Positions 1 through 64,000 of a stretch of 64,000 bases of DNA are shown here, in pieces. Position 1 is the stretch's first letter. Each line of letters starts with the position of its first letter. Both the position numbers and the translations under genes were made by a program. Source of the stretch: Pseudofrankia inefficax (GTDB lineage: Bacteria; Actinomycetota; Actinomycetes; Frankiales; Frankiaceae); contig NC_014666.1 in assembly GCF_000166135.1 (NCBI RefSeq), forward strand, positions 7,006,001 through 7,070,000, in the 5' to 3' direction. The notes under the pieces were generated by a model, which was given only the letters and a program-made list of their open reading frames with translations, was not told the origin of the DNA and searched no databases.

Positions 1-110
1 GCGTTGCGCGGCGACAGCCACCGTCGCAGCCGGGCGCCGGCGGGTGGCCGCGCGTCCGGTCGGCTGGCCGCGGGCGGTGCGATGGGTCGGGTCGCGGGCT
101 CCACCGTCAT
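1..110 (-). CDS. ABC transporter permease, N-terminal fragment (runs off the window)
   Basis: An ATG read on the minus strand at 110-108 overlaps the stop codon of the upstream ATPase gene as ATGA, which is typical of translational coupling in ABC operons. The 36 codons seen encode a Pro/Ala/Arg-rich cytoplasmic leader (begins MTVEPATRPIAPP, ends RLRRWLSPRN). No membrane segment is reached before the edge. The permease identity is inferred from position directly after a double ATPase and a lipoprotein of a sugar-type importer, where a RbsC-like permease is expected. Confidence 0.6.
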   Translation of the reverse strand, partial: MTVEPATRPIAPPAASRPDARPPAGARLRRWLSPRN

Positions 111-1705
111 GTGGCCACCTCCGGCCTGGGTCTGTCGGAAGACTGGTGCACGGAGTCGGCCCGCACCACGGCGTGGACGAGCGCGGTCTCGGTGAGGGCC
201 GGGCCTTCCAGTTCGGCCACGACGCGCCCTCGTTCGACGAGCAGCACCCGGTCGCAGATCGACACGAGCTCCTTGGCGTCGGCGGAGCTCACCAGCACCG
301 CGGTGCCCCGGGCCGCCGCGCGCTGGATGAGCCGGTAGATGGCGGCCTTGGCCCCGATGTCGACGCCCTGGGTGGGCTCGTCGAGCAACAGCAGCCGCGG
401 GTTGGTCCGCAGCCACCTGGCCAGGACGACCTTCTGCTGGTTTCCGCCGCTGAAGGTGGACAGCGGGCGGTCCGCCAGCGGCGGGCGCAGCTCGACCTCG
501 TCGACCCAGCGCCGGGCCTCCGCGCGCTCGGCCGTCAGGCGAAGCCCGCCGAGCCGGCCACGCAGGCGCCGCAGCGCCGGCAGGGTGAGGTTCTCGCGCA
601 TGCTCATCGTCATGACCGCGCCGAGCCGGTGCCGGTCAGCCGGAACGAAGGCCGCGCCGCCCTCGATCGCGCTGGTCACGTCACCCGGCGCCAGCTCGGT
701 CCCGCCGAGACGGACCCGGCCGCCGCGGCGTCGCACAGACCCGAAGAGCAGGGCGTTGACGTTCTCGCGGCCCGAACCGAGCACTCCCGACACGCCGACG
801 ACCTCGCCGGCACGCAGCCGCAGGCTCAGGCCGTCCACCCGCGCGCCGCGCAGGTCGTCGACCTCCAGCACGACCGCCTCGGAGCCGCTGGCCGCGGGGC
901 GGGCGTCGGTGACGGCCGTACCGACGATGGCCCTGACGAGCGAGTCGTCGTCCAGCTGCCCGGCGACCGCCTCGGCGACCAGCCTGCCGTCGCGCAGGAC
1001 GACGACGCGGTCCGCGAGGGCCCGCACCTCGTCGAGGCGGTGCGAGATGAAGATGATGCCGGCGCCGGCCGCGGCGACCCGGCGCACCGCCTCGAACAGC
1101 CGGGCGACCTCGTCGCGGTGGAAGGCGGTGGTCGGCTCGTCGAGGACGAGCACGTTCTCCGGGTGCTCCCAGCCGTCCATGGCCCGGGCGATCGCGACGA
1201 TCGCGCGCTCCGCTGGCGAAAGCAGGGCCACCGGCGCCCGCACGTCGATCGCGGCCCCGAACCGGGCGGTCAGCCGCTGGGCGCGAACGTGCTCGCCGCG
1301 CCGGGCCGGCGTGATCCACCGCGAGCCGAGTGGTCGGCCGAGGTCGAGGTTCTCGGTCGTGCTAAGCGTCGGCAGCAGCCCGAGGTCCTGATGGATGAAA
1401 TGCAGCCCCCGCCCGTCCCGCGCCGGGACGAGCCGGCCCGAGCCGTCACCCACCTCGATGGTCCCACCCGGGTCGGGCTGGTGGATTCCGGCGAGCAGCT
1501 TGACCAGCGTCGACTTGCCCGACCCGTTCTGGCCGACGACGGCCAGGATCTCGCCAGCGCCCACCTGCAAGGAGAGGTCATCGAGCGCCCTGGTGCCGAC
1601 GAACGTCTTCGACAGGTGCGCCACCCGCAGCAGCACCCGGGGCTGGGGCGCCGGCTGTGTGGCCACGCCGGCTCCCGGCGCGTGGCCGACCATCTCCGGC
1701 GTCAT
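107..1705 (-). CDS. Sugar-type ABC importer ATPase with two nucleotide-binding domains (RbsA/MglA-like)
   Basis: This cytoplasmic ATPase would energise import of the ligand bound by the lipoprotein encoded just upstream. The first domain has Walker A GQNGSGKST, Walker B LDEPTTAF and a signature region LSPAER that departs from LSGGQ. The second has a degenerate P-loop (SGVLGSGREN), a good signature FSGGNQQK and Walker B LLLDEPTQGVDIG. This asymmetry is usual for RbsA/MglA/XylG proteins of about 500 residues. The ATG at 1705 overlaps the TGA of the binding-protein gene (ATGA) and is preferred; a GTG two codons earlier (1711) is possible. The stop overlaps the next gene in the same way. Such importers carry sugars, autoinducer-2, nucleosides or aromatic-type ligands; the substrate here cannot be named. 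Confidence 0.93.
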   Translation of the reverse strand: MTPEMVGHAPGAGVATQPAPQPRVLLRVAHLSKTFVGTRALDDLSLQVGAGEILAVVGQNGSGKSTLVKLLAGIHQPDPGGTIEVGDGSGRLVPARDGRGLHFIHQDLGLLPTLSTTENLDLGRPLGSRWITPARRGEHVRAQRLTARFGAAIDVRAPVALLSPAERAIVAIARAMDGWEHPENVLVLDEPTTAFHRDEVARLFEAVRRVAAAGAGIIFISHRLDEVRALADRVVVLRDGRLVAEAVAGQLDDDSLVRAIVGTAVTDARPAASGSEAVVLEVDDLRGARVDGLSLRLRAGEVVGVSGVLGSGRENVNALLFGSVRRRGGRVRLGGTELAPGDVTSAIEGGAAFVPADRHRLGAVMTMSMRENLTLPALRRLRGRLGGLRLTAERAEARRWVDEVELRPPLADRPLSTFSGGNQQKVVLARWLRTNPRLLLLDEPTQGVDIGAKAAIYRLIQRAAARGTAVLVSSADAKELVSICDRVLLVERGRVVAELEGPALTETALVHAVVRADSVHQSSDRPRPEVAT

Positions 1706-2832
1706 CCCCACAGCGCGGCGAACCGCTGCGCGACATCGGGGTAGCCGGTCCAGCCTCGCTGGACGTCGGTCGCGGTGACGTCGTTCCTGGTCAGGAACTG
1801 CATGTCCACCTCGAGGTTGGACTGCGGCGTCGTCTGGTGAGCGATGAGGCGGGCGGCGGCGTTGACCTGCATCCAGATCTGGACCGGGAAGTCGAGGGCC
1901 AGCCCGGCGGTCAGCCCACCGTCACGGATGTCCTGGAGGTTGCTGGGAGTCGGCGCGAAACCGAGCGTCGTGGGCGAGAGGTGCGCGTTCTTGAGCGCCG
2001 CCGCCAGGCCGGTCGCGCCTTCCATCGAGGCGAACACGACCGTGTTGGTCTCCGGATGCGACTGCAGATAGCTGATGACCTGGTTCGGGGCCGTCGTGCC
2101 GAATGTCGTGACCGAGAGCTGCTGGTAGCTGGCCTTGCAGCCGGAACACGCCGCGATGGCCTTGGCGAAACCCTCCTGCATCGAGGTGGAGAACGTCAGC
2201 TCCGGCGTCCCGAAGAACACCACGTTCGCCTTCGGCCCCTTGTTGACCGTCACCCAGTCGGCCATCAGCTGTCCGGCCCGGTTGGTGCTGGCGGCGCCGC
2301 CGATCGCCTGTTGCACGCCGTAGGGCTCGCCGCCCACCGTCCCGCCACCGACGACGACCGACCCAGCCGAGCCCAGCTTGTGCAGGTAGTCGCCGTACAG
2401 CTGCGGGCTCGACGCGCCGATGAGAACGGCGGCGGGATTCTGGGTGAGGGCCGTGGCGGCCGCGGCCTGCGCGGTGGTGGCCGAGGACCCCGAGTTCACG
2501 ATCCCGAGGTCGACGCCCAACGCCTTCGTCGGCGCCGGCAACAGGTTGGCGAAGATGGCGCACACCGGGGCCGCGCACTGTAAGAAGACGAACTTGCTTC
2601 CGGGCGCCGGGCGTTTCGCCAGCTTCTCGGTCGCGGGGAACGTGCTCGGATGCCCGACATACGGCGCGATCGCGGCCGCGGCCGCCACGGCGGAGCCGGT
2701 GGTTGTTCCGGCGGCCGGCGTGCTGGACGCGTTCGTGCCCCCGCCGCTGCTGCCGCAGGCCGCCGCGGTCAGCGCGACCGCGGCAAGGCTGATCAGCGCC
2801 ACGCGGCTATGACCGATATATCTACGACCCAT
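1702..2832 (-). CDS. Substrate-binding lipoprotein of the ABC importer
   Basis: The protein has 376 residues. A basic start and hydrophobic stretch lead to the lipobox LTAAAC followed by a GSSGGG linker, so it should be lipid-anchored outside the membrane. The remainder resembles periplasmic-binding-protein-like family 4/ribose-binding proteins (alternating Rossmann-like segments, for example AAVLIGASSPQLYGDYL and TNTVVFASMEGATGLAAAL). An AGGGAG ribosome site lies 8 bases before the ATG. It is the first gene of the importer operon and is transcribed away from the amidohydrolase at 3006. The shared intergenic region carries a palindrome that also occurs near the GntR gene, so regulation by that repressor is likely. 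The ligand is unknown; neighbours point to an aromatic or carboxylic compound. Confidence 0.9.
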   Translation of the reverse strand: MGRRYIGHSRVALISLAAVALTAAACGSSGGGTNASSTPAAGTTTGSAVAAAAAIAPYVGHPSTFPATEKLAKRPAPGSKFVFLQCAAPVCAIFANLLPAPTKALGVDLGIVNSGSSATTAQAAAATALTQNPAAVLIGASSPQLYGDYLHKLGSAGSVVVGGGTVGGEPYGVQQAIGGAASTNRAGQLMADWVTVNKGPKANVVFFGTPELTFSTSMQEGFAKAIAACSGCKASYQQLSVTTFGTTAPNQVISYLQSHPETNTVVFASMEGATGLAAALKNAHLSPTTLGFAPTPSNLQDIRDGGLTAGLALDFPVQIWMQVNAAARLIAHQTTPQSNLEVDMQFLTRNDVTATDVQRGWTGYPDVAQRFAALWG

Positions 2833-2947
2833 TTCGCACTCCCTCGGTGGTGGTTGACCGGCGGCGAGGCCGGTAACCGGCGCGCTCGCCGGCCGTGGTG
2901 GCGGCGCCCTGCGCGAGCCACGATCACTGCGTTGGAGGAAGGTAGCC

Positions 2948-2962
2948 GTTATATGTTATAAC
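2948..2962. promoter_or_regulatory. Palindromic operator, GntR-type, in a divergent promoter
   Basis: The sequence GTTATATGTTATAAC is a perfect 6-3-6 inverted repeat in an otherwise GC-rich gap between the importer operon and the amidohydrolase gene. Fourteen of its 15 bases recur at 6692-6706, and its right part TGTTATAACA recurs exactly at 9890-9899. The three sites lie in the three divergent promoter regions around one GntR gene, which makes that protein the likely ligand. Binding is inferred, not shown. Confidence 0.7.
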
Positions 2963-3005
2963 AGCAACCTCTCATCCCAGCTGCGCCGGAACCGGGCGGA
3001 CACAC

Positions 3006-4145
3006 ATGACCGAGCACGAGGAAAGCCCGATCCTGATCCGCGGGGTCCGCCTCATCGACGGGCCCGCGCTCAGCCACCGCACGTCGGTTCTCATCGACGG
3101 CGCGCGGATCGTCGCGATCGGGCCCGACCTGAGCGCCTCGGGCCGGCAGGTCGTCGACGGCGCGGACGGTGTCCTGATGCCCGGCCTCATCGACGCCCAC
3201 GTGCATCTACACGGCGAGGAGAACCTCGAACAGCTCGCCCGCGCCGGGGTGACCACCGCCCTGGACATGGCCTGCTGGCCGCGGGAGCTCGTCGACGAGT
3301 TACGCGGCCGTCCCGGGCTCACCGACATCCGCAGCGCCGGAGTCCCGGCCACGTCGCCGGGCTCGGCCCACAGCAGGATTCCCGGGCGCCCGCAGGCCGC
3401 GCTCGTCAGCGGCCCGGCGGACGCCGAGGCCTTCGTCCGGGACAGGCTCGCCGACGGCTCGGACTACATCAAGCTGATCGCCGACCTGCCGGGGCTCGAC
3501 CAGCCCACACTCGACGCGCTCGTCGCCGCGGCACGACGCCAGGGCCGGCTGACGGTTGCCCACGCCGTCAGGCTGATCTCCTACCAGATGGCGCTGGCCG
3601 CGGGCGCCGACGTGCTCACCCACGTTCCGCTGGACACCGTCCTCGACGAGGCGACCGTCACGGCCATCGCCGAGCGGGACCGCGTCGTGGTGCCGACGTT
3701 GACGATGATGGACGCCGTCGCCACCAGGTTCTTCGGCCACGGGGCGGACGGCGCCGACGGGGCGCGGGGAGAGGCCGCCGCGCCGCCCGGGCCTGGCTAC
3801 CACAACGCGCGGCACTCGGTCGGCCTGCTGCACCGGGCGGGCGTGCCGATCCTCGCCGGCACCGACGCCAACGCCACGGTCGGCGTCCCGGCCAACATCA
3901 GCCACGGGCCGAGCCTGCACCGTGAGCTCGAACTGCTGGTGCGGGCCGGGCTGTCTCCTCGGGACGCGATCGCGGCCGCCACGTCTTTGCCGGCCAAGCA
4001 CTTCGGGCTCTCCGACCGCGGTGCCATCCGCCCTGGCCTGCGGGCGGACCTGGTGCTGATCGCCGGCGACCCACTCGCCGATATCACCGACAGCCGCCGC
4101 GTCGAGCGCGTGTGGTGTGCCGGCATCCCCGCCACGACCAGCTGA
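3006..4145 (+). CDS. Metal-dependent amidohydrolase (imidazolonepropionase-like)
   Basis: This 379-residue cytoplasmic hydrolase of the amidohydrolase superfamily probably cleaves a cyclic amide, lactone or carbamate-type bond. The N-terminal strand ends in MPGLIDAHVHLHG, with the two metal-binding histidines near residues 65-67. A lysine in SDYIKLIADLPG is the candidate bridging residue, histidines follow in LTVAHAVR and VLTHVP, and the terminal aspartate is in LAGTDANATVG. The C-terminal GAIRPGLRADLVLIAGDP segment is typical of the small beta domain. It is followed nine bases later by an aldehyde dehydrogenase, so the two probably form an operon. The GntR-type palindrome lies upstream. Natural substrate unknown. 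Confidence 0.9.
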   Translation: MTEHEESPILIRGVRLIDGPALSHRTSVLIDGARIVAIGPDLSASGRQVVDGADGVLMPGLIDAHVHLHGEENLEQLARAGVTTALDMACWPRELVDELRGRPGLTDIRSAGVPATSPGSAHSRIPGRPQAALVSGPADAEAFVRDRLADGSDYIKLIADLPGLDQPTLDALVAAARRQGRLTVAHAVRLISYQMALAAGADVLTHVPLDTVLDEATVTAIAERDRVVVPTLTMMDAVATRFFGHGADGADGARGEAAAPPGPGYHNARHSVGLLHRAGVPILAGTDANATVGVPANISHGPSLHRELELLVRAGLSPRDAIAAATSLPAKHFGLSDRGAIRPGLRADLVLIAGDPLADITDSRRVERVWCAGIPATTS

Positions 4146-4154
4146 AGGACGACG

Positions 4155-5636
4155 ATGACCAGCCTCGCCGCACGCCCAGCGATCACCACGACCACGCACT
4201 TCATCAACGGGGCGTGGTCAGAGCCCGGTGGCCCGACGTTCCCGGACTACAACCCGTTCGACGACCAGGTCGTGGCGGAGATCGCCGCCGGCGGACCGGC
4301 CGAGGCGGAGGCCGCCGTGGCCGCCGCGCACGCCGCGTTCCCGGGTTGGGCCGCGACGGCTCCGGCCGAGCGCCAGCGTCTGTTCCTCAAGGCCGCCGAC
4401 ATCACCGAGCGGCGGCGAGCCGAGATCGTGCACATCCTGGCCGTCGAGTCGGGCTGTAGCGCCCCGTTCGCCCACTTCCAGGTGCAGTGGTCGGTGAACC
4501 TACTGCGGCAGGCGGCCAACTGGGGCTACCTGCCCGTCGGCGAGGTCCTGCCGAGCGACACCCCCGGCCGGTTCGCGATGGCGGTGCGCAAGCCGCTCGG
4601 CGTCGTCGCCGGCTTCACGCCCTGGAACGGCGCCTTCAACCTGGCCTGGCGCACCATCGCCCTGCCGATGGCCTTCGGCAACACCGTGGTCATCAAGCCC
4701 TCCGAGGAGGCACCGGTCTCCGCCGGCCTGCTGCACGCCGAGATAGCGGCCGAGGCCGGCTTCCCCGCCGGCTCCCTGAACGTGGTCGTGCACGCCCCCG
4801 GCGACGCCGCCGCGATCAGCGAGGTCTTCATGGCCAGCCCGGCCGTTCGCTGCATCAACTTCACCGGCTCCGCCTCGACCGCCCGCATCCTCGCCGAGCG
4901 GGCCGGGCGCGCGCTCAAGCCGATCGTCCTGGAGCTGGGCGGCTACAACCCGATGATCGTGTTAGCCGACGCCGACCTGGCCCACGCCGTCGACGCGACG
5001 GTCTTCGGCGCCTTCTTCCACCAGGGGCAGATCTGCCTGTGCACCAGGAAGGTGCTGGTCGAACGGCCCCTTCACGACGCGTTCCTCGACGCGCTCGCCG
5101 CCCGGACCGCCGCCCTCAGCTGCGGCGATCCCACCAAGGCGAGCACGGTGATCGGGCCGCTGATCAACGACCGCGCGGTCAGGCAGGTCGCCGCACGGGT
5201 CGAGGAGGCGATCGCCCGCGGCGCCCGGGTCGTCACCGGAGCCGCGTCCCATGGTCGCGTGTACGAGCCGACGATCCTGGCCGACGTCCCCCGCGACGCG
5301 GTGGTGGCCCTCGGCAGCGAGGAGACGTTCGGCCCGGTGCTCGTCGTCGAGGCGGTCGAGGACGCCGAGGAGGCCCTGGAGCGCGCGCAGGCCACCCCGT
5401 ACGGGCTGAGCGCCGCGATCATGACCGGCGACCAGGACCGCGGGCTCGACCTGGCTCAGCGCTTCGACACCGGGATCGTCCACGTCAACGCGCCGACGCT
5501 GGTGGGTGAGCCGTCCCTGCCCAACGGCGGCGTGAAGGACAGCGGCTGGGGCCGCTCCGGGCATTACGCGCGGGAGGACTTCACCGAGATCCGGCTCACC
5601 ACGCTCAACCACGGCGCCGGCCGGTACCCGATCTGA
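4155..5636 (+). CDS. Aldehyde dehydrogenase, NAD(P)-dependent
   Basis: The 493-residue protein has the usual ALDH length. Visible motifs are the coenzyme-site stretch TPWNGAFNL, a TGSASTARI turn, the general-base glutamate in LELGGYNPM (about residue 260) and the nucleophile Cys294 in QGQICLCTRK. The last resembles vanillin/salicylaldehyde-type dehydrogenases more than betaine aldehyde dehydrogenases. It would oxidise an aldehyde to a carboxylate in the cytoplasm. An AAGGA site seven bases before the ATG supports the start. It follows the amidohydrolase closely and converges on a decarboxylase-like gene, so an aromatic aldehyde intermediate is plausible but unproven. Confidence 0.93.
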   Translation: MTSLAARPAITTTTHFINGAWSEPGGPTFPDYNPFDDQVVAEIAAGGPAEAEAAVAAAHAAFPGWAATAPAERQRLFLKAADITERRRAEIVHILAVESGCSAPFAHFQVQWSVNLLRQAANWGYLPVGEVLPSDTPGRFAMAVRKPLGVVAGFTPWNGAFNLAWRTIALPMAFGNTVVIKPSEEAPVSAGLLHAEIAAEAGFPAGSLNVVVHAPGDAAAISEVFMASPAVRCINFTGSASTARILAERAGRALKPIVLELGGYNPMIVLADADLAHAVDATVFGAFFHQGQICLCTRKVLVERPLHDAFLDALAARTAALSCGDPTKASTVIGPLINDRAVRQVAARVEEAIARGARVVTGAASHGRVYEPTILADVPRDAVVALGSEETFGPVLVVEAVEDAEEALERAQATPYGLSAAIMTGDQDRGLDLAQRFDTGIVHVNAPTLVGEPSLPNGGVKDSGWGRSGHYAREDFTEIRLTTLNHGAGRYPI

Positions 5637-5655
5637 GCCGGCCCCAGCCCGCGGG

Positions 5656-6606
5656 TCAGAGCCCGAGCACCCGCTCCGCGTTGCCGTGCGCGATCTTCTC
5701 TCGGTCGGCCGGGCTCAGCGGCGCGCTCAGCAGGAAGGCGGTCCCCTGCGCGCTGTCGGCGAACGGGTGATCGACCGAGAACAGGATGCGGTCGGCGCCC
5801 AGCACCGTCAGCGCGCACTGCAGCGGAGCGACCGTGGTGTACGCGGAGGTCGTGATGTAGAGGTTGCGCTGGGCGGTCTCGGCGACCGGCGTCTGGCCCT
5901 TGAGCAGCGGGCTGAGCATGTCGTCCGCCCTGGCCAGGGAGAACGGCAGGCCCTCGCCCATGTGCCCCACGATCACCTCCAGCGCGGGGTGCCGCTCGAA
6001 CACCCCCGCGACGATCATCCGCAGGACGTGCAGCCCGCACTCGGCGTGCCACCCCCAGCCCGCTGTCGAGAGCGCCGCGGCGAGGTCGGCCGGCAGCCCG
6101 GAGTAGTACGCGTCCTGCACGGCCGGCGGCGGCGGGGCCGGATGCAGGTAGATCGGCACGCCGAGCCGCTCCGCGCAGGCCAGGACGGGCTCCATCGACG
6201 GGTGGTCGAGGAAGACGCCGTTGGTCTGGCCGTGGATCATCGTCCCCACGAAGCCCAGCTCGTCGACCGCGCGGCGAAGCTCGGCGACGGCCTGCTCTGG
6301 GGCCGAGATCGGCAGGGTGGCGAAAGCCCGGAACCGCTCGGGGTGTGCCTGGACGGTCGCCGCCATCCGGTCGTTGAGGGCCTGGGAGACGGCGACGGAG
6401 CTGGCCGGCTCAAGCTGCTGCACGATGTGCGCCAACGCAGAGAGCACCTGAACGTCGACGCCGGCGGCGTCCATCGTCTTCAGCCGGCCCTCGCCCAGAT
6501 CGTCGAGCTCGGCGGCCTTGCGGCCGGCGCGACTGCCCAGGTCGAGCCCGGCGGCGGAAAGGATGTCGCGCGGAAATGTGTGCTCTTCCAGAGCGATGAT
6601 CTTCAC
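5656..6606 (-). CDS. Amidohydrolase-2 family protein, gamma-resorcylate-decarboxylase-like
   Basis: The 316-residue protein has the ACMSD/gamma-resorcylate decarboxylase pattern. It shows a metal-binding E-x-H near the N-terminus (ALEEHTFP, Glu7 and His9) in place of the H-x-H of true hydrolases, then YLHPAPPPP, IVGHMGEGLPF and the aspartate in FSVDHPFAD. In this family these residues bind Mn or Zn and support non-oxidative decarboxylation or hydration of aromatic acids. The gene is divergent from the GntR regulator, with one good and one weaker palindrome between them. With the aldehyde dehydrogenase it could take an aldehyde to an acid and then decarboxylate it; this order is inference. Confidence 0.85.
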   Translation of the reverse strand: MKIIALEEHTFPRDILSAAGLDLGSRAGRKAAELDDLGEGRLKTMDAAGVDVQVLSALAHIVQQLEPASSVAVSQALNDRMAATVQAHPERFRAFATLPISAPEQAVAELRRAVDELGFVGTMIHGQTNGVFLDHPSMEPVLACAERLGVPIYLHPAPPPPAVQDAYYSGLPADLAAALSTAGWGWHAECGLHVLRMIVAGVFERHPALEVIVGHMGEGLPFSLARADDMLSPLLKGQTPVAETAQRNLYITTSAYTTVAPLQCALTVLGADRILFSVDHPFADSAQGTAFLLSAPLSPADREKIAHGNAERVLGL

Positions 6607-6691
6607 AGTGCGCTCCCACTGGGCGTCGCGGCCCGTTTCTCGTCCATTCCGACTCTCCCCATGACAGAACGTGCCGATCCGTCGGATGATC

Positions 6692-6706
6692 GTTATATGT
6701 TATATC
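6692..6706. promoter_or_regulatory. Operator palindrome, second copy
   Basis: GTTATATGTTATATC differs by one base from the perfect palindrome at 2948. It lies about 85 bases upstream of the decarboxylase-like gene and a similar distance from the GntR gene, where an autoregulatory operator is expected. A second outer symmetry (ATGAT ... ATCAT, 6686-6709) surrounds it. Confidence 0.65.
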
Positions 6707-6732
6707 ATTCCCGGGTCGACTCCGGACCTCGG

Positions 6733-6747
6733 GATATAGTTGATATC
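6733..6747. promoter_or_regulatory. Operator-like palindrome, third copy (weaker)
   Basis: GATATAGTTGATATC is a GATAT-5-ATATC inverted repeat that fits the pattern G-x-TATA-xx-T-x-ATA-x-C of the other sites. It lies 35 bases before the preferred GntR start codon, so it could give autorepression by blocking early transcription. The match is looser than for the sites at 2948 and 6692. Confidence 0.45.
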
Positions 6748-6781
6748 GAGGCGTGGTCGGCTCACCGGAAGCGAGGCGTGG

Positions 6782-7492
6782 ATGGCATCCCCGGCGGAGG
6801 TCCGTCCCATCGAGTCACGCACCGTCGGCGACCTCGTCACCACCGAGCTGCGGCGCTCGATCCTGACCGGAGCGCTGCCTCCGGGCCAGAGCTTCTCGCT
6901 CCGCGAGCTCGCCAGCCGCCTCGACGTCAGCTTCATCCCAGTCCGCGAGGCGCTGCGCAACCTCGAAAGCGAAGGACTGGTGGTGATCCGCCCCGGCCGC
7001 AGCGTCACCATCGCGCCGATCGACTTCGACGACCTGCACGCCATCTACCGGCTGCGCCGGCTGCTCGAACCCGACCTCGCGCGCCGCTCCTGCACCCGGA
7101 TCTCCGACGCGGAGCTCACCCGGCTCGAGCGCGACGCCGCCGATTTCGGTGACCCGGACCGGAGCATGGACGCGATCTACGACGCGCACCGCGACTTCCA
7201 TCTCGCGCTGTTCGGGTCCGCCGCCACGGCCTGGGACGTCCGGGTGCTGACCACCCTCTGGCGGGCCGCGGAGCGCTACATCCGCATCGGTTTCGGCCTG
7301 CTCGACCCGGACCCGGAGGAGCATCACCGCCGGCGGCACGCCCACGAGAGCCTGCTGAGCGTCTACCGGCGCCGGGACCCGGACGCGGCGGCCCGAGCCG
7401 TCGACGAGCACCTCGACCACAACGAGAAGATGGCCGGGGCAGCCCTCGGGACCGCGGCCGCGGGTCTCCAGGCACGCGAGACGGCGGGCTGA
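6782..7492 (+). CDS. GntR-family transcriptional regulator, FadR/FCD type
   Basis: An N-terminal winged helix-turn-helix (LVTTELRRSILTGALPPGQ, then SLRELASRLDVSFIPVREALRNLESEGLV) is followed by an all-helical FCD effector domain with the D-x(3)-H-x(3)-L pattern (AIYDAHRDFHLAL). FCD domains bind carboxylates, often with a metal. The ATG at 6782, with GAGG five bases upstream, gives a normal N-terminus. An upstream TTG at 6740 would put the coding region over the palindrome at 6733 and is less likely. It is convergent with the AceE-like gene and divergent from the decarboxylase-like gene. The repeated palindromes indicate that it controls the whole 1-10 kb locus. Confidence 0.93.
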   Translation: MASPAEVRPIESRTVGDLVTTELRRSILTGALPPGQSFSLRELASRLDVSFIPVREALRNLESEGLVVIRPGRSVTIAPIDFDDLHAIYRLRRLLEPDLARRSCTRISDAELTRLERDAADFGDPDRSMDAIYDAHRDFHLALFGSAATAWDVRVLTTLWRAAERYIRIGFGLLDPDPEEHHRRRHAHESLLSVYRRRDPDAAARAVDEHLDHNEKMAGAALGTAAAGLQARETAG

Positions 7493-7504
7493 GGCCCGTC
7501 CCCC

Positions 7505-7517
7505 CGCTCCTGGAGCG
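7505..7517. terminator. Short hairpin between convergent genes
   Basis: CGCTCC-T-GGAGCG could form a six-pair stem in the 40-base gap between two convergent genes. There is no T-tract, so a terminator role is only suggested. Confidence 0.25.
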
Positions 7518-7532
7518 AGACGGCATCGGGCA

Positions 7533-9869
7533 TCAGTCGACGAGATCGAGGGCGACGCCCACGATCGAGTCGACGTCCAGGTGGTGATAGCGGTAGACGT
7601 CGCCGAGGTCACCCGACTGGCCGAACCCGGTCACCCCGAGATGGGCGGCTGGGACCCGGTTGACGCCGGCCAGGAAGGCCAGGGTGTGCGGATGGCCGTC
7701 CAGCACCGTCACCATCGGCACGGCCCGGTCGGCCGGGAAGACGACCTCCAGGATCCACTCGGCCGCGTCACCCAGCCCACGTCGGGCCTGCAGGGCTCGA
7801 AAGAGCAGGTCCGGGCTGGTCACGCAGACGACGTCGGCGCCGAAGCCGAGCGCGGCCAGCCGGTCCGCGGCGGCCAGCGTCTCGGTGATCAGGGCGCCCA
7901 TCGCGCACAAGGTCACCGCCGGGCGGTCGTGCCGGCGTAGCAGATACCCGCCGGCCACCACATTGCGACGACGGCGCTCGCGGGCGGCGGGGTCACTCGG
8001 CACCGCGGCCAGCGCCTGATCGACGGACCGGGTGGACAGACGCAGATAGGCTGACTGCCCGCCCGGCCGCCCCAGCTGGGCAAGCGCGGCCAGCAAGGTC
8101 CATTCCGCTTCGAGGGCGAACGCCGGCTCGTAGCTGACACAGCCGGGTTGCTCGAGGCCGATCGACGGAGTCTTGATCGACTGGTGGGCACCGCCCTCCG
8201 GCGCGAGCGTGACCCCGGCCGGGGTACCGACGAGGATCGACTGCCCGCCGGCGTAGATCCCGAACGACCACGGTTCCAGGGCGCGTTCCACGAACGGGTC
8301 GTAGAGCACTCCGATCGGCAGCAGCGGCTGCCCCCAGCGGCTCCAGGTCGCGCCGAGCTCGCCGATCGCGCCGACCAGGTTGGTCTCGGCGATCCCCAGC
8401 TCGACGTGCCGCCCGGTCGGCCGCTCCCGCCAGTGCAGGATCGTCTCGGCGTCGTCGGCGAACCAGTCGTCGCGCTCGGCGTGGGACCAGACCCCGACCT
8501 TGTTGACCCAGCCACCGAGGTTGGTCGACGAGCTGACGTCGGGGCTGACGGTCACGATCCGCGCGCCCACGTCCGGAGCGGCCCGGTTCAGGTCGAGCAG
8601 CGTGCGCCCGAGCGCGGCCTGGGTGGTGGCGAGCCCGGTCGGCAGGTGACCGAGGTCCGTCGGCATCGCGGGCGGCGGCGACAGGGACACGGGGTCGCGC
8701 GCGAGCCGGTCCGCGACCTGGGCGCACAGCCGGTCCTCGCGGCTTCCCGCCGGGAACCGCAGCCAGGGCCGGTCGGGGTCCGCGCCCACCCGGGCCGCGA
8801 GCGACCGCAGCTGCTCGGCGTTGAGCAGCGCCGAGTGGTTCTGCGGATGCCCCTCGGTGGCGAGCCCGTAGCCCTTGATCGTGTAGGCGAAGATCACGGT
8901 CGGGCGCGTGTCGTCGATCCGGGCGAAGGCGTCGGCCAGCGCCTGGTGGTCGTGGCCGCCCAGGTTACGCACCGCGGCGTGCAGCTCGTCGTCGGCCACG
9001 CCGTCGAGCAGCCGGCGGACCGCTGCGCCGTCCGGGCCGGAGCCGGCGAGGCGGGCGCGCAGCTCACCGGGGCCGCAGCGCAGCAGCCGCTGGTACTCGG
9101 GGTTCGGCATCGCGTCGAGGCGGGCGCGCAGCCGGTCACCGTCGGGCCGGCCGAACAGCGCCTCGAGCCGGCGGCCGTACTTGACCGACAGCACCTGCCA
9201 GCCGGCCGCCGCGAACATGCCCTGTAGCCGGCTCGCGCCGATGTTGGGCACCACCCGGTCGAGCGACTGGCGGTTGAGGTCGACGATCCATACGACCTCG
9301 CCCAGCTCGGCCACCATCGGGTCCAGGACCGCTTCCCAGCAGGCGCCTTCGTCGAGCTCGGCATCCCCGAGCAGCGAGTACTGCCGTCCGCCGGTCTCCC
9401 CGGTGCCGAAATGGCCCTCGACGTAGCGGCGAGCGAGCGCGGCCCAGATCGGGGCCGTCGCCCCGATACCCACCGACCCGGTGGAGTAGTCCACCGGATC
9501 GGGGTCCTTCGTCCGGCTGGGATAGGCCTGCAGTCCTCCGAACTCGCGCAGCGTGGTCAGGGACGACTCGTCCAGCTGGCCGAGCAGGTAGTTGATCGCG
9601 TGCAGGACCGGCGAGGCGTGCGGCTTCACCGAGACCCGGTCCGCCGGGCGCAGCTGCTCGAACCACAGCGACGTCATGATCGACACCATCGAGGCGCTCG
9701 ACGCCTGGTGGCCGCCGACCTTGAGGCCCGACGGGTTGGGCCGGACCCGGTTCGCGTGATCGATGATCGCGCTCGACAGCCAGAGCACCCGGTCCTCGAT
9801 CGCGCGCAGCGGCTCACCTCGATCGTCGACCCCCGGCGGTAGGTCGACGCTCGTCGCGGTCATCGTCAC
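7533..9869 (-). CDS. Thiamine-diphosphate enzyme of the AceE/transketolase type (homodimeric 2-oxoacid dehydrogenase E1-like)
   Basis: About 778 residues with the transketolase/homodimeric E1 layout. An N-terminal thiamine-diphosphate domain has GGHQASSASM, HASPVLHAINYLLG and the cofactor motif GDAELDEG (about residue 168) that ends in VDLNRQSLD, as in E. coli AceE. A pyrimidine domain (ELGIAETNLVGAIGELG) and a C-terminal transketolase-like domain follow. It would decarboxylate a 2-oxo acid and pass the acyl group to a lipoyl E2, but no E2 or E3 gene is in the window. MdeB-like E1 homologues for 2-oxobutyrate show that such orphan genes exist in catabolic clusters. A GTG at 9869 has GGGAG at ideal spacing; an ATG at 9863 is also possible. 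A TGTTATAACA palindrome lies just upstream. Confidence 0.82.
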   Translation of the reverse strand: MTMTATSVDLPPGVDDRGEPLRAIEDRVLWLSSAIIDHANRVRPNPSGLKVGGHQASSASMVSIMTSLWFEQLRPADRVSVKPHASPVLHAINYLLGQLDESSLTTLREFGGLQAYPSRTKDPDPVDYSTGSVGIGATAPIWAALARRYVEGHFGTGETGGRQYSLLGDAELDEGACWEAVLDPMVAELGEVVWIVDLNRQSLDRVVPNIGASRLQGMFAAAGWQVLSVKYGRRLEALFGRPDGDRLRARLDAMPNPEYQRLLRCGPGELRARLAGSGPDGAAVRRLLDGVADDELHAAVRNLGGHDHQALADAFARIDDTRPTVIFAYTIKGYGLATEGHPQNHSALLNAEQLRSLAARVGADPDRPWLRFPAGSREDRLCAQVADRLARDPVSLSPPPAMPTDLGHLPTGLATTQAALGRTLLDLNRAAPDVGARIVTVSPDVSSSTNLGGWVNKVGVWSHAERDDWFADDAETILHWRERPTGRHVELGIAETNLVGAIGELGATWSRWGQPLLPIGVLYDPFVERALEPWSFGIYAGGQSILVGTPAGVTLAPEGGAHQSIKTPSIGLEQPGCVSYEPAFALEAEWTLLAALAQLGRPGGQSAYLRLSTRSVDQALAAVPSDPAARERRRRNVVAGGYLLRRHDRPAVTLCAMGALITETLAAADRLAALGFGADVVCVTSPDLLFRALQARRGLGDAAEWILEVVFPADRAVPMVTVLDGHPHTLAFLAGVNRVPAAHLGVTGFGQSGDLGDVYRYHHLDVDSIVGVALDLVD

Positions 9870-9889
9870 GATCAACTCCCTGGGCTTCC

Positions 9890-9899
9890 TGTTATAACA
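9890..9899. promoter_or_regulatory. Operator core palindrome upstream of the AceE-like gene
   Basis: TGTTATAACA is a perfect 10-base palindrome identical to bases 2954-2963 of the first operator. It lies 21 bases upstream of the E1 start codon, so binding there could block transcription of that gene and also affect the divergent Lrp-like gene. Confidence 0.6.
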
Positions 9900-10010
9900 C
9901 GCAATCTGCTGAGGATGAGATACCTGGAAGGCCGATGTGCGCAACCGCGGCACGTGACGTTTACCATTGTGCTCAAGACGATCGAGACAGCCCCGAGCCT
10001 CCTGAGCAGA

Positions 10011-10490
10011 ATGCGAGCCACCCGGGTGGACGACACGGACGCGCGCCTCCTGCTAGCCCTCGCCGACGAACCCCGCGCCACCGTGCTGTCCCTGGCCGAC
10101 GCCGTCGGCCTGTCACGCAACACCGTCCAGTCACGGCTGTCACGTTTTGACGAACGCGGAGTGCTGGCCAGCTTCGAGCGACGCATCCAACCAGCGGCCC
10201 TGGGCTACCCGCTGAGCGCCTTCATCGTCGCCACGGTCACGCAGCAGCTCCTCGACGAGGTGGCGGCGAGTCTCGCGGGCATTCCGGAGATCCTGGAGGT
10301 GTTCGGGCTGAGCGGCACGAAGGACCTACTGGTACGGGTCGCCGCCCGTGACGCCGACGACCTCTACCGCATCGCCGGGCGGGTCCTGGCCACCCCGGGC
10401 GTGGAAAGGACGGAGACATCGCTGGTCATGCGGCAGATGGTCGACTACCGGGTACGCCCGCTTCTGCGGCGTGAGATCCGTCTGGCGTGA
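10011..10490 (+). CDS. Lrp/AsnC-family transcriptional regulator
   Basis: An N-terminal helix-turn-helix (VDDTDARLLLALADEPRA, then LSLADAVGLSRNTVQSRLSRF) precedes an alpha-beta sandwich ligand domain (EVFGLSGTKDLLVRVAARDADDL) as in Lrp/AsnC proteins. The ATG at 10011 gives 159 residues, the family's usual length, and starts right before the helix-turn-helix. An ATG at 9915 would add 32 residues without a good ribosome site. It is divergent from the AceE-like gene and may respond to an amino acid or 2-oxo acid. Such regulators usually also control their own promoter. Confidence 0.88.
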   Translation: MRATRVDDTDARLLLALADEPRATVLSLADAVGLSRNTVQSRLSRFDERGVLASFERRIQPAALGYPLSAFIVATVTQQLLDEVAASLAGIPEILEVFGLSGTKDLLVRVAARDADDLYRIAGRVLATPGVERTETSLVMRQMVDYRVRPLLRREIRLA

Positions 10491-10762
10491 CCCCGCCGAC
10501 GACTTCGACGCCGGGCCTGCGGGTCGCTGTTGCCGCGATTGGCGATGCTCGCCGCCAGGTGATGGCGCGCGCCGGGCTGGCGTCCACGCTCCCCCGGGAC
10601 GAGCGGGGTTCGGCTCTCGCCGAGGCGCTGGAAACAGGCGCTCTCGCCGGCCGCGGTGCTGTGATCGACGTGCTGCCCCGCCTCATCACCACGGGCCTGA
10701 CTACCGGGACGACGGCGACGCTCGTCCCGTCGCTTCTGCGCCTCTATCGTTGGCTGCTCTAG
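10487..10762 (+). CDS. Small hypothetical protein, doubtful
   Basis: A GTG overlaps the stop of the Lrp-like gene (GTGA), and the frame stays open for 91 codons. The product is Ala/Leu/Thr-rich, with no signal, membrane segment or family I recognise. Third-position GC is lower than in neighbours and other frames are open too, so this may be a decayed remnant or not a gene. The overlap with the upstream stop is the only positive sign. Confidence 0.3.
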   Translation: MTPPTTSTPGLRVAVAAIGDARRQVMARAGLASTLPRDERGSALAEALETGALAGRGAVIDVLPRLITTGLTTGTTATLVPSLLRLYRWLL

Positions 10763-10884
10763 GGTTCGGCGGGCGGCACAGGTCACCGGGGATGTTAGGT
10801 ACGCGCCCATCCGGAGACGACACTCGAAATCACCGCCGGCGGCGAGATCTCGCCGCCGAAACGACGGAGCACTGGGGGTAGAAC

Positions 10885-11322
10885 GTGGATCCGACGCCTT
10901 CAGCCGATGGCACGGCCGACTCCAGCGGCGGCCACGGCGGCGGACTGCGCGACGTCGTGCAACTCGCCATCCCGGCCGCAGGCGCCTATCTGACCGTCCT
11001 ACGCACCGCCACGGCCTCACTCGCCGCCCGCCTCGACTTCACCCTCGAGGACATCGAGGACCTCCGCATCGCCGTCGACGAAGCCTCCGCACTCCTGCTC
11101 GTCTCCGCCGTCCCAGGCTCCGCACTCGAATGCGCCTTCAGTCTCTCCCCCGGCCTCATGCGGGTCACCGTCTCCGTCGACAGCCTCGACGGTGAACCAC
11201 CCTCCACGGACACCTTCGCCTGGACCGTCCTCAACGCCCTCGCCGGCGAGGTCTCCAGCTCCACCGGCCCCGGCCACCGCGTCACCATCGAGCTCGCCAA
11301 GAGGCGCGGCGACCGAGAATAG
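10885..11322 (+). CDS. Anti-sigma regulatory factor, RsbW-type ATPase/kinase
   Basis: A 145-residue HATPase-like protein with a disordered Gly/Ser-rich N-terminus. The ATP-site helix reads EDLRIAVDEASALLL and the second glycine motif is STGPGHRVTIEL. RsbW-type proteins hold an alternative sigma factor and are reversed by an anti-anti-sigma factor. The helix usually ends E-A-x-x-N; here Ala stands in place of that Asn, which could weaken Mg-ATP binding. No STAS partner or SigB-like sigma lies next to it. A SpoIIE phosphatase at 22661 might act in the same partner-switching system. GTG start with a purine-rich site upstream. Confidence 0.8.
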   Translation: MDPTPSADGTADSSGGHGGGLRDVVQLAIPAAGAYLTVLRTATASLAARLDFTLEDIEDLRIAVDEASALLLVSAVPGSALECAFSLSPGLMRVTVSVDSLDGEPPSTDTFAWTVLNALAGEVSSSTGPGHRVTIELAKRRGDRE

Positions 11323-11400
11323 GCCGCTCCGGCTCGGCGACTGGCCTGGCCGGCTGACGGCGCGTCGCCCGCTGGCGCCGCCCGGCTTCCGGCGCCTGAG

Positions 11401-12036
11401 TCACACCCCGCGGTCCTCCCGCGTCATGTCTCCCGTGCCGGGGGTGCCGTCGGCGAGGGCGTAGCGCAGCAGGACGCCGCCGGTGGTCGACGCCACGGGC
11501 GGCTCGGTGAGCGCGAGGTTCGCGGGCACGCCGCCGCGGGCGAAGACCTTCTTGCCGACACCGAGGACGACCGGGAAGACCCACAGCGACAGCCGGTCGA
11601 AGAGCCGCTCGGCGAGCAGGGTCTGGACCAGGTCGGTGCTGCCGATGACGTGCACGTTCCTGTGACGGTCACGTACCTCGCGCACCGCGGCGGCGAGATC
11701 GGGCCCGAGCAGCTCCGAGTTCGCCCACTGAAGGGTCGGATTGCCCCGCGAGGCGACGTACTTCGGCACGCCGTTGAACAGCTTGGCGATCCCGCCGTCG
11801 ACGCCCTCCTCCTGGTGAGGCCAGAACCCGGCGAAGATGTCGTACGTCTTGCGGCCCAGCAGCAGGGCGTCGAGACCCGCCATGCCGGCGTTGACCTGCT
11901 CACCGACGACCTCGTCGAACAGCGGCGCCTGCCAGCCGCCGAACGGGAAGCCGCCCTCGGTGTCCTCGTCAGGCGCGCCCGGCGCCTGCGCGACGCCGTC
12001 GAGCGTGCTGAACAGGTCGATGTGGATGAGGCCCAT
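11401..12036 (-). CDS. Dihydrofolate-reductase-like protein (RibD C-terminal family)
   Basis: A 211-residue member of the RibD_C/DHFR-fold group. It shows FSTLDGVAQAPG near the N-terminus, the NADPH-loop type LLLGRKTYDIFAGFWP and the C-terminal HVIGSTDLVQTLLAERLFDRLSLWVFPVVLG. Such stand-alone proteins are probably NADPH-dependent reductases of unknown substrate. The ATG at 12036 has an excellent AGGAGGA site; a longer open frame upstream is not needed. It converges with the anti-sigma gene and is divergent from the next gene. Confidence 0.88.
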   Translation of the reverse strand: MGLIHIDLFSTLDGVAQAPGAPDEDTEGGFPFGGWQAPLFDEVVGEQVNAGMAGLDALLLGRKTYDIFAGFWPHQEEGVDGGIAKLFNGVPKYVASRGNPTLQWANSELLGPDLAAAVREVRDRHRNVHVIGSTDLVQTLLAERLFDRLSLWVFPVVLGVGKKVFARGGVPANLALTEPPVASTTGGVLLRYALADGTPGTGDMTREDRGV

Positions 12037-12269
12037 GTCTCCTCCTCGGTCAGCCGGCACGGCGAACCAGTCATTGTCATCGATCCGTGCTTGCTGACCG
12101 CCGGCGGCGGGTGAACTCATCGCAAGCCTGCCGCCGACGGAGACCAGACGGCCGAAAGGGCTCGCCGTGTCGAATGTCGAGCAGGAGAACAGCGGGTCGA
12201 CCTGGAGGAATGTGCAAGGCTGCTACGGGCCATGCGCAAGCAGCCGACCCGCGCAAGCATCGTGCGGAG

Positions 12270-12965
12270 ATGGGAAGAATCGACGTGTCCGCGCCTCCGA
12301 ACGATGTCCGCCACGGCCAGCACTCCCGGGACTCGGCCCTGCCCGCGCCCGAGCGCGGACCGCGCACCGCGCTCGACCCGCGGCGGCCCGCGCCCGGTCG
12401 TCAGGACGCGGCGCTCGCCGTCGAGTGGGCCGCGGCGCTCGCCGGACACGCTCGGCGCGACGGCGCGGCGGACGCCACCAGCACGCACGGCGCGGGCAGC
12501 CAGCTCGACGGTGCCGTGACCCTGCTCGACCGGCACGAGGTCCCCGGCTACGTCGCCGACCTCATCGAGCACGCCCACTCTGAGGTGCTGTTCCTGCTTG
12601 CCGGCCCGGCTCAGCCGGAAGACCAGGACGACCGGCTGATCGAGGCCACGCTGCGCGCCGCGACCCGCGGTGTCAGGTTCACCTCGACCTGGTCCCCGGA
12701 TCTGCTCGCGACCTACGCGGCCAGGGTCGGCGAGCAGCTGCGAGCCGTCGGCCGGATTCGCCAGAGCGCCGACCTTCCGACACGGATGATCGTTGTGGAC
12801 GGGCACACGGCCGTCCTGCCGCTCGACGCCGGCGACCTCGCCCAGGGCGCGCTCGCGGTCCGGACACCTGCGCTGCGCCACCTCGTCACGGGCCTCATCG
12901 AGGAGGTCTACGACGACGCCACGCCACCCGTCCATGGGGCGCGACCGAGCCGCCAGGCCCATTGA
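12270..12965 (+). CDS. Stand-alone TrmB/LuxR-type effector domain (PLD-like), no DNA-binding part
   Basis: The central part (DLIEHAHSEVLFLLAGP ... RATRGVRFTSTWSP ... QSADLPTRMIVVDGHTAVLPLD ... LAVRTPALRHLVTGLIEEV) resembles the phospholipase-D-like effector domain that precedes the LuxR helix-turn-helix in actinobacterial TrmB-like regulators. The protein stops after this domain, so no DNA-binding region is present. The first ~70 residues are polar and probably disordered. An ATG at 12270 (CGGAG adjacent) or a GTG at 12285 (GGGAAG at good spacing) could start it. It might sense a ligand for another protein; function unknown. Confidence 0.65.
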   Translation: MGRIDVSAPPNDVRHGQHSRDSALPAPERGPRTALDPRRPAPGRQDAALAVEWAAALAGHARRDGAADATSTHGAGSQLDGAVTLLDRHEVPGYVADLIEHAHSEVLFLLAGPAQPEDQDDRLIEATLRAATRGVRFTSTWSPDLLATYAARVGEQLRAVGRIRQSADLPTRMIVVDGHTAVLPLDAGDLAQGALAVRTPALRHLVTGLIEEVYDDATPPVHGARPSRQAH

Positions 12966-13024
12966 GGCCCCTTGACGCAGGAGCGGCCGGTCGGACCGGG
13001 ACCTGCCCCGGGCCGGCCGGGGCG

Positions 13025-15625
13025 TTACCTCGGGTGGCCGCGGGGGGCGACGCGGCGGGTCGGGGCGGCCGCGGTGGGGTCATCCGGCCAGGGATGGCGC
13101 GGGTAGCGCCCCCGCAGTTCCGCGCGAACCCGCGGGTAGCCGGACCGCCAGAACGACGCCAGGTCGCTCGTCACCGCCACCGGACGGCCCGCCGGCGAGA
13201 GCAGGTGCAGGACGACCGGAACGCGGCCGTCCGCCACGGCCGGTACCCGCTCCCAACCGAACACCTCCGCGATCTTCACGGCCAGGACGGGACCGCCGGT
13301 GCCGCTGTAGTCGAGCCGCACCCGCGACCCGCTCGGCACCTCCACCCGCTCCGGCGCCAGCTCGTCGAACCGGGCCGCCCGCGGCCAGGGCAGCAGGCGG
13401 CGCAGCGCCGGCCCGGCGTCGACGCGCTCCAGATCCGCGCGGCGCCGCGCGTCCCGCAGGTCCGGCCCGAGCCAGGCCGGCGCCGATTCCAGCAGCGCGG
13501 CGTCGCTCACGTCCGGCCAGGGGTCGCCGAGGACTCGGTGGCAGAAGGCGAGCCGTTCCCGCAGGGCGGTCGCGTCGCGGGTCCAGCGCAGCACCGCGAG
13601 CCCCTCCTGGCGCAGCCCGTCGAGGATCGCGGCTTCCAGCAGTGACCGGTCGGGCCGGGCCAGCGGGCGTTCGGCCAGGACGATCGCGCCGAGGCGCTCG
13701 ACCCGCCGGGCGACGACGTCACCGCCGGACCAGGCGACCTCGTCGACGGTGCTCAGGAAGGCCGCGCCCGCTTCGCGCGCGGTCGCCGCGTCGAGCGTCA
13801 CCGCCAGGCGAACGCGGGCCGAGGTCCGCCCGGCCCCTCGGTCCGCGACCGCGATGGCCAGCCACTCCGCGCCGGCGAGGGCCGAGCCGCCCGCCAGCTC
13901 CGCGGCCGTGCCACCGGCCATCAGGTACGTCGCCCCGCCCGGGGCGCGAGCGCGGGCGAGCCGTTCCGGGAACGCGAGCCCGACGACGAGTCCCGCGGCC
14001 AGGTCGTCGGTGACGTCGCCGCCAGGGGACTCTCCGGCGGGAGCGGTCGGTTCGGCGGCCGGGCGCAGCCGCCGGGCCTCGTCGCGCCAGCGAGCGGACG
14101 CGGCCCGGTCGGTGCCCGCTCGCAGGCGGCGCCAGCCCGCGACCAGGTCGTCGGACGGGCCCGCGCCCGCCGGTCCGTCCCCCGAGAGGATCGCCACCAC
14201 CTCGGCCGCGCGCTGGGCGCCGACGGCGGGACCGCCGTCGATCAGCGCCCGGGCCAGCCGGGGGTGGGCCCCCACCGCGGCGATCGCCCGTCCCCGCGCG
14301 GTCACGCGCCCGGTGGCGTCCAGCGCGCCCAGCGCCCGCAGTGATGCCCCGGCGGCCTCCATCGCGCCGGCCGGCGGGTCGCTGAGCAGCTCGAGACCGG
14401 CTCCGCCGGGATGGCCCCAGACCGCGAGGTCCAGGGCGAAGCCGGTCAGGTCGGCGACGGCGATCTCCGGTTCGGGGTGCGCGGGCAGCCGGTCGTGCTC
14501 GGCGGCGGACCAGCAGCGGTACACCCGGCCCGGCGCCTCCCGGCCCGCGCGACCGGACCGCTGGCTGGCGGAGGACCGCGAGACCCGCACGGTCACCAGC
14601 GAACCCAGCCCGCGGGCGTGATCCATGCGCGGGGAGCGGGCCAGGCCGGCGTCGACCACGACCCGGACGCCGGGAACGGTCAGACTGCTCTCCGCCACCG
14701 CGGTCGCCAGCACGATCCGGCGACGCGGCCCGGTCCGCAGCGCGGCGTCCTGGGCCTGGCCGGACTGCTGGCCGTGCAGGGTGAGCACGTCCACCGTCTC
14801 CCGGTGGCCCGCGATCCGGCCGGCGACCGCGGCGATCTCCCCGGCGCCGGGGAGGAAGACGAGCACGTCCCCGGACGTCTCCCGCAGGGCCCGCCCGATG
14901 GTCGCGGCGACGTGGTCGAGCAGCCGCGGGTCGACGCGCAGGCCGTGCGCCGGCGCGATCGGGCCCGGCGCGGGCGCCCAGACCACGTCGACGCCGAACA
15001 GCGCGGCATCCGTGCCGACGACGGGCGCGGCCGGCCCGGCGCCGCCGAGCAGGCCGGCCAGCCGCCGCGTGTCGGCGGTCGCCGAGGTCGCGAGCAGCCT
15101 CAGGTCGGGGCGCAGCGTCGCGCGGACGTCGAGCATGAACGCGAGGGCCAGGTCGGCGTCGAGGTGCCGCTCGTGGCACTCGTCCAGGATCACGACGTCG
15201 GTCCCGGGCAGCTCCGGGTCGCGCTGCAGCCGCCGGACGAGCACCCCCGTCGTGACCACCTCGACCCGGGTGGACGGCCCGACGCGGCGCTCACCGCGGA
15301 TCGTGTAGCCGACCGTGCCTCCGACCTCACCGCCTCGCTCGCCGCCGGCGCCGCTGATGAGGGAGGCCATCCGTCGCGCCGCCGCCCGGACCGCGATGCG
15401 GCGCGGTTCCGCGACCACGACCCGGCCGCTGACCTCGTCCGCGAGGGCCAGCGGCACCAGCGTCGTCTTGCCCGTGCCGGGCGGCGCCACCAGCACGGCT
15501 GCCCCGCGCGGGCCGGCACCGGAGCCGGGCGCGGCCCGAAGGTCTCCGGCCAGCGCGGCGAGGAGCGCGGGCAGGACGTCCCGGACGGGAAGGTCCGCCC
15601 CGGCGACCGCGCGGTCGGGCAACAT
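13025..15625 (-). CDS. hrpB: ATP-dependent helicase HrpB (DEAH/RHA type)
   Basis: The 866-residue protein has the full DExH helicase set: Walker A APPGTGKTT (residues 47-55), motif II DECHERH, motif III SATAD, then LHGQQSG, the motif V region LATAVAESSLTVPGV and motif VI QRSGRAGRE. The C-terminal HrpB_C region ends with the YSGTGGPVLAVKIAEVFGW and LLSPAGRPVAVTSDLASFW segments that define HrpB. HrpB is a predicted RNA helicase of uncertain role in bacteria. It is divergent from the methyltransferase gene, with a 238-base gap. Confidence 0.95.
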   Translation of the reverse strand: MLPDRAVAGADLPVRDVLPALLAALAGDLRAAPGSGAGPRGAAVLVAPPGTGKTTLVPLALADEVSGRVVVAEPRRIAVRAAARRMASLISGAGGERGGEVGGTVGYTIRGERRVGPSTRVEVVTTGVLVRRLQRDPELPGTDVVILDECHERHLDADLALAFMLDVRATLRPDLRLLATSATADTRRLAGLLGGAGPAAPVVGTDAALFGVDVVWAPAPGPIAPAHGLRVDPRLLDHVAATIGRALRETSGDVLVFLPGAGEIAAVAGRIAGHRETVDVLTLHGQQSGQAQDAALRTGPRRRIVLATAVAESSLTVPGVRVVVDAGLARSPRMDHARGLGSLVTVRVSRSSASQRSGRAGREAPGRVYRCWSAAEHDRLPAHPEPEIAVADLTGFALDLAVWGHPGGAGLELLSDPPAGAMEAAGASLRALGALDATGRVTARGRAIAAVGAHPRLARALIDGGPAVGAQRAAEVVAILSGDGPAGAGPSDDLVAGWRRLRAGTDRAASARWRDEARRLRPAAEPTAPAGESPGGDVTDDLAAGLVVGLAFPERLARARAPGGATYLMAGGTAAELAGGSALAGAEWLAIAVADRGAGRTSARVRLAVTLDAATAREAGAAFLSTVDEVAWSGGDVVARRVERLGAIVLAERPLARPDRSLLEAAILDGLRQEGLAVLRWTRDATALRERLAFCHRVLGDPWPDVSDAALLESAPAWLGPDLRDARRRADLERVDAGPALRRLLPWPRAARFDELAPERVEVPSGSRVRLDYSGTGGPVLAVKIAEVFGWERVPAVADGRVPVVLHLLSPAGRPVAVTSDLASFWRSGYPRVRAELRGRYPRHPWPDDPTAAAPTRRVAPRGHPR

Positions 15626-15863
15626 GCGGCCAGTGTCCTCGCCCCGGCCACGCCACCGCCGCGAGGCGAGAACCGGGACCGCCAGACCTCGGATGATCCC
15701 GGTCCGGCCGCGATGGCCTGTGACGACCGGCTCCCGCGTCTCGGCTCCGGCAGTTCGACTTTGGTCGCGGCCCGCGGCGACACCGGCCAGGATCGAACCA
15801 TCTGGGGAGGTCCCGCCAGGGGGCAGCCGAGCCGTGGCCGTGGCCGCGAGATGGGACGACGAT

Positions 15864-16670
15864 GTGACTGTGGTCAGTCCGCTGACGGCGCACCGGGCCG
15901 GGAACGAGGACTACCTCGACCTGATGAAGCGGATCCTCACGAACACGATCTACCAGGATCCGCCCGTCTCCCGGGCCGAGGCGGCGTTCGACGGCGACCG
16001 GCGGGCCACCGGCCAGGACTGGCCGTCCGTCGCGCACACGATGGTGGGGCGGGCCCGGCTGGACAACGTCCACGCGTGCGCCGCCACGGCGATCACCGAG
16101 GGCGTCCCCGGCGACCTGGTCGAGACGGGGGTCTGGCGCGGCGGGACGGCGATCTTCATGCGCGCGGTCCTGCGTGCCTACGGGGCGACCGACCGGCTGG
16201 TGTGGGCCTGCGACTCGTTCGAGGGGATGCCGGTCAGCGGGCCGGACAGCCACCCGAGCGACCAGCAGACCCGGCTGCACCTGGCCAACGCCGTGCTGGC
16301 CATCCCGTTGGAGCAGGTGCGGGCCAACTTCGACGTCTACGGGCTGCTCGACGACCAGGTCCGGTTCCTGAAGGGATGGTTCCGCGACACGCTGCCCACG
16401 GCGCCGATCGAGCGGATCGCGGTGCTCAGGCTCGACGGTGACCTCTACGAGTCGACCATGGACACGCTGGACAGCCTGTACCCGAAGGTGTCACCGGGCG
16501 GATTCGTGATCATTGATGACTACCAGATCCCGGCCTGCCGCGAGGCGGTCCACGACTACCGCGACGCGCACGGCATCACCGCGCCTCTGACGCGGATCGA
16601 CCAGTGGGCGGTGTTCTGGCGCCTCCCGGGATCGACCCGCGACGAACGCGGAGACGACGGCCGCCAGTAG
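15864..16670 (+). CDS. TylF/MycF-family O-methyltransferase
   Basis: About 268 residues matching macrocin O-methyltransferase-like proteins. Visible are the SAM loop GDLVETGVWRGG, the acidic post-motif ACDSFEGMP, the metal-site-like LDGDLYEST and IIDDY with the following Tyr. The family methylates sugar hydroxyls in an Mg-dependent way in macrolide glycosides, but many homologues lie outside biosynthetic clusters. No polyketide or sugar genes are near, so the substrate is unknown. The GTG at 15864 fits the usual short N-terminus; another GTG two codons later is possible. Confidence 0.87.
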   Translation: MTVVSPLTAHRAGNEDYLDLMKRILTNTIYQDPPVSRAEAAFDGDRRATGQDWPSVAHTMVGRARLDNVHACAATAITEGVPGDLVETGVWRGGTAIFMRAVLRAYGATDRLVWACDSFEGMPVSGPDSHPSDQQTRLHLANAVLAIPLEQVRANFDVYGLLDDQVRFLKGWFRDTLPTAPIERIAVLRLDGDLYESTMDTLDSLYPKVSPGGFVIIDDYQIPACREAVHDYRDAHGITAPLTRIDQWAVFWRLPGSTRDERGDDGRQ

Positions 16671-16805
16671 CGGTACCCGCGTCGAGCGCCGCGCCGGGTT
16701 CACCGGCCCGGCCCGGGTCACGGGCCCGTGGCCAGGCCGGGTCACCTTTGGCGTCGTCCGCGCGTCGGATGGGCAGGTGTCCACACGACCGGCGGGAGAC
16801 GTCAG

Positions 16806-17117
16806 ATGAGCACGCGACGGCTGATCGACTTTGAGGTGACCTCGGACGAGGGGGCCGAGCGGGTCAACGAGGCGCTGGTCGGCGTCTTCGAGGCCCTGGC
16901 GGGACAACGACCGGACGGGGTCCGCCTCGCGTACTGGCGCGTGACGGGCGGCCGGCGCTTCCACGCCCTGATCGAGCTGGTCGACGAGGGTCCGAACCCC
17001 CTGATGGACATACCTGCCTCCCGGGCCCTCCCCGGCCTCATCGGCTCGTGCGTCGACGGCGGATATCCCCGTCCCGTGACCGTCGAGCTGGTCGGCAGCT
17101 ACGGATTCGATGTCTGA
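16806..17117 (+). CDS. Small protein upstream of a sigma factor, unknown function
   Basis: A 103-residue soluble protein with GGGAG seven bases before its ATG. The alternating pattern (RLIDFEVTSDEGAERVNEAL, GVRLAYWRVTGGRRFHALIEL, GYPRPVTVELVGSYGF) suggests a small alpha/beta barrel like monooxygenase-type ABM domains, but I cannot assign it. It overlaps the sigma-factor gene by eight bases, so the two are co-translated, and it may act with that regulator. Confidence 0.72.
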   Translation: MSTRRLIDFEVTSDEGAERVNEALVGVFEALAGQRPDGVRLAYWRVTGGRRFHALIELVDEGPNPLMDIPASRALPGLIGSCVDGGYPRPVTVELVGSYGFDV

Positions 17118-18003
17118 GGACCGGAGCACGCCGGCTCCGGCCGAGTCCCCGGCGGACCGCGCGGCGGTCTTTCACCGCGAGCGACCGCAGCTGCTCGCGG
17201 TGGCGTTTCGCGTCGTCGGGTCGGATTCCGACGCGCAGGACATCGTGCAGAATGCCTGGATTCGCTTCGCCGAGGCGGACCTCGGCGGAATACGCAATAT
17301 CCCGGCGTGGCTGACCACCGTGGTCACGCGGCTGTGTCTCGACTTCCTGCGCCGGGTCCGCGAGTTTCCCTGGGAACCTGCCGAGCTGCCGCTTACGCCG
17401 GACACTGACGACAGCCCTGAGGAGATCGCGCTGCTGGCGGGTGATCTCACCGAGGCATGCATGGTCGTCATCGGAGAACTGACGCCGCCGCAACGCGTCG
17501 CGCTCGTCCTGCACGACGTTTTCGGGGTGCCGTTCGACGAGGTGGCCCGCATCCTCGACACCACCGAGGGGTCGGCGAAGAAACTGGCCAGCCGGGCCCG
17601 TGGCCGGGTTCGCCGCGCGAGTGACGGCTCGGAGGCCGACCCGGCCGAGGCCCGTCGGGTGGTCGGGGCATTCCTGCTGGCCGCCCAGCACGGCGACCTC
17701 GACAGCCTGGTCAGGCTGCTCGATCCAGCGGTGACGAGAACAGCCGACCCGCAGGCACTCCCTGCCGGCGCGGCGGTGCGGCTGCGGGGAGCACCGGCGG
17801 TGGTCGCGGAGACCCGCGCGCTTCGGGGCACCGCTCGCGACGCCCGCGTCGCCCTGATCGACGGACGGCCCGGAATCGTGGTCGCGTCAGACCGCGGCCC
17901 GCGCACGGCGCTGGTATTCCAGATCGCCGGTGGCCGCATCGTCCATTACGACGTGGTGGCGGACCCGCGTCGGCTGGCCCTGCTGCGCATCGTCGAACAC
18001 TGA
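17110..18003 (+). CDS. ECF sigma factor, SigJ-like, with C-terminal SnoaL-type domain
   Basis: The 297-residue protein has sigma region 2 (LLAVAFRVVGSDSDAQDIVQNAWIRF), region 4 (LTPPQRVALVLHDVFGVPFDEVARIL, then TEGSAKKLASRARGRVR) and about 110 further residues with a SnoaL/NTF2-like fold (VVGAFLLAAQHGDLDSLVRLLDP ... GGRIVHYDVVADPRRL). In SigJ/ECF41-like sigma factors this tail replaces an anti-sigma protein and tunes activity. It overlaps a small gene upstream and is followed 44 bases later by a DoxX-like gene, a common partner of this sigma class. Confidence 0.92.
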   Translation: MSEDRSTPAPAESPADRAAVFHRERPQLLAVAFRVVGSDSDAQDIVQNAWIRFAEADLGGIRNIPAWLTTVVTRLCLDFLRRVREFPWEPAELPLTPDTDDSPEEIALLAGDLTEACMVVIGELTPPQRVALVLHDVFGVPFDEVARILDTTEGSAKKLASRARGRVRRASDGSEADPAEARRVVGAFLLAAQHGDLDSLVRLLDPAVTRTADPQALPAGAAVRLRGAPAVVAETRALRGTARDARVALIDGRPGIVVASDRGPRTALVFQIAGGRIVHYDVVADPRRLALLRIVEH

Positions 18004-18047
18004 AGGCATCGAGTCCGGCGCGGGCGCGCCGACTGGAGGAATTCGCA

Positions 18048-18398
18048 ATGTTCGTCCTTTACGTCGTCGTCGCCGGGGCGACGGTCCTCGCGAACACCGG
18101 AATCGCCGGCGCGGATCTGGTGCGGGCGGACTTCGTCCTCGCCAACTCCGCCGAGGTCGGCGTGCCCCGTTCCTGGCTGCCATGGCTGGCCGGGCTGAAA
18201 GCCGCCGGCGCGGCGGGCGTTCTCCTCGGCCTGCTCGGCGTCCCGGTGATAGGAATCGCGGCGGCGGGCGGACTGGTGGCGTTCTTCCTGGGCGCCGTCA
18301 TCGCGCACCTGCGGGCCCGCGTCTACCACAACGTCGCATTTCCCGGCTGCTATCTCGCGCTGGCCGTCGCCTCACTGGCCTTCGCCGCTCTGCGGTGA
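18048..18398 (+). CDS. DoxX-like four-helix membrane protein
   Basis: A 116-residue hydrophobic protein with four predicted membrane helices (start, LKAAGAAGVLLGLLG, IGIAAAGGLVAFFLGAV and the C-terminal LALAVASLAFAAL) and a His/Arg-containing loop before the last helix, as in DoxX_2 proteins. GGAGG lies eight bases before the ATG. It probably belongs to the SigJ-like operon. DoxX-like proteins are often controlled by redox or ECF regulators; the exact role is unknown. Confidence 0.85.
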   Translation: MFVLYVVVAGATVLANTGIAGADLVRADFVLANSAEVGVPRSWLPWLAGLKAAGAAGVLLGLLGVPVIGIAAAGGLVAFFLGAVIAHLRARVYHNVAFPGCYLALAVASLAFAALR

Positions 18399-18586
18399 CC
18401 TGGCGCCTGGCGCCGCCGGCGTCCTCGAAGGCGCGGCGGAGGTCCGGCCACGGGGGCACCACTCGGGTGAGCGGGTAACCGGTCGGGGCGCCCAGGCGTG
18501 GCGGCTCGCGGGGCGAACCAGCCCACGAAAGGCCAGGTCAGGGGCATTTACACGCTTCTCGAACCGACACGGTCTATGGTGCGAAT

Positions 18587-19459
18587 GTGGAGCTTCCCTA
18601 TATCGACGTGCTACTCGAGAACCGTAGCCAAGGCGATCGGACGGCGGATGCCTTCTCTCGGCACATACATTGGGGGCTATGGCCGCGGTTGCGCGGTACC
18701 GGAATTCGAGGACGAAGCGTCGTCGCCGCGCAGGAACGTCTCGATGACACGGTCGCCGGCGGAGCGCTTATCTCCGACGGCATGACCGTCCTGGATGTCG
18801 GCTGCGGTTTCGGGGGAACGCTGGGACGATTATCCGAACGATTACCGTCGGCACGGCTGGTCGGCGTGAACATCGACCACCGCCAGCTCACCCGGGCGCT
18901 GGCCACCCGAGCCCAGTTCATCTGCGCGGACGGCTGCGCGCTCCCGCTTCCCTCGACCGCCTTCGACGCGGTTCTCGCCGTCGAATGTATTTTCCATTTC
19001 CCATCCCGGCTCGCCTTCCTCCGGGAGGCGCAGCGGGTCCTGAAACCCGGCGGACGGCTGTCCCTTTCCGACTTCGTGCGGGTGGACCAGACCGAGCCGG
19101 GAAACGCCGTCAGCCGCTGGCTCGAGGACCAGGTCGCCAAGGGATACGGCCGGCAGTCGGCCTGGTCGGACGGCGACTACCGGGCGATGGCCGACAAGGC
19201 AGGACTCGTGGTCGAGCAGGACGCTGACGTCACGAGGCTCACCCTGCCCACCTACCTCTATCTGCTCGCGGACGGCATCGCTCGCGCCCTCACCGGCCGG
19301 GGGCACGTCCCCATCCGCTCCACGCTCGTGCTCTTTCTGCTCTCGGCCCTCGGCGCGGTCCGCTACCGGCTGGTGGTCCTGCGCAAGCCGGGCGCACCGG
19401 GCGTAGTGGGCGCACCGGGTGCTCTGGACGCTCTGGGCAAGGCGGGACGGTCTGGGTAG
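18587..19459 (+). CDS. SAM-dependent methyltransferase, class I
   Basis: A 290-residue Rossmann methyltransferase with motif I VLDVGCGFGGTLG, post-I LVGVNIDHRQL, motif II DAVLAVECIFHFP and motif III VLKPGGRLSLSDF. It resembles sterol/tocopherol/ubiquinone-type C- or O-methyltransferases of the UbiE group. The C-terminal quarter holds a hydrophobic stretch (STLVLFLLSALGAV) and a Gly/Ala/Pro-rich tail. Twelve bases later comes a short-chain dehydrogenase, itself coupled to a sterol-reductase-like gene, so the three may act on one isoprenoid or sterol-like substrate; that is inference. GTG start; ribosome site weak. Confidence 0.87.
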   Translation: MELPYIDVLLENRSQGDRTADAFSRHIHWGLWPRLRGTGIRGRSVVAAQERLDDTVAGGALISDGMTVLDVGCGFGGTLGRLSERLPSARLVGVNIDHRQLTRALATRAQFICADGCALPLPSTAFDAVLAVECIFHFPSRLAFLREAQRVLKPGGRLSLSDFVRVDQTEPGNAVSRWLEDQVAKGYGRQSAWSDGDYRAMADKAGLVVEQDADVTRLTLPTYLYLLADGIARALTGRGHVPIRSTLVLFLLSALGAVRYRLVVLRKPGAPGVVGAPGALDALGKAGRSG

Positions 19460-19470
19460 GGTCGCCCTCT

Positions 19471-20265
19471 ATGGCCGCGCCCCGCACCCACCCGCCGGCG
19501 GGGCCGTGGGCCGTCGTCGCCGGGGCCTCCGAGGGCCTCGGCGCCGCCTGGGTCGAGGCGCTCGCCCGGCGCGGCCTGCACGTCCTAGCCGTCGCGCGCC
19601 GTCCCGAGCCGCTCGAACAGCTGGCCCGGCGCCTGTCCGGCGAGCACGGGGTCGAGGTGCGCCCGCTGGCCGCCGACCTCGCCGAGCCGGACTTCGGGGA
19701 CCGCCTCGCCGCGGCCGCCAGCGGGCTCGAGATCGGCACGGCCGTCTACAACGCGGCCTTCTCCTTCGCCGGCCCCCTGCTGGACCATCCGCCACGGGAC
19801 GCCCAGCGCCTCGTCGACGTCAACATCCGCGGCCCGCTGGCCCTCATCCACCAGCTCGTCCCGGCGATGACCGGGCGCCGCCGCGGCTCGCTCGTCCTGA
19901 TGTCCTCGCTGGCCGGCAACCAGGGCGGCCCGAGCCTCGCCGCCTACGCCGCCAGCAAGGCCTTCACCACGTCGCTGGCCGAGAGCCTGCACGCGGAGCT
20001 GCGGCCCGCCGGCGTCGACGTCCTCGCCTGTGTGGCCGGCGCGGTGCGCACGCCCGGCTACGCCGCGACGGTCGGGCGCGACGCGCCGGGCACCCTCGAC
20101 CCCGCTCAGGTCGTCGAGGCCGCCCTCGCGGGCCTGGGCCGCAGGGCGCTCGTCACCCCGGGCCACCTGAACAAGCTCGCCGCGTTCGCCATGCGTCGTG
20201 TGCTCCCGCGCGCCACCGCCACCGCCATCATGGGTCGCGCAGTGAAGGGCTTCGACGCACCGTGA
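19471..20265 (+). CDS. Short-chain dehydrogenase/reductase
   Basis: The 264-residue protein has a classical SDR fold: cofactor loop AGASEGLGAAW, a NAA motif in VYNAAFSFAG, catalytic Ser in SLVLMSSLAGN and YAASK with the catalytic Tyr and Lys. The C-terminal region (VLPRATATAIMGRAV) is like that of reductases acting on lipophilic substrates such as 3-oxo-lipids or steroids. The stop overlaps the GTG of the following ERG4/ERG24-like gene (GTGA), so co-translation and a joint pathway are likely. Confidence 0.9.
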   Translation: MAAPRTHPPAGPWAVVAGASEGLGAAWVEALARRGLHVLAVARRPEPLEQLARRLSGEHGVEVRPLAADLAEPDFGDRLAAAASGLEIGTAVYNAAFSFAGPLLDHPPRDAQRLVDVNIRGPLALIHQLVPAMTGRRRGSLVLMSSLAGNQGGPSLAAYAASKAFTTSLAESLHAELRPAGVDVLACVAGAVRTPGYAATVGRDAPGTLDPAQVVEAALAGLGRRALVTPGHLNKLAAFAMRRVLPRATATAIMGRAVKGFDAP

Positions 20266-21332
20266 TCCTCGGCTTCTTCCTCCCGTGGATCGCCTTCGGC
20301 GCGATCCTCGCCCTGCACGTCGTGCTGCCCGCCCGCTGGATCGACGGCTACGTGCGCGACGATCAGAACCGACCGCTGCGCTACCGGCTCAACGGCCTCC
20401 TGGTCCTCGTGGCCACCGTGGGGATCGCCGTCCTGCTCGTCGCCGCGCACGCGGTGCCGGCCGACGAGCTCTGGCGGCACCGGTGGGCCGGGCTCGCCGG
20501 TGCCTGCGTCTTCGGCCTGCTGTTCACCGCCGCCCTCGTGCTGCCCGCCCCGCCGACCGGCAGGCCGCTGCTCGCCGACCTATACCTCGGCCGCCGGGAG
20601 AACCCGCGCTGGCGCGGCGGCAGGGTCGACGCGAAGATGTTTCTCTACCTGGCGGGCGCGGTGCTGCTGGAGCTCAACGTCCTGTCGTTCGCCGCCCACC
20701 AGCATCGCGCGATCGGCCACGTCAGCGCCGCCGTCGCGCTCTCGGCCGGGCTGCTGACCTACTTCGTGGTGGACTACCTCACCTTCGAGCACGTCCACCT
20801 CTACACGTACGACCTCTTCGCCGAGCGGGTGGGCTTCAAGCTCGGCTGGGGCTGCCTGGTCTTCTACCCGTACTTCTACTGTGTGGGCCTCTGGGCGCGG
20901 GCCGGCCGGCCCGACCCGCACGCGCCCCTCTGGCTGCTGGTCCTCGCCGGGGTCGTCTTCGCCACCGGCTGGACGCTCGCCCGCGGGGCGAACATGCAGA
21001 AGTTCCTCTTCAAACGCGATCCCACGGCCCGCGCCTTCGGCCTGCTGGAGCCGCGTTCGGTCAGCGACGGTGCACGCACGCTGCTCTGCGGTGGTTTCTG
21101 GGGCGCCGCCCGCCACATCAACTACCTCGGCGAGATCCTCATGGCCACCGGCATCACCCTCGCCCTCGGCACGCCCGGTGACCTGGTGCCCTGGCTGTAC
21201 CCCCTTTATTACGTCGGACTGCTCGTGCCGCGCCAGATCGACGACGACCGCCGCTGCGCCGCGAAGTACGGCCCGCTCTGGGACGAGTACCGCGCTCGCG
21301 TGCGCTGGCGGATCATCCCCGGGATCTACTGA
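20262..21332 (+). CDS. Sterol reductase-like membrane protein (ERG4/ERG24 family)
   Basis: A 356-residue polytopic membrane protein with 8-10 predicted helices. Its C-terminal part carries the ERG4/ERG24 signature: HINYLGEILMATG and LLVPRQIDDDRRCAAKYG, then WDEYRARV and a final WRIIPGIY, very close to the ending of eukaryotic delta-14 and C-24(28) sterol reductases. The loop containing GANMQKFLFKRDP is also typical. These enzymes reduce sterol double bonds with NADPH in the membrane. Sterol synthesis is rare in bacteria and no squalene epoxidase or lanosterol synthase gene is here, so a hopanoid, carotenoid or exogenous steroid is possible. Start GTG overlaps the SDR stop; it converges on the acyltransferase with a three-base gap. 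Confidence 0.85.
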   Translation: MILGFFLPWIAFGAILALHVVLPARWIDGYVRDDQNRPLRYRLNGLLVLVATVGIAVLLVAAHAVPADELWRHRWAGLAGACVFGLLFTAALVLPAPPTGRPLLADLYLGRRENPRWRGGRVDAKMFLYLAGAVLLELNVLSFAAHQHRAIGHVSAAVALSAGLLTYFVVDYLTFEHVHLYTYDLFAERVGFKLGWGCLVFYPYFYCVGLWARAGRPDPHAPLWLLVLAGVVFATGWTLARGANMQKFLFKRDPTARAFGLLEPRSVSDGARTLLCGGFWGAARHINYLGEILMATGITLALGTPGDLVPWLYPLYYVGLLVPRQIDDDRRCAAKYGPLWDEYRARVRWRIIPGIY

Positions 21333-21335
21333 GCC

Positions 21336-22496
21336 TCAGCGGGCCACGGGCGCCGCGGGATCGACGGGTGCCGGCCTGGTCGCCGGCACGCCCGCCTCGG
21401 CGGGTGGGCCACTGTCGGCCCTGGCCAGGAAGCGGGGGCTGTAGTCCTTCAGACGCAGGGCGCGGCGTTCGACCGCGAACCAGCTGGCCGTCGCGAGGGC
21501 CAGCCCGGCGGCGAAGCTCGCGGCGTAGAAGGCGCCGAGGTTCCAGCGGGCCACGCCGTAGAGGACGAGCAGCTGCTGCGCGGGCATCGCGTAGATGTAC
21601 AGCCCGTAGGACAGGTCGTGGCGGCGCAGGACCGCCGGCGCCGGCAGCCGCGCCGAGAGCCACAGGCAGACGTAGGCAAGCGGCGGCCCGATCAGCACGT
21701 AGGGGTGCGGGTCGAAGCGGTACACCACGAGCAGCCAGGCCACCGCCACCCCCGCCAGCACGTCCGAGAACGGCACCCGGTCCTGGTAGAGGTGCAGCAG
21801 CATCCCCGCGGAGAACAGCAGGCTGAACCGGGTCGGCGCGTCGAGGTGGACGAAGACGACCGTCGCGACCGAGGGCACGAAGGCGTGGAAGGCGAGCACC
21901 GCCCAGAGCGCGGCACTCAGGCCGAGCAGCAGCCGCCGACGGGCCAACAGCCCGAGCGCTCCCAGCACCGCGATGGTCAGGTAGCAGGCGAACTCCCAGC
22001 TCAGCGTCCACAGTGAGCCGTCCCACTTCGCGGCCACCGGAACGTGCGCCGGGGTACCCGAGACGTCCCAGACGTTCACGACCAGGGCGATATTGCGCAG
22101 GACGTAGACGAACGGGTCGTGCGCCGAGGTGAAGAAGCCGCCGAGCGACGAGTGACGGTGAAGCCACGCGACCGGCGCGGCGACGAACGCGGTGACCACC
22201 AGACAGGTCCAGTACGCCGGAAAGATACGCAGGCACCGGTGCCAGAGGTACCGTCCCGCCGGCAGACCGAGCCTGCTTCCCGTGATGAGGAAACCGCTGA
22301 TCACGAAGAACGCGTCGACGGCGAACATGGACAGCTCGCCGTGGCCGAAGTAAAGGCCGACACCGCGCCCGCTGATCGGCAGGCAGTGCGAGGCGACGAC
22401 GAAGCCGGCAAGCAGCAGACGTATCAGGTTCATGCTGTTGCGGGACCGGTCAAAAGCCTCCGCCACGGTACGGCCACGTAACCCGGCAAGGATCAT
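21336..22496 (-). CDS. Acyltransferase family 3 membrane protein (OafA-like)
   Basis: A 386-residue protein with about ten membrane helices. It starts with the family's N-terminal signature (NSMNLIRLLLAGFVVASHCLP; His in the first helix) and FFVISGFLITGS, followed by YLWHRCLRIFPAYW. These proteins transfer acyl groups to sugars, peptidoglycan or antibiotics at the membrane. GGAGG lies four bases before the ATG at 22496. A much longer upstream open frame exists but is not supported. There is no partner SGNH domain in this protein; a separate membrane SGNH hydrolase is at 35216. Confidence 0.9.
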   Translation of the reverse strand: MILAGLRGRTVAEAFDRSRNSMNLIRLLLAGFVVASHCLPISGRGVGLYFGHGELSMFAVDAFFVISGFLITGSRLGLPAGRYLWHRCLRIFPAYWTCLVVTAFVAAPVAWLHRHSSLGGFFTSAHDPFVYVLRNIALVVNVWDVSGTPAHVPVAAKWDGSLWTLSWEFACYLTIAVLGALGLLARRRLLLGLSAALWAVLAFHAFVPSVATVVFVHLDAPTRFSLLFSAGMLLHLYQDRVPFSDVLAGVAVAWLLVVYRFDPHPYVLIGPPLAYVCLWLSARLPAPAVLRRHDLSYGLYIYAMPAQQLLVLYGVARWNLGAFYAASFAAGLALATASWFAVERRALRLKDYSPRFLARADSGPPAEAGVPATRPAPVDPAAPVAR

Positions 22497-22660
22497 TTTG
22501 CCTCCAGGGCACGCGCCTCGGGCACGCCCTGGCCCGGCCGCGGCGGATCGGTCGAGTCGATTAAAGAACGCGCCGTCGCGTTTGTCGCCCCCTTTCGGAC
22601 CAACGGCTGTTTCTTCGATTCGCGGGTAAATGTTGAATGGCGGTCCGCGAGTAAGGCCGT

Positions 22661-24073
22661 TCAGACGCCGTGGGTGGCGAGGAGGCAGACGTCGTCCTCG
22701 CGATCGAGCGGGCCGGCGACCTCGGCGAGAAGCCGGTCGCAGAGCGCGTCCAGCTCGCCGGCGCCGGCGGCGAGGCTCGTCGCCGCGGCCGTGGCGAGGG
22801 CGTCGAGCCGGTCGGTGAGGGAGGCGTCGCGGCGCTCGATCAGCCCGTCGCTGTAGAGCAACAGACGACTGGCCGGCGGCAGGGTCCTGGTCCCCTCGCC
22901 GTAGCCGTATCCCGGTTCGACGCCGAGCATGGGGCCGTGCACGTCGTCGAGGTACTCGGCGCCCGTGCTGGACAGAACCAACGGCGGCGGATGGCCGGCG
23001 CACGACCAGGTGAGCCGGCCGCTGTCGGGGGCGAGCGTGGCGACGACCGCGGTGGCGAGGATGTCGTCCTGCGCGGCGACGAGGTTGGCGGACAGCTGGG
23101 TGGTGATGGCGGCCGGGTCACGGCCCTCGATCGCGTAGGCGTGGGCGGCGTGGCGCAGCTCGGCCATCGCCGAGACGGCGGGCAGGCCGTGGCCGCCGAC
23201 GTCGCCGACGACCAGGGTGACGGTTCCGTCCGGCCGCACGGCGGCGTCGTACCAGTCGCCCCCGATCTCCGCGTCCCGGCCGGCCGGCAGGTACCGGGCG
23301 ACGAGCTTCAGGCCCGGCATGGTGGGCAGCGCCCGTGGCAGGATCGCGCGCTGCAGAATCTCGACGACGGACCGTTGGCGTTCGTGCAGCCTGGCCCGTT
23401 CGACCGCCTGGGCGTAGACGCCGGTGAGGGTGCGCAGGTAGGCACGTTCGTCCTCGTCGAAGGACCGAGGACCGGACCAGGCGAGGGAGAGCACCCCGAT
23501 GATCCGACCGGAGACGATGAGCGGCAGGGTCGCCGAGGCATCGATGCCGATCGCGTCGAAGACCTCCCGGCGGTCCGGAAAGTCGGCCAGGTAGCCGGCC
23601 CGGCTCCGGTCGAAGCGCGGCCGACCGGTCCGCACGACCTCGCCGAGGGCGGCGGGGCCCGGGTTGCGGGCGTGCACCCAGATGTCGGTGAAGACTGGAT
23701 CGGACATCGTCGGCCAGGCCAGCACCCGACCGGGTGATCCGTCCTCGCCGAACAGGACGAACCCGGCGAAGGTCACCGCCGCGTCGTCGGCGGCGGTCCG
23801 GAACGCCACGTCGGCCACGTCCGCGACGGTCAGCACCGTCCCCAGCGCACTGGTGGCCGCCAGCAGCCGCCGGGATCGCACCAGCGCCTGGGACAACGAC
23901 GAGATCAGCTCGTCGGCGGCGGGGCTCGGCCGGCCGGCGGGGAAGGCCACGCCCGGCGGACCGATGCCCCCGGGCGGACCGACTCCCCTGGGTGGACCGA
24001 CACCGCGGCGCGGCTCGCCGGCAACGGTGCCGTCGACGGCGGCGGGCTGCTCGGCTTGCCCCATCTGCCTCAT
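22661..24073 (-). CDS. GAF-domain PP2C/SpoIIE phosphatase (RsbU-like)
   Basis: About 470 residues: a short Pro/Gly-rich leader with repeated GVGPP/GIGPP units, a GAF sensor domain (LTVADVADVAFRTAADDAAV ... IGVLSLAWSGPRSFDEDERAYL), a helical linker (YAQAVERARLHERQRSVVEILQ) and a C-terminal SpoIIE phosphatase domain. The phosphatase metal-site motifs are GGDWYDA and VVGDVGGHG, with DDVCLLA near the end. Such proteins dephosphorylate STAS anti-anti-sigma factors in response to a signal. The GAF ligand is unknown. The ATG at 24073 with GAGGGGG six bases upstream is preferred over the one at 24148. A hairpin/operator lies upstream. Confidence 0.9.
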   Translation of the reverse strand: MRQMGQAEQPAAVDGTVAGEPRRGVGPPRGVGPPGGIGPPGVAFPAGRPSPAADELISSLSQALVRSRRLLAATSALGTVLTVADVADVAFRTAADDAAVTFAGFVLFGEDGSPGRVLAWPTMSDPVFTDIWVHARNPGPAALGEVVRTGRPRFDRSRAGYLADFPDRREVFDAIGIDASATLPLIVSGRIIGVLSLAWSGPRSFDEDERAYLRTLTGVYAQAVERARLHERQRSVVEILQRAILPRALPTMPGLKLVARYLPAGRDAEIGGDWYDAAVRPDGTVTLVVGDVGGHGLPAVSAMAELRHAAHAYAIEGRDPAAITTQLSANLVAAQDDILATAVVATLAPDSGRLTWSCAGHPPPLVLSSTGAEYLDDVHGPMLGVEPGYGYGEGTRTLPPASRLLLYSDGLIERRDASLTDRLDALATAAATSLAAGAGELDALCDRLLAEVAGPLDREDDVCLLATHGV

Positions 24074-24392
24074 CGTCTGCCCCCTCGGCCCGACGTCGGC
24101 ATGGCCGCGGACGAGACACCGCCCGGGAAGTACCAGACAGTGGTCCATCGTAACAGTGCGTTACCACACGGGCGTGTGGTCGAGGGCTTCGGCCAGGACC
24201 CCGGGCGGCCGAGGCGACGCGGTCCAGGCCGTGATCCCGTCGCTCGGCCTCAGGTTCCCGGCCTCGCCGCGCTGACGGCCGACCCCGACAGCGCCGCCTA
24301 CGCCGGTCCGCCCGCCGGACTCCCGTCACGGCTGATCGGCGCGGACGACCCAGAATGGGGGCTCCGGCCGTCGGACGGCGAGAGGACCTGGG
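24074..24392. promoter_or_regulatory. Divergent intergenic region with two adjoining palindromes
   Basis: This gap of about 320 bases separates the SpoIIE phosphatase and the glycerophosphodiesterase. It contains GTAAC-5-GTTAC at 24150-24164 and directly next to it ACCACAC-GGGC-GTGTGGT at 24163-24180, a perfect 7-4-7 inverted repeat. They may be operators for either gene, or a transcribed stem. No gene is evident in the rest. Confidence 0.4.
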
Positions 24393-25232
24393 ATGACCAT
24401 GGCTCGGCATGCGTTTCTTGACCATCCGGGGCCGATCGCGTTCGCGCATCGCGGCGGGGCCGGGCCGTGGCCGGAGAACTCGTGGCCGGCCTTCACGCAC
24501 GCGATCGCGCTCGGGTACCGCTACCTGGAGACCGATATCCGGGTGACGCGCGATGGGACGGCCATGATCCTTCATGATCCGACCCTCGACAGGGTGTCGG
24601 ACCATGTTGGCCCGCTCTCCGAACTCACCGCGGCCGAGGCAGCGCGCATCCGCCTTCACCCGCCGGCCGACACCCCGACGGTCCGGGTCCAGGATCGGGC
24701 GAACTCCTCCGGCGGCGAGCCGATCCCCCGGCTCGACGACCTGCTGGACCGCTGGCCCGACGCGCGGTTCAACCTCGACGTGAAGGAAGCGGCCGCCCTT
24801 GAGCCGACGATCGCCGCGCTGCGCCGAGTGAAGGCGCTGGACCGGGTCTGCGTCACCTCGTTCGACGACGGGGTCGCCGGCGAGGCCCGCCGACTGGCCG
24901 GGCCGGACCTGTGCCTTGGCGCCGGCATGTCCGCGATCGCCGCCGCCCGGATCTGGAGCGTCCTGCCATCCCGGCTGGCCACGCGGCGGCCGCGCGGCCT
25001 GGTGGGGCGCGACGTCGTGCAGGTACCGGTCTCGTACCGGTCGGTCCGGGTCTGTGACGCCCGTTTCATCCGTTATATGAGCGCCGTCGGACTTCCGGTC
25101 CATGTCTGGACCGTCAACGACGAGGCCGCGATGGACGCGCTGCTCGATCTCGGCGTCGACGGGCTCATCACCGACCGTCCCGAGTCACTGCGCACCGTCC
25201 TGCGACGCCGCGACCTCTGGCCCGCGCCCTAG
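24393..25232 (+). CDS. Glycerophosphodiester phosphodiesterase
   Basis: A 279-residue GDPD domain protein without a signal peptide. It shows FAHRGGAGPWPENSW (catalytic His and Glu), LETDIRVTRDG (metal-binding Glu and Asp) and ILHDPTLDR (second catalytic His), with the late LPVHVWTVNDEAAM and DGLITDRPE that close the barrel. It hydrolyses glycerophosphodiesters to glycerol 3-phosphate and an alcohol in phospholipid turnover. The gene ends just before a palindromic repeat shared with two other convergent gaps. Confidence 0.94.
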   Translation: MTMARHAFLDHPGPIAFAHRGGAGPWPENSWPAFTHAIALGYRYLETDIRVTRDGTAMILHDPTLDRVSDHVGPLSELTAAEAARIRLHPPADTPTVRVQDRANSSGGEPIPRLDDLLDRWPDARFNLDVKEAAALEPTIAALRRVKALDRVCVTSFDDGVAGEARRLAGPDLCLGAGMSAIAAARIWSVLPSRLATRRPRGLVGRDVVQVPVSYRSVRVCDARFIRYMSAVGLPVHVWTVNDEAAMDALLDLGVDGLITDRPESLRTVLRRRDLWPAP

Positions 25233-25264
25233 TGCCGCGACCGGCGAAGGCAGGCCCGGCGGAG

Positions 25265-25339
25265 TGATCGCCGTTTCCGCCCTCAAATGGTCGTGAATCG
25301 AGCCTGGTCGCAACCACCTGAGCGCCAAAACGGCGATCA
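25265..25339. repeat. Intergenic palindromic repeat, copy A
   Basis: The 75-base element begins with TGATCGCCGTTT and ends with its exact complement AAACGGCGATCA. A middle part includes CCTCAAATGGTCG. The same design is seen at 28034 and 57801. It fills the gap between two convergent genes and touches the stop codon of the TetR gene. It may act as a two-way terminator; the family resembles REP/MITE-type repeats. Confidence 0.75.
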
Positions 25340-26263
25340 TTCGACTGGGGCGGCGGGCAGCGTGGCCGCGATGCCGTCGAGCAGCCAGGTGAGGCCGTCG
25401 GTGAACCGGCGCTCGGCGGCGTCGGCGTCGAACTCATGGGCCTGGATCGCCGCGTCGATGCCGAAGGCGGCGATGTGCGGATACTCGCCCGTCTCGACCA
25501 GCCGGCGCACGTACCCCTCGGCCGCGCGGAGCCACGACCGGCCGGCGCTCCCCGAGGACGTCGCCTCGGGCTGGTCCACGGCGTCCCGCGCCGGGGTGCC
25601 GTCGAGCGCCGGAAGGCTGGCGATCTCCCGGACGACCTGGCCGACGGTGTACGTGTCGACAGCGGTCAAAATCGCGATCTTGCGGTCCCGGTCGATATCC
25701 AGACCGGAGACGGCCGCGAGGGACTGTTCGAAATTGAGCAGTGCGTTCGGGCTGAGGGAGGCGCGTTTGGCGGCCACCGAGAGCATCCACGGGTGACGGC
25801 GGGCTCCGTCCCGGATGTGGAGCGCGATGAGGCGGAGCGCGTCACGCCAGTCCGCCGGGAGATCGCCCGGGACCAGGCATTCGCCGATCGCCTCGTTGAC
25901 CATGAGGTCGATCAGGTCCTGCTTGCGGCCGATATGCGAGTACAGGCTCATCGGCCGGGCACCGAGCACTCCGGCCACCCGTCGGATCGAGACCGCGTCG
26001 ATACCCTCGGCGTCGGCCAGTTCCAACGCGGTGGCGACGATCGCCTCCCGGGTCAGCGCGGTCGGCCGGTCCGTGGGTGCCGGTCGGAACCACAGCGAAC
26101 CAAGCGCCTCGTCGTCGGGCTCGGCGGAGGGAACGAGCGAGGCGCCGCGCCGCCGGCGTCGGCCAGACCAGTCCAACAGCGCCCGTGTGTCGTCGCCGGC
26201 GATCGAGCCTGGGCCGACCGTCGGGGCAGGCGGCGTGCGGGGCTTGTCCGCGTGGCCTCGCAT
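25337..26263 (-). CDS. TetR-family regulator of the adjacent MFS efflux gene
   Basis: About 308 residues with an unusually long (~90-residue) basic N-terminal extension. Then comes a TetR helix-turn-helix (LTREAIVATALELADAEGIDAVSIRRVAGVLGARPMSLYSHIGRKQDLIDLM) and a TetR_C-type ligand domain. The gene is divergent from the DHA2-type MFS exporter. The gap carries a perfect 10-13-10 inverted repeat, a typical arrangement of a drug-responsive repressor and its pump. The ATG at 26263 gives the most natural length; later starts are possible because the extension is poorly conserved-looking. Confidence 0.88.
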   Translation of the reverse strand: MRGHADKPRTPPAPTVGPGSIAGDDTRALLDWSGRRRRRGASLVPSAEPDDEALGSLWFRPAPTDRPTALTREAIVATALELADAEGIDAVSIRRVAGVLGARPMSLYSHIGRKQDLIDLMVNEAIGECLVPGDLPADWRDALRLIALHIRDGARRHPWMLSVAAKRASLSPNALLNFEQSLAAVSGLDIDRDRKIAILTAVDTYTVGQVVREIASLPALDGTPARDAVDQPEATSSGSAGRSWLRAAEGYVRRLVETGEYPHIAAFGIDAAIQAHEFDADAAERRFTDGLTWLLDGIAATLPAAPVE

Positions 26264-26351
26264 CGTCCAAGGATACGGAGCCGGCCTCCCCGTCGTCCGG
26301 GTTCCCTCGGTCCGCCCGACCTCTCCGCGCGGATCACCCGGGGGCGAGGTT

Positions 26352-26384
26352 GATACACCGTCTCGGTTGGCGATACGGTGTATC
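26352..26384. promoter_or_regulatory. Operator of the TetR/MFS pair
   Basis: GATACACCGT (26352-26361) and ACGGTGTATC (26375-26384) form a perfect inverted repeat with a 13-base spacer, located 70 bases upstream of the MFS start. The spacing suits a TetR dimer pair. The AT-rich arms may overlap the promoter of either gene. Confidence 0.75.
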
Positions 26385-26454
26385 GGCCCGCCCGGCCCCG
26401 CCCGGCCCGCCGACAGCGACGGCAAAGGCGCCCCGCCCCCCACGGAGAGGCCCG

Positions 26455-28023
26455 ATGAGCTCGCCATCACCCGCGACAGGCCCGGCCACCGAAGCAGCCC
26501 CGAAATCCGACAAGCTGGATCCGGCGCTCGTCCGGCTGGCCCTCGTCATCCTGGTCGGCGTCGTCGCGGTTCAGCTTGACGCGACGATCACCTCGGTCGC
26601 CATCGACACGCTGGGACGCAAGTTCGACGTCGGCGTCTCGACGATCCAGTGGGTCTCGACCGGCTACCTGCTGGCACTGGCGATGGTGATCCCGCTGACC
26701 GGCTGGTCGGTGGAGCGGTTCGGCGGCAAGCGCATGTGGATCCTGTCGCTGATCCTGTTCCTGGCCGGTTCGACGCTGTGCGGCGTGGCCTGGTCGGCGA
26801 GCAGCCTGATCGGGTTCCGCGTGCTGCAGGGACTGGGCGGCGGGCTGCTGCTGCCGCTGATGCAGACGATCCTCGCGCAGGCCGCTGGCCCGGCCCAACT
26901 GCCCAAGCTGATGGCGACGATCTCCGTTCCGGCGATCCTCACCCCGATCCTCGGCCCGGTCATCGGTGGCGTGATCATCGACAGCATCAGCTGGCGCTGG
27001 ATCTTCCTGATCAACATCCCGGTCTGCATCATCGCGATCATCCTCGCGATCCGGGTCCTACCGGACACCCGCCAGGACGAACGACATCCTCTCGACCTGC
27101 TCGGGCTGGCGCTGCTCTCCCCCGGGCTCGCCGTCGCCGTGTACGGATTCTCCGAGGCCGGCAGCAAGGGCGGCTTCGGGCACTCCCAGGTGCTCGTGCC
27201 GCTGCTCATCGGCCTGGTGCTGCTCGCCCTGTTCGTCGTGCACGCGCTGCGGACCCGGGCCGAGCCGATCATCGATCTGCGCCTGCTGCGCAACCACGCC
27301 TTCCTCGGCTCGACCGGGCTGATGTTCCTGTTCGGCATGTCGTTGTACGGCGCCATGTTCCTGACGCCGTTGTTCGAACAGGTCGTCCGCGGCCGGGACG
27401 CGACCGGGGCTGGCCTGCTGCTCGCCCCGCAGGGCCTTGGGCTGGGAATCGGGCTGATCCTCGTCGCGCCGCGGGCCAACCGGCTGTCGGCACGCGGGAT
27501 GGTCGCCATCGGGCTGATCCTCACCGCGCTGGGCTCGGTCGCCTACACCCAGGCCGGGCACAACCCGAGCGAGTGGCTGCTCGGCAGCTCCCTGGCGGTG
27601 CGGGGCATCGGCATGGCACTGTCGATGATCCCGACGATGACGGCGACCTACCACGGCCTGCGTCACGACCAGATTCCGCGGGCGACGACCACCTCGCGCA
27701 TCCTGCAGCAGATCGGCGGCTCGATCGGCACGGCCGTTCTCGCGGTCGTCCTCGCCACCCAGATCCGCTCGCATGCCGGCGCCGGTGGCGAGGCGGCGGC
27801 GGCCTCCGGCGGCGGCCCGGGGACCCACTGGCTGGCCACCGCCTTCGGCACGACCTTCTGGCTGCCGGTGATCTTCTCCGTGCTCTCGGTTCCGCTGGCG
27901 TTCCTGATCCCGAACAGGCTCGCCGGGGCAGAGGGTGACGGTCAGCCGGCAGCCGGCCCCGACCTCGCACCCACGCAGCGCCCGTCCGACGAGCCGGCGC
28001 TGCCCGCCGTCCTCGCGGACTGA
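26455..28023 (+). CDS. MFS drug efflux transporter, DHA2 (EmrB/QacA) family
   Basis: A 522-residue protein with 14 predicted membrane helices. The first-helix motif LDATITSVAIDTLG, the loop motif A-like ERFGGKRMW, motif C-like ILGPVIGGVIID and the following WRWIFLINIPVC are diagnostic of the DHA2 14-TMS family. Such proteins export drugs or metabolites by proton antiport. GGAGAGG lies before the ATG. The divergent TetR gene and the shared operator suggest induction by a substrate of the pump. The gene is followed by copy B of the palindromic repeat. Confidence 0.93.
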   Translation: MSSPSPATGPATEAAPKSDKLDPALVRLALVILVGVVAVQLDATITSVAIDTLGRKFDVGVSTIQWVSTGYLLALAMVIPLTGWSVERFGGKRMWILSLILFLAGSTLCGVAWSASSLIGFRVLQGLGGGLLLPLMQTILAQAAGPAQLPKLMATISVPAILTPILGPVIGGVIIDSISWRWIFLINIPVCIIAIILAIRVLPDTRQDERHPLDLLGLALLSPGLAVAVYGFSEAGSKGGFGHSQVLVPLLIGLVLLALFVVHALRTRAEPIIDLRLLRNHAFLGSTGLMFLFGMSLYGAMFLTPLFEQVVRGRDATGAGLLLAPQGLGLGIGLILVAPRANRLSARGMVAIGLILTALGSVAYTQAGHNPSEWLLGSSLAVRGIGMALSMIPTMTATYHGLRHDQIPRATTTSRILQQIGGSIGTAVLAVVLATQIRSHAGAGGEAAAASGGGPGTHWLATAFGTTFWLPVIFSVLSVPLAFLIPNRLAGAEGDGQPAAGPDLAPTQRPSDEPALPAVLAD

Positions 28024-28033
28024 CCCAAGCTCT

Positions 28034-28112
28034 CTTGATCGCCGTTTCGGCCCTCAACCGGTCGCCACAGTTGCTCCGTGACGACCACCACAGGGCCGAA
28101 ACAGCGATCAAG
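28034..28112. repeat. Intergenic palindromic repeat, copy B
   Basis: The ends CTTGATCGCCGTTTCGGCCC and the complement of the right end match at 19 of 20 bases, with a ~40-base centre. It lies between two convergent genes and shares its ends with copies A (25265) and C (57801). As RNA it would fold into a long hairpin from either strand. Confidence 0.75.
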
Positions 28113-28127
28113 AAGCCATGAGGCGAC

Positions 28128-28892
28128 CTAGCGCGGCGCCATCCGGATGGCGCCGTCGAGGCGGATGACCTCGCCGTTGAGCATCGGGTTGGCGACGATG
28201 TGCTCGACCAGGGCCGCGTACTCGTCCGGGTCGCCCAGGCGGCTGGGGTGCGGGGTCTGCTGGCCGAGCGACTCCTGCGCGGCCTCCGGCAGGCTCGCCA
28301 GCAGCGGCGTCTTGAACAGTCCGGGGGCGATGGTGACCACCCGGATCAGCTTGTCCGCGAGGTCACGGGCGATCGGCAGCGTCATGCCGACGATTCCGCC
28401 CTTGGAAGCCGCGTAGGCGGCCTGACCGATCTGACCGTCGAACGCGGCGACCGACGCCGTGTTGACGATGACACCGCGCTCGTTGCCGGGCAGCGGCTCA
28501 CTCCGCACGATCCGCTCCGCGCCCAGGCGCAGCACGTTGAACGACCCGACCAGGTTGACGTTGATCACCTTGGTGAAGGCCTCGAGCGGGTGCACGCCGC
28601 CGCGCCCGAGCACCCGGGTCGGCGGGCCGATGCCGGCGCAGTTGACCACCACCCGCAGCGCGCCCAGCTCCTCGGCCAGGTCGAGCGCCGCGGCGACCGC
28701 GGCGGGGTCGGTGACGTCGGCCGGGGCGAACCTGGCCCGCTCGCCGATCTCGGCGGCGGCCTTCTCGCCCGCGCTGGTCGGCAGGTCGAGCAGGACCACG
28801 CTCGCGCCGGCCTTGTGCAACCGCTTGGCTGTCGCCAGTCCCAGTCCCGACGCACCGCCGGTGACGACCGCTGTCGCGCCCGCTATCTCCAC
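28128..28892 (-). CDS. 3-hydroxyacyl-CoA dehydrogenase, short-chain (HSD17B10-type SDR)
   Basis: A 254-residue SDR with [24 protein letters not shown], the catalytic Ser region [17 protein letters not shown] and [11 protein letters not shown]. The text is close to type II 3-hydroxyacyl-CoA dehydrogenases, which oxidise 3-hydroxyacyl-CoA in beta-oxidation, including branched chains. This could supply the dehydrogenase step that the nearby FadB-like protein seems to have lost. GTG start with GGCGGGG just upstream. It is the last gene of the minus-strand fatty-acid group and has its own small promoter region with a palindrome. Confidence 0.9.
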
Positions 28893-28953
28893 GTGCCCCG
28901 CCTTCCCTGACTCCGGTTGTCTCGAACGTCGCCACGAGCCGCCATCATTCTAA

Positions 28954-28963
28954 TGAGCGCTCA
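28954..28963. promoter_or_regulatory. Short palindrome upstream of the SDR gene
   Basis: TGAGCGCTCA is a perfect 10-base palindrome in a larger near-symmetric stretch (AATGAGCGCTCACT). It covers the stop codon of the CoA-transferase gene and lies about 60 bases upstream of the SDR start. TetR-type regulators of lipid genes often use such sites; the regulator is not identified. Confidence 0.4.
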
Positions 28964-30103
28964 CTCACGCACGCTTGCGGCGCCGAGCCAGTCGGCGAGG
29001 ACCGCGTCGGTGTCGGCGCCCGTCAACGGCGGCGCGGACGGCACGGCCGGGACGGTCCGGGAGAACCGTGGCGCCGGTGCCGGCTGCTGGACGCCGTCCA
29101 GCGTCATCAGCGTGCCCCGCGCGGTCAGGTGCGGGTGCGTGGTGGCCTCGGCGAAGGTCAGCACCGGGGTGACGCAGGCGTCCGTGCCGTCGAAGACGGC
29201 GGCCCACTCGTCCCGGGTCCTGGTCAGGAACGTCGCCGCCAGCCTGGCGCGCAGCGCGGGCCAGCCGGCGCGGTCGTTCTGCCGTGGCAGCGCCGCGTCG
29301 TCGGTGAGACCGAGGCCCGCGAGCAGCGCGGCGTAGAACTGCGGCTCGATCGCGCCGACCGCGACGTGCCGGCCGTCGGCGCACACGTAGGTGTCGTAGT
29401 AGGGCGCGCCGCCGTCCAGGACGTTCGTGCCGCGTTCGTCGGACCAGAAGCCGGTCGCCCGCCAGGCCCACATCATCTGCGCGAGCACGCTGGCGCCGTC
29501 GACCATCGCCGCGTCCACCACCTGGCCAGCGCCCGAGCGTTCCCGCTCCCACAGCGCCGCGAGGACCCCGGTGAGCAGGAACATCGAGCCGCCGCCGAAG
29601 TCGCCGACGAGGTTGAGCGGGACGACCGGCTTGCCGTCCCTGGGGCCGATCGCGTGCAGGATGCCGGTGACGGAGATGTAGTTCAGGTCGTGGCCGGCGG
29701 TGTGGGCCCACGGGCCGTCCTGACCCCAGCCGGTCATCCGGCCGTAGACCAGCCGGGGATTGCGGCCCAGGCACACGTCCGGCCCGACGCCGAGCCGTTC
29801 GGCCACCCCGGGGCGGTAGCCCTCGATCAGCACGTCGGCACGCTCGACCAGCGCGAGCAGCCGCTCCTTGCCGGCGGCGTCCTTCAGGTCGAGGGCCACC
29901 GAGCGCCGGCCGCGCAGGAGATGGTCACCGGTGGCCGGGGCACCGGGGATCGCGCCACCGGTCGCCGGGCGCTCCACCCGGACCACGTCGGCCCCGAGGT
30001 CGGCGAGCACCATCGCGGCATGGGGGCCCGGCCCGATCCCGGCGAGCTCGACCACCCGCAGCCCCGCGAGCGGGCCCGTCCTCTGTGCGGCGGCAGGCGC
30101 CAT
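28961..30103 (-). CDS. CoA transferase/alpha-methylacyl-CoA racemase (CaiB/BaiF family)
   Basis: A 380-residue family III CoA-transferase-fold protein. [18 protein letters not shown], the VRVERP and LDLKD segments and [15 protein letters not shown] are typical. The [14 protein letters not shown] segment, with its His-Asp, matches alpha-methylacyl-CoA racemases, which make the (S)-2-methylacyl-CoA needed for beta-oxidation of branched or sterol side chains. GAGGGAG lies before the ATG. The neighbours (SDR, FadB-like, thiolase-like) fit branched-chain acyl-CoA metabolism. Confidence 0.92.
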
Positions 30104-30277
30104 CGACCGTCACTCCCTCTCCACGCAGCGATCGCGGCACCCCCGGTGGCGACCTGGCCGCGCCCCGCATCGACCGCGCGCCGGGATCGGGTTCACGGCA
30201 ACCCGTTTCACCGGCCGCTCCTCGGTCTACCCGTCCGCCCGCGCCCGCGTCCACCGATCGACGGGCCGGGCGGAGTT

Positions 30278-32524
30278 TCAGTCGTACAGCTCGCCGCGGG
30301 CGGCGCGGTCGACCAGAGACCGCGGCGGCGCGAAGCGGTCGCCGTGCCGGGCCACGAGGTCATGCGCCCGGGCGACGAAGCCGGCCGGCCCGCCGGCGAA
30401 GCCGTTGACGTACCCGAGCACGCCACCGGTCCAGGCTGGGAACCCGGCGCCGGTGAGCGAACCGATGTTGACCTCCGCCACCGTGCGCACCGTGCCGTCC
30501 GCCAGCGCGCGGACGCCGGCCAGCGCCACCGCGACCAGCAGCCGCTCGACCAGCTCCTCGAACGCCAGCTCAGCCGGGTCGAGCGTGCCGCCGAACCGGT
30601 CACGCAGGCCCGGCCACAGGCCGGTCGGGCGACCGTCGGCGTAGTCGTAGAAACCGGCGCCGCCAGCCCGCCCCGACCGGCCGAGCTCGATCATCTGGTC
30701 GAGCACCGCCGCGGCGGCGGACGCGTCGTCGCCGAGCGCGCCCCGCACGGCGGGCCCGGTCAGCTCGTCGAGCAGACGCAGCGGCGAGGACGGGAAGCCG
30801 GCCTGCGTGCCGGCCTGCTCGACCGACGCGGCGGGCACCCCGGCGCCGACCATCGCGGCCCCCTCGGCGACGAACGCCCCGAGCAGCCGGCCGACGAACG
30901 ACCCACCGCCGACGCCCGCCCCGGCCGTGGCGCCGGGGGCGGCCTCGTGGACGACGATCGGGGTCTTGCGCAGCTGGGTGACCAGGTCGATCGCCCGGGC
31001 CAGCGCGGCGTCCGCGGTCCCCGCGCCGACGACGATCTCGACGAGCGAGGTCCGGTCCGCCGGGCCGGCCAGCCGCAGGCCCACGACGTCGACCAGGTCG
31101 CCGGGCTCCGACGTCGCGACGACCGGCGGCTGGTGCGCCAGTGGCGCGGCCGAGGCCACGCACAGCAGCGCCTCCGGTACGGCGTCACGGGCCGCGGCCA
31201 GCTCGACGGTTCCGGCGGGCGCGGCCGGGTCGGTCGCCTCGATGACGACGTCCGCGCCGGCCAGCGCCGCCTGGTCCGCGGTCGGTGTGATCCGGGCGAG
31301 CAGCGCCTCCCCTGCCGGGGGCCGGGTGCTGCCCCGGCGCACCGCGTCGGCGACGAGCCGCTCGGCGTACCCCTTGGCCAGCCCGGCGGCCTCGGCCGAC
31401 GGGCCGGCGAGGACGACGTCCACCCCCGCCTTGGCGAGCGCGTACGCGAGCGAGGCCCCGGTCGGCCCGGCGCCGAGGACCGCGGCCCTCGTCACGGCGA
31501 CCGGTGCCTGCCCCGCCGGGCGCACGGCCGTCCCGATCCGCCCGAGGTCGAAGTAGAAGGCCTGGATCATGTTCTTCGCCACCGAGCCGGTGACCAGCTC
31601 GGCGTAGTACCGCGACTCGATGACCGACGCCGTCGCGAGGTCGACCTGGGCGCCCTCGACGGCGGCCGCCAGGATCGCCGGTCCCGCCGGCGCGCCCTCG
31701 GCCGCGGCCTGGCGGCGCAGCCCGGCGGGCAGCGCCGGCAGCGCGGCGGCCAGCGCCGGCCCGCCACCGGGAATCTGGTAGCCCGGGGCGTCCCAGCGGG
31801 CGGTCGCGTCCGGGTTGGCCTGGATCCACGCCCGCGCCGCGGGCAGCAGCTCAGCCACGGAGCCGACCAGCTCGTCGACCAGCCCGAGGGCGCGGGCCTG
31901 CGCCGGGCTGTACCGCTGGCCCGCCAAAAGCACGTTGACCAGCGCGCTGCGCACCCCGAGCAGCCGCACCGTCCGGACGATCCCGCCGCCCGACGGCGCG
32001 AGCCCGAGCGTGACCTCGGGCAGGCCGAGCTGGGAGCCGGGCACGTCCGCCGCGATCCGGTGGTGGCAGGCGAGCGCGATCTCCAGGCCGCCGCCGAGCG
32101 CGGCACCACCGACCGCCGCGACGACCGGGCGGCCGAGCGTCTCCAGCCGGCGCAGCTGGTCCTTCACGGCCGCGGCCGTCTCGAACGCCGCGAGCCGGTC
32201 CGCCGGGCCGAGACTGACCAGCTCCCGCAGGTCGGCCCCCGTGACGAACGTCTTCTTCGCCGACGTGACGACAACCCCGGTGATCGTGTCCCGGGCCCGT
32301 TCCAGGCGGTCGACGACGGCGCCCATCGACGCGCGGAACGCCGCGTTCGTGGTGTTCGCCGCGTGGTCCGGGTCGTCGACGGTGAGCACGACGATCCCGT
32401 CGGCGTCCCGCTCCCAGCCGATCACACCGATCCGGTCGCTGTCGGGCGTGGACCCGGCCGCCTCGGACCCTTCCATCGGCGGCAGGACCGTCGGCCGCAC
32501 GGGGGCTGACGTCGGCTCGGGCAT
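30278..32524 (-). CDS. FadB/FadJ-like multifunctional protein with an intact hydratase and a degenerate dehydrogenase half
   Basis: The 748-residue protein has an N-terminal enoyl-CoA hydratase domain (about 45-230) with both catalytic glutamates in place: Glu148 in GGGLEIALA and Glu170 in GLPEVTLG. From about residue 345 comes the 3-hydroxyacyl-CoA dehydrogenase part. Its nucleotide loop is LGAGPTGAS, but the acidic residue expected after the second strand is missing (VVLAGPS). The catalytic-His motif normally read as GLHFFNP is GLRLAGP, with Arg484 in place of His, and the later conserved Asn is Gly545. The dehydrogenase is therefore probably inactive. ATG with GGAGACGAGACG upstream; 52 bases separate it from the thiolase-like gene. 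Confidence 0.88.
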   Translation of the reverse strand: MPEPTSAPVRPTVLPPMEGSEAAGSTPDSDRIGVIGWERDADGIVVLTVDDPDHAANTTNAAFRASMGAVVDRLERARDTITGVVVTSAKKTFVTGADLRELVSLGPADRLAAFETAAAVKDQLRRLETLGRPVVAAVGGAALGGGLEIALACHHRIAADVPGSQLGLPEVTLGLAPSGGGIVRTVRLLGVRSALVNVLLAGQRYSPAQARALGLVDELVGSVAELLPAARAWIQANPDATARWDAPGYQIPGGGPALAAALPALPAGLRRQAAAEGAPAGPAILAAAVEGAQVDLATASVIESRYYAELVTGSVAKNMIQAFYFDLGRIGTAVRPAGQAPVAVTRAAVLGAGPTGASLAYALAKAGVDVVLAGPSAEAAGLAKGYAERLVADAVRRGSTRPPAGEALLARITPTADQAALAGADVVIEATDPAAPAGTVELAAARDAVPEALLCVASAAPLAHQPPVVATSEPGDLVDVVGLRLAGPADRTSLVEIVVGAGTADAALARAIDLVTQLRKTPIVVHEAAPGATAGAGVGGGSFVGRLLGAFVAEGAAMVGAGVPAASVEQAGTQAGFPSSPLRLLDELTGPAVRGALGDDASAAAAVLDQMIELGRSGRAGGAGFYDYADGRPTGLWPGLRDRFGGTLDPAELAFEELVERLLVAVALAGVRALADGTVRTVAEVNIGSLTGAGFPAWTGGVLGYVNGFAGGPAGFVARAHDLVARHGDRFAPPRSLVDRAARGELYD

Positions 32525-32576
32525 CGTCTCGTCTCCGGATCGCGAGGGGCTGGGTCGGCGGGGCCGCGGGCTGCGG

Positions 32577-33836
32577 TCAGATCCGTTCGAGCAGCGTCGC
32601 CACGCCCATCCCCGCGGCCGCCGACAGCGCGACGACGGCCCGGCGGGCGCCGCGGCGGGACAGCTCGGCGACGGCGGTGGCGACCAGCATCGCGCCGATC
32701 GCGCCCAGCGGGTGGCCCAGCGCGATGCCGCCGCCGTTGACGTTGAGACGCCCGTCCGGGACGTCGAGGTCCCGCTGGTAGGCGAGGGCGACGGCGGCGT
32801 AGGACTCGTCGATCTCGAAGAGGTCGACGTCGGCGACGCGCAGCCCCGCGCGGGCGAGCAGCTTGCGGGTCGCGGCCCCGGCGCCGGTGAGCGCGAGCGT
32901 CGGCTCCGCGCCCGCCGACGCGGTCGCCACGACCCGGGCCAGCGGCCGCAGCCCCAGCTCGGCGCCGACCTGGGCGGCACCGATCAGGACGAGCGCGGCC
33001 CCGTCGGCCGCGCCGGCCGCGTTCCCGGCCGTGTGGACGTGCTCGACCCGCTCCAGCCAGTGGTAGCGCCGCAGCGCGACGGCGTCGAAACCGGCCTGCT
33101 CGCCGGCCTGGGTGAACGCGGGCGCTAGCCGGGCGAGGAACTCCGCGACCGCGTCGAGGCGCTCGGGCGCCACCTTGTCGCCGAGCCCGATCGGGCCGAC
33201 CCGTTCGTCGTGGTCCAGCACCGGCAGGCCGTGGTCGTGTACCGGCACGACGGCCTCCTTGAACCGGCCGTCGGCCCACGCCTCGGTCGCGCGTTGGCGC
33301 GAACGGGCGGCGTAGGCGTCGAGCTCGGCGCGGCCCAGGCCCTTGACGGTCGCCAGCAGGTCGGCGGCGACGCCGGGCGGCACGTAGTGGGTCAGGTAGT
33401 TCGTCGCCGGGTCGTTCGCCCACGGGCCGCCGTCGACGCCGGCCGGCAGCCGGGACATCGACTCGACCCCGCCGGCCAGCAGCAGCGCGTCGTCGCCGGC
33501 ACGGACCCGGGCGGCGGCCAGGTTGACGGCCTCCAGGCCGGAGGCCCCGATCCGGTTGACCACCAGGCCGCCGACGTCGTCCGGCAGCCCGGCGACGAGG
33601 GCGGCGGCACGGGCGAGGTCGCCGCCCTGGTCACCGACCGGGGTGGCGACGCCGAGGACGAGGTCAGCCAGCCGGCCGACGTCCAGCGTCGGGTTGCGCT
33701 CGCGGATCTCGCCGACCAGCCCCGCGACCAGGGAGACCGGCTTGACGCCGTACAGCGCCCCACCGGACCGGCCGCGCCCGCAGGGCGTACGGACCGCGTC
33801 GTAGACGACCGCCTCGGCGGCACCGGTCGTGGACAT
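32577..33836 (-). CDS. Thiolase-like protein lacking both catalytic cysteines
   Basis: The 419-residue protein is a full-length thiolase by overall pattern (YDAVRTPCGR, DDALLLAGGVESMSR, NGGGIALGHPLGAIGA). But the nucleophile motif, usually N-R-x-C-x-S-G, is NRIGASG with Gly97 in place of Cys, and the C-terminal Cys position (usually A-L-C-x-G-G-G) is Ser405. The N-E-A-F motif is DESY. His375 is kept. The codon for Gly97 (bases 33546-33548, GGG) needs two changes to become Cys. Normal beta-ketothiolase chemistry is therefore unlikely. It may bind acyl-CoA, partner the FadB-like protein or act as a non-thiolytic lyase. The start at 33836 fits the family N-terminus. Confidence 0.88.
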   Translation of the reverse strand: MSTTGAAEAVVYDAVRTPCGRGRSGGALYGVKPVSLVAGLVGEIRERNPTLDVGRLADLVLGVATPVGDQGGDLARAAALVAGLPDDVGGLVVNRIGASGLEAVNLAAARVRAGDDALLLAGGVESMSRLPAGVDGGPWANDPATNYLTHYVPPGVAADLLATVKGLGRAELDAYAARSRQRATEAWADGRFKEAVVPVHDHGLPVLDHDERVGPIGLGDKVAPERLDAVAEFLARLAPAFTQAGEQAGFDAVALRRYHWLERVEHVHTAGNAAGAADGAALVLIGAAQVGAELGLRPLARVVATASAGAEPTLALTGAGAATRKLLARAGLRVADVDLFEIDESYAAVALAYQRDLDVPDGRLNVNGGGIALGHPLGAIGAMLVATAVAELSRRGARRAVVALSAAAGMGVATLLERI

Positions 33837-33879
33837 GCCCGCGACGGTACCGCCCCGTCGACATACCCCGTCCGCCTGT

Positions 33880-33938
33880 GTCACCTATGGCCAACAACGG
33901 GCCGGGTCACCTATGGCCAACAACGGGCCGGGTCACCT
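33880..33938. repeat. Tandem direct repeat, 26-base unit
   Basis: Two exact copies (33880-33905 and 33906-33931) and seven bases of a third follow each other in the gap between the thiolase-like and hydrolase genes. The unit contains GTCACCTATGGCCAACAACG. It may be a slippage expansion; its position just upstream of the thiolase-like start could affect that promoter. Confidence 0.85.
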
Positions 33939-33960
33939 GAGCCGGCGCCAGGGGCCGGCC

Positions 33961-34623
33961 CTACACGGACGCGCTGATCGCCACGTCCTCCAGGAACGCG
34001 ATCGTGTGGGCCGCGGCGGCCCGCCAGCTCGGGTCGGACAGCACCTGGTGGCCGCCGGGGACGGTCACCAGGTGGGCGCGCGGCGCGGTGCGGGTCGTCA
34101 TCCGCACGACGGGCAGCGGGCTGACCTCGTCGTCGACGCCGTGCACGAGCAGGATCGGCAGGTCGGGCAGCGCCCGCGGCGGCGGCTCGGTCGGAACCTC
34201 ACCGGCGACGGGACGGTAGAGCAGCGGCAGGCCCAACAGCACGAGCGCGTCGGTACGCAGGGCCGGCGAGCCGGACGCGGTGAGCGCACGCAGCGCGCCG
34301 GTGTCCGAACCGACCAGCGCGAACGGCCGGCCCGGGACCCGGCACTCGCCGAGCGCCAGCGTGCTGTCCTCGCCCGGCCCGAGGTAGGTCACCTCGTAGC
34401 CGTCGAGCGAGAGGCGGAAGGCGAGCTGCTCGAACAGCTCGGCCGACTCGCCGCGGCCGGGCAGCACGACGACGGAGCCGCGCGGCTGGCCGGTCGGCTC
34501 GGCGCTGCGCCAGAGCCGGGCATGCCGGTCGCGGGACTCGGCGGGCCCGGCCGCCGCCGGCACGAACGCCGGTTCCTGTGCCGACCGGGCGCTCGGCACG
34601 GCCGGGATGAGCGTTGGGGTCAT
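33961..34623 (-). CDS. Alpha/beta-hydrolase with an Asp at the nucleophile position
   Basis: A 220-residue small hydrolase. An oxyanion-type VVLPGRGESAE follows the first strand. The nucleophile elbow reads FALVGSDTGALRAL, where the G-x-Nuc-x-G pattern puts Asp in the nucleophile place (as in dehalogenases and epoxide hydrolases, not Ser). The acid is in LLVHGVDDEVSPL and the His in VPGGHQVL. AGGAG lies six bases before the ATG at 34623. The substrate is unknown. It follows a ~590-base gene-poor gap and precedes the thiolase-like gene. Confidence 0.82.
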   Translation of the reverse strand: MTPTLIPAVPSARSAQEPAFVPAAAGPAESRDRHARLWRSAEPTGQPRGSVVVLPGRGESAELFEQLAFRLSLDGYEVTYLGPGEDSTLALGECRVPGRPFALVGSDTGALRALTASGSPALRTDALVLLGLPLLYRPVAGEVPTEPPPRALPDLPILLVHGVDDEVSPLPVVRMTTRTAPRAHLVTVPGGHQVLSDPSWRAAAAHTIAFLEDVAISASV

Positions 34624-35215
34624 CGAACACTCCTGATTTCTGGTAGACCCGCGGCAGTGGCGGCCCGTGCCGGTCGCCGCGGCGTTCCCGGGCAGCGGCC
34701 CCGTCCAGACAGGGAGGACGAGAACGCGGCACGTGCACGCCGAAGTGGCCAGACACACAATGCGACGCGCGACAGTACCGCGACCACTGGGAGCCGACGG
34801 CACGGGGGCTCGTCTTGACGGTGCGCCCAGGAAGCCTGGCCGCCGACACGATCGGGTGGCGGCGGGGCGAACTCCTGGCGAAGAGAGACTGCCCTGCGCC
34901 CGCGGGCCTCGGGCCCGGCTCGGACGCGGGAACGCGCCGAGCCGAGGAGGCCGCGCTCAGCGCACGCTGTTCAGAAGCTCCGACAGGTCACGGAAGGTGG
35001 ACAGGACCGCGACGCCGCGACGGCGGACGGCACCCGGCCGAGCGGCGGTCGGACGGTGGCGGAGGGCATGCCCCAATGTTCACTAGATCAGTGAGGAAAG
35101 TCAATCGCCCTCGCCGCGACAGAGACCTCGGCGACACGACGACGAAACATCAAGGAAATCTGAACGCGGGACGGCGGTCCCTGGACGCGACCAGCGGCCG
35201 GCCTGGTGTCGGCGG
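34624..35215. other. Gene-poor region of about 590 bases
   Basis: No convincing gene is present. A TTG-initiated 39-codon frame on the minus strand (35076-34957) ends in a helical-looking STFRDLSELLNSVR and could be the tail of a lost gene. The region also holds a palindrome at 35080-35094. Promoters for the hydrolase at 34623 must lie in the left part. Confidence 0.5.
35080..35094. promoter_or_regulatory. Orphan operator-like palindrome
   Basis: TCACTAGATCAGTGA is a 5-5-5 inverted repeat in a locally AT-rich patch within the gene-poor region. No intact gene begins just downstream on either strand, so it may be left over from a lost regulator or transcription unit. Confidence 0.35.
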
Positions 35216-36169
35216 TCAGTCGAGTGCGCCGCGAGCGACGGCGGCGCCGTAACGGCGGGCGCCGCTCGAGTAGACGGAGCAGATGCCGGCGGGCACGACG
35301 GGGTGCGGGCAGAAGTGCACGCCGTCGGGGGCGCGGACGATGATCTGGCCGTCCGGCCCGCACGGCTCCCCCGGGTCGCACGGCAGGGACGGGACGAACC
35401 GGCCGGCGGCGGTCACCGCGAGATCGGCCCGCACCACCCGGGTGTTCGGCGTCTCGCGCGCGATCGTGGCCCACAGCCGGCCGAGCGCGGTGCGCCCCGA
35501 GGCGTCGACCGTGTCGACCTTGCGCGCCGGTTCCTCGACCAGCCGGACCTGGACGCCCGCGGACACCAGTTGGTCGACCATCGTGGTCACGTCCTGGCGG
35601 TAACCGGTGAGCAGGTCGCGTCCGGCCATGCATGCCGGCAGGTTGCCGGAGAACGCGATCACGGCGACCGTCGGCCGGAAGTCGCGGATCTGGCCCGGCA
35701 CGTCGTTGACCCAGTCGCAGGGGGCGGTGCCGCTCCAGGCGCGCAGCTCGATCGCGTGCGCACCCGCGTCCAGCGCCGCCTGCCTGAAGGGCTCCTGCGA
35801 CTCGACGATCAGCGAGTCCCCGTACACGAGCAGCCGCGGGTCCGCCGGCAGGTAGCCGCGCAGCACGATCGCGGATCCGAGCACCGCGACGATCACCGCC
35901 AGGATCGCGACGGCCCGGCGCGACCACCTCGGCTGGCCCGGCTGGCGGGCCCGACGCCCCGACAGCCCGCCCAGCAGCGCGAGCAGGTCGATCCCGGTCC
36001 AGCCCTGGTGCGTCGAGGGGCGGGTGCCGGCCGGCCCGGCCTGGACCGGCCTGGCGCCGCGGCCGGGATCGCCGGGCTCCTCGGGGCCGTCCGGGAGATC
36101 CCGGCCGGCGTGGTCGACAGCCAGCGGCCGGTCGGAGCGAGGCGATCGCTCGTACTGCGCGGCGGGCAT
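35216..36169 (-). CDS. Membrane-anchored SGNH/GDSL hydrolase
   Basis: About 317 residues: a polar cytoplasmic stretch (~85 residues), one membrane helix (AVAILAVIVAVLGSAIVL) and an outside SGNH domain. Block I is LLVYGDSLIVESQ, block III AFSGNLPAC and block V APDGVHFCP (Asp and His). Cysteines near positions ACM, CDPGEPC and FCP may pair outside. The fold resembles the SGNH domains attached to acyltransferase-3 proteins, which move acyl groups on surface glycans. A long purine-rich hairpin GGGAGG-TT-CCTCCC precedes it, and a GTGATCAC palindrome lies further upstream. Confidence 0.85.
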   Translation of the reverse strand: MPAAQYERSPRSDRPLAVDHAGRDLPDGPEEPGDPGRGARPVQAGPAGTRPSTHQGWTGIDLLALLGGLSGRRARQPGQPRWSRRAVAILAVIVAVLGSAIVLRGYLPADPRLLVYGDSLIVESQEPFRQAALDAGAHAIELRAWSGTAPCDWVNDVPGQIRDFRPTVAVIAFSGNLPACMAGRDLLTGYRQDVTTMVDQLVSAGVQVRLVEEPARKVDTVDASGRTALGRLWATIARETPNTRVVRADLAVTAAGRFVPSLPCDPGEPCGPDGQIIVRAPDGVHFCPHPVVPAGICSVYSSGARRYGAAVARGALD

Positions 36170-36285
36170 GGCGCTCCTCGTACCGAAAGGGGGAGGTTCC
36201 TCCCTTATAAACGCAGCCGCCGTGCAATCGGTTGAAACCGGTACGTGTCCTCTTGATGCTACTTCGCCGCGCGAAGAGGGCTCAG

Positions 36286-36301
36286 GTGATCACGTGATCA
36301 C
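36286..36301. promoter_or_regulatory. Double GTGATCAC palindrome
   Basis: GTGATCACGTGATCAC is an exact tandem of an 8-base palindrome, so the whole is itself palindromic. A third imperfect copy (GCGATCAC) is at 36305. It lies between the end of the dynamin-like gene and the SGNH hydrolase start, about 115 bases upstream of the latter. A small stem CTTCG-5-CGAAG at 36262-36276 may end the dynamin transcript. Confidence 0.5.
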
Positions 36302-36324
36302 AACGCGATCACACCGCCGACGCT

Positions 36325-37776
36325 TCAGCCGGTCGTCTCGAAGTAGAGAGCCTCGGCGAGCTCGCGGGCCGCCCGGGCATAACGGACGACGAGCCGCGAC
36401 GGGCTCGCCTCCAGCTCGCGCCAACGCCGCACCCACGCGCCGGCCGCCTCGGCGATCTGCGCGGGCGTGGCGCCGTCCGGCAGCCCGAGGCGAGCGGCCG
36501 TCGTCGTCCCGGTGGCGAACGCGACCAGCGCGGTCGCGGTGGCGTCGTCGACGCGAAGCCGGCCGGCCGCGAGCTCGCGCAGGGCGCCGGCGAGCTCCGC
36601 CTGCCGCAGCACGGGGTCGCGGCGGAGCCGGTCGATCTCCGAGCGCAGGCCGGCGAGCACGAGCCGGGCGTCGGCGTCGTCGCCGAGCCAGCTGGCCGTC
36701 TCCAGGTCCCCGAGCGCGCGGGTCGCCCGCAGCCGGTCGGCACCCACGATGAAGCGGCGCTCGACCTGCGCCCGCAGCTCGACGATGCCGGAACGCTCCT
36801 CAAGCGCGGCGAGCAGCCGGGGCGTCCCCGCGATGCCCTCGGCGAGGAGCGTGGCGCAGGTCCGCAGTCCGTACGTGCCGAGCAGCCGCAGCAGCCGGAC
36901 CCGGTCGTCGGCCCGCAGCGGGCCGGTGTCCCAGTCGAGGAAGTCCGCGTGCGAGTACAGCGCGTCGTCCAGATCGTCGGCGTCCGCGGCGGCGAGCTGG
37001 TGCAGCAGCCGGGTGTCCGCCTCGGTGAACTCGTCGCCGCCCGCGGTCTGCGCGAGCAGGCCGATCACCGGCACGACGTCGCCAACCAGGCCGCGCAGGT
37101 CGGCGGCATACCGCCCGGCGACCCGCCGGGCCTGCTCCCACACGTCGTCACGACCGTCGCCGAGCTGGTCGACCCTGCTGAGCACGCCGAGGACGTTGGC
37201 GGCGGTGAGGTTCGCGCCGAGGGCCGTGCCACGCAGGCCCTCGATCGCCTCGGCGTCGCGCTCCCCCGGGTGCGGGGTGACGTAGAGGAGCGCGTCCGCG
37301 TCCGCGAGGGCGGCGAGGGAGCCCTCGTCGAGGCCGGTCAGCGAGTCCAGGCCCGGGGTGTCGATCAGGATGTGCCGGGCGGCGAGGGCCTGGTTGGCGA
37401 CCTCGACCGTCACCGTGCGGATCTGCTCGCGGGGCAGTCTCAGGTCGGCGGGAGCTCCGCCGCCCCGGGCCGGCGGCAGCATGAACGGCTCCCCGGCGTG
37501 CGGGGTCACCACGATCCGGTTCTGGTGGTGGTGACGAAACCAGGTGACGACCATCGTGCACTCGGTCGCGTCGGTCGCCGCGAGCCGCTGGCCCAGCAGC
37601 GCGTTGACCAGCGTCGACTTTCCCGCGTTGACCCGGCCACCGACCGCGAGCCGCAGCGTGCGTTCCCGCAGCCGCTCGGCGACCGCCGTCACCGCGTCCC
37701 GCGCCGGGCCCGGCGCGAGCCGCTCCGCCGCCTCCGCGCACAGGACGAGGGTCTGGTCGCACAACGGCGTTCGCAT
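36325..37776 (-). CDS. Dynamin-like GTPase, second of the cluster (IniC-like)
   Basis: The 483-residue protein has G1 GGRVNAGKST (residues 46-55), a G2 threonine in ATECTMV, G3 DTPGLDSL and a G4-type VLSRVDQLGD, followed by a long helical stalk and no clear membrane helix. Bacterial dynamin-like proteins remodel or protect membranes and often work in pairs. The longer partner is at 39856. In mycobacteria IniA and IniC form such a pair. The ATG at 37776 with GAGGAACC upstream is preferred. The upstream open frame runs through an 18-base tandem repeat and is not coding. It follows the ECF sigma gene on the same strand. Confidence 0.85.
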   Translation of the reverse strand: MRTPLCDQTLVLCAEAAERLAPGPARDAVTAVAERLRERTLRLAVGGRVNAGKSTLVNALLGQRLAATDATECTMVVTWFRHHHQNRIVVTPHAGEPFMLPPARGGGAPADLRLPREQIRTVTVEVANQALAARHILIDTPGLDSLTGLDEGSLAALADADALLYVTPHPGERDAEAIEGLRGTALGANLTAANVLGVLSRVDQLGDGRDDVWEQARRVAGRYAADLRGLVGDVVPVIGLLAQTAGGDEFTEADTRLLHQLAAADADDLDDALYSHADFLDWDTGPLRADDRVRLLRLLGTYGLRTCATLLAEGIAGTPRLLAALEERSGIVELRAQVERRFIVGADRLRATRALGDLETASWLGDDADARLVLAGLRSEIDRLRRDPVLRQAELAGALRELAAGRLRVDDATATALVAFATGTTTAARLGLPDGATPAQIAEAAGAWVRRWRELEASPSRLVVRYARAARELAEALYFETTG

Positions 37777-37797
37777 CGGTTCCTCAGTGAAGCTCGC

Positions 37798-37851
37798 AGT
37801 AGCAGGGACGCTCGGAGTAGCAGGGACGCTAGGAGTAGCAGGGACGCTCGG
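37798..37851. repeat. Tandem repeat, three 18-base units
   Basis: Three copies of AGTAGCAGGGACGCTCGG (the middle one with a single change) lie between the end of the ECF sigma gene and the start of the second dynamin-like gene. A partial fourth copy follows. The array is a likely slippage-prone spacer; it may affect the leader of the GTPase gene. Confidence 0.85.
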
Positions 37852-37904
37852 AGTAGGCAGACGTGTGGAGCACGCCCCGGCCAGGGCGGCCCCGGCCGGG
37901 TCGG

Positions 37905-38519
37905 TCAGGCGACGAGCCGCGCGGCCACCGCCTGCCGGCCGCGGTGCAGCTGCGACTTGACCGTGTCCACCGGGATGCCGCGTTCCCGCGCGATCTCCAG
38001 GTAGCTCAGCCCACACACGTCGCGCAGCAGCAGGGTGGCCCGAAACGGCGCCGCCAGCGTGGCGACCGCGGCGTCGAAGGCGAGCCGGTCGGCGACGCGG
38101 TCGGCGAGCGCCGGTTCGGCCGCCACCGCCTCGACCGGAAGCTCGGCGACCGGCGCCGGGCGCCGCGAGCGGCGGCGGACCTCGTCAAGCGCCGCGTTCG
38201 TCGCCACGCGGTGCAGCCAGGTGGAGAGCCGCGACCTCCCCTCGAATCCCGGCAGGCTGGTCCAGGCCGCCACGAGCGCGTTCTGCAACGCGTCGTCGGC
38301 GTCCTGGTCGTCGCCGGTGATCCGCCGGCACACGGCCCACAGCTGGCGCTGGTACGGCCCGACGAGCCGGTCGAACGCGCTCCGGTCGCCTGCCGCCGCC
38401 CGCGCCACCAGAGCGTCGTCCGGCGGAGCCGACCGGGCGGACGCCTGATCAGCTCGCGGGACAGTGGAGGCCTCAAGGCCCCCGTCAAGGCAGTCGTCCG
38501 GCCCGCCTACGTGCGTCAT
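37905..38519 (-). CDS. ECF-type RNA polymerase sigma factor
   Basis: A 204-residue sigma factor. Region 2 is in DRSAFDRLVGPYQRQLWAV, ITGDDQDADDALQNALVAAW and FEGRSRLSTWLHRVATNAAL, a classical ECF pattern. Region 4 is in LAAPFRATLLLRDVCGLSYLEIARERGIPVDTVKSQLHRGR. The ATG at 38519 with GGGGGG upstream is preferred over the open frame starting at 38744. No anti-sigma gene is next to it. It lies inside the Hsp70/dynamin cluster, where three matching GGAAC/GGACC-CGTCC promoters occur, so it may read them; this is inference. Confidence 0.92.
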   Translation of the reverse strand: MTHVGGPDDCLDGGLEASTVPRADQASARSAPPDDALVARAAAGDRSAFDRLVGPYQRQLWAVCRRITGDDQDADDALQNALVAAWTSLPGFEGRSRLSTWLHRVATNAALDEVRRRSRRPAPVAELPVEAVAAEPALADRVADRLAFDAAVATLAAPFRATLLLRDVCGLSYLEIARERGIPVDTVKSQLHRGRQAVAARLVA

Positions 38520-38800
38520 GCGATCCCCCCCGGGAGGCCTGCCCCGACCGCTCCGACCGGCCGGGCGGAGCCGGAGCGTCAGCTCCGACCCCGCCACAAA
38601 CCTGTAGAAGCGGAGGCCTTGCTCGCATTGTGCACGAGACTTCCGGCGGAAACTCCTCCAGATCCGACTTTCCCGCGACATCTGCGCGTGCATTGCCGCG
38701 CCAGTGAGGAACGGCAGTGAACCGGCGAGATTGGCGCGAGCCAACGGGACCGGAACGGGCGGATGGGACCGGGAGCGGCGCCCGTGGACCAGGCGCCTTC

Positions 38801-39841
38801 TTAGATCGGGTCGGTCGCCGCCGAGATCTCGTTGTCGGTGGCGATTGACTGGTTGTACTGGGCGATGCTGGTCTCGACCGCCGTCTGGTTGGTGTCCGCC
38901 TGGATCAGCGGCGCGATCCGGGCCGCGCCCGCCGGGTTGTGCATGATCGCCTCATTCATGCGCAGCTGGTTCAGCACACTCGGAGAGATCGAGCCGGGGG
39001 CGATGCCGGAGTCGGCGAACGCCTGGTCTATGCCGTAGCCGCCGCCCGCCGCGGGATCCTGGCCGGTCTGGTGCACCGCGCCGTCGACGAGGCCCTGCGC
39101 GACGTGCATCTGCCCGTTGATCTGGTTCATCAGCGCGGCGGTGTCGCCACTGACCGGCAGGACCGACGGGTCCGGCAGGAAGCCGTCACCGAGGCCGCCG
39201 CCCGCGACCGGGTCGGCCGGGGGCAGGCCGGCGTCGATCTGGTGCTCAAGGGCAGCGACCTGGTGGCTGAGCAGGTCCGTCTGGTCCAGCATCGGCCCGA
39301 CGGGGCCGAGGTTTCCCATCGACGAGTAGCCGGCGGCCGTGTCGAAGGCCGGAGCGTAGCCGCCCGCCGGCGCGCCGGCGCCCACCGCGCTGCCGTAGCC
39401 GGACTGGTCGCCATAGCCGGACGGGTCGGTCTGCGCCGCGGTGTCCGGGCCGGCGGCGGAGCCCTGGTCGGCGGCGCCTGCGTCGGAGCCGGCGTCGGCG
39501 GTGCCGCCGACCAGCACCTGCGCCGATCCGTCGGCGGTGATTCCGGTGATGTAGTCGTCGCCCGAGGGGTCGTAGATGTGGACCGAGCCGTCCGCCCCGG
39601 TCGTCACCACGTCGTCGCCGGAATGGTCCAGGACGTGAATCTCGGCGTAGGTACCGGACGGGTCTGGGGTGCTGTACTCGTGGCCGCCGCCATACCCGGC
39701 AGGCGAGCCCCAGGAATCGCCTCCCCCGGAATGGTCGAGCGCCGTCGAGGAGTCATAGCCCTGATGGTCGTAGGCCGACGGGTCGTCGGCGTGATGGCCG
39801 GCGAGATCGCCGTAGCCGCCCTCGTGGCTGTGGACTTCCAT
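38801..39841 (-). CDS. Gly/Asp/Ser-rich protein of unknown function (IniB-like position)
   Basis: A 346-residue acidic, low-complexity protein with no signal peptide or membrane helix. The first third is rich in Gly, Tyr, Asp, Ser and His. It then carries short repeats of the type HVLDHSGDDVVTTGADGS / HIYDPSGDDYITGITADGS, and the C-terminal third (LNQLRMNEAIMHNPAGAARIAPLI) is helical. The gene starts 14 bases after the dynamin-like GTPase, with GGGGG at good spacing, so it is co-transcribed. IniB of mycobacteria is likewise Gly-rich and encoded beside dynamin-like proteins, but I see no clear sequence match. Confidence 0.78.
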   Translation of the reverse strand: MEVHSHEGGYGDLAGHHADDPSAYDHQGYDSSTALDHSGGGDSWGSPAGYGGGHEYSTPDPSGTYAEIHVLDHSGDDVVTTGADGSVHIYDPSGDDYITGITADGSAQVLVGGTADAGSDAGAADQGSAAGPDTAAQTDPSGYGDQSGYGSAVGAGAPAGGYAPAFDTAAGYSSMGNLGPVGPMLDQTDLLSHQVAALEHQIDAGLPPADPVAGGGLGDGFLPDPSVLPVSGDTAALMNQINGQMHVAQGLVDGAVHQTGQDPAAGGGYGIDQAFADSGIAPGSISPSVLNQLRMNEAIMHNPAGAARIAPLIQADTNQTAVETSIAQYNQSIATDNEISAATDPI

Positions 39842-39855
39842 TGCGGTTACCCCCG

Positions 39856-41820
39856 TTACTGCTCGCCGTCGAGCGCGGTCCGCAGAGCCCCGGTCTGCCG
39901 GCGAAGATTCTCGATCAGATTCAGGTTATTGGTGACGGCGGTGCGGCGCGGCGCGTTCTGCTCATCCGCGCGCCTAAGGGTCCGGTTGTGCTCGGCTATC
40001 TCCTCCTCCAGCTGGCTGATCGCGATCGTCAGTGCGTCGGTGACGTGGTCGCGCAGCGTCGCCATGGCCGAGCGCAACGACTGCTGCACCACCGGCGGCA
40101 GTTCCGTCCTCAGCCGGTCCGACACCGTCGAGACATAACGACGGGCGTCGGCGCGAGCCTTCATCGTCTCCTCGTTGCCGATCCGCCGGCGGCCGACGGC
40201 GAGAACGACGGCCACCCCGGCGACGACCGGGGCCACCGGCCCGAGCGCGAGCGACGCGCCGCTGAGCAGCGTGAAGGTCAGCGTGCCCAGGCCGACGCTC
40301 GGCACGATCCGGTCGAACGTCTCGCCGAGGCCGCGCCGCTCCGGGCCCGAGCGCGCGACCGTCGGCAACGTCCTGAGCCGGTCCGGCAGCGCGAGGCCGA
40401 GCGAGAGCTCCGGCATGCCCGCGGCCTCGAACCGCTGGCCCAGCTCGCCGGAGATCTCGGCGAGCCCCCGCTCGACGAGGTGCTGCATGGTCATCCAGAT
40501 GGCGCCCACCGAGCCGGCCAGGTCCCGGGGCAGCTGCGCCAGGTACTCGGTTCCCGCGGCGACGATCCGCTCGTCCGCCTCGGCCTGCAGATCGGCGATC
40601 AGCCTGCTCAGCTCGAGCCGGGCCGTGTTGTCCAGGCCCTGGAAGCGTTCGGCCAGGTGGGCCCGCCACCAGGCGGTCTCCTCGCGGGCCGCGGCCAGCC
40701 GGGTGCGCCGGTCGTTGATCTCGGCGAGCAGGGCCGGGTCGTGCGCGAGCGAGCGCAGCCGGGTGCGCTGCCCGGCCTCCAGCCGGTCCAGCACCTGACC
40801 GGTGGCGTGCAGGGTGTTGCGCATCCGGATCCGGTCGGCCCGGTCGGCGACCGTGTCGGTGAGCGCGGCCATCAGCGGGACGAACCCGCTGCGCTCGGTC
40901 AGCGTCGCGGCCCGGTCGGCCCGGCCGCGCTCGGCGAACCGGTCCGCGTCGATCTTGAAGCGGCTGCTCACCGGGAACCACGGCGCGTCGGCGAGCGCCG
41001 GCGCGTGGTCGCGGATCAGCTCCTGGTTGCGGGCGAGCACGTTCCGCCAGTCCGGGTACTTGTCGATCTGGGCGAGCACGAACAGCACCTCGCTGGTCCG
41101 CTCGCGCAGCTGGCGCAGGAAGCCGTGCTCGGACGCGGTCAGCTCGCTCTGGCCGCTGACCACGAACAGCAGCGCGTCCGCGGCGCTGGCGGCGGCGGCC
41201 GCGGCCCGGGCGTGGCCGGCCACCAGGCCGCCGACCCCTGGCGTGTCCACCAGCCGAAGCCCGTGGCGCAGCAGCGGGTCGGGCAGCCCGATGTCGACGT
41301 GCAGCACGTTGTCCCTGGTCGCCAGGCCCGCCCGCGCCGGATCGTTCGAGCGGGCCGGATCGACGGCCGCGTACTCGGCGAGATCGGCGAGGTCGATCGG
41401 GACGACCTCCGTGCGTACCGCGGGCGCCTCCCCCGGGCCGCCCGCGGCTCCTGCCGACGACGGGGAACCGGCGGCTCCCACCGGCACGGCCACCGTCGCG
41501 CGGGCGATGTCCTGCTCCGCGTAGCCGACCGTCAGGTGGACGTTCGTCGCCACGTCGACGTCCACCGGCAGCAGGCCCTCCCGGCCGAGCAGCGCGTTGA
41601 GCAGCGAGCTCTTGCCGCGCTTCTTCTCGCCCACGACGACGACCGTGGCCGCGCCGGCCCGCAGCCGCTGCGTCGACAGGGTCAGCAGGCTCGCCCCGCT
41701 CTGCTCCCCGACCGACACCGCGATGGCCGCGGTGTCGGTCGCGGCCCGTGCCACCCGGGCGGTGAGCAGGCTCCCGTCGACCGGGGCGGCGCCGGCAGCG
41801 GGCGGGCTCGGAGCGGTCAC
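39856..41820 (-). CDS. Dynamin-like GTPase, first of the cluster (IniA-like)
   Basis: A 654-residue large GTPase. G1 is GEKKRGKSS (64-72), G2 threonine in ATNVHLTV, G3 DTPGVGGL (192-199) and G4 LAQIDKYPD (251-257). Long helices follow, then a hydrophobic stretch (GLGTLTFTLLSGASLALG and APVVAGVAVVLAVG) that fits a membrane-inserting hairpin as in other bacterial dynamin-like proteins. Its last part (REEI-type coiled coil, ISQLEEEIAEHNRTLRRADEQ) may form the tip of the stalk. The GTG shares one base with the TAG of the upstream GrpE-like gene, so expression is coupled to that membrane protein. Confidence 0.87.
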   Translation of the reverse strand: MTAPSPPAAGAAPVDGSLLTARVARAATDTAAIAVSVGEQSGASLLTLSTQRLRAGAATVVVVGEKKRGKSSLLNALLGREGLLPVDVDVATNVHLTVGYAEQDIARATVAVPVGAAGSPSSAGAAGGPGEAPAVRTEVVPIDLADLAEYAAVDPARSNDPARAGLATRDNVLHVDIGLPDPLLRHGLRLVDTPGVGGLVAGHARAAAAAASAADALLFVVSGQSELTASEHGFLRQLRERTSEVLFVLAQIDKYPDWRNVLARNQELIRDHAPALADAPWFPVSSRFKIDADRFAERGRADRAATLTERSGFVPLMAALTDTVADRADRIRMRNTLHATGQVLDRLEAGQRTRLRSLAHDPALLAEINDRRTRLAAAREETAWWRAHLAERFQGLDNTARLELSRLIADLQAEADERIVAAGTEYLAQLPRDLAGSVGAIWMTMQHLVERGLAEISGELGQRFEAAGMPELSLGLALPDRLRTLPTVARSGPERRGLGETFDRIVPSVGLGTLTFTLLSGASLALGPVAPVVAGVAVVLAVGRRRIGNEETMKARADARRYVSTVSDRLRTELPPVVQQSLRSAMATLRDHVTDALTIAISQLEEEIAEHNRTLRRADEQNAPRRTAVTNNLNLIENLRRQTGALRTALDGEQ

Positions 41821-42887
41821 TATCGCGGCACCTGGTCGGCTCGGAAGACGACGACCGCCGGACGGCGCAGCACCTTGCCATGGTCGGTGAACCCGGTGAA
41901 CTCGGTGCTCGCGACGGTCATGTGCCGCCCTGGGTCGGTCGTCGGCTCGCTGCCGGTGGCCTCCTGCAGGTTGGGGTCGAACGGGTCGCCCTCGTTCGGG
42001 GCGACGACCTCGACGCCGACGTCGGCCAGCTCGGCGTTCAGCCGCCGCCACAGGCCGCGGTCGGTGTCCTGCAGCCGGTCGGAGACGTCGATGCAGGCGC
42101 GGACCAGCCGGTCACGCTCCTGCGCGGCCCGGGCCACCGCCGGGTCGACGCGGGTCGGGGCCCCGGTCGCCGGCGCGCGGCCACCGACCGGCGCCATCGG
42201 GCGGGTCTGTGCCCAGGCCGCCTCCCCGCCGGCACCGGCGATCTCCCGGTAGTCGACGTCCGACCAGCCGGACTGGCCGGACTGGCCGGCCGGAACCCGC
42301 CCGGCGGCCGGCGCGGGTACGTCGTCGTGCCTCCCGCCGCCGACGAGCCGGGCCACTCCGTAGCCGCCGGCCGCGCCGAGCACCAGCCCGAGCAGGATCC
42401 ACAGCCCGGTGTGGCCGCCGCCCTTGCCCTTGTCGCCCGGATTGACCACCGCGGGCGAGCTTGTCTCCGCCGGTGGCGTCGTGGTCGCGGGGGGCGTCGT
42501 GGTCGCCGGTGGCTTCGTGGTCGCCGGGGGCTTCGTGGTCGGCGGGGGCGTCGTCGTCGCCGCGTCGTTCCGCGAGTCGGTCCCGGTCCCGGTCCCGCCA
42601 GCGGAGCCCTGCTGGCCGCCCCCGGTGAGAACGCTGGTCGTTTCCGGGCCTTGCACGACCACGCCGGGTCCGCCAGCCGGCGTGGTAGGTGCAGGCGTGT
42701 CGGCGGCAGCCGGGCCGGCGAACGCGGCCAGGCCGAGCGTCGCGAGCAGCAGCGCGCCAGCGGTTCCCACGCCGACCCGCACCCACCGCGACCGGCCGAC
42801 GGCGCCGGCTCGGGCCGCCGTCCGGTTCACGGTCGCGGCTGCCCCGGTCTCGGCTCTGGTCTGGGTCGACTGGCGGTGGTTGGGCAT
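41820..42887 (-). CDS. Membrane-anchored GrpE-like nucleotide exchange factor
   Basis: A 355-residue protein with a signal-like N-terminus (basic residues, hydrophobic 38-57, AxA-type site near 62), a Thr/Pro-rich outside stretch (about 64-150), a membrane helix (161-184, GLWILLGLVLGAAGGYGVARL) and a cytoplasmic tail. The tail (about 252-347) fits the GrpE C-terminal half: a helix (ERDRLVRACIDVSDRLQD ... LNAELADVGVEVVAP), then DPFDPNLQEA and FTDHGKVLRRPAVVVF, as GrpE reads FDP..HEA and GY..G.VLRPA. GrpE proteins release ADP from Hsp70. Two Hsp70 ATPases are encoded directly upstream. An ECF-type promoter is present at 42933. Confidence 0.78.
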   Translation of the reverse strand: MPNHRQSTQTRAETGAAATVNRTAARAGAVGRSRWVRVGVGTAGALLLATLGLAAFAGPAAADTPAPTTPAGGPGVVVQGPETTSVLTGGGQQGSAGGTGTGTDSRNDAATTTPPPTTKPPATTKPPATTTPPATTTPPAETSSPAVVNPGDKGKGGGHTGLWILLGLVLGAAGGYGVARLVGGGRHDDVPAPAAGRVPAGQSGQSGWSDVDYREIAGAGGEAAWAQTRPMAPVGGRAPATGAPTRVDPAVARAAQERDRLVRACIDVSDRLQDTDRGLWRRLNAELADVGVEVVAPNEGDPFDPNLQEATGSEPTTDPGRHMTVASTEFTGFTDHGKVLRRPAVVVFRADQVPR

Positions 42888-42932
42888 CGCTCCCCCTGCG
42901 CGAGGCTGCCGCCGGATCCGACGGCACGGATT

Positions 42933-42960
42933 GGACGGCGTGACCGGGCCCAGATGTTCC
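42933..42960 (-). promoter_or_regulatory. ECF-type promoter P3, upstream of the GrpE-like gene
   Basis: Read on the minus strand: GGAAC (42960-42956), 18 bases, then CGTCC (42937-42933) within CGTCCAATCC. The -10 part is nearly the same as in the two other promoters of this cluster. The start codon is 46 bases downstream. Confidence 0.6.
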
Positions 42961-43047
42961 GCCCGCGTGGAAACAGTTCGCGAGATCTCGGACCGGCCGG
43001 GGGTCGAACGTGAGCGCTGGGCCGGTGGCTCGGCCACCGGCCGACGG

Positions 43048-44907
43048 TCAGCAGCCACCGATCACGCAGCCGTGGTCGTACCAGAACTCGTAGGCGCTGG
43101 ACGGCGTGCCCTCGTACAGACCGACGTTGAGCGTCGAGTCCGTGGTCCACATGAACGAGTAACTGCTCGACAGGTTGTAACAGAACACGACGCCGACCCG
43201 GCTGCCGCTGACCGTCCAGGTGCTGAAATGGTCCCCGCCGGAGCCACAGGAGCCCTGGGTGAGGCCCTGACCCGCGCTCTCCAGGTAGGCGTTCTTGTCG
43301 CTGGTCGAATCGAACTGCGCGAAATAGACCGGATGGCCGTTGTCCCGGCTGGAACAGCTGATGGAGGCGACCGGCGCCGGCGAACCCGTGAACTCGGGGA
43401 GGTTCTCGCAGTCGTCCTTGTCGATCCCGCTGTCACCGAGGCTGTCGTAGAGATCCCAGGCCTCCGAGGGCAGGTTGTCGCGCGGGTCGGGGGTCGTGGG
43501 CTCCGGCTCCGGCGAGTACTCGGTGGTGACCTCTTCTATGGGCGTCTCGACGTCGTGCGTGCTGATGACCGGGTCGGGCGTGACGACCGCGTCGCTGGTC
43601 ACCGGTGGGTTCGGCGCCGGAGACACCGAACCGCCGCCCGCGACGTCGCCGCCGCCGTGGTGGCGGCTCAGCACGATCGAGGGGATGAGCACGGCCGCGA
43701 GCACCCCGACCACGGCCGCGCCGATGAGCGTCTGCCGACGGCTGCGCCGAGGGGCCGGCGGGAGGGGCGGAACGGGCGGAACGGGCGGTGGCGGCGGAGG
43801 GGGCGGCGGTACCACCGGCCCGGCCGCGGCGGGGAGGTGCGGGATCGCGGCGCCGAGGACGACGACGGTCTTCGGGTCGGCGGTCGCCACGGGTGGCCGC
43901 CCCAGCGCCTCCGTGAGCAGCTCGCTGACCAGCGGGACACCGCTCGATCCGCCGGTCAGGTACACGGCCGCGAGGTCGCCGGGCGCCTGGCCCGTGCCCT
44001 CGACCGTGGCGACCAGCTCGGCGACGGTGGCGCGCAGCCTGTCGTTGATCGCCGCCTCGAATTCGGGCCTGGTCAGCCGGATCCCGTCCTCGAGACCCGG
44101 CGGGTAGATCGTCGTGTGCGGGAAGCGGGACAGTGCCTCCTTGGCCGTGGTGATGTCAGAACGCAGCAGGTCCTGGCGACGGCGGGCGTCGCGAGACTCG
44201 CCGCTCCACAGGGCGTCCCAGGCGGCCCGGTCCTGATCGCCGGCGTCCCGCACGTGCCCGGCGACGATCTCCCGTAGCGCCTCGTCGAGGTCCTCGCCGC
44301 CGAGGTTCGGGTCACCGCCGGGACGGCCCTGCACGGTGAATCCGTCCGCGGTGCGGGTCAGGACGGCCGTGTCGAACGTGCCGCCGCCGAAGTCGTAGAC
44401 GGCGACGTACGCGCCGACCGGGACGTCGTGCTGGTGGGCGTGCCAGACCGCCGCGGCGACCGGCTCGGGCACGAAGCTCGGCTCGGACAGCCCCGCCTTG
44501 CTCGCGGCCAGCCGCAGCCGGTCGAGCTCCGCCTCCCCCCAGCGGGCCGGGTGGGTGAGCACCACCCGCGCCGGCTCGTCGCCGCCGGCCAGCCGCCGCG
44601 CCTCGTCCCGGACCCGGCGCAGCAACGCCGCGACAAGATCCGCCGTGTCGACGGTCGTCTCTCCGAGCCGCGTCTGGGTGGCGTTGACGAGCGCCCTTTT
44701 CGGCAGCCGTTCCGCCCGCTCCGGAAACGCGCCACGCAACGACGTCGCCGCCCGGCCCGTGATGAGCACACCGCTCTCGTCGAGCACGACCAGCGAAGGC
44801 AGATATCGGCTCTGCTCGACCTCCACAAGGGTCGCCTCACCGCCGTCGACGGTGATCGCCGCCGTCGTGAAGCTCGTCCCGACGTCTATCGCAAGCGTCC
44901 AGCCCAT
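43048..44907 (-). CDS. Transmembrane Hsp70-family ATPase
   Basis: The 619-residue protein starts with an Hsp70/DnaK-type actin-fold ATPase (about 1-370). It has phosphate-1 AIDVGTSFTTAAI, phosphate-2 AVYDFGGGTFDTAVL and adenosine YLTGGSSGVPLV motifs. The usual peptide-binding domain is missing. In its place come a poly-Pro stretch, a membrane helix (about 402-424, AAVVGVLAAVLIPSIVL) and an outside domain rich in Ser, Asp and Thr with about six cysteines, ending in CVIGGC. It would couple an outside sensor domain to ATP hydrolysis inside. GGGGGG precedes the ATG. The next gene encodes a GrpE-like factor. A promoter at 44941 lies upstream. Confidence 0.88.
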   Translation of the reverse strand: MGWTLAIDVGTSFTTAAITVDGGEATLVEVEQSRYLPSLVVLDESGVLITGRAATSLRGAFPERAERLPKRALVNATQTRLGETTVDTADLVAALLRRVRDEARRLAGGDEPARVVLTHPARWGEAELDRLRLAASKAGLSEPSFVPEPVAAAVWHAHQHDVPVGAYVAVYDFGGGTFDTAVLTRTADGFTVQGRPGGDPNLGGEDLDEALREIVAGHVRDAGDQDRAAWDALWSGESRDARRRQDLLRSDITTAKEALSRFPHTTIYPPGLEDGIRLTRPEFEAAINDRLRATVAELVATVEGTGQAPGDLAAVYLTGGSSGVPLVSELLTEALGRPPVATADPKTVVVLGAAIPHLPAAAGPVVPPPPPPPPPVPPVPPLPPAPRRSRRQTLIGAAVVGVLAAVLIPSIVLSRHHGGGDVAGGGSVSPAPNPPVTSDAVVTPDPVISTHDVETPIEEVTTEYSPEPEPTTPDPRDNLPSEAWDLYDSLGDSGIDKDDCENLPEFTGSPAPVASISCSSRDNGHPVYFAQFDSTSDKNAYLESAGQGLTQGSCGSGGDHFSTWTVSGSRVGVVFCYNLSSSYSFMWTTDSTLNVGLYEGTPSSAYEFWYDHGCVIGGC

Positions 44908-44940
44908 CTATCCCCCCGGAAACAGATCTCGACCAGGATT

Positions 44941-44967
44941 GGACGTTGACGGGCGCCGAAAGGGTCC
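44941..44967 (-). promoter_or_regulatory. ECF-type promoter P2, upstream of the transmembrane Hsp70
   Basis: Minus strand: GGACC (44967-44963), 17 bases beginning CTTTCGGC, then CGTCC (44945-44941) followed by AATCC. It shares the -35, the CTTTCGGC-like start of the spacer, the spacing and the -10 with P1 at 47819. Confidence 0.65.
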
Positions 44968-45008
44968 CCGCCAACCGGCCTCGCCGCGCGGGAGCCGCGG
45001 CGGTTCTG

Positions 45009-47525
45009 TCAGCGGTTGCCGGTCTCGGCGTCCAGCGTGAGCAGGGTGCCGGCGGACGTGCCCACGGCGACGAGGGCCGACGCGCCGAGGCCAGGCAAAC
45101 CCGTGATCACGATCGGCGAGGCGTCCGACAGGCCGCCGAGCTTCGCCGTCCAGCGGCTGGTGCCCGTCGCGGCGTCCAGCCCGTGCAGCCGGCCCCGGGC
45201 ACCCGTGATCACCACCAGGCCGGCGGCGAGGGCCGCGTTCGCGTGGTCACCGCCGATGTGCCGGGTCCAGCGGACGGAACCGTCCCGGGTGTCCACCGCG
45301 GTCAGCATCCCGCCCTGGCTGGTGAGATACGCGATCCCCTCCGGGTCGACGGCGGGCGCGGTATAGACGCCGCCGCTCAGCGGGCGACGCCACCGTGCCT
45401 GCCCGGTCGCCGCGTCGATCCCGTGCAGCACGTGGGCGTGACTTCCGACGACGACCAGGTCCGCCTGCCCCGTCGAGGCGGTGAGGACCGCTGGGGCCGA
45501 CCAGATCGCCCCACCGGCGTCGTACTGCCAGCGCAGGTCACCCTCGTCTGTCCCGACGGCATAGAGCAGACCGTTGCCGCAGCCGACGTAGAGCGTGTCG
45601 CCGACGACAGCCGGTGCGGCGGCGACCCAGCCACCGGCGGGCTGGATCCACCGGACCGCTCCGGTCTCCGCGTCCAGGGCGTACACCCTGCCGTCCCAGC
45701 CGCCGGCGAACAGGAGGCCGCCGGACAGCGCCGGCGCGGCGTCCACGCCGCTTGCCCCGTGGAACACCCAGCGCGGCTGGCCCGTCGCCGCGTCCAGGGC
45801 CAGGAGCTGGTTCGGTCGGCCGCCGCAGTAGACGACGCCGTCCGCGACGACCGGCGACGAACCGCCGTTGCCGAGGCCCAGGGCCCAGGGCTGGTGACCA
45901 GTCGCCAGGTCGACCGCGTGCAGCCTCCCGGCCACGCCGGTCACGAACAGCGTCGGCCTGCCACCAGGACCCACCCCGACGGCGGGTGACCCCGCGCCCA
46001 GCCGGCTGATCTTCGTCTTCCAGAGACCGGGCTGGGACGCCAGCGTCGGCCCAGTGCTGGCGGTTGCCGCGTACTGCCGCGGCCCGGCCGGAGCCGCCGG
46101 GGGAAGGCCGCCCCAGCCGGTTCCAGGCGGTGGCGTGCCCGGCGCCGGGCCAGCGGCCGCAGACGTGACCGCCGCCGGTACTCCCGGCCATCCCGGCGGA
46201 ACCGGATCGGCCCAGGCGTGGGCACCGGTCCGCCGGGGGCCACCGCGGAACAGCGCCGCCGAGCCCGGAGCGGCGGCGCCCGGTACCCGGGACCCGTCGC
46301 CTGCCCGAGCGGTGACGGACGGCTGGCCGACCGGCGGCTGACCAACGGCCGGCGGCCCGACGGGCGGGCGACTGACCAGCGGCGGGGGACCAGCCGGGCG
46401 GCCGACGGGCGTCTGGCCTACCGGCGGGCGGCTGACCAGCGGTGGCGCGGCGGTCGGGCCGGCCGCGATCAGGGCGCCGAGAGCGGTGACGGTCTTCGGA
46501 TCGCCGGTGGCGCGCGGGAGCTGGCCGGTGCGGGCGCTGACCAGCTCGCTGACCCGGGGCATCCGGGTGGCGTTGCCGGTGAGGCAGATCGCGGACAGCT
46601 GTTCCGGGGCCAGCCCGGCGGAGGCGATCGTGGCGACCAGCTCGTCGATGCTGGCGTCGAGCCGGCCGCCGACGGCGTCCTCCAGCTCCCGGCGCGTGAC
46701 CCGGATGCCGTCGTCGAAGCCCATCAGATAGAGGGTGTGCGTCGCGGAGCGGGACAGCGACTCCTTGGCCAGGACGAGGTCCTGGCGGGTGAGCGCGCGG
46801 GTGCGGTTGCCGGCCCGTGACGTGTCCGACCAGAGCCGGTCCCAGCGGGCCTGGTCGAGATCGGCCGCATGCCCGCCGACCACCTCCAGCATCGCCTCGT
46901 CGACGTCCTCCCCGCCGAAGTGCCCGTCCCCGCCCGGGCGGCCCACCACGGTGAAGCCACCACCGACCCGCCGGAGCACCGCCGTGTCCAGCGTGCCGCC
47001 CCCGAGGTCGTAGATGGCGACGTGCCCGCCGTCGGGGATGTCCTCGCTGGCCGCGTACCAGCTGGCCGCCGCCACCGGCTCCGACACGAACACCGGAGTC
47101 GGCAGCCCCGCCTTCTCCGCGGCCAGCCGCAGCTTGTCCAGGTCGGCCGCCGTCCAGCGGGCCGGGTGGGTCAGCACCGCTCGCGACGGCGGCGTCCCGT
47201 CCGACCTCCGCCTCGCCTCCGCGGCCACCCGCCGCAGCACCGCCGCGACGACGTCGACGGTCCCGACCGTCTCCTCGCCGAGCAGGATCGCCTCCGCGGT
47301 GACCAGCGCTCGCTTCGGCAGCCGCTCCAGCCGCTCCGGAAACGCCCCGCCCTGGCTGACGGCCGTCTTCCCTGTCGTCAGTTGCCCGTCCGGGTCCAGC
47401 CACACGGCGGACGGCAGATACCTGCTGTTGTCGATCTCCAGCACCTCGGCGGCCCCGCCACCGACCTGCCAGGCCGCGCAGGTGAAACTCGTCCCGAAGT
47501 CGACCGCCAAGGACCAGCCCGTCAT
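45009..47525 (-). CDS. Hsp70 ATPase fused to a PQQ-type beta-propeller
   Basis: An 838-residue fusion. The N-terminal Hsp70 ATPase (about 1-365) has AVDFGTSFTCAAW, AIYDLGGGTLDTAVL and CLTGNATRMPRV. A Pro/Val/Gly-rich linker of ~150 residues follows with repeated RPPVG/QPPVG units. The C-terminal ~320 residues form about seven repeats of the PQQ-like propeller type (LLALDAATGQPRW, VYALDAETGAVRW, LHGIDAATGQARW, LTAVDTRDGSVRW, LHGLDAATGTSRW). No peptide-binding domain, signal peptide or membrane helix is present. The propeller may replace it as protein- or ligand-binding part. Its ATG overlaps the stop of the short Hsp70 fragment gene (ATGA). Confidence 0.9.
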   Translation of the reverse strand: MTGWSLAVDFGTSFTCAAWQVGGGAAEVLEIDNSRYLPSAVWLDPDGQLTTGKTAVSQGGAFPERLERLPKRALVTAEAILLGEETVGTVDVVAAVLRRVAAEARRRSDGTPPSRAVLTHPARWTAADLDKLRLAAEKAGLPTPVFVSEPVAAASWYAASEDIPDGGHVAIYDLGGGTLDTAVLRRVGGGFTVVGRPGGDGHFGGEDVDEAMLEVVGGHAADLDQARWDRLWSDTSRAGNRTRALTRQDLVLAKESLSRSATHTLYLMGFDDGIRVTRRELEDAVGGRLDASIDELVATIASAGLAPEQLSAICLTGNATRMPRVSELVSARTGQLPRATGDPKTVTALGALIAAGPTAAPPLVSRPPVGQTPVGRPAGPPPLVSRPPVGPPAVGQPPVGQPSVTARAGDGSRVPGAAAPGSAALFRGGPRRTGAHAWADPVPPGWPGVPAAVTSAAAGPAPGTPPPGTGWGGLPPAAPAGPRQYAATASTGPTLASQPGLWKTKISRLGAGSPAVGVGPGGRPTLFVTGVAGRLHAVDLATGHQPWALGLGNGGSSPVVADGVVYCGGRPNQLLALDAATGQPRWVFHGASGVDAAPALSGGLLFAGGWDGRVYALDAETGAVRWIQPAGGWVAAAPAVVGDTLYVGCGNGLLYAVGTDEGDLRWQYDAGGAIWSAPAVLTASTGQADLVVVGSHAHVLHGIDAATGQARWRRPLSGGVYTAPAVDPEGIAYLTSQGGMLTAVDTRDGSVRWTRHIGGDHANAALAAGLVVITGARGRLHGLDAATGTSRWTAKLGGLSDASPIVITGLPGLGASALVAVGTSAGTLLTLDAETGNR

Positions 47526-47734
47526 CGCCGCCCACTTTCCCCGGTGCCTGACGGCGTCGCGGGGCTTCTCGTGTTGGCGACAGTCCGCCGCAGCTCAATC
47601 AGTGCGGGAATCAGATCGGAGTAATAGTCCGAGGCGATCAGCGTGATTCCTGCCTGCGCGAGGATGTCGTGCCCGCCGCTGGCAGCGGTGGTGAAGCTCG
47701 TGCCGACATCGATCGCCAACACCCAGCCAGCCAT
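47522..47734 (-). CDS. Short Hsp70-like fragment, first gene of the cluster
   Basis: A 70-codon frame begins MAGWVLAIDVGTSFTTAAS, the phosphate-1 start of the cluster's Hsp70 proteins. It then leaves the family with GGHDILAQAGITLIASDYY and ends after a polar tail. The promoter P1, a GGGGGG site and the ATGA overlap with the next gene are kept, so it is probably translated and may help start the operon. It can be the remnant of an Hsp70 gene with an internal deletion, or a small leader protein. Codon use is less GC-biased in the second half than in the neighbours. Confidence 0.6.
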   Translation of the reverse strand: MAGWVLAIDVGTSFTTAASGGHDILAQAGITLIASDYYSDLIPALIELRRTVANTRSPATPSGTGESGRR

Positions 47735-47818
47735 ATTCCCGTTCCCCCCGGAGCAGTGATGGCGTCCATGTCTCGGAATCCAGGCACGAGCTGGGCGCCT
47801 GACCCCTCGACGAAGGTT

Positions 47819-47845
47819 GGACGCCGCCGCCGGCCGAAAAGGTCC
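47819..47845 (-). promoter_or_regulatory. ECF-type promoter P1 of the Hsp70/dynamin cluster
   Basis: Minus strand: GGACC (47845-47841), 17 bases beginning TTTTCGGC, then CGTCC (47823-47819) followed by AACC. Same elements and spacing as P2 at 44941. It lies 85 bases upstream of the first gene of the cluster. Confidence 0.65.
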
Positions 47846-47980
47846 TGAAACTGTTGGCGGCCGTGGCCGCGGATGACCCGGGACCGGAGCCATGGCGGTC
47901 CGCCACGACGTCCAAGGCGCGACGCGTCCGCGCACCCGTCGTCCCGGGCTGACGGCCGGCGGGACGCGCTTCCCGCCCGG

Positions 47981-50098
47981 TCAGGATCGGGCGGGGTCGT
48001 CGTCGCCCAGCTGGCGGGCGTAGAGGTGGGCGTAGGCGCCGTCGCGGGCGAGCAGGTCGTCGTGGGCGCCCGACTCGACGACCTGCCCGTCCGCCATCAC
48101 GTGGATCACGTCGGCGTCGACGATGGTGGACAGCCGGTGGGCGATCACGACGCGGGTCCGGCCGACCCCCAGGCGGGCGAGCGCCTCCTGCACGATCTGC
48201 TCGGTGACCGAGTCGAGCTGGGAGGTCGCCTCGTCGAGGACGAGCATCGGCGGGTCCGCCAACAGCACCCGGGCCAGTGCCACCCGCTGGCGTTCGCCAC
48301 CGGAGAGCTGGTAACCCCGCGCGCCGACGACCGTCTCGAGCCGTTTCGGCAGCTTCTCCAACAGCGAGCCGAGGCCGGCGTCGAGCGCGGCCGCCTCCAG
48401 CTCGGCGTCGGTGGCGTCGATCCGGCCGTACCGGATGTTCGCCGCGATCGTGTCGTGAAACATGTAGGGGTCCTGCGGGACGACGCCGACGATCGAGCGC
48501 AGCCGCCGCCAGTCCATCGTCGCGAGGTCCTCGCCGTCGCAGCGGATGTGGCCGCGGGTGGCGAGGTAGAGACCGGCGAGCAGGCCACCGAGCGTGCTCT
48601 TGCCGGCGCCGCTGGCCCCGACGATCGCGGTCTTCGCGCCGGCGGCGGCGACCAGGTTGAGGTCCCGCAGGGCCCACTCCTGCTCGACGGCCACGGCGGC
48701 GTCGGCCTTGGCCGCGGCGGCCAGCTCGGCCTCCTCGCGCCGGTTCTCGGCGGCCTCGGCGCCCTGGACGTCCCACCAGCGCCGGCCGAGCTCCCGGCCG
48801 GCCGCCGTCCAGTCGGATTTCGGGTCGCGTTCGTAGCGGAACCAGAGACCCTCGATCCGGATCTCGGGCGCCGACCGCCAGGCCCGCGCGTAGCCGACTC
48901 CGGCCTCGCCCCCCTGCGCGGGGACAAGCGGTCCACGCGCCGGTGTCGCCGCCGCGGCGGCCCGACCGACACCGACGACCGGCAGGTCACGCACGTCGGT
49001 GTCGACGTCGAGCAGCCCGAAGACCCGCTCGAAGGCGACCCCGGCGTCCAACAGGTCCGAGCGGCTCTCGGCCAGCCCGGTCACCGGCCGGTAGGCGTAG
49101 ACGAGCGCGCTCGCGAAGGCGAGCAGGGTGCCGATCGTGGCCCGGTCGGTGCTGACCAGCCAGGAGCCGAAGCCGACGACGATGACGACCGCGACCGCGG
49201 ACCCGGCCGACGACATGAGCTGGGCGCGGGCGTTGACCCGGTTGCGCCGCTGCGCGGTCCGGCGGATGCCGTCGGCGATCTCGGCGTACCGGCGTGACTC
49301 GTGCTCGGTGCGGTCGAACAGCCGGATGTGCAGCGCGCCGGAGACGCCGGTCGTGTCGCCGATCTGGGCGAAGTGCTTCACCCGCAGCTTGATCAGCTCG
49401 ATGGACAGGCTGCGGCCCTCCCGGCGCCCGACGGCCAGCAGCGCGAAGACCCCGGGCGCGAGTACTAGCGAGACGGCGGCGAGCCGCCAGTCGAGGACGG
49501 CGATGGTCGCGACGCCGACGACCGCGCTGATCGCGGTCGTCACCGCGCGCGGCAGCACCATCGCGACGGCGGTCTCGATCTCGTCGGCGTCCCGGCCGAA
49601 CAGGGTGAACAGCTCGCCCTGGCGCTGCCCCGGGAAGAACGCGAACGGCACCCGCAGCAGCTGGTCGTGCACCGCCTGGCCGGCACGCTGCCCGACCAGC
49701 TCGCCGAGCCCCGAGCTGAGCACCGACGAGACGGCGTTCGCGAGGGCCTGCAACAGCGCGACGACGAGCAGCGCCGCCACCGAGACGATCAGCGCGGAGT
49801 TCCCGTGCGGCGCCGTGAGGCCGGTGTCGATCAGATGGCGCAGGATGAACGGCGCGGCCGCGAAGGAGAGCGCGCCGGCGAGATCCATCGCGACGATCGC
49901 GACGAGCCTGGGCCCCGCGTCGTCGAAGAACCGCACGCTGCGCCGCGCGGTCGTGCTGCCCGTGAGCCGCCCCAGCAGCCAGGCCGTCGCCCGCGGGACC
50001 AACGGCACCCGCCGCCCGGCCGTGGCCCCCGGCGAGACCGTTGACATCCCTGTCGGGTCCGACACCCCAGCCCGCGACCCCTTGAACTCGTCCGCCAC
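47981..50098 (-). CDS. ABC exporter, fused membrane and ATPase domains, with an insertion in the ATPase
   Basis: About 705 residues: six membrane helices (DLAGALSFAAAPFILRHLI onward) followed by the ATPase. Walker A is VGASGAGKST, Q-loop VVPQDPYMF, signature YQLSGGERQRVALAR, Walker B MLVLDEATSQLD and the H-loop VIAHRLS. Between the A-loop (GLWFRYERD) and the strand before Walker A (WALRDLNLV) lies an extra ~55-residue charged, Ala/Glu-rich helix that most exporters lack. Half-size exporters of this type act as dimers on lipids, peptides or drugs. The GTG at 50098 has a purine-rich site; an ATG at 50047 is a real alternative. No partner half-transporter is next to it. Confidence 0.9.
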   Translation of the reverse strand: MADEFKGSRAGVSDPTGMSTVSPGATAGRRVPLVPRATAWLLGRLTGSTTARRSVRFFDDAGPRLVAIVAMDLAGALSFAAAPFILRHLIDTGLTAPHGNSALIVSVAALLVVALLQALANAVSSVLSSGLGELVGQRAGQAVHDQLLRVPFAFFPGQRQGELFTLFGRDADEIETAVAMVLPRAVTTAISAVVGVATIAVLDWRLAAVSLVLAPGVFALLAVGRREGRSLSIELIKLRVKHFAQIGDTTGVSGALHIRLFDRTEHESRRYAEIADGIRRTAQRRNRVNARAQLMSSAGSAVAVVIVVGFGSWLVSTDRATIGTLLAFASALVYAYRPVTGLAESRSDLLDAGVAFERVFGLLDVDTDVRDLPVVGVGRAAAAATPARGPLVPAQGGEAGVGYARAWRSAPEIRIEGLWFRYERDPKSDWTAAGRELGRRWWDVQGAEAAENRREEAELAAAAKADAAVAVEQEWALRDLNLVAAAGAKTAIVGASGAGKSTLGGLLAGLYLATRGHIRCDGEDLATMDWRRLRSIVGVVPQDPYMFHDTIAANIRYGRIDATDAELEAAALDAGLGSLLEKLPKRLETVVGARGYQLSGGERQRVALARVLLADPPMLVLDEATSQLDSVTEQIVQEALARLGVGRTRVVIAHRLSTIVDADVIHVMADGQVVESGAHDDLLARDGAYAHLYARQLGDDDPARS

Positions 50099-50178
50099 AG
50101 GAACCACCACCCCCGTGCTAGGTCCACCTGACAACCGGAGAACCTAACCCGGGTATGTGACACTTTTTCGGCCTTCGG

Positions 50179-52770
50179 TCAGGCCGCCGCGAGCTGACCC
50201 AGCACCGGCGGGAGCTCGCCGGTGTGCACGACGGTGAGCGAACGGGTGGCGCGGGTGAGCGCGACATAGAGGTCGGCGAGGCCGCGCGTCGGCCCGGCGA
50301 GCAGCTCAGCCGGCTCGACCAGCAGGACGGCGTCGAACTCCAGGCCCTTGCTGTCGGCGACGCTCAGCACGGCCACCCGGGCGTCGAGCACGTCCGCGTT
50401 CGTCCCGTCCACGCTCCTGGCCGCCGCGGCCCCGGCCCGGGCGCCCGCGCCGGTGCGGGCACCGTCGGCGTCCGGGTTCCCGGCGGCACCGAGCAGCTCG
50501 GGCGCGACCCGCCACAGCGCGGCACGCACCGCCGGCAGCGCCGGAGGCGCCGTGATCACCGCGATCCGGCCCTCACCGATCATCCCGGCCGTCCGGATCG
50601 TCTCGGCGACGACCGCGTCGACGAGCGCCGCCTCGGCCCGGTCCCGGTCGGCCGGGCTCCGGTCGGCCCAAGCCCGGTCGGCCGGGCCGCCGTCGAGGCG
50701 CTGCTGGTCGGCCTGTCCCCCGGGTGCGCCGGCCCGGATCGCCAGCGGCTTCTCGCCGACCGAGCGGACCGACTCCGGTGGTGTCGCGCCGGGCACCGCC
50801 ACGGCGAGGACGTCGGCGGCGACATCCATGATCTCGCGGGGGGTGCGGTAGTTGACGGTGAGCCGCTCGACCCGGAACCGGTCCCCGACATGGGGGGTGA
50901 GGATCTGCGCCCAGCTCGTCGGCGCCCCGGGGCGGGCCGCCTGGGCGAGGTCACCGACGAGGGTGGCGCTGCGCGCCGGGCAGCGCCGCCACAGCAGCCG
51001 CCACAGCATCGGCGAGACCTCCTGAGCCTCGTCGACGATCAGGTGGCCGAACGCCCACTCGCGGTCGGTGGCGCCGTGCTCGGCCGCGCTCGCCCGCCGC
51101 CGCGGGCCGCGCCACCGGTCGGCGACGGTCTCGGCGTCGAGCTGGCCGGCCAGGCCCAGCATCTCCAGGACGTCCTCGGCGTACCGCATCTCGGCGGCGC
51201 GCTCGCGGGCCGCCCGCGCCTCGGCCGCCGCCCGGCTGCCCTCGTCCGGGTCACCGAGCAGCTCGGCAGCCTCGTCCAGCAGCGGCACGTCGGCCACCGT
51301 CCACACCCGGTTGACCTGGCCACGGCGCGGCGGCGCCGGCCGCTCGGCGGCTTCCAGAGCGCTGAAAAGGTCATCGCCGCCGGTCCCGGCCGGCGCGGCT
51401 CCCCGGTCTCCCGAACCGGCGGCGCCACCGGACGCGCCGGCCTCGCCCCGGCGGAGCAGGGCCTGCTCGGCCGGCGTCAGGGTCCTGGCGACCGCCCTGG
51501 CGAGCAGGTTCGGATCGGTGTAGAGCCGGTCGAGCAGCTGGGCCGGGGTGACCCGCGGCCACAGCGCGTCGAGCTCGCGGCGGACCACCGGGTCGGCCCA
51601 CAGGCCGTCACGGACGTCGGCGCGCTCGTCGTCGTCCAGCAGCCCGCCGGAGATCTGCTTCACGACCTGGCTGGTCAGCTCGTCCAGCAGCTCGCGCAGG
51701 AACACCAACCTGGCCCCGTTGTGCGGGCGGCGGCTGCGCCGGGCCCGGGTGCGGGCCCGGGCGACGGTGTCCCGGTCCAGCCGCAGGACCCGGTCGTCGT
51801 CATGGAGGATCTCGATCGTCCGGCGCGGCAACCTCTGGTGGTCGCGCACCGCGGCCGCGAGCACGGCGGCCATCCGCTCGTCGCCCTTGATGGTCGCGAC
51901 CGCGACCGGGTCGGTGGCGGTCGCCGCGACGCCGGGGTAGAGCCGCCCGGGGGTCGCGAACACCACACCGGTCTCGCCGAGCGACGGCAGCACCTGGTCG
52001 ATGTAACGCAGGAACACCGGGCTCGGGCCGACGATCAGGACGCCGGAGCGCTCCAGCCGGGCCCGCTCGGTGTAGAGGAGATAGGCGGCCCGGTGCAGGG
52101 CTACCGCGGTCTTGCCGGTCCCCGGCCCACCGTCGACGACCAGCACCGATCGGGCGTCGGCCCGGATGATGCGGTCCTGCTCGGCCTGCAGGGTGGCGAT
52201 GATGTCGCCCATCCGGCCGGTGCGCGGCGCCGACAGAGCGTCCAGCAGCATCGTGTCGCCGGTGGGCGTGTCAGCGGCGGGAGCGGAGCCGTCGGCGTCC
52301 TGGGCGGTCCGGCCGCCCTCGCCGGGGCCGACGGCGAGCAGGTCGTCGGCGACACCGGTGACCTCACGGCCCTTGGTGCGCAGGTGGCGGCGGCGGGTCA
52401 GCCCGCGCGGGTCGGCGAGCGTCGCCTGGTAGAAGGCCGTGGCGACCGGCGCGCGCCAGTCGACAAGGATCGGCTCCTGCTCGACGTCGGACAGCCCGAT
52501 CCGGCCGATGTAGGTGCGCGCGCCGTCGAAACGGTCCATCGCTCCGAAGCACAGCCGGCCCTCGGCGGCCTCCAGCCTGGCCAGCCGTTCGGCGTGGGTG
52601 GCCGCGAAGACGTCGCGTTCCACCACGGACTGCGGCGTCCCGGTGCCGACGTCGAGCAGCACCTGGCGCAGCTGGCTGCGGGTGAGATCGCTGACCTCGT
52701 CGAGCCGGGAGTACAGGAGATCGAGGTAGGCCTGTTCGCGGGCGAGCCGCGGGTCACGGGTCGAGGACAC
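50179..52770 (-). CDS. HelD/HelR-type helicase, RNA-polymerase recycling factor
   Basis: An 863-residue UvrD-superfamily ATPase. The N-terminus is a coiled coil (LAREQAYLDLLYSRLDEVSDLTR), then the HelD signature GRIGLSDVEQEPILVDWRAPVATAFYQAT. Walker A is VVDGGPGTGKTAVALHRAAYLLY and Walker B LIVDEAQEVSPM. The C-terminal part has VLSVADSKGLEFDAVLLV and YVALTRATRSLTVVHTG. HelD proteins remove RNA polymerase from stalled complexes; the actinobacterial HelR group also gives tolerance to rifamycins. The gene stands alone, on the same strand as the exporter but separated by 80 bases. Confidence 0.9.
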   Translation of the reverse strand: MSSTRDPRLAREQAYLDLLYSRLDEVSDLTRSQLRQVLLDVGTGTPQSVVERDVFAATHAERLARLEAAEGRLCFGAMDRFDGARTYIGRIGLSDVEQEPILVDWRAPVATAFYQATLADPRGLTRRRHLRTKGREVTGVADDLLAVGPGEGGRTAQDADGSAPAADTPTGDTMLLDALSAPRTGRMGDIIATLQAEQDRIIRADARSVLVVDGGPGTGKTAVALHRAAYLLYTERARLERSGVLIVGPSPVFLRYIDQVLPSLGETGVVFATPGRLYPGVAATATDPVAVATIKGDERMAAVLAAAVRDHQRLPRRTIEILHDDDRVLRLDRDTVARARTRARRSRRPHNGARLVFLRELLDELTSQVVKQISGGLLDDDERADVRDGLWADPVVRRELDALWPRVTPAQLLDRLYTDPNLLARAVARTLTPAEQALLRRGEAGASGGAAGSGDRGAAPAGTGGDDLFSALEAAERPAPPRRGQVNRVWTVADVPLLDEAAELLGDPDEGSRAAAEARAARERAAEMRYAEDVLEMLGLAGQLDAETVADRWRGPRRRASAAEHGATDREWAFGHLIVDEAQEVSPMLWRLLWRRCPARSATLVGDLAQAARPGAPTSWAQILTPHVGDRFRVERLTVNYRTPREIMDVAADVLAVAVPGATPPESVRSVGEKPLAIRAGAPGGQADQQRLDGGPADRAWADRSPADRDRAEAALVDAVVAETIRTAGMIGEGRIAVITAPPALPAVRAALWRVAPELLGAAGNPDADGARTGAGARAGAAAARSVDGTNADVLDARVAVLSVADSKGLEFDAVLLVEPAELLAGPTRGLADLYVALTRATRSLTVVHTGELPPVLGQLAAA

Positions 52771-52942
52771 GGCGCTCCTCCGCGGCTGGGGAGCCCGCGC
52801 TCCGCGGCCGGCGGGGGCGGACGGGCTCGACTGGCTGGGACTGGCTCGTTCGGCGGTCGCATCGGCGACAGGCGCGAAGCCTGCACCGTAACAGCCGAGC
52901 CATCGGCAATCTTCCCAGCCTCGCCCGCGCCGCCCGCGCGGG

Positions 52943-53602
52943 CTACCGCGTGGAGGCCGCGTCCAGGACGTCCTCGGTGTCGTGCTCCAGCCGGCTGCGC
53001 ACGAGCGCGGCCACCAGCTTGGGGAACTGGTCCCGGTCGATCAGGTTCAGCAGCCGGCGCGGCTCGGCGGGCAGGCCGAGCTCCCGGGCGGTCTGGCGGG
53101 TGCGGGCGTCGACGTAGGGGATCAGTTCGTCCCAGCCGGCCTGTGCCTCCCGCAGGAAGATGTCGGCGCCGACCGGCCCGATGCCCTTGACCTGCAGCAA
53201 CAGGTCACGCTCGCGGTCGCGGTGGTGGTCGGTCGCCTCGCGGATCGCCCGGATGTCGCCGTCGTAGGTCTCCAGCAGGAAGTGGCAGGACTCGCCGAGG
53301 ATGCGGGCGGTGCTCTCGTCGTAGCGCGCGTAGCCGTGCTTGTTGAGCACCTGGACCCGCTGCTCCCAGGTGGTCTCGGCCATGACCCGCGGGCTGGTCC
53401 AGCCCTGGTCGAACAGCGCGTTCGCCGCTTCCAGGGCGGCCGAGGACCGGATCCGGGCGCTCGCGAGTGTCGCGAAAACCAGCAGCCGGAACATGGCCTC
53501 GGCGGTGTCCGCCGGGACGTCGGCCGCGAAGTCGTCGGCGAACGTCCGGCCATGGCGTGACATCAGCTCGGCGATGACAGCCTCGGGATCGGCTACAGCC
53601 AT
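52943..53602 (-). CDS. HhH-GPD-like DNA-repair protein, iron-sulfur cluster absent
   Basis: A 219-residue mainly helical protein. KGIGPVGADIFLREAQ matches the helix-hairpin-helix of endonuclease III/HhH-GPD glycosylases, and the following YVDARTRQTARELGL gives the Asp expected after it. The helical N-terminal domain (MFRLLVFATLASARIRSSAALEAANALF) also fits. The four C-terminal cysteines of EndoIII are missing and the catalytic Lys is not obvious. The protein may recognise damaged bases; activity is unproven. The ATG at 53602 is chosen; a GTG at 53608 is equally close. Confidence 0.8.
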   Translation of the reverse strand: MAVADPEAVIAELMSRHGRTFADDFAADVPADTAEAMFRLLVFATLASARIRSSAALEAANALFDQGWTSPRVMAETTWEQRVQVLNKHGYARYDESTARILGESCHFLLETYDGDIRAIREATDHHRDRERDLLLQVKGIGPVGADIFLREAQAGWDELIPYVDARTRQTARELGLPAEPRRLLNLIDRDQFPKLVAALVRSRLEHDTEDVLDAASTR

Positions 53603-53932
53603 TCCCACGGGTTACCCACGATCGCAGGCGGTCACTCAGGACGCGGACTACACCAGGCCCTTGCCGACACTCGTAGACCACTCTGCGAGGATTTCTCGGG
53701 ACGATATGCCCTACCGTGACCCGCGAACGCCAGCAGTAGTCCGAAGCCAGCAATGCTCCGAAGCCAGCACGGGTCCGGCGGGCGCCAGCGGCGACCAGCG
53801 AGGGGGAAGCGCGACAGTGCTGCTCCACGGGGTCTTACGCCGGTTTCCAGGCCTGGCCGGCCGTCGGCGACCCGGTCCGGGACGCGGTGACGCTCGGCCG
53901 GCGGCGCCCAGAGCGGGTGGAGCGGCACGGGC
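53603..53932. promoter_or_regulatory. Divergent intergenic region before the kinase gene
   Basis: The 330-base gap separates the HhH-GPD-like gene and the Ser/Thr kinase. It contains a direct repeat of TCCGAAGCCAGCA at 53740-53752 and 53757-53769 and no convincing gene. A good ribosome site for the kinase is not clear; GGAGCGGCACGGGC precedes its ATG. Confidence 0.4.
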
Positions 53933-56389
53933 ATGTTGACCCCCCTGGGCCCCACCGACCGGCGGTCCGTCGGCCCGTACCGGCTGCGGGGCCGGCTCGG
54001 CTCCGGTGGCATGGGCACCGTCTACCTCGGGGTGAGCACGGACGGCCAGCCGGTCGCCGTGAAGGTCATCCGCGCGGACCTGCTGGACGAGCCCGAGTTC
54101 CGCGGCCGGTTCCGCCGCGAGGTCAGCGCGGCGGCCCGGGTCCGCGGCAGCTGCGTCGCGCAGGTACTGGATGCCGACCCGGACGCCGACGAGCCCTGGA
54201 TGGTGACCGAGTACGTCGAGGGCGCCAACCTCATGGCGGCGGTCACCCGTGGCGGCGCGCTGCGGAGCGCGAACCTGCTCACCCTGGCCGTCGGGCTCGC
54301 CGAGGGCCTGGTGGCCGTGCACGCCGCCAACGTGGTGCACCGCGACCTCAAGCCCGCGAACATCCTGCTCTCCTGGGAGGGCCCGAAGATCATCGACTTC
54401 GGGCTCGCCCGAGCCGAGGACCTCACCAGCAACACCAGCACCGGCAACGTCATCGGCACGGTCGCCTGGATGGCGCCCGAGCAGCTCAACGGCGACCCGG
54501 CGACCCGGGCCACCGACGTCTTCACCTGGGGCATGTGCGTCGCCTTCGCCGCGCGCGGCCGCCACCCGTTCGACGCGCAGACCGCCGCCGCGACCGCGAT
54601 GCGCATCCTGTCCACCGAGCCGGCGCTGGACGGCGTGCCCGACGAACTGCTGCCCGCCGTCAGCGCCGCCCTGCGGCGCGACCCAGCCCAGCGGCCTGAC
54701 GCCGTCGCCCTGGTAGCGATCCTCACCGGGCAGCCGGTCGAGGACCCGGTCGAGGCCGGCCCCGCCGCCCGGCGGCTGCTGGCCGACTGGGTGCCGCCCG
54801 CCGCGACGCCCGGGACGACCGCCGGCCGCGCCCTGATCGGCGAAAGCGGCTCGGACGCGAACACGCCGGTCCCGGCGGCCCGCGCCGGGACCGTTCTCGA
54901 GGCGGCTGGGAGCGCGCTGCCTGCCGGCGGACCCGCGCCACGGGCGGTCGGGCCCGCGCACCCGGCGGACGGTGTCGGCGTCGCCCTGGCCGGCCTGGTC
55001 AGGGCGCTCGCCAGCCCGGCTCCGCCAGTCGTCGTCGACCCGGTTGACGACCCGAACGAGTCCACCACGCCGCTGGTGCGTCCGCCGGCCGCCGCCGAGC
55101 CGGGGGCCGCGATGGCGGGCCCGGCGATGGCGGGCCCGGCGATGACGGGCGCGGCCATGACGGGCGCGCGGTCCGAGCGGGTCGACGTTGTCGACGGGTC
55201 GGCGTTCGCGCTGTTCGCCCAGCCCGGGGACGCGGCCGGGCTCGCGGTCGCCGACGCCGACGCCGACGCCGCCAGCGCGCAAGGCCAGGCCGATGCCGCC
55301 GCACCGCCGTCGTCACCGGCCGCGGTGGCGGCAGGGGCGGCACAGGCGGCGGGGGCGGTCGCGGCGCAACCGGCGGCGGCGCGGGCGGGGGCGCAGCCGG
55401 TCCAGGCGCCGGCCGGTGCCACCGGCACCGCCGCGGCACCGCGGGAGCTCGGGGCCCGGGCACTGCGCCGCCGGCGCCGCCGTCGGCGGCTGGTGCTGCT
55501 CGCGCTGGTGGCGGTCATGCTCCTGATCGCGGCCCTGATAGCGAGGCCGCTGATCGAGGCCGACCGCTCCGGCGGTAGCCCGACCGCCGCCGGGAACGGG
55601 CCCGGCGGCCCGCTGACGGCTGGGGCGACCGGCCCGGCCGCCCTGGGTGGCCCGGTCGGCGGACCAGGCCGGGGCAACGGCGGGCCCGCGGGCGCGTCCG
55701 GCCCCGGCCAGCTGGCGCCTACGGCCACCGGCACCGCGGACGCCTCGGGGGTGGCGACGCCGCCGAGTGGCCAGGCCACGGCCCCGCTGGGACAGCCGAG
55801 CTCCTCCGGCCTCCCGATCGATGCCGCCCCACCGGCCCGCACGGTCGTCGTCAACGCGAACGGCGGCCCGGTGACGGTCTACTTCGGCCCGACGACGCTC
55901 AGCCTGTTCGGCGGCGCGAGCGGCACGGTCCCCAGCGGCACGCCGGTGGACGTCTACTGCGGCGTCTACGCCCAGCAGGTCACGGCCGGCAACACGACGA
56001 CCCGGCTGTGGGTGTACACGAACTCGGGCTGGATTCCGGCCGGGTACGTCCAGTCCGGCACCTCGGCGCCCACCGGCGCACCGGCCTGCGTCGGCTCGGT
56101 CAGCCGGCCCCAGCTCGGCTCGAGTGCGCCCCGGCCGGACACCGGGCCGTTCCCGGTCACCAAGACCGTCGCCATCCTCCAGATCGTCGGCGGCGTGGTC
56201 GGCGCGCTGACGAACGCGCTGCTCGGCGCCGACCCGGTGGGCCAGCTGGTCGGCGGGGCGCTGGTCGTGCTGCGCTGCCAGCAGACGGACGGGAAAAACA
56301 CCGTCTGGGACCAGCTGCTCTCGGGTGGCTGGGTCCAGCACTCCTACATCTACAGCGGCACGAACGGCTCGCCCGCCCCGGCCTGCTGA
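53933..56389 (+). CDS. Transmembrane Ser/Thr protein kinase with outside SH3-like domain
   Basis: An 818-residue receptor kinase. The catalytic domain (about 16-270) has GSGGMGTVY, VAVKV (Lys44), HRDLKPANIL (about 136), IDFGL and WMAPEQL. A long Ala/Pro-rich disordered linker (about 275-515) follows, then a membrane helix (about 519-538, LVLLALVAVMLLIAALI). The outside part ends in two SH3b-like stretches with Cys (VVNANGGPVTVYFG ... VDVYCGVY; VVLRCQQTDGKNTVW ... YIYSGTNG). The outside domain probably senses the wall or an extracellular ligand. The neighbouring genes do not show its targets. The activation segment contains Thr/Ser typical of autophosphorylation (SNTSTGNVIGTV). Confidence 0.93.
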   Translation: MLTPLGPTDRRSVGPYRLRGRLGSGGMGTVYLGVSTDGQPVAVKVIRADLLDEPEFRGRFRREVSAAARVRGSCVAQVLDADPDADEPWMVTEYVEGANLMAAVTRGGALRSANLLTLAVGLAEGLVAVHAANVVHRDLKPANILLSWEGPKIIDFGLARAEDLTSNTSTGNVIGTVAWMAPEQLNGDPATRATDVFTWGMCVAFAARGRHPFDAQTAAATAMRILSTEPALDGVPDELLPAVSAALRRDPAQRPDAVALVAILTGQPVEDPVEAGPAARRLLADWVPPAATPGTTAGRALIGESGSDANTPVPAARAGTVLEAAGSALPAGGPAPRAVGPAHPADGVGVALAGLVRALASPAPPVVVDPVDDPNESTTPLVRPPAAAEPGAAMAGPAMAGPAMTGAAMTGARSERVDVVDGSAFALFAQPGDAAGLAVADADADAASAQGQADAAAPPSSPAAVAAGAAQAAGAVAAQPAAARAGAQPVQAPAGATGTAAAPRELGARALRRRRRRRRLVLLALVAVMLLIAALIARPLIEADRSGGSPTAAGNGPGGPLTAGATGPAALGGPVGGPGRGNGGPAGASGPGQLAPTATGTADASGVATPPSGQATAPLGQPSSSGLPIDAAPPARTVVVNANGGPVTVYFGPTTLSLFGGASGTVPSGTPVDVYCGVYAQQVTAGNTTTRLWVYTNSGWIPAGYVQSGTSAPTGAPACVGSVSRPQLGSSAPRPDTGPFPVTKTVAILQIVGGVVGALTNALLGADPVGQLVGGALVVLRCQQTDGKNTVWDQLLSGGWVQHSYIYSGTNGSPAPAC

Positions 56390-56665
56390 CCCGCGCCGCC
56401 CGGCTGGCCTCGTCGGCCTTGTCCGGCCCGCTCCCGTCCGGCCCGTCCCGCTCCGGTCCGGCTTGCCCGGCTGACCCGCTCCTTCTGACCTGCTCCGTCG
56501 GGGCGGGACGGCCCACCCCCGGCCGGACTTCGGCTCTTGTCGGGGACGACGGCGCCTCGCGGGGAAGGTAGTCGGTAAGGATGGCATCAACTGCCGGGGT
56601 TGCTGCCGCGCCGGGCCCGGCCGCGCGTTCGCGCCCTGGCCGGCCGTGAAGCGAGGGGACGGACC

Positions 56666-57739
56666 ATGTCCATGGAAGGAACGACGATCTCCGCGGCACA
56701 GGTCCAGGCGGCGGTCGAGGCCGCCGGCCTCGCGCCGTCGATCCACAACAGCCAGCCGTGGAAGTGGCGGCTGCGCGGCGACACGCTGGAGCTGTCCGCC
56801 GACCTGAGCCGCGCCCTTCCCGTGATCGACCCGGACCATCGCCAGCTGTTGGTCAGCTGCGGTGCAGCGCTGCTCAACGGCTGGCTGTCGTTGCGGGCTG
56901 CCGGGCTCGACGTCGAGGTCGCCGAGCTGCCCGACGGCCCTGACATCAGCGCCGGGCGGCTGGCCACGTTGGAGGTCCTGGGCAACCGGCCGCCGACCGA
57001 GGACGAGGCCCGGCTGGCCGCGGCGATCACCCAGCGACACACCGACCGCCGCCCGTTCGGGCCCGGCGCGGTGCCCGCCGACGAGATCCGCGAGCTGCGC
57101 CGCGCGGCCGAGGCCGAGGGCTGCTGGCTGTCGGTGCTGACCGGCGAGGACGCCCGGGTGGAACTGGCGGTCCTCCTGGCGAGGGCCGACTGGTTCGAGC
57201 ACCACGACCCGCAGTACCTGGCCGAACTCGCCGACTGGACCCGGACCGACCCCGACGCCGTCGACGGCATCACCTGGGCGACGGCCGACCCGGGCGCGAA
57301 GCCCCAGTACGCCGAGTTCCCGCTGCGCGACTTCACCGGCGGTGCCGGTGGCGCTGGTGCCGGAGCCGGAGCCGGAGCCGATGGCGGGGCTGGCGGCGGC
57401 GGCCGGGCTGAGGCGGGCCCGGCTCTCGATGACACAGTCGAGCATCCGGAGGCGCTGGTGCTCGGCACCGACGCGGACGGGCCGACGGACCGGCTGCGCG
57501 CCGGCCGTGCGCTCGGCCGGGTGCTGCTGGCGGCGACCACCGCCGGGCTCGCGACCTCCCCGCTGGGCCAGGCGGTCGACATCGAGGCGACCCGCACGCT
57601 GGTCCGCTCGGCCACGGGCGGCGCCGGCCACGCCCAGATGATCCTGCGCGCCGGCTACCCGGACCGCTCCATCCCGCCCCTGACCCCGACGAAGCGCCGT
57701 CCCGTCTCCGAGGTCCTGGAGCACGTCAGCATGACCTGA
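56666..57739 (+). CDS. Acg-family FMN-binding nitroreductase-like protein
   Basis: A 357-residue protein of the Acg/NfnB-like split nitroreductase type. The N-terminal half has AGLAPSIHNSQPWKWRL (FMN-contact region) and GNRPPTEDE. The second half ends with SPLGQAVDIEATRTLV, HAQMILRAGYP and SIPPLTPTKRRPVSEVL. A Gly/Ala-rich insert (GGAGGAGAGAGAGADG) sits in the middle. In mycobacteria Acg is part of the dormancy response and is thought to sequester FMN rather than reduce substrates. GAGGGG lies before the ATG. The gene is followed by copy C of the palindromic repeat. Confidence 0.85.
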   Translation: MSMEGTTISAAQVQAAVEAAGLAPSIHNSQPWKWRLRGDTLELSADLSRALPVIDPDHRQLLVSCGAALLNGWLSLRAAGLDVEVAELPDGPDISAGRLATLEVLGNRPPTEDEARLAAAITQRHTDRRPFGPGAVPADEIRELRRAAEAEGCWLSVLTGEDARVELAVLLARADWFEHHDPQYLAELADWTRTDPDAVDGITWATADPGAKPQYAEFPLRDFTGGAGGAGAGAGAGADGGAGGGGRAEAGPALDDTVEHPEALVLGTDADGPTDRLRAGRALGRVLLAATTAGLATSPLGQAVDIEATRTLVRSATGGAGHAQMILRAGYPDRSIPPLTPTKRRPVSEVLEHVSMT

Positions 57740-57800
57740 CTGGTGCCGGCCCGGCGGACACCGCCCCGCGCCGCCCGCCGGCTCGAGGGCCGCCCGCCGG

Positions 57801-57878
57801 CTTGATCGCTGGTTTGGCCCTCGCCTGGTCATCAAACCGCGCCGGTTACAGCCACGCGAGGGCCAAAACGCCGATCTT
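57801..57878. repeat. Intergenic palindromic repeat, copy C
   Basis: The left end CTTGATCGCTGGTTTGGCCC and the right end are near-complementary (GGTTTGGCCCTCGC against GCGAGGGCCAAAAC). The centre of ~35 bases differs from copies A and B. It lies between two convergent genes, as the other copies do. Confidence 0.7.
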
Positions 57879-57968
57879 GCTGGTCTCGAGGCGCGGCCAG
57901 CCTCGTCAGACGCGACGCTTGTCCCGACCAGGACCTCGAATCGCCGCGGTCGAGGCCCGTAGGTCCGG

Positions 57969-58472
57969 TCAGGGGACGTAGGACCAGCCTGACCATCGAG
58001 TCACGCTGACCAGGATCGCGGGCCCGGCCGGGGGCCGGTCGCGGTATTGCGGGTAACGGGCGGACAGGGCACGCACCGCCGTGGCATGGACCGGATGCGC
58101 AGGCTCGACGACTTGGGCGATGCCATCCGCCCGCGCCCACCACAGACGAGTCCATTCGTCGTCGTACTCGTCCACGAGCAGGGTCACGCGCGGTTCGTGG
58201 GCGATGTCGTCCAACCGGCGCAGCCGCGTCGTCCGCTTCGGCTTGTGGTCGACCGCCATCACGATCGTCCCCAGCGCGTCGGGCGTCCCCAGCCCGTCCT
58301 GCGTCCCCAGGATGCCTGGCGTGCCCAGCCCGACCGGCGTTCCCAGGATGTCCGGCCCAGGCAGGAGGGCGAAGGTGACGGGCACGAGCCGGGGCGCTCC
58401 CCCGGCCGCGACGGTCGCGAGCCGCGCGACCCGCGCGGCCGCGAACCGGGCGCGAGCCTCCCCTGGCGTCAC
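57969..58472 (-). CDS. F420/FMN split-barrel (PPOX-type) protein
   Basis: About 167 residues of the pyridoxamine-oxidase-like fold close to the actinobacterial group TIGR03668. The order is EARARFAAARVARLATV, RLVPVTFALLPG, a strand VMAVDHKPKRTTRLRRLDDI, RVTLLVDEYDDEWTRLWWARADG and a C-terminal RYPQYRDRPPAGPAI. Many members bind F420 and reduce or oxidise small molecules. A repeat of ILGTPVGL-type units (about five LGT motifs) is inserted between two strands. GTG at 58472 fits the family start; a longer frame begins at 58574. It converges on copy C of the repeat. Confidence 0.82.
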   Translation of the reverse strand: MTPGEARARFAAARVARLATVAAGGAPRLVPVTFALLPGPDILGTPVGLGTPGILGTQDGLGTPDALGTIVMAVDHKPKRTTRLRRLDDIAHEPRVTLLVDEYDDEWTRLWWARADGIAQVVEPAHPVHATAVRALSARYPQYRDRPPAGPAILVSVTRWSGWSYVP

Positions 58473-58786
58473 CGCGTACGCCTGCCCTGACCTCGGAACA
58501 CGTCCATGGGCCGGATCAAACAGCACACTCCCCTGGCGTGCGCCGTTTGCGTTCGGCGCCACGAGTGCGTCCACTGCCGCGTCCTGGACGGAATGCCGCG
58601 AATCCGCTCGGTGGTCGAGCCACCGCCGTGATCGGTCGCCTTCGCGGATGACTCGGTCAAGAGACGGCTTGCTCGACGCCGTGCTGGGAGATCACGGAGC
58701 AGCGCGCATCCACTTCCGCGCGAAGTTACCCATCGGTATGCTCACCGTGCCGTACCGGACGACCGCAGCGGAGGGAACGAACCGCG
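58473..58786. promoter_or_regulatory. Divergent intergenic region before the acyl-CoA dehydrogenase
   Basis: About 310 bases that may include an N-terminal extension of the split-barrel gene up to 58574. A hairpin CGGTGG-TCGAG-CCACCG lies at 58609-58625, and a mildly AT-rich stretch near 58720-58740 may hold the dehydrogenase promoter. No other gene is evident. Confidence 0.35.
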
Positions 58787-59998
58787 ATGGGCTTCAGCCT
58801 CGATCTGACGGACGAGCAGAGCGAACTGCGCGACTGGGTGCACGGCTTCGCCGCCGAGGTCGTCCGGCCGGCGGCGTCCGAGTGGGACGAGCGGGAAGAG
58901 ACGCCCTGGCCCGTCATCCAGGAGGCCGCCAAGATCGGCCTCTACGGGTTCGACTCGCTCGCGACGATGTTCGGGGACGAGACCGGCCTGTCGCTGCCGA
59001 TCGCCTCCGAGGAGCTGTTCTGGGGCGACGCCGGCATTGGCCTGTCCATCATGGGGAGCAGCCTCGCCGCGGCCGGGATCTCGTCGGCCGGCACGCTGGA
59101 GCAGCTCGTCGAGTGGGCGCCGCAGTGCTACGGCGACGCGTCCGACCCGAAGCTCGGCGCCTTCTGCGTCTCCGAGCCCGGCGCCGGCTCCGATGTCTCG
59201 TCGCTGCGCACCAGGGCCAGGTACGACGAGGCAACCGACGAATGGGTCCTCAACGGCCAGAAGGCCTGGATCACCAACGGCGGCATCGCGAACATTCACG
59301 TGGTCGTCGCCTCCGTCGACCCGGAGCTCAAGTCCCGAGGCCAGGCCACCTTCGTCATCCCGCCGAACACCCCCGGCCTGGTCGCCGCCAAGAAGATCAA
59401 AAAACTCGGCCTGCGCGCCTCGCACACGGCCGACCTCTTCTTCGACGACGTCCGCGTCCCCGGCAGCTGCCTGCTCGGCGGCAAGGACAAGCTCGACGCC
59501 AGGCTGGCCAAGGCCCGCGAAGGCGGCCACTCCCGCGGCCAGGGCGCGATGGCGACCTTCGAACGCACCCGCCCCACCGTCGGCGCCCAGGCGGTCGGCA
59601 TCGCCCGTGCCGCCTACGAATACGCCCTCGACTACGCCAAGACCCGCGAGACGTTCGGCCGGCCCATCATCGAGAACCAGGCGATCGCTTTCGCCCTGGC
59701 CGACATGAAGACAGAGATCGACGCCGCCCGCCTGCTCATCTGGCGAGCCGCCTGGATGGGCAAGCAGGACAAGACGTTCCTCGCCGGCGAGGGCTCCATG
59801 TCCAAGCTGAAGGCCGGCGAGGTCGCGGTCGCCGTCACGGAGAAGGCCGTCCAGATCCTCGGCGGCGCCGGGTACAGCCGCGAACACCCAGTCGAACGCA
59901 TGTACCGCGATTCCAAGATTTACACCATCTTCGAGGGCACCTCCGAGATCCAGCGCCTGGTGATCGCCCGCGCCATCTCCGGTGTGCACATTCGTTGA
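58787..59998 (+). CDS. Acyl-CoA dehydrogenase
   Basis: A 403-residue flavoenzyme with the typical ACAD layout. It shows the FAD/substrate-loop motifs FCVSEPGAGSDVSSL and NGQKAWITNGG, then IARAAYEYALDYAKTRETFGRPI, VQILGGAGYSREHPVERMYRDSKI and the FEGTSEIQRL end. The catalytic glutamate is Glu383 in FEGTSEIQ. It oxidises an acyl-CoA to the 2-enoyl-CoA and passes electrons to ETF. GGAGGGAAC lies upstream of the ATG. It converges on an enoyl-CoA hydratase. Both fit the same catabolic route, possibly with the P450 and SDR genes downstream. Confidence 0.94.
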   Translation: MGFSLDLTDEQSELRDWVHGFAAEVVRPAASEWDEREETPWPVIQEAAKIGLYGFDSLATMFGDETGLSLPIASEELFWGDAGIGLSIMGSSLAAAGISSAGTLEQLVEWAPQCYGDASDPKLGAFCVSEPGAGSDVSSLRTRARYDEATDEWVLNGQKAWITNGGIANIHVVVASVDPELKSRGQATFVIPPNTPGLVAAKKIKKLGLRASHTADLFFDDVRVPGSCLLGGKDKLDARLAKAREGGHSRGQGAMATFERTRPTVGAQAVGIARAAYEYALDYAKTRETFGRPIIENQAIAFALADMKTEIDAARLLIWRAAWMGKQDKTFLAGEGSMSKLKAGEVAVAVTEKAVQILGGAGYSREHPVERMYRDSKIYTIFEGTSEIQRLVIARAISGVHIR

Positions 59999-60040
59999 GG
60001 CCGGTTAGCGGTTGATCACCATCCTGGCGATCTGGCTCGT

Positions 60041-60889
60041 CTAGAGACGGCCGGAGGTTCGGAGATCCTCGGGGACCCACTCGGGGTTGCGGCGCTGGGA
60101 AAACGCGAGCCAGCCCTCACGGGCTTCGGATCCGTAGACGCTCTTGTCCATGGTCATGCGGTCGTAGCTGCCATAGTGCGTGGCGATGACGCGTTTGACG
60201 TCGGCGCGAGCCTCCGGCGCGCCGCGACAGCACGCGCGCAATGCTTCGAGCGCGACATCCTGCACCTCCTCGTGCGGGACCACCCGCGCGACCAGGCCCC
60301 AGTCCAAGGCCTCCGCGGCGGTGACGACGCGTCCGGTGTACAGCATGTCCTTCGCCCGCGCGGGGCCGATCTGGGCTGGCAGGTACTGGGCGTATCCGGT
60401 GTCGGCGATGCCGCGGTAGACCTCGGGTGCCCGAAAGGTGGCCCGGTCGCTGGCGACCGCCAGGTCGGACATGATCGCGATGAGCAGGCCACCGCCCTGG
60501 GCGATGCCGTTGACGGCGCTCACGACCGGCTTGCGGGAGTGTCGGATCGCATCGAAGGGCGTGTTGTCCATGCCGAAGAGCATCGGGCCGCCCCAGTCAT
60601 CCGGGGCATTGTGCCCCAGGTCGCCGCCGGGGATGAAGATGTCTCCACTCCCCGTGATCAGCAGGCCGGCCAACTCCGGATCGCGGTTGACGAGGTCAAC
60701 GGCGTAACGGAGTCCGAAGTACATCGCCGCCGTCAACGCGTTGCGTGCCTCGGGCCGGTCGACCGTGCAGAAAGCAAGGGCACCCCGGCGCTCAAACCGC
60801 AGGAACGGTGTACCCAGCCAGTCCCCATCCGGCGGGCGCGCTCCACTCGCCTTCCCGTCAGGACTCTCGTGGTCGACGTCGCTGCCCAT
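60041..60889 (-). CDS. Enoyl-CoA hydratase/isomerase family protein
   Basis: A 282-residue crotonase-fold protein. DRPEARNALTAAMYFGLR gives the N-terminal A-L/M motif and VSAVNGIAQGGGLLIAIMSDLAVAS the oxyanion Gly. The two glutamates of hydratases do not both appear: the first position is L-I-A in GGGLLIA and the second is in FRAPEVYRGI. It may therefore act as isomerase, hydrolase or another crotonase type. GGAG is eight bases before the ATG at 60889. It follows the P450 gene on the same strand with a 138-base gap. Confidence 0.88.
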   Translation of the reverse strand: MGSDVDHESPDGKASGARPPDGDWLGTPFLRFERRGALAFCTVDRPEARNALTAAMYFGLRYAVDLVNRDPELAGLLITGSGDIFIPGGDLGHNAPDDWGGPMLFGMDNTPFDAIRHSRKPVVSAVNGIAQGGGLLIAIMSDLAVASDRATFRAPEVYRGIADTGYAQYLPAQIGPARAKDMLYTGRVVTAAEALDWGLVARVVPHEEVQDVALEALRACCRGAPEARADVKRVIATHYGSYDRMTMDKSVYGSEAREGWLAFSQRRNPEWVPEDLRTSGRL

Positions 60890-61027
60890 CAGAATTTCTC
60901 CAAAACTCGATTGATAGGGACTACGCCTATTATCGAAACCGCTCACCCGGCGAGTGGTCAGGTATCCGAGTGCCGGAGGTTCCAGCACCCGAGTCGGCTG
61001 TAGCCCCGGCAGTTCAGCCCACGCGTG

Positions 61028-62221
61028 CTACGCCGCGATAGCCCCGCCCCCGGTGGCGAAAGGAAGGTTCGCGGCACCACGGACGTTGGACGACACCTTC
61101 ATGACGGCGCGGTCGGGGTCCGCGACAAAATCGGGGTAGCGCCGAAGAACCTCCTCGAGGGCGACCTTGACCTCCAGGCGGGCCAGGTGCGCGCCAAGGC
61201 AGCGGTGGATGCCGAACCCGAAGAAGAGCGTCGACGGCTCGTCCCGGCGGTTCAGGTCGAACACGTCAGGACTGGCGTAGACCCGCTCGTCCCGCAGCGC
61301 CGAGCCGGTGATCAACATGACCCGGTCCCCTGCCGGAATGGTGACCCCGTGCAACTGGACGTCGCGTTTCGCCGTCCGGCCCTGCAGCTGAGAAGGCGCG
61401 TCGAAGCGGAGCGTCTCGCTGGCGGCCCGGTCGTAGAGACCTGGATCGGCCAGGAGGAGGCGGCGCTGCTCGGGGAAGCGGGTCAGCGCCATCAGCCCGT
61501 TCGGGATCGCCTTCGCGACGGTCTCGTGGCCGGCGACGCTCATTTCCAAGAAGCGGAAGGCGATCTCCTCGTCGTCCAGCCGGCGCGTGGAGCCGTCCTC
61601 GTCCTCGACCTCGGTCTGGATCAGGAGGCTGATCGGATCATCGGTCGGATTCCGGCGCCGCTCAGCTACCAGCGAGAGATAGAGGTTGAGCAGTATCCCG
61701 CTGTTCTCGACGAACGCCTGCTCGTCGTCACCGCCCTCGCCGCGCGACAGCATCCGGTCGGCGGCCTCGTTGACGCCCGCGCGGTCCTCCCGGGGAATGC
61801 CGAGAAGCTCACTGATCACGTCCAGCGGCAGCGTCACCGAGAAGTCGCGGACGACGTCGAACTCGTCGGCGTCGACGAAGCGGTCCAGTAGCTCGCCGGC
61901 CCGGCTGCGAATGAAGGGCTCCAGATCCAGCATCCGCTTCGGCGAGAAGACCTTGCCGACGATCTTCCGATGCCAGCGGTGCTCCGGCGGGTCCCTGAGG
62001 ATGATCATCGGAGCGCCGGCCTCGCTGCCCTCGATCGTGACACCGCCGGTGCTGGAGTAGGTCTCCCAGTCGTTGTGGGCCGCGAGGACGTCCGCGTGCC
62101 GGGACAGCGCCCAGAACTTCAGGTCCGGGTTCCAGTAGACCGGCGCCTCGTCCCGCAGGGCCCGGTAGACCGGATAGGGGTCGCGATACGTGGCGAGATC
62201 ATATGGATTGAACTCGATCAT
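61028..62221 (-). CDS. Cytochrome P450
   Basis: A 397-residue soluble bacterial P450. The I-helix is EMSVAGHETVAKA (with the A-G-x-E-T pattern), the K-helix ExxR is ETLR and the heme loop FGFGIHRCLGAHLAR contains the axial Cys341. It would hydroxylate a hydrophobic substrate using ferredoxin electrons; no ferredoxin gene is next to it. GGGAG is five bases before the ATG. It lies with an enoyl-CoA-hydratase-like gene, an SDR and an acyl-CoA dehydrogenase, so steroid, terpene or fatty-acid turnover is plausible but not shown. Confidence 0.95.
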   Translation of the reverse strand: MIEFNPYDLATYRDPYPVYRALRDEAPVYWNPDLKFWALSRHADVLAAHNDWETYSSTGGVTIEGSEAGAPMIILRDPPEHRWHRKIVGKVFSPKRMLDLEPFIRSRAGELLDRFVDADEFDVVRDFSVTLPLDVISELLGIPREDRAGVNEAADRMLSRGEGGDDEQAFVENSGILLNLYLSLVAERRRNPTDDPISLLIQTEVEDEDGSTRRLDDEEIAFRFLEMSVAGHETVAKAIPNGLMALTRFPEQRRLLLADPGLYDRAASETLRFDAPSQLQGRTAKRDVQLHGVTIPAGDRVMLITGSALRDERVYASPDVFDLNRRDEPSTLFFGFGIHRCLGAHLARLEVKVALEEVLRRYPDFVADPDRAVMKVSSNVRGAANLPFATGGGAIAA

Positions 62222-62412
62222 TGGTGCTCCCGATCAGAAGTCGGGCCCCGCGGTTCTGCGACACGCCGCAAGCCCAGATACGAAATGAGAAGGCGCTTCG
62301 CGGCAACGGCGTCGCGCCAGGCGCCGAGCAACGGGCGCAAACCAGGAACAGCGTTGTCACCTGCGGCCCAGAGACAAGGGTGAGGCGCGCTCACACGCGG
62401 CCTGGGCGACGT

Positions 62413-63243
62413 TCAGGTATTCAACAGGCCGGCTTCGTCGAGAAGTTCACCGACGGCCGCCTGTTGTCCCAGGCTCGTCATCGCCGTCGCGTCGAGCGGC
62501 GCGCTCGCCGGGTTGAACACCACGTCGTCGACCGCGATCTTCGGATGCGCGAGCGCGAAGGCCGTCAGCTCAGCGAGGGCGGTACCGACGTCGTCAACGT
62601 GCATGAAGTCGGCGGTGACGATGCCGGTGCCGGCCCACTTGGGCAGCACCTCGCCGAGCACGTCGTCACCGTAGTCGCGGTAGATGTCGGTCGGCGTCGT
62701 AGCGCCGATGGTGAGCTTGAGGAAGCGGTGCTCAGGATGCTCCAGCCGCCAGGTGCGCAGCGAATGCTCCAGCGCCGCCTTGGTCGCGCCATAGGCGCCG
62801 AGGCCGTGTAACGGTTGCGCGACATTGGCGCTCGACACGTACAGGAACAGGCCCGGTTCGGTGCGAGCCTTCACGGCGGCGGCGGTCATCAGCGCCGGGC
62901 CGACGACGTTGGTGGCGAAGGCGTCCGTCCAGGTCTCGGCCGCGAGCCGCGTCATCAGTTGCAGCGGCGAGCAGCCGATCGGGAACAGCACGGCGTCCAG
63001 GCCACCAAGCTGGTCCGTGGCGACCTCGACGACCCGGACGCACTCGTCGGCGTCGCGAAGGTCCGCCGGGATCGCGACCGCGCCGATGGAGCCGGCCAGT
63101 TCTTCGAGCTGGCCGGCGCGCCGGCCGACGACCGCTACTTCGCCGCCCGCGCGCGCCACCGTGATGGCCGTCGACCGGCCGACTCCGGAGGACGCACCCA
63201 CGAGCAGGATCCTGCGTCCCTTGAGGTCAATCTCAAGGCCCAT
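62413..63243 (-). CDS. Short-chain dehydrogenase/reductase
   Basis: A 276-residue SDR with ILLVGASSGVGRSTAITVA, VAVVGRRAGQLEELA, the catalytic Ser region LYVSSANVAQPLHG and YGATKAALE with Tyr and Lys. The NAG motif is replaced by FPIGCSPL, an unusual change near the active site. The substrate is unknown. GGGAG lies six bases before the ATG at 63243. An AT-rich patch (TTTTATATCC, near 63380-63390) upstream is a likely promoter. A TetR gene is divergent across this promoter region and could control it. Confidence 0.88.
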   Translation of the reverse strand: MGLEIDLKGRRILLVGASSGVGRSTAITVARAGGEVAVVGRRAGQLEELAGSIGAVAIPADLRDADECVRVVEVATDQLGGLDAVLFPIGCSPLQLMTRLAAETWTDAFATNVVGPALMTAAAVKARTEPGLFLYVSSANVAQPLHGLGAYGATKAALEHSLRTWRLEHPEHRFLKLTIGATTPTDIYRDYGDDVLGEVLPKWAGTGIVTADFMHVDDVGTALAELTAFALAHPKIAVDDVVFNPASAPLDATAMTSLGQQAAVGELLDEAGLLNT

Positions 63244-63540
63244 CGGGCACTCCCGTCGATCAGCGTGCACCGGCCCACAGGCCGGATCTTGGAAAGGGAA
63301 GGTGTCCATCGCCGCCTCGGCGGGCCAGCGCCCGCGGGCGGGTTCGCCACCGGGCGTGGCGAGCTAGGAGCCGATCGTATTTTATATCCAATATTCGTTC
63401 TGGCGGCCGGGTCAAGTACCTTCCCCGAGGCGGGGCGTGCCGACGAGGCCGCGGCCGACGCCGGGTCCACGCGCGGGTCCACGCGCGCCCCCGAGAACGG
63501 TGCGCCCGAATCATGCACCCCAGGCGGGTCGATGACTAGA

Positions 63541-63559
63541 GTGTCCAGTCACTGGACAC
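63541..63559. promoter_or_regulatory. TetR-type operator
   Basis: GTGTCCAGTCACTGGACAC is a perfect 9-1-9 palindrome 22 bases upstream of the TetR start codon. It fits autoregulation by the TetR protein, and possibly control of the divergent SDR operon as well. Confidence 0.7.
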
Positions 63560-63581
63560 AACGCGATCGGAGGAAGGCCTG

Positions 63582-64000
63582 GTGCCCAGCAACGCGCCGA
63601 AAGGTGGTCTGCGGGCCGCACAGCGGGCGTTCACCCACACCAAGTTCATCGACGCCGCGGTGATCGAGTTCGCCGAGCGGGGGTACGCCCGCACCACGGT
63701 CGACGACATCGTCTCCCGGGCCGGAGCCACCCGAGCCACCTTCTACCTGCACTTTCGTGGCAAGGCGGACATTCTTCGGGAGCTGTACGACCGGCTCATG
63801 GCGACCTTCGAGGGCATCTACGACGAGATGGGCTCGATCGCGCGTCAGCCAACGCTGGAGAGCATCCGGGGCTGGCTCCGCACGGACGTGGCGCGCTGGG
63901 CCTCGATCCGGCAGTATGGCGCGCCGCTGTGGGAGGGCTCCGTCATCGACCCGGAGATCCGGACGCTGGTCGAACAGGGCTACAAGATCCATATCCGCTA
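63582..64000 (+). CDS. TetR-family regulator, C-terminus beyond the window
   Basis: From a GTG at 63582 with GGAGGAAGG upstream, the frame is open to the end (about 139 codons). The helix-turn-helix is FIDAAVIEFAERGYARTTVDDIVSRAG, then ATRATFYLHFRGKADILRELYDRL. The ligand domain has begun (WLRTDVARWASIRQYG) when the window ends. It is divergent from the SDR/P450 group and preceded by a perfect palindrome. Confidence 0.88.
   Translation, partial: MPSNAPKGGLRAAQRAFTHTKFIDAAVIEFAERGYARTTVDDIVSRAGATRATFYLHFRGKADILRELYDRLMATFEGIYDEMGSIARQPTLESIRGWLRTDVARWASIRQYGAPLWEGSVIDPEIRTLVEQGYKIHIR

Follow-up and report, generated by a model that had tools for sequence, protein, structure and literature searches.

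Pairs of dynamin-like GTPases are known in bacteria from the Eleos system, a dynamin defence system made of LeoA and LeoBC and not known to include Hsp70 or GrpE, and we do not know how the activity of bacterial dynamins, IniA and IniC included, is controlled. IniA and IniC are encoded in the iniBAC operon, which is induced by tuberculosis wall drugs, and in the iniBAC locus of M. smegmatis a dnaK-like gene lies next to iniR (Boot et al. 2017, PMC5760070). IniA binds, deforms and cuts membranes in vitro, and its authors propose that IniC helps it (PMC6715688). GTPases together with Hsp70 and GrpE have been described in the GAP1-N2 systems, for which membrane association was predicted and in which some Hsp70s lack a peptide-binding domain (Kaur et al. 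2020, PMC7159879). The GTPases of those systems are DO-GTPases and not dynamins, and the word 'dynamin' was not found in the main text of that paper.

The window, meaning the whole stretch of 64,000 bases that was analysed, lies in the single contig of 8,815,781 bases that makes up the genome of Pseudofrankia inefficax (G000). An earlier note on this DNA had described a minus-strand cluster of Hsp70, GrpE and dynamin genes with its own sigma factor. This observation was confirmed with one correction, which concerns the short Hsp70 piece. In order of transcription, the cluster consists of the following genes.

47522..47734, minus strand: deletion remnant of a third Hsp70, one with a multi-segment hydrophobic tail; 70 of its 731 codons are left (judged against the intact gene of locus L036)
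45009..47525, minus strand: Hsp70-PQQ, 838 aa, with ATPase, Pro-rich linker and PQQ-type beta-propeller (HSP70 5.3e-27, PQQ_2 3.4e-40)
43048..44907, minus strand: Hsp70-TM, 619 aa, with ATPase, Pro-rich linker, hydrophobic segment and Cys-containing C-terminal domain (HSP70 5.6e-30)
41820..42887, minus strand: membrane GrpE, 355 aa (PF01025 GrpE 1.7e-7, over the gathering score)
39856..41820, minus strand: DynA, IniA-like bacterial dynamin-like GTPase, 654 aa (Dynamin_N 1.1e-15)
38801..39841, minus strand: Gly/Asp-rich protein, 346 aa (unmatched in Pfam and NCBIfam at E 0.1)
37905..38519, minus strand: ECF sigma factor, 204 aa (Pfam Sigma70_r2 9.2e-20, r4_2 7.7e-13)
36325..37776, minus strand: DynC, the partner (IniC-like) bacterial dynamin-like GTPase, 483 aa (Pfam Dynamin_N 2.8e-10)

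All the genes named earlier were present on the minus strand, although the short Hsp70 among them is a non-working remnant. The cluster is flanked by an ABC transporter (47981-50098) and a DUF459 protein (35216-36169). Codon-position GC bias was strong in all cluster genes except the short Hsp70 piece, and codon usage made no gene call at 47522..47734. When the junctions were re-read in the sequence they were as previously given: an ATGA overlap at 47522-47525 between the remnant and Hsp70-PQQ, base 41820 common to the GrpE stop codon and the DynA start, and a 14-base gap (39842-39855) between DynA and the Gly/Asp-rich gene. The gene overlaps suggest coupled translation.

Both DynA and DynC exceeded the gathering score of Dynamin_N, and the GK and DTPG columns (G1 and G3 motifs) were invariant in the dynamin alignments. 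The two proteins had been likened to IniA and IniC. In a single-sequence search DynA matched IniA (6j72) at 1.8e-22 over residues 158-630, in agreement with the first likeness. For DynC the IniC-like label rests on homology to the GTPase gene that partners IniA-type genes in mycobacteria, in a comparison that included no IniC-labelled record. The DynC model consisted of a GTPase domain and a helical stalk (mean pLDDT 76.2) and gave Foldseek matches to mitofusins, IniA, BDLP and LeoA, with low TM-scores of about 0.3-0.4. The cluster shares with iniBAC the adjacent pair of dynamin-like GTPases and differs from it by an adjacent ECF sigma factor, a membrane GrpE and two Hsp70s whose catalytic residues are intact. 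No counterpart of iniB was found ahead of dynA, the Gly/Asp-rich gene of the window being downstream of it, and no IniR-type gene was seen on inspection of the gene list.

The membrane GrpE is composed of an N-terminal hydrophobic segment, a Pro/Thr-rich stretch, a second hydrophobic segment and a C-terminal GrpE head (about aa 250-355), with hydropathy peaks from aa 36 and 161. An AlphaFold2 model of its tail, with a mean pLDDT of 83.6 and 102 of 141 residues at 90 or higher, contained two helices, of 27 and 13 residues, and a beta-wing. The first 11 Foldseek matches in the PDB were all GrpE chains (E up to 1.7e-3), led by the GrpE-DnaK complex 1dkg, and nine of them came from entries also holding an Hsp70; TM-scores by query length were modest (0.44-0.53). 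The best match of a profile of 15 GrpE relatives to PDB GrpE chains was 1.9e-10. As a prediction, the GrpE-like tail does fold as GrpE, a point on which the idea of one system had been made to depend. GrpE dimerises by a long N-terminal helix. The membrane GrpE is without most of this helix, its Pfam match covering only 101-163 of the 165 profile positions, and since the TM-scores are also modest its exchange activity is unproven. If it does span the membrane, this GrpE would to our knowledge be an exchange factor of a new kind and could couple extracellular events to Hsp70 inside the cell. That the head is cytosolic was inferred from basic residues by eye.

Two hydropathy segments were found in the GrpE of the window and of L058, L150, L152, L153 and L154, and in an uncalled GrpE frame of L070. 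One segment was found in L036, where the gene call is short, and in L038, while the GrpE proteins of L037, L049, L071, L147, L151, L155 and L156 had no hydrophobic segment as called. The GrpE genes of L148 and L149 were called short and no judgement was made on them. A predicted membrane anchor is thus a recurrent but not a general feature of these proteins. In the window genome there are about 13 Hsp70 genes and three GrpE matches, its two ordinary GrpE copies being close to two full-length DnaK genes.

Hsp70-TM and Hsp70-PQQ match the Pfam HSP70 model only up to 370-373 of 599 (102-370 for Hsp70-TM). As the match ends there, no substrate-binding domain was seen in either protein, which upholds the earlier description of Hsp70s without a peptide-binding domain. 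The best HSP70 match ended at profile position 368-381 of 599 in all 10 proteins scanned with Pfam. The catalytic residues D8, T11, K70, E171, D194, T199 and D201 (DnaK numbering) are kept in both window Hsp70s. The main hydropathy peak of Hsp70-TM starts from aa 394, with a weaker one from 348 inside the ATPase domain, and its C-terminal domain had no relative among the sampled loci, only copies of the window itself. Hsp70-PQQ had only a weak hydropathy peak, within the propeller, and this propeller part was matched by the AfsK model at 4.8e-21. In AfsK-type propeller kinases, too, a PQQ-type propeller is joined to an ATP-binding domain with a regulatory role; there the domain is a protein kinase, whereas in the window protein it is the ATP-binding domain of Hsp70. 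Propellers on other Hsp70s were PQQ and WD40 in L037, PD40 in L059 and a Vgb-like one in L042. Compared with the DnaK-GrpE machine, the window set has in common an Hsp70 ATPase with its catalytic residues and, by prediction, the GrpE head fold. It is without a substrate-binding domain and most of the GrpE dimerisation helix, and membrane segments are predicted for its GrpE and for one of its Hsp70s.

A first search with the full-length GrpE protein (58 relatives) gave matches in only seven genomes, probably owing to the low-complexity stretch, so the dynamins were taken as search anchors. Of the 393 genomes of the class that were searched with a DynC profile, 68, from 30 of 137 genera, gave a match with E no higher than 1e-15. 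From 62 of these 68 genomes, 65 dynamin-pair loci were used, the window included, with neighbourhoods up to 20 kb, some of which end at contig ends (e.g. L112, L139, L141 and L156). Partial DynC matches (G027, G030, G043, G045, G056, G140 and G263:C167) were left out, and a weaker second DynC match at a locus, in most cases a cross-match to DynA, did not count as a further locus. Linkage was scored within 8.5 kb. An Hsp70 was taken as divergent if unlike the DnaK of its own genome, and canonical DnaK near some loci was not counted. A GrpE had to score above 40 bits to be counted, so the totals do not include a weak GrpE-like match at L159 (23 bits), and the ordinary GrpEs beside canonical DnaK (L115, L117, L126, L133, L137 and L139) were excluded. 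The controls were 40 stretches of 19.5 kb at hand-chosen round coordinates in 20 of the genomes, and these contained no Hsp70, GrpE or DynC match.

A divergent Hsp70 was present at 53 of the 65 dynamin-pair loci compared to 0 of 40 control regions, and a GrpE-like protein at 15 of 65 compared to 0 of 40, indicating that the gene set is conserved together elsewhere, as the single-system idea had required. At least one linked Hsp70 occurred in 22 of 26 genera. Linkage was found at 35 of 47 loci once the best-sampled genus was removed, and at 18/18 loci of the genus grouping with the named Mycobacterium records. The Hsp70 profile had been trained on 22 sequences, some of them from L036-L049 and the named loci but none from L111-L160; in that set outside the training a divergent Hsp70 was found at 44 of 50 loci. 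The remaining 12 of the 65 loci had no divergent Hsp70 within 8.5 kb, from which the dynamins are probably able to work without Hsp70. Three of these had a GrpE (L151, L155 and L156), and nine had neither Hsp70 nor GrpE (L039, L043, L044, L048, L050, L051, L133, L136 and L159), the first six being Frankiaceae pairs in a different neighbourhood.

In a DynC tree of 90 proteins (quick method, midpoint-rooted, long branches flagged), all 18 loci with GrpE were among 24 rows that formed a single set (support 97). We refer to this set as type II and to the other 66 rows as type I; GrpE was present at 18/24 type II loci and type I was without such a GrpE. The order dynC-grpE-dynA occurred in nine loci (L037, L038, L049, L058, L071, L147, L151, L155 and L156), with extra genes inserted in L071 and L147. 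An Hsp70 ATPase tree was built without L073, L121, L127, L143 and L144, which had composite frames or odd domain bounds; the Hsp70 of L079 was below the score limit. In this tree 18 of 21 type II rows formed one clade (100/98) and 51 type I rows were in another (100/96), each clade also holding one paralogue from elsewhere in the window genome. The type II Hsp70s of L049, L146 and L147 were outside the type II clade, as was DnaK. Since this split largely matches that of the dynamin tree, the Hsp70s and dynamins have for the most part diversified together.

The Hsp70s also differed in their catalytic residues. D8, K70, E171, D194, T199 and D201 of DnaK were kept in all 21 type II Hsp70s and T11 in 20 of the 21, whereas about 25 of 58 other Hsp70 rows, mostly mycobacterial, were without most catalytic residues. 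As the Hsp70s at mycobacterial pairs mostly lack these residues, a nucleotide switch is not universal. Five catalytic residues were intact in 16/16 Hsp70s at loci with GrpE compared to 27/61 at loci without it. These counts fit the idea that an exchange factor is required solely by working ATPases, although they are confounded by ancestry. The split into type I and type II yields clear testable predictions.

Starting from the gene content, domain make-up, dynamin family, predicted GrpE fold, recurrent linkage and largely congruent trees, all of them shown here and the fold as a prediction, we read the cluster as a membrane-stress receptor and effector module, at a probability of about 0.48. 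The Hsp70 ATPase domains without their substrate-binding half would be nucleotide-gated switches, each wired to a sensor or scaffold, which is either an ectodomain behind a membrane segment, a propeller of the PQQ or WD40 type, or a membrane tail of several segments. Envelope-facing Hsp70s would be the receptors, for a signal that is itself inferred. The GrpE protein would span the membrane in a topology that is likewise inferred, with the Pro/Thr-rich stalk probably toward the wall and the GrpE head in the cytosol, and would reset the Hsp70s through ADP release; both its binding to Hsp70 and the acceleration of that release are inferences. Hsc70 controls clathrin coats, and by analogy the state of the Hsp70s may govern assembly or disassembly of DynA and DynC on the inner membrane face. 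The two dynamins would then deform, cut or seal damaged membrane, and the linked ECF sigma factor would induce the set. The interpretation in the earlier note of one Hsp70/GrpE/dynamin system is supported, whereas the sealing or repair of membrane and the control of the GTPases by Hsp70 remain inference, as does control by the sigma factor.

More tentatively, the loci could represent a widespread, so far unnamed class of actinobacterial receptors. In this class an Hsp70 ATPase fused to an ectodomain or propeller would replace the kinase, one branch would be reset by its own transmembrane GrpE, and the output would be a membrane-cutting dynamin pair and not gene regulation. The parts are known and the combination is what is new; in open-access PubMed Central, the only literature searched, no paper was found on the wide linkage of Hsp70s with dynamins, on the membrane GrpE or on the two types. 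Hsp70, which accompanies the majority of the dynamin-pair loci sampled in actinobacteria, is a concrete candidate for a controller of dynamins, and the set suggests a new way in which bacteria could detect problems in the envelope and respond at the membrane.

The short Hsp70 piece was considered as a functional mini-Hsp70 and this was ruled out, as it joins three separated pieces of a 731-aa Hsp70. The intact gene is at the same place in the sister genome G002 (L036), and its product has a tail with about nine hydrophobic segments. The 70 codons of the window correspond to the first 18 residues, a stretch of the tail and the last residues of that protein. Judged by alignment to G002, the piece is a gene with two large internal deletions, and no Pfam or NCBIfam model matched 47522-47734 at E 0.1. 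The G002 locus is without an Hsp70-TM gene. Between Hsp70-TM and the multi-segment Hsp70 the ATPase domains share 71% identity, and Hsp70-PQQ is 92% identical in G002. The sensor Hsp70s turn over fast.

The site itself appears to exchange cargo. In G001 the cluster has been lost: window-like DNA runs up to 47723 and starts again from 36274, with short Hsp70 gene pieces remaining between the two breakpoints. At the same chromosomal place G006 has a GmrSD_N protein and a CBS-domain protein (Pfam), and G007 has a pair resembling that of G006 (PADLOC scan only); the first protein of each pair is a PADLOC candidate-defence match. The cluster is patchy, being present in 2/8 genomes of the genus. Such exchange, the matches to LeoA and LeoBC and the parallel with Hsp70-GrpE conflict systems make defence the main rival. 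Hsp70s and propellers would sense phage infection or another conflict and the dynamins would act on the membrane, as in Eleos or the GTPase-Hsp70-GrpE systems. We regard this as unlikely. The cluster shares with Eleos a pair of dynamin-like GTPases, and against the PADLOC models DynA matched LeoA at 7.8e-22 and LeoBC at 3.4e-20, the DynC matches being weaker (1.1e-11 and 6e-5). However, these matches may reflect general dynamin homology, and no cut-off is given for the PADLOC library. Hsp70 and GrpE occur in about 14% of GAP1-N2 systems, according to Kaur et al. 2020 (PMC7159879), whereas Pfam and NCBIfam scans found no GAP1, FNIII or DO-GTPase in the cluster proteins. The same scans found no nuclease, protease or known toxin domain. 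Linkage at every locus (18/18) of the genus grouping with the named Mycobacterium records, and the response of mycobacterial iniBAC to wall drugs (PMC5760070), also argue against defence. Gene content alone cannot decide between the membrane-stress module and defence.

A weaker case, and an improbable one in our view, is that no signalling takes place and that the role of the Hsp70s and GrpE is confined to helping the dynamins and the Gly/Asp-rich protein to fold or assemble at the membrane. In its favour, Hsp70 and GrpE belong to the chaperone machinery, purified IniC proved unstable (PMC6715688), and a protein with a J-domain-like start, noticed by eye, adjoins the Glycomyces cluster. Among the cluster proteins of the window, however, Pfam found no J-domain, and none of 77 dynamin-locus Hsp70s matched the substrate-binding domain of the DnaK of their own genome (E 0.01). 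Only L040 and L055, both loci without dynamins, matched that domain among the 79 Hsp70s extracted, compared to 7/9 canonical DnaK rows, the other two (L118 and L119) ending at the edge of the stretch. Many type I Hsp70s have a hydrophobic segment and a Pro-rich tail instead of this domain. That dynamins, Hsp70s and sigma factor share the place for historical reasons only would agree with the ordinary flanking genes and with a Gly/Asp-rich protein unmatched beyond G002 among 20 loci, but is very unlikely given the linkage count (53/65 vs 0/40) and the way in which both trees split along largely the same line.

In a phmmer search of 20 loci the Gly/Asp-rich protein had a relative only in G002, and phmmer gave no match to short genes near type I dynamins. 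An acidic companion as a constant part of the loci was tried and rejected. A composition filter for Asp-rich proteins, set after looking, was passed at 20/24 type II loci, 30/39 type I loci (a subset) and 7/40 controls; because the Gly/Asp-rich protein of the window itself fails the filter, the idea was given no weight.

Relatives of the window sigma factor, itself included, were found at 14/24 type II loci, 1/66 type I loci and 0/40 controls, the single relative at a dynamin locus outside type II being that of L144 (3e-12). A scan upstream of the clusters gave no convincing ECF-type promoter motif. In the type II loci L071, L151, L155 and L156, inspection by eye instead showed, upstream, a gene for a response regulator and a likely sensor kinase. 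For the sigma factor gene at 37905..38519 an alternative start is possible at 38408. A sigma relative was also present at L108, a record without a dynamin pair (8e-22), and the second ECF gene of the window (17080-18000) matched in the same search.

Most catalytic residues were missing in the Hsp70-like proteins that adjoin mycobacterial-type dynamin pairs (the IniA-like GTPase DynA and its IniC-like partner DynC) at the sampled loci L046, L065, L072, L113-L119, L122-L126 and L128-L132. Typical substitutions, in DnaK numbering, were D8 to S, K70 to V and T199 to G. Because of this loss, these proteins are likely pseudo-ATPases, as judged from sequence alone. Most of them carried a hydrophobic segment C-terminal to the ATPase domain.

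Dynamin pairs without Hsp70 were found in Frankiaceae at L039, L043, L044, L048, L050 and L051, and also in the named records L075 and L080. At L043 at least, a gene whose product resembles a phage-tail sheath protein was recognized by eye, so that Frankiaceae pairs of this kind may adjoin contractile injection system genes.

The propeller Hsp70 of the window (45009-47525, an Hsp70 ATPase fused to a PQQ-type beta-propeller) grouped together with a further Hsp70 of the same genome, L244:8818-10695, which lies in no dynamin cluster. Hsp70 and GrpE adjoined genes recognized by eye as GTPase and GAP1-like genes at L040:7756-10131 and L055:8082-10357, gene sets that recall the Hsp70/GrpE theme in Kaur et al. 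2020 (PMC7159879). The dynC-grpE-dynA set of Glycomyces was adjoined by a protein (L058:14941-16206) whose N-terminus appeared J-domain-like by eye.

In place of the window Hsp70/dynamin cluster, a GmrSD_N-type protein and an adjacent gene were present at L242:3408-6562 and L243:4659-8101; in the L242 copy, the neighbouring gene encodes CBS domains. The site, flanked by an ABC transporter and a DUF459 gene, is possibly a cargo hotspot.

A small acidic protein starting with MILDRNNTE was encoded between the sigma factor and dynC at L148, L149, L150, L152, L153 and L154, and an anti-sigma role is possible. Near the cluster in the window lies one further gene:

53933-56389, plus strand: product resembling a Ser/Thr kinase, with a single membrane segment and a region of SH3-like repeats at the C-terminus (by eye)
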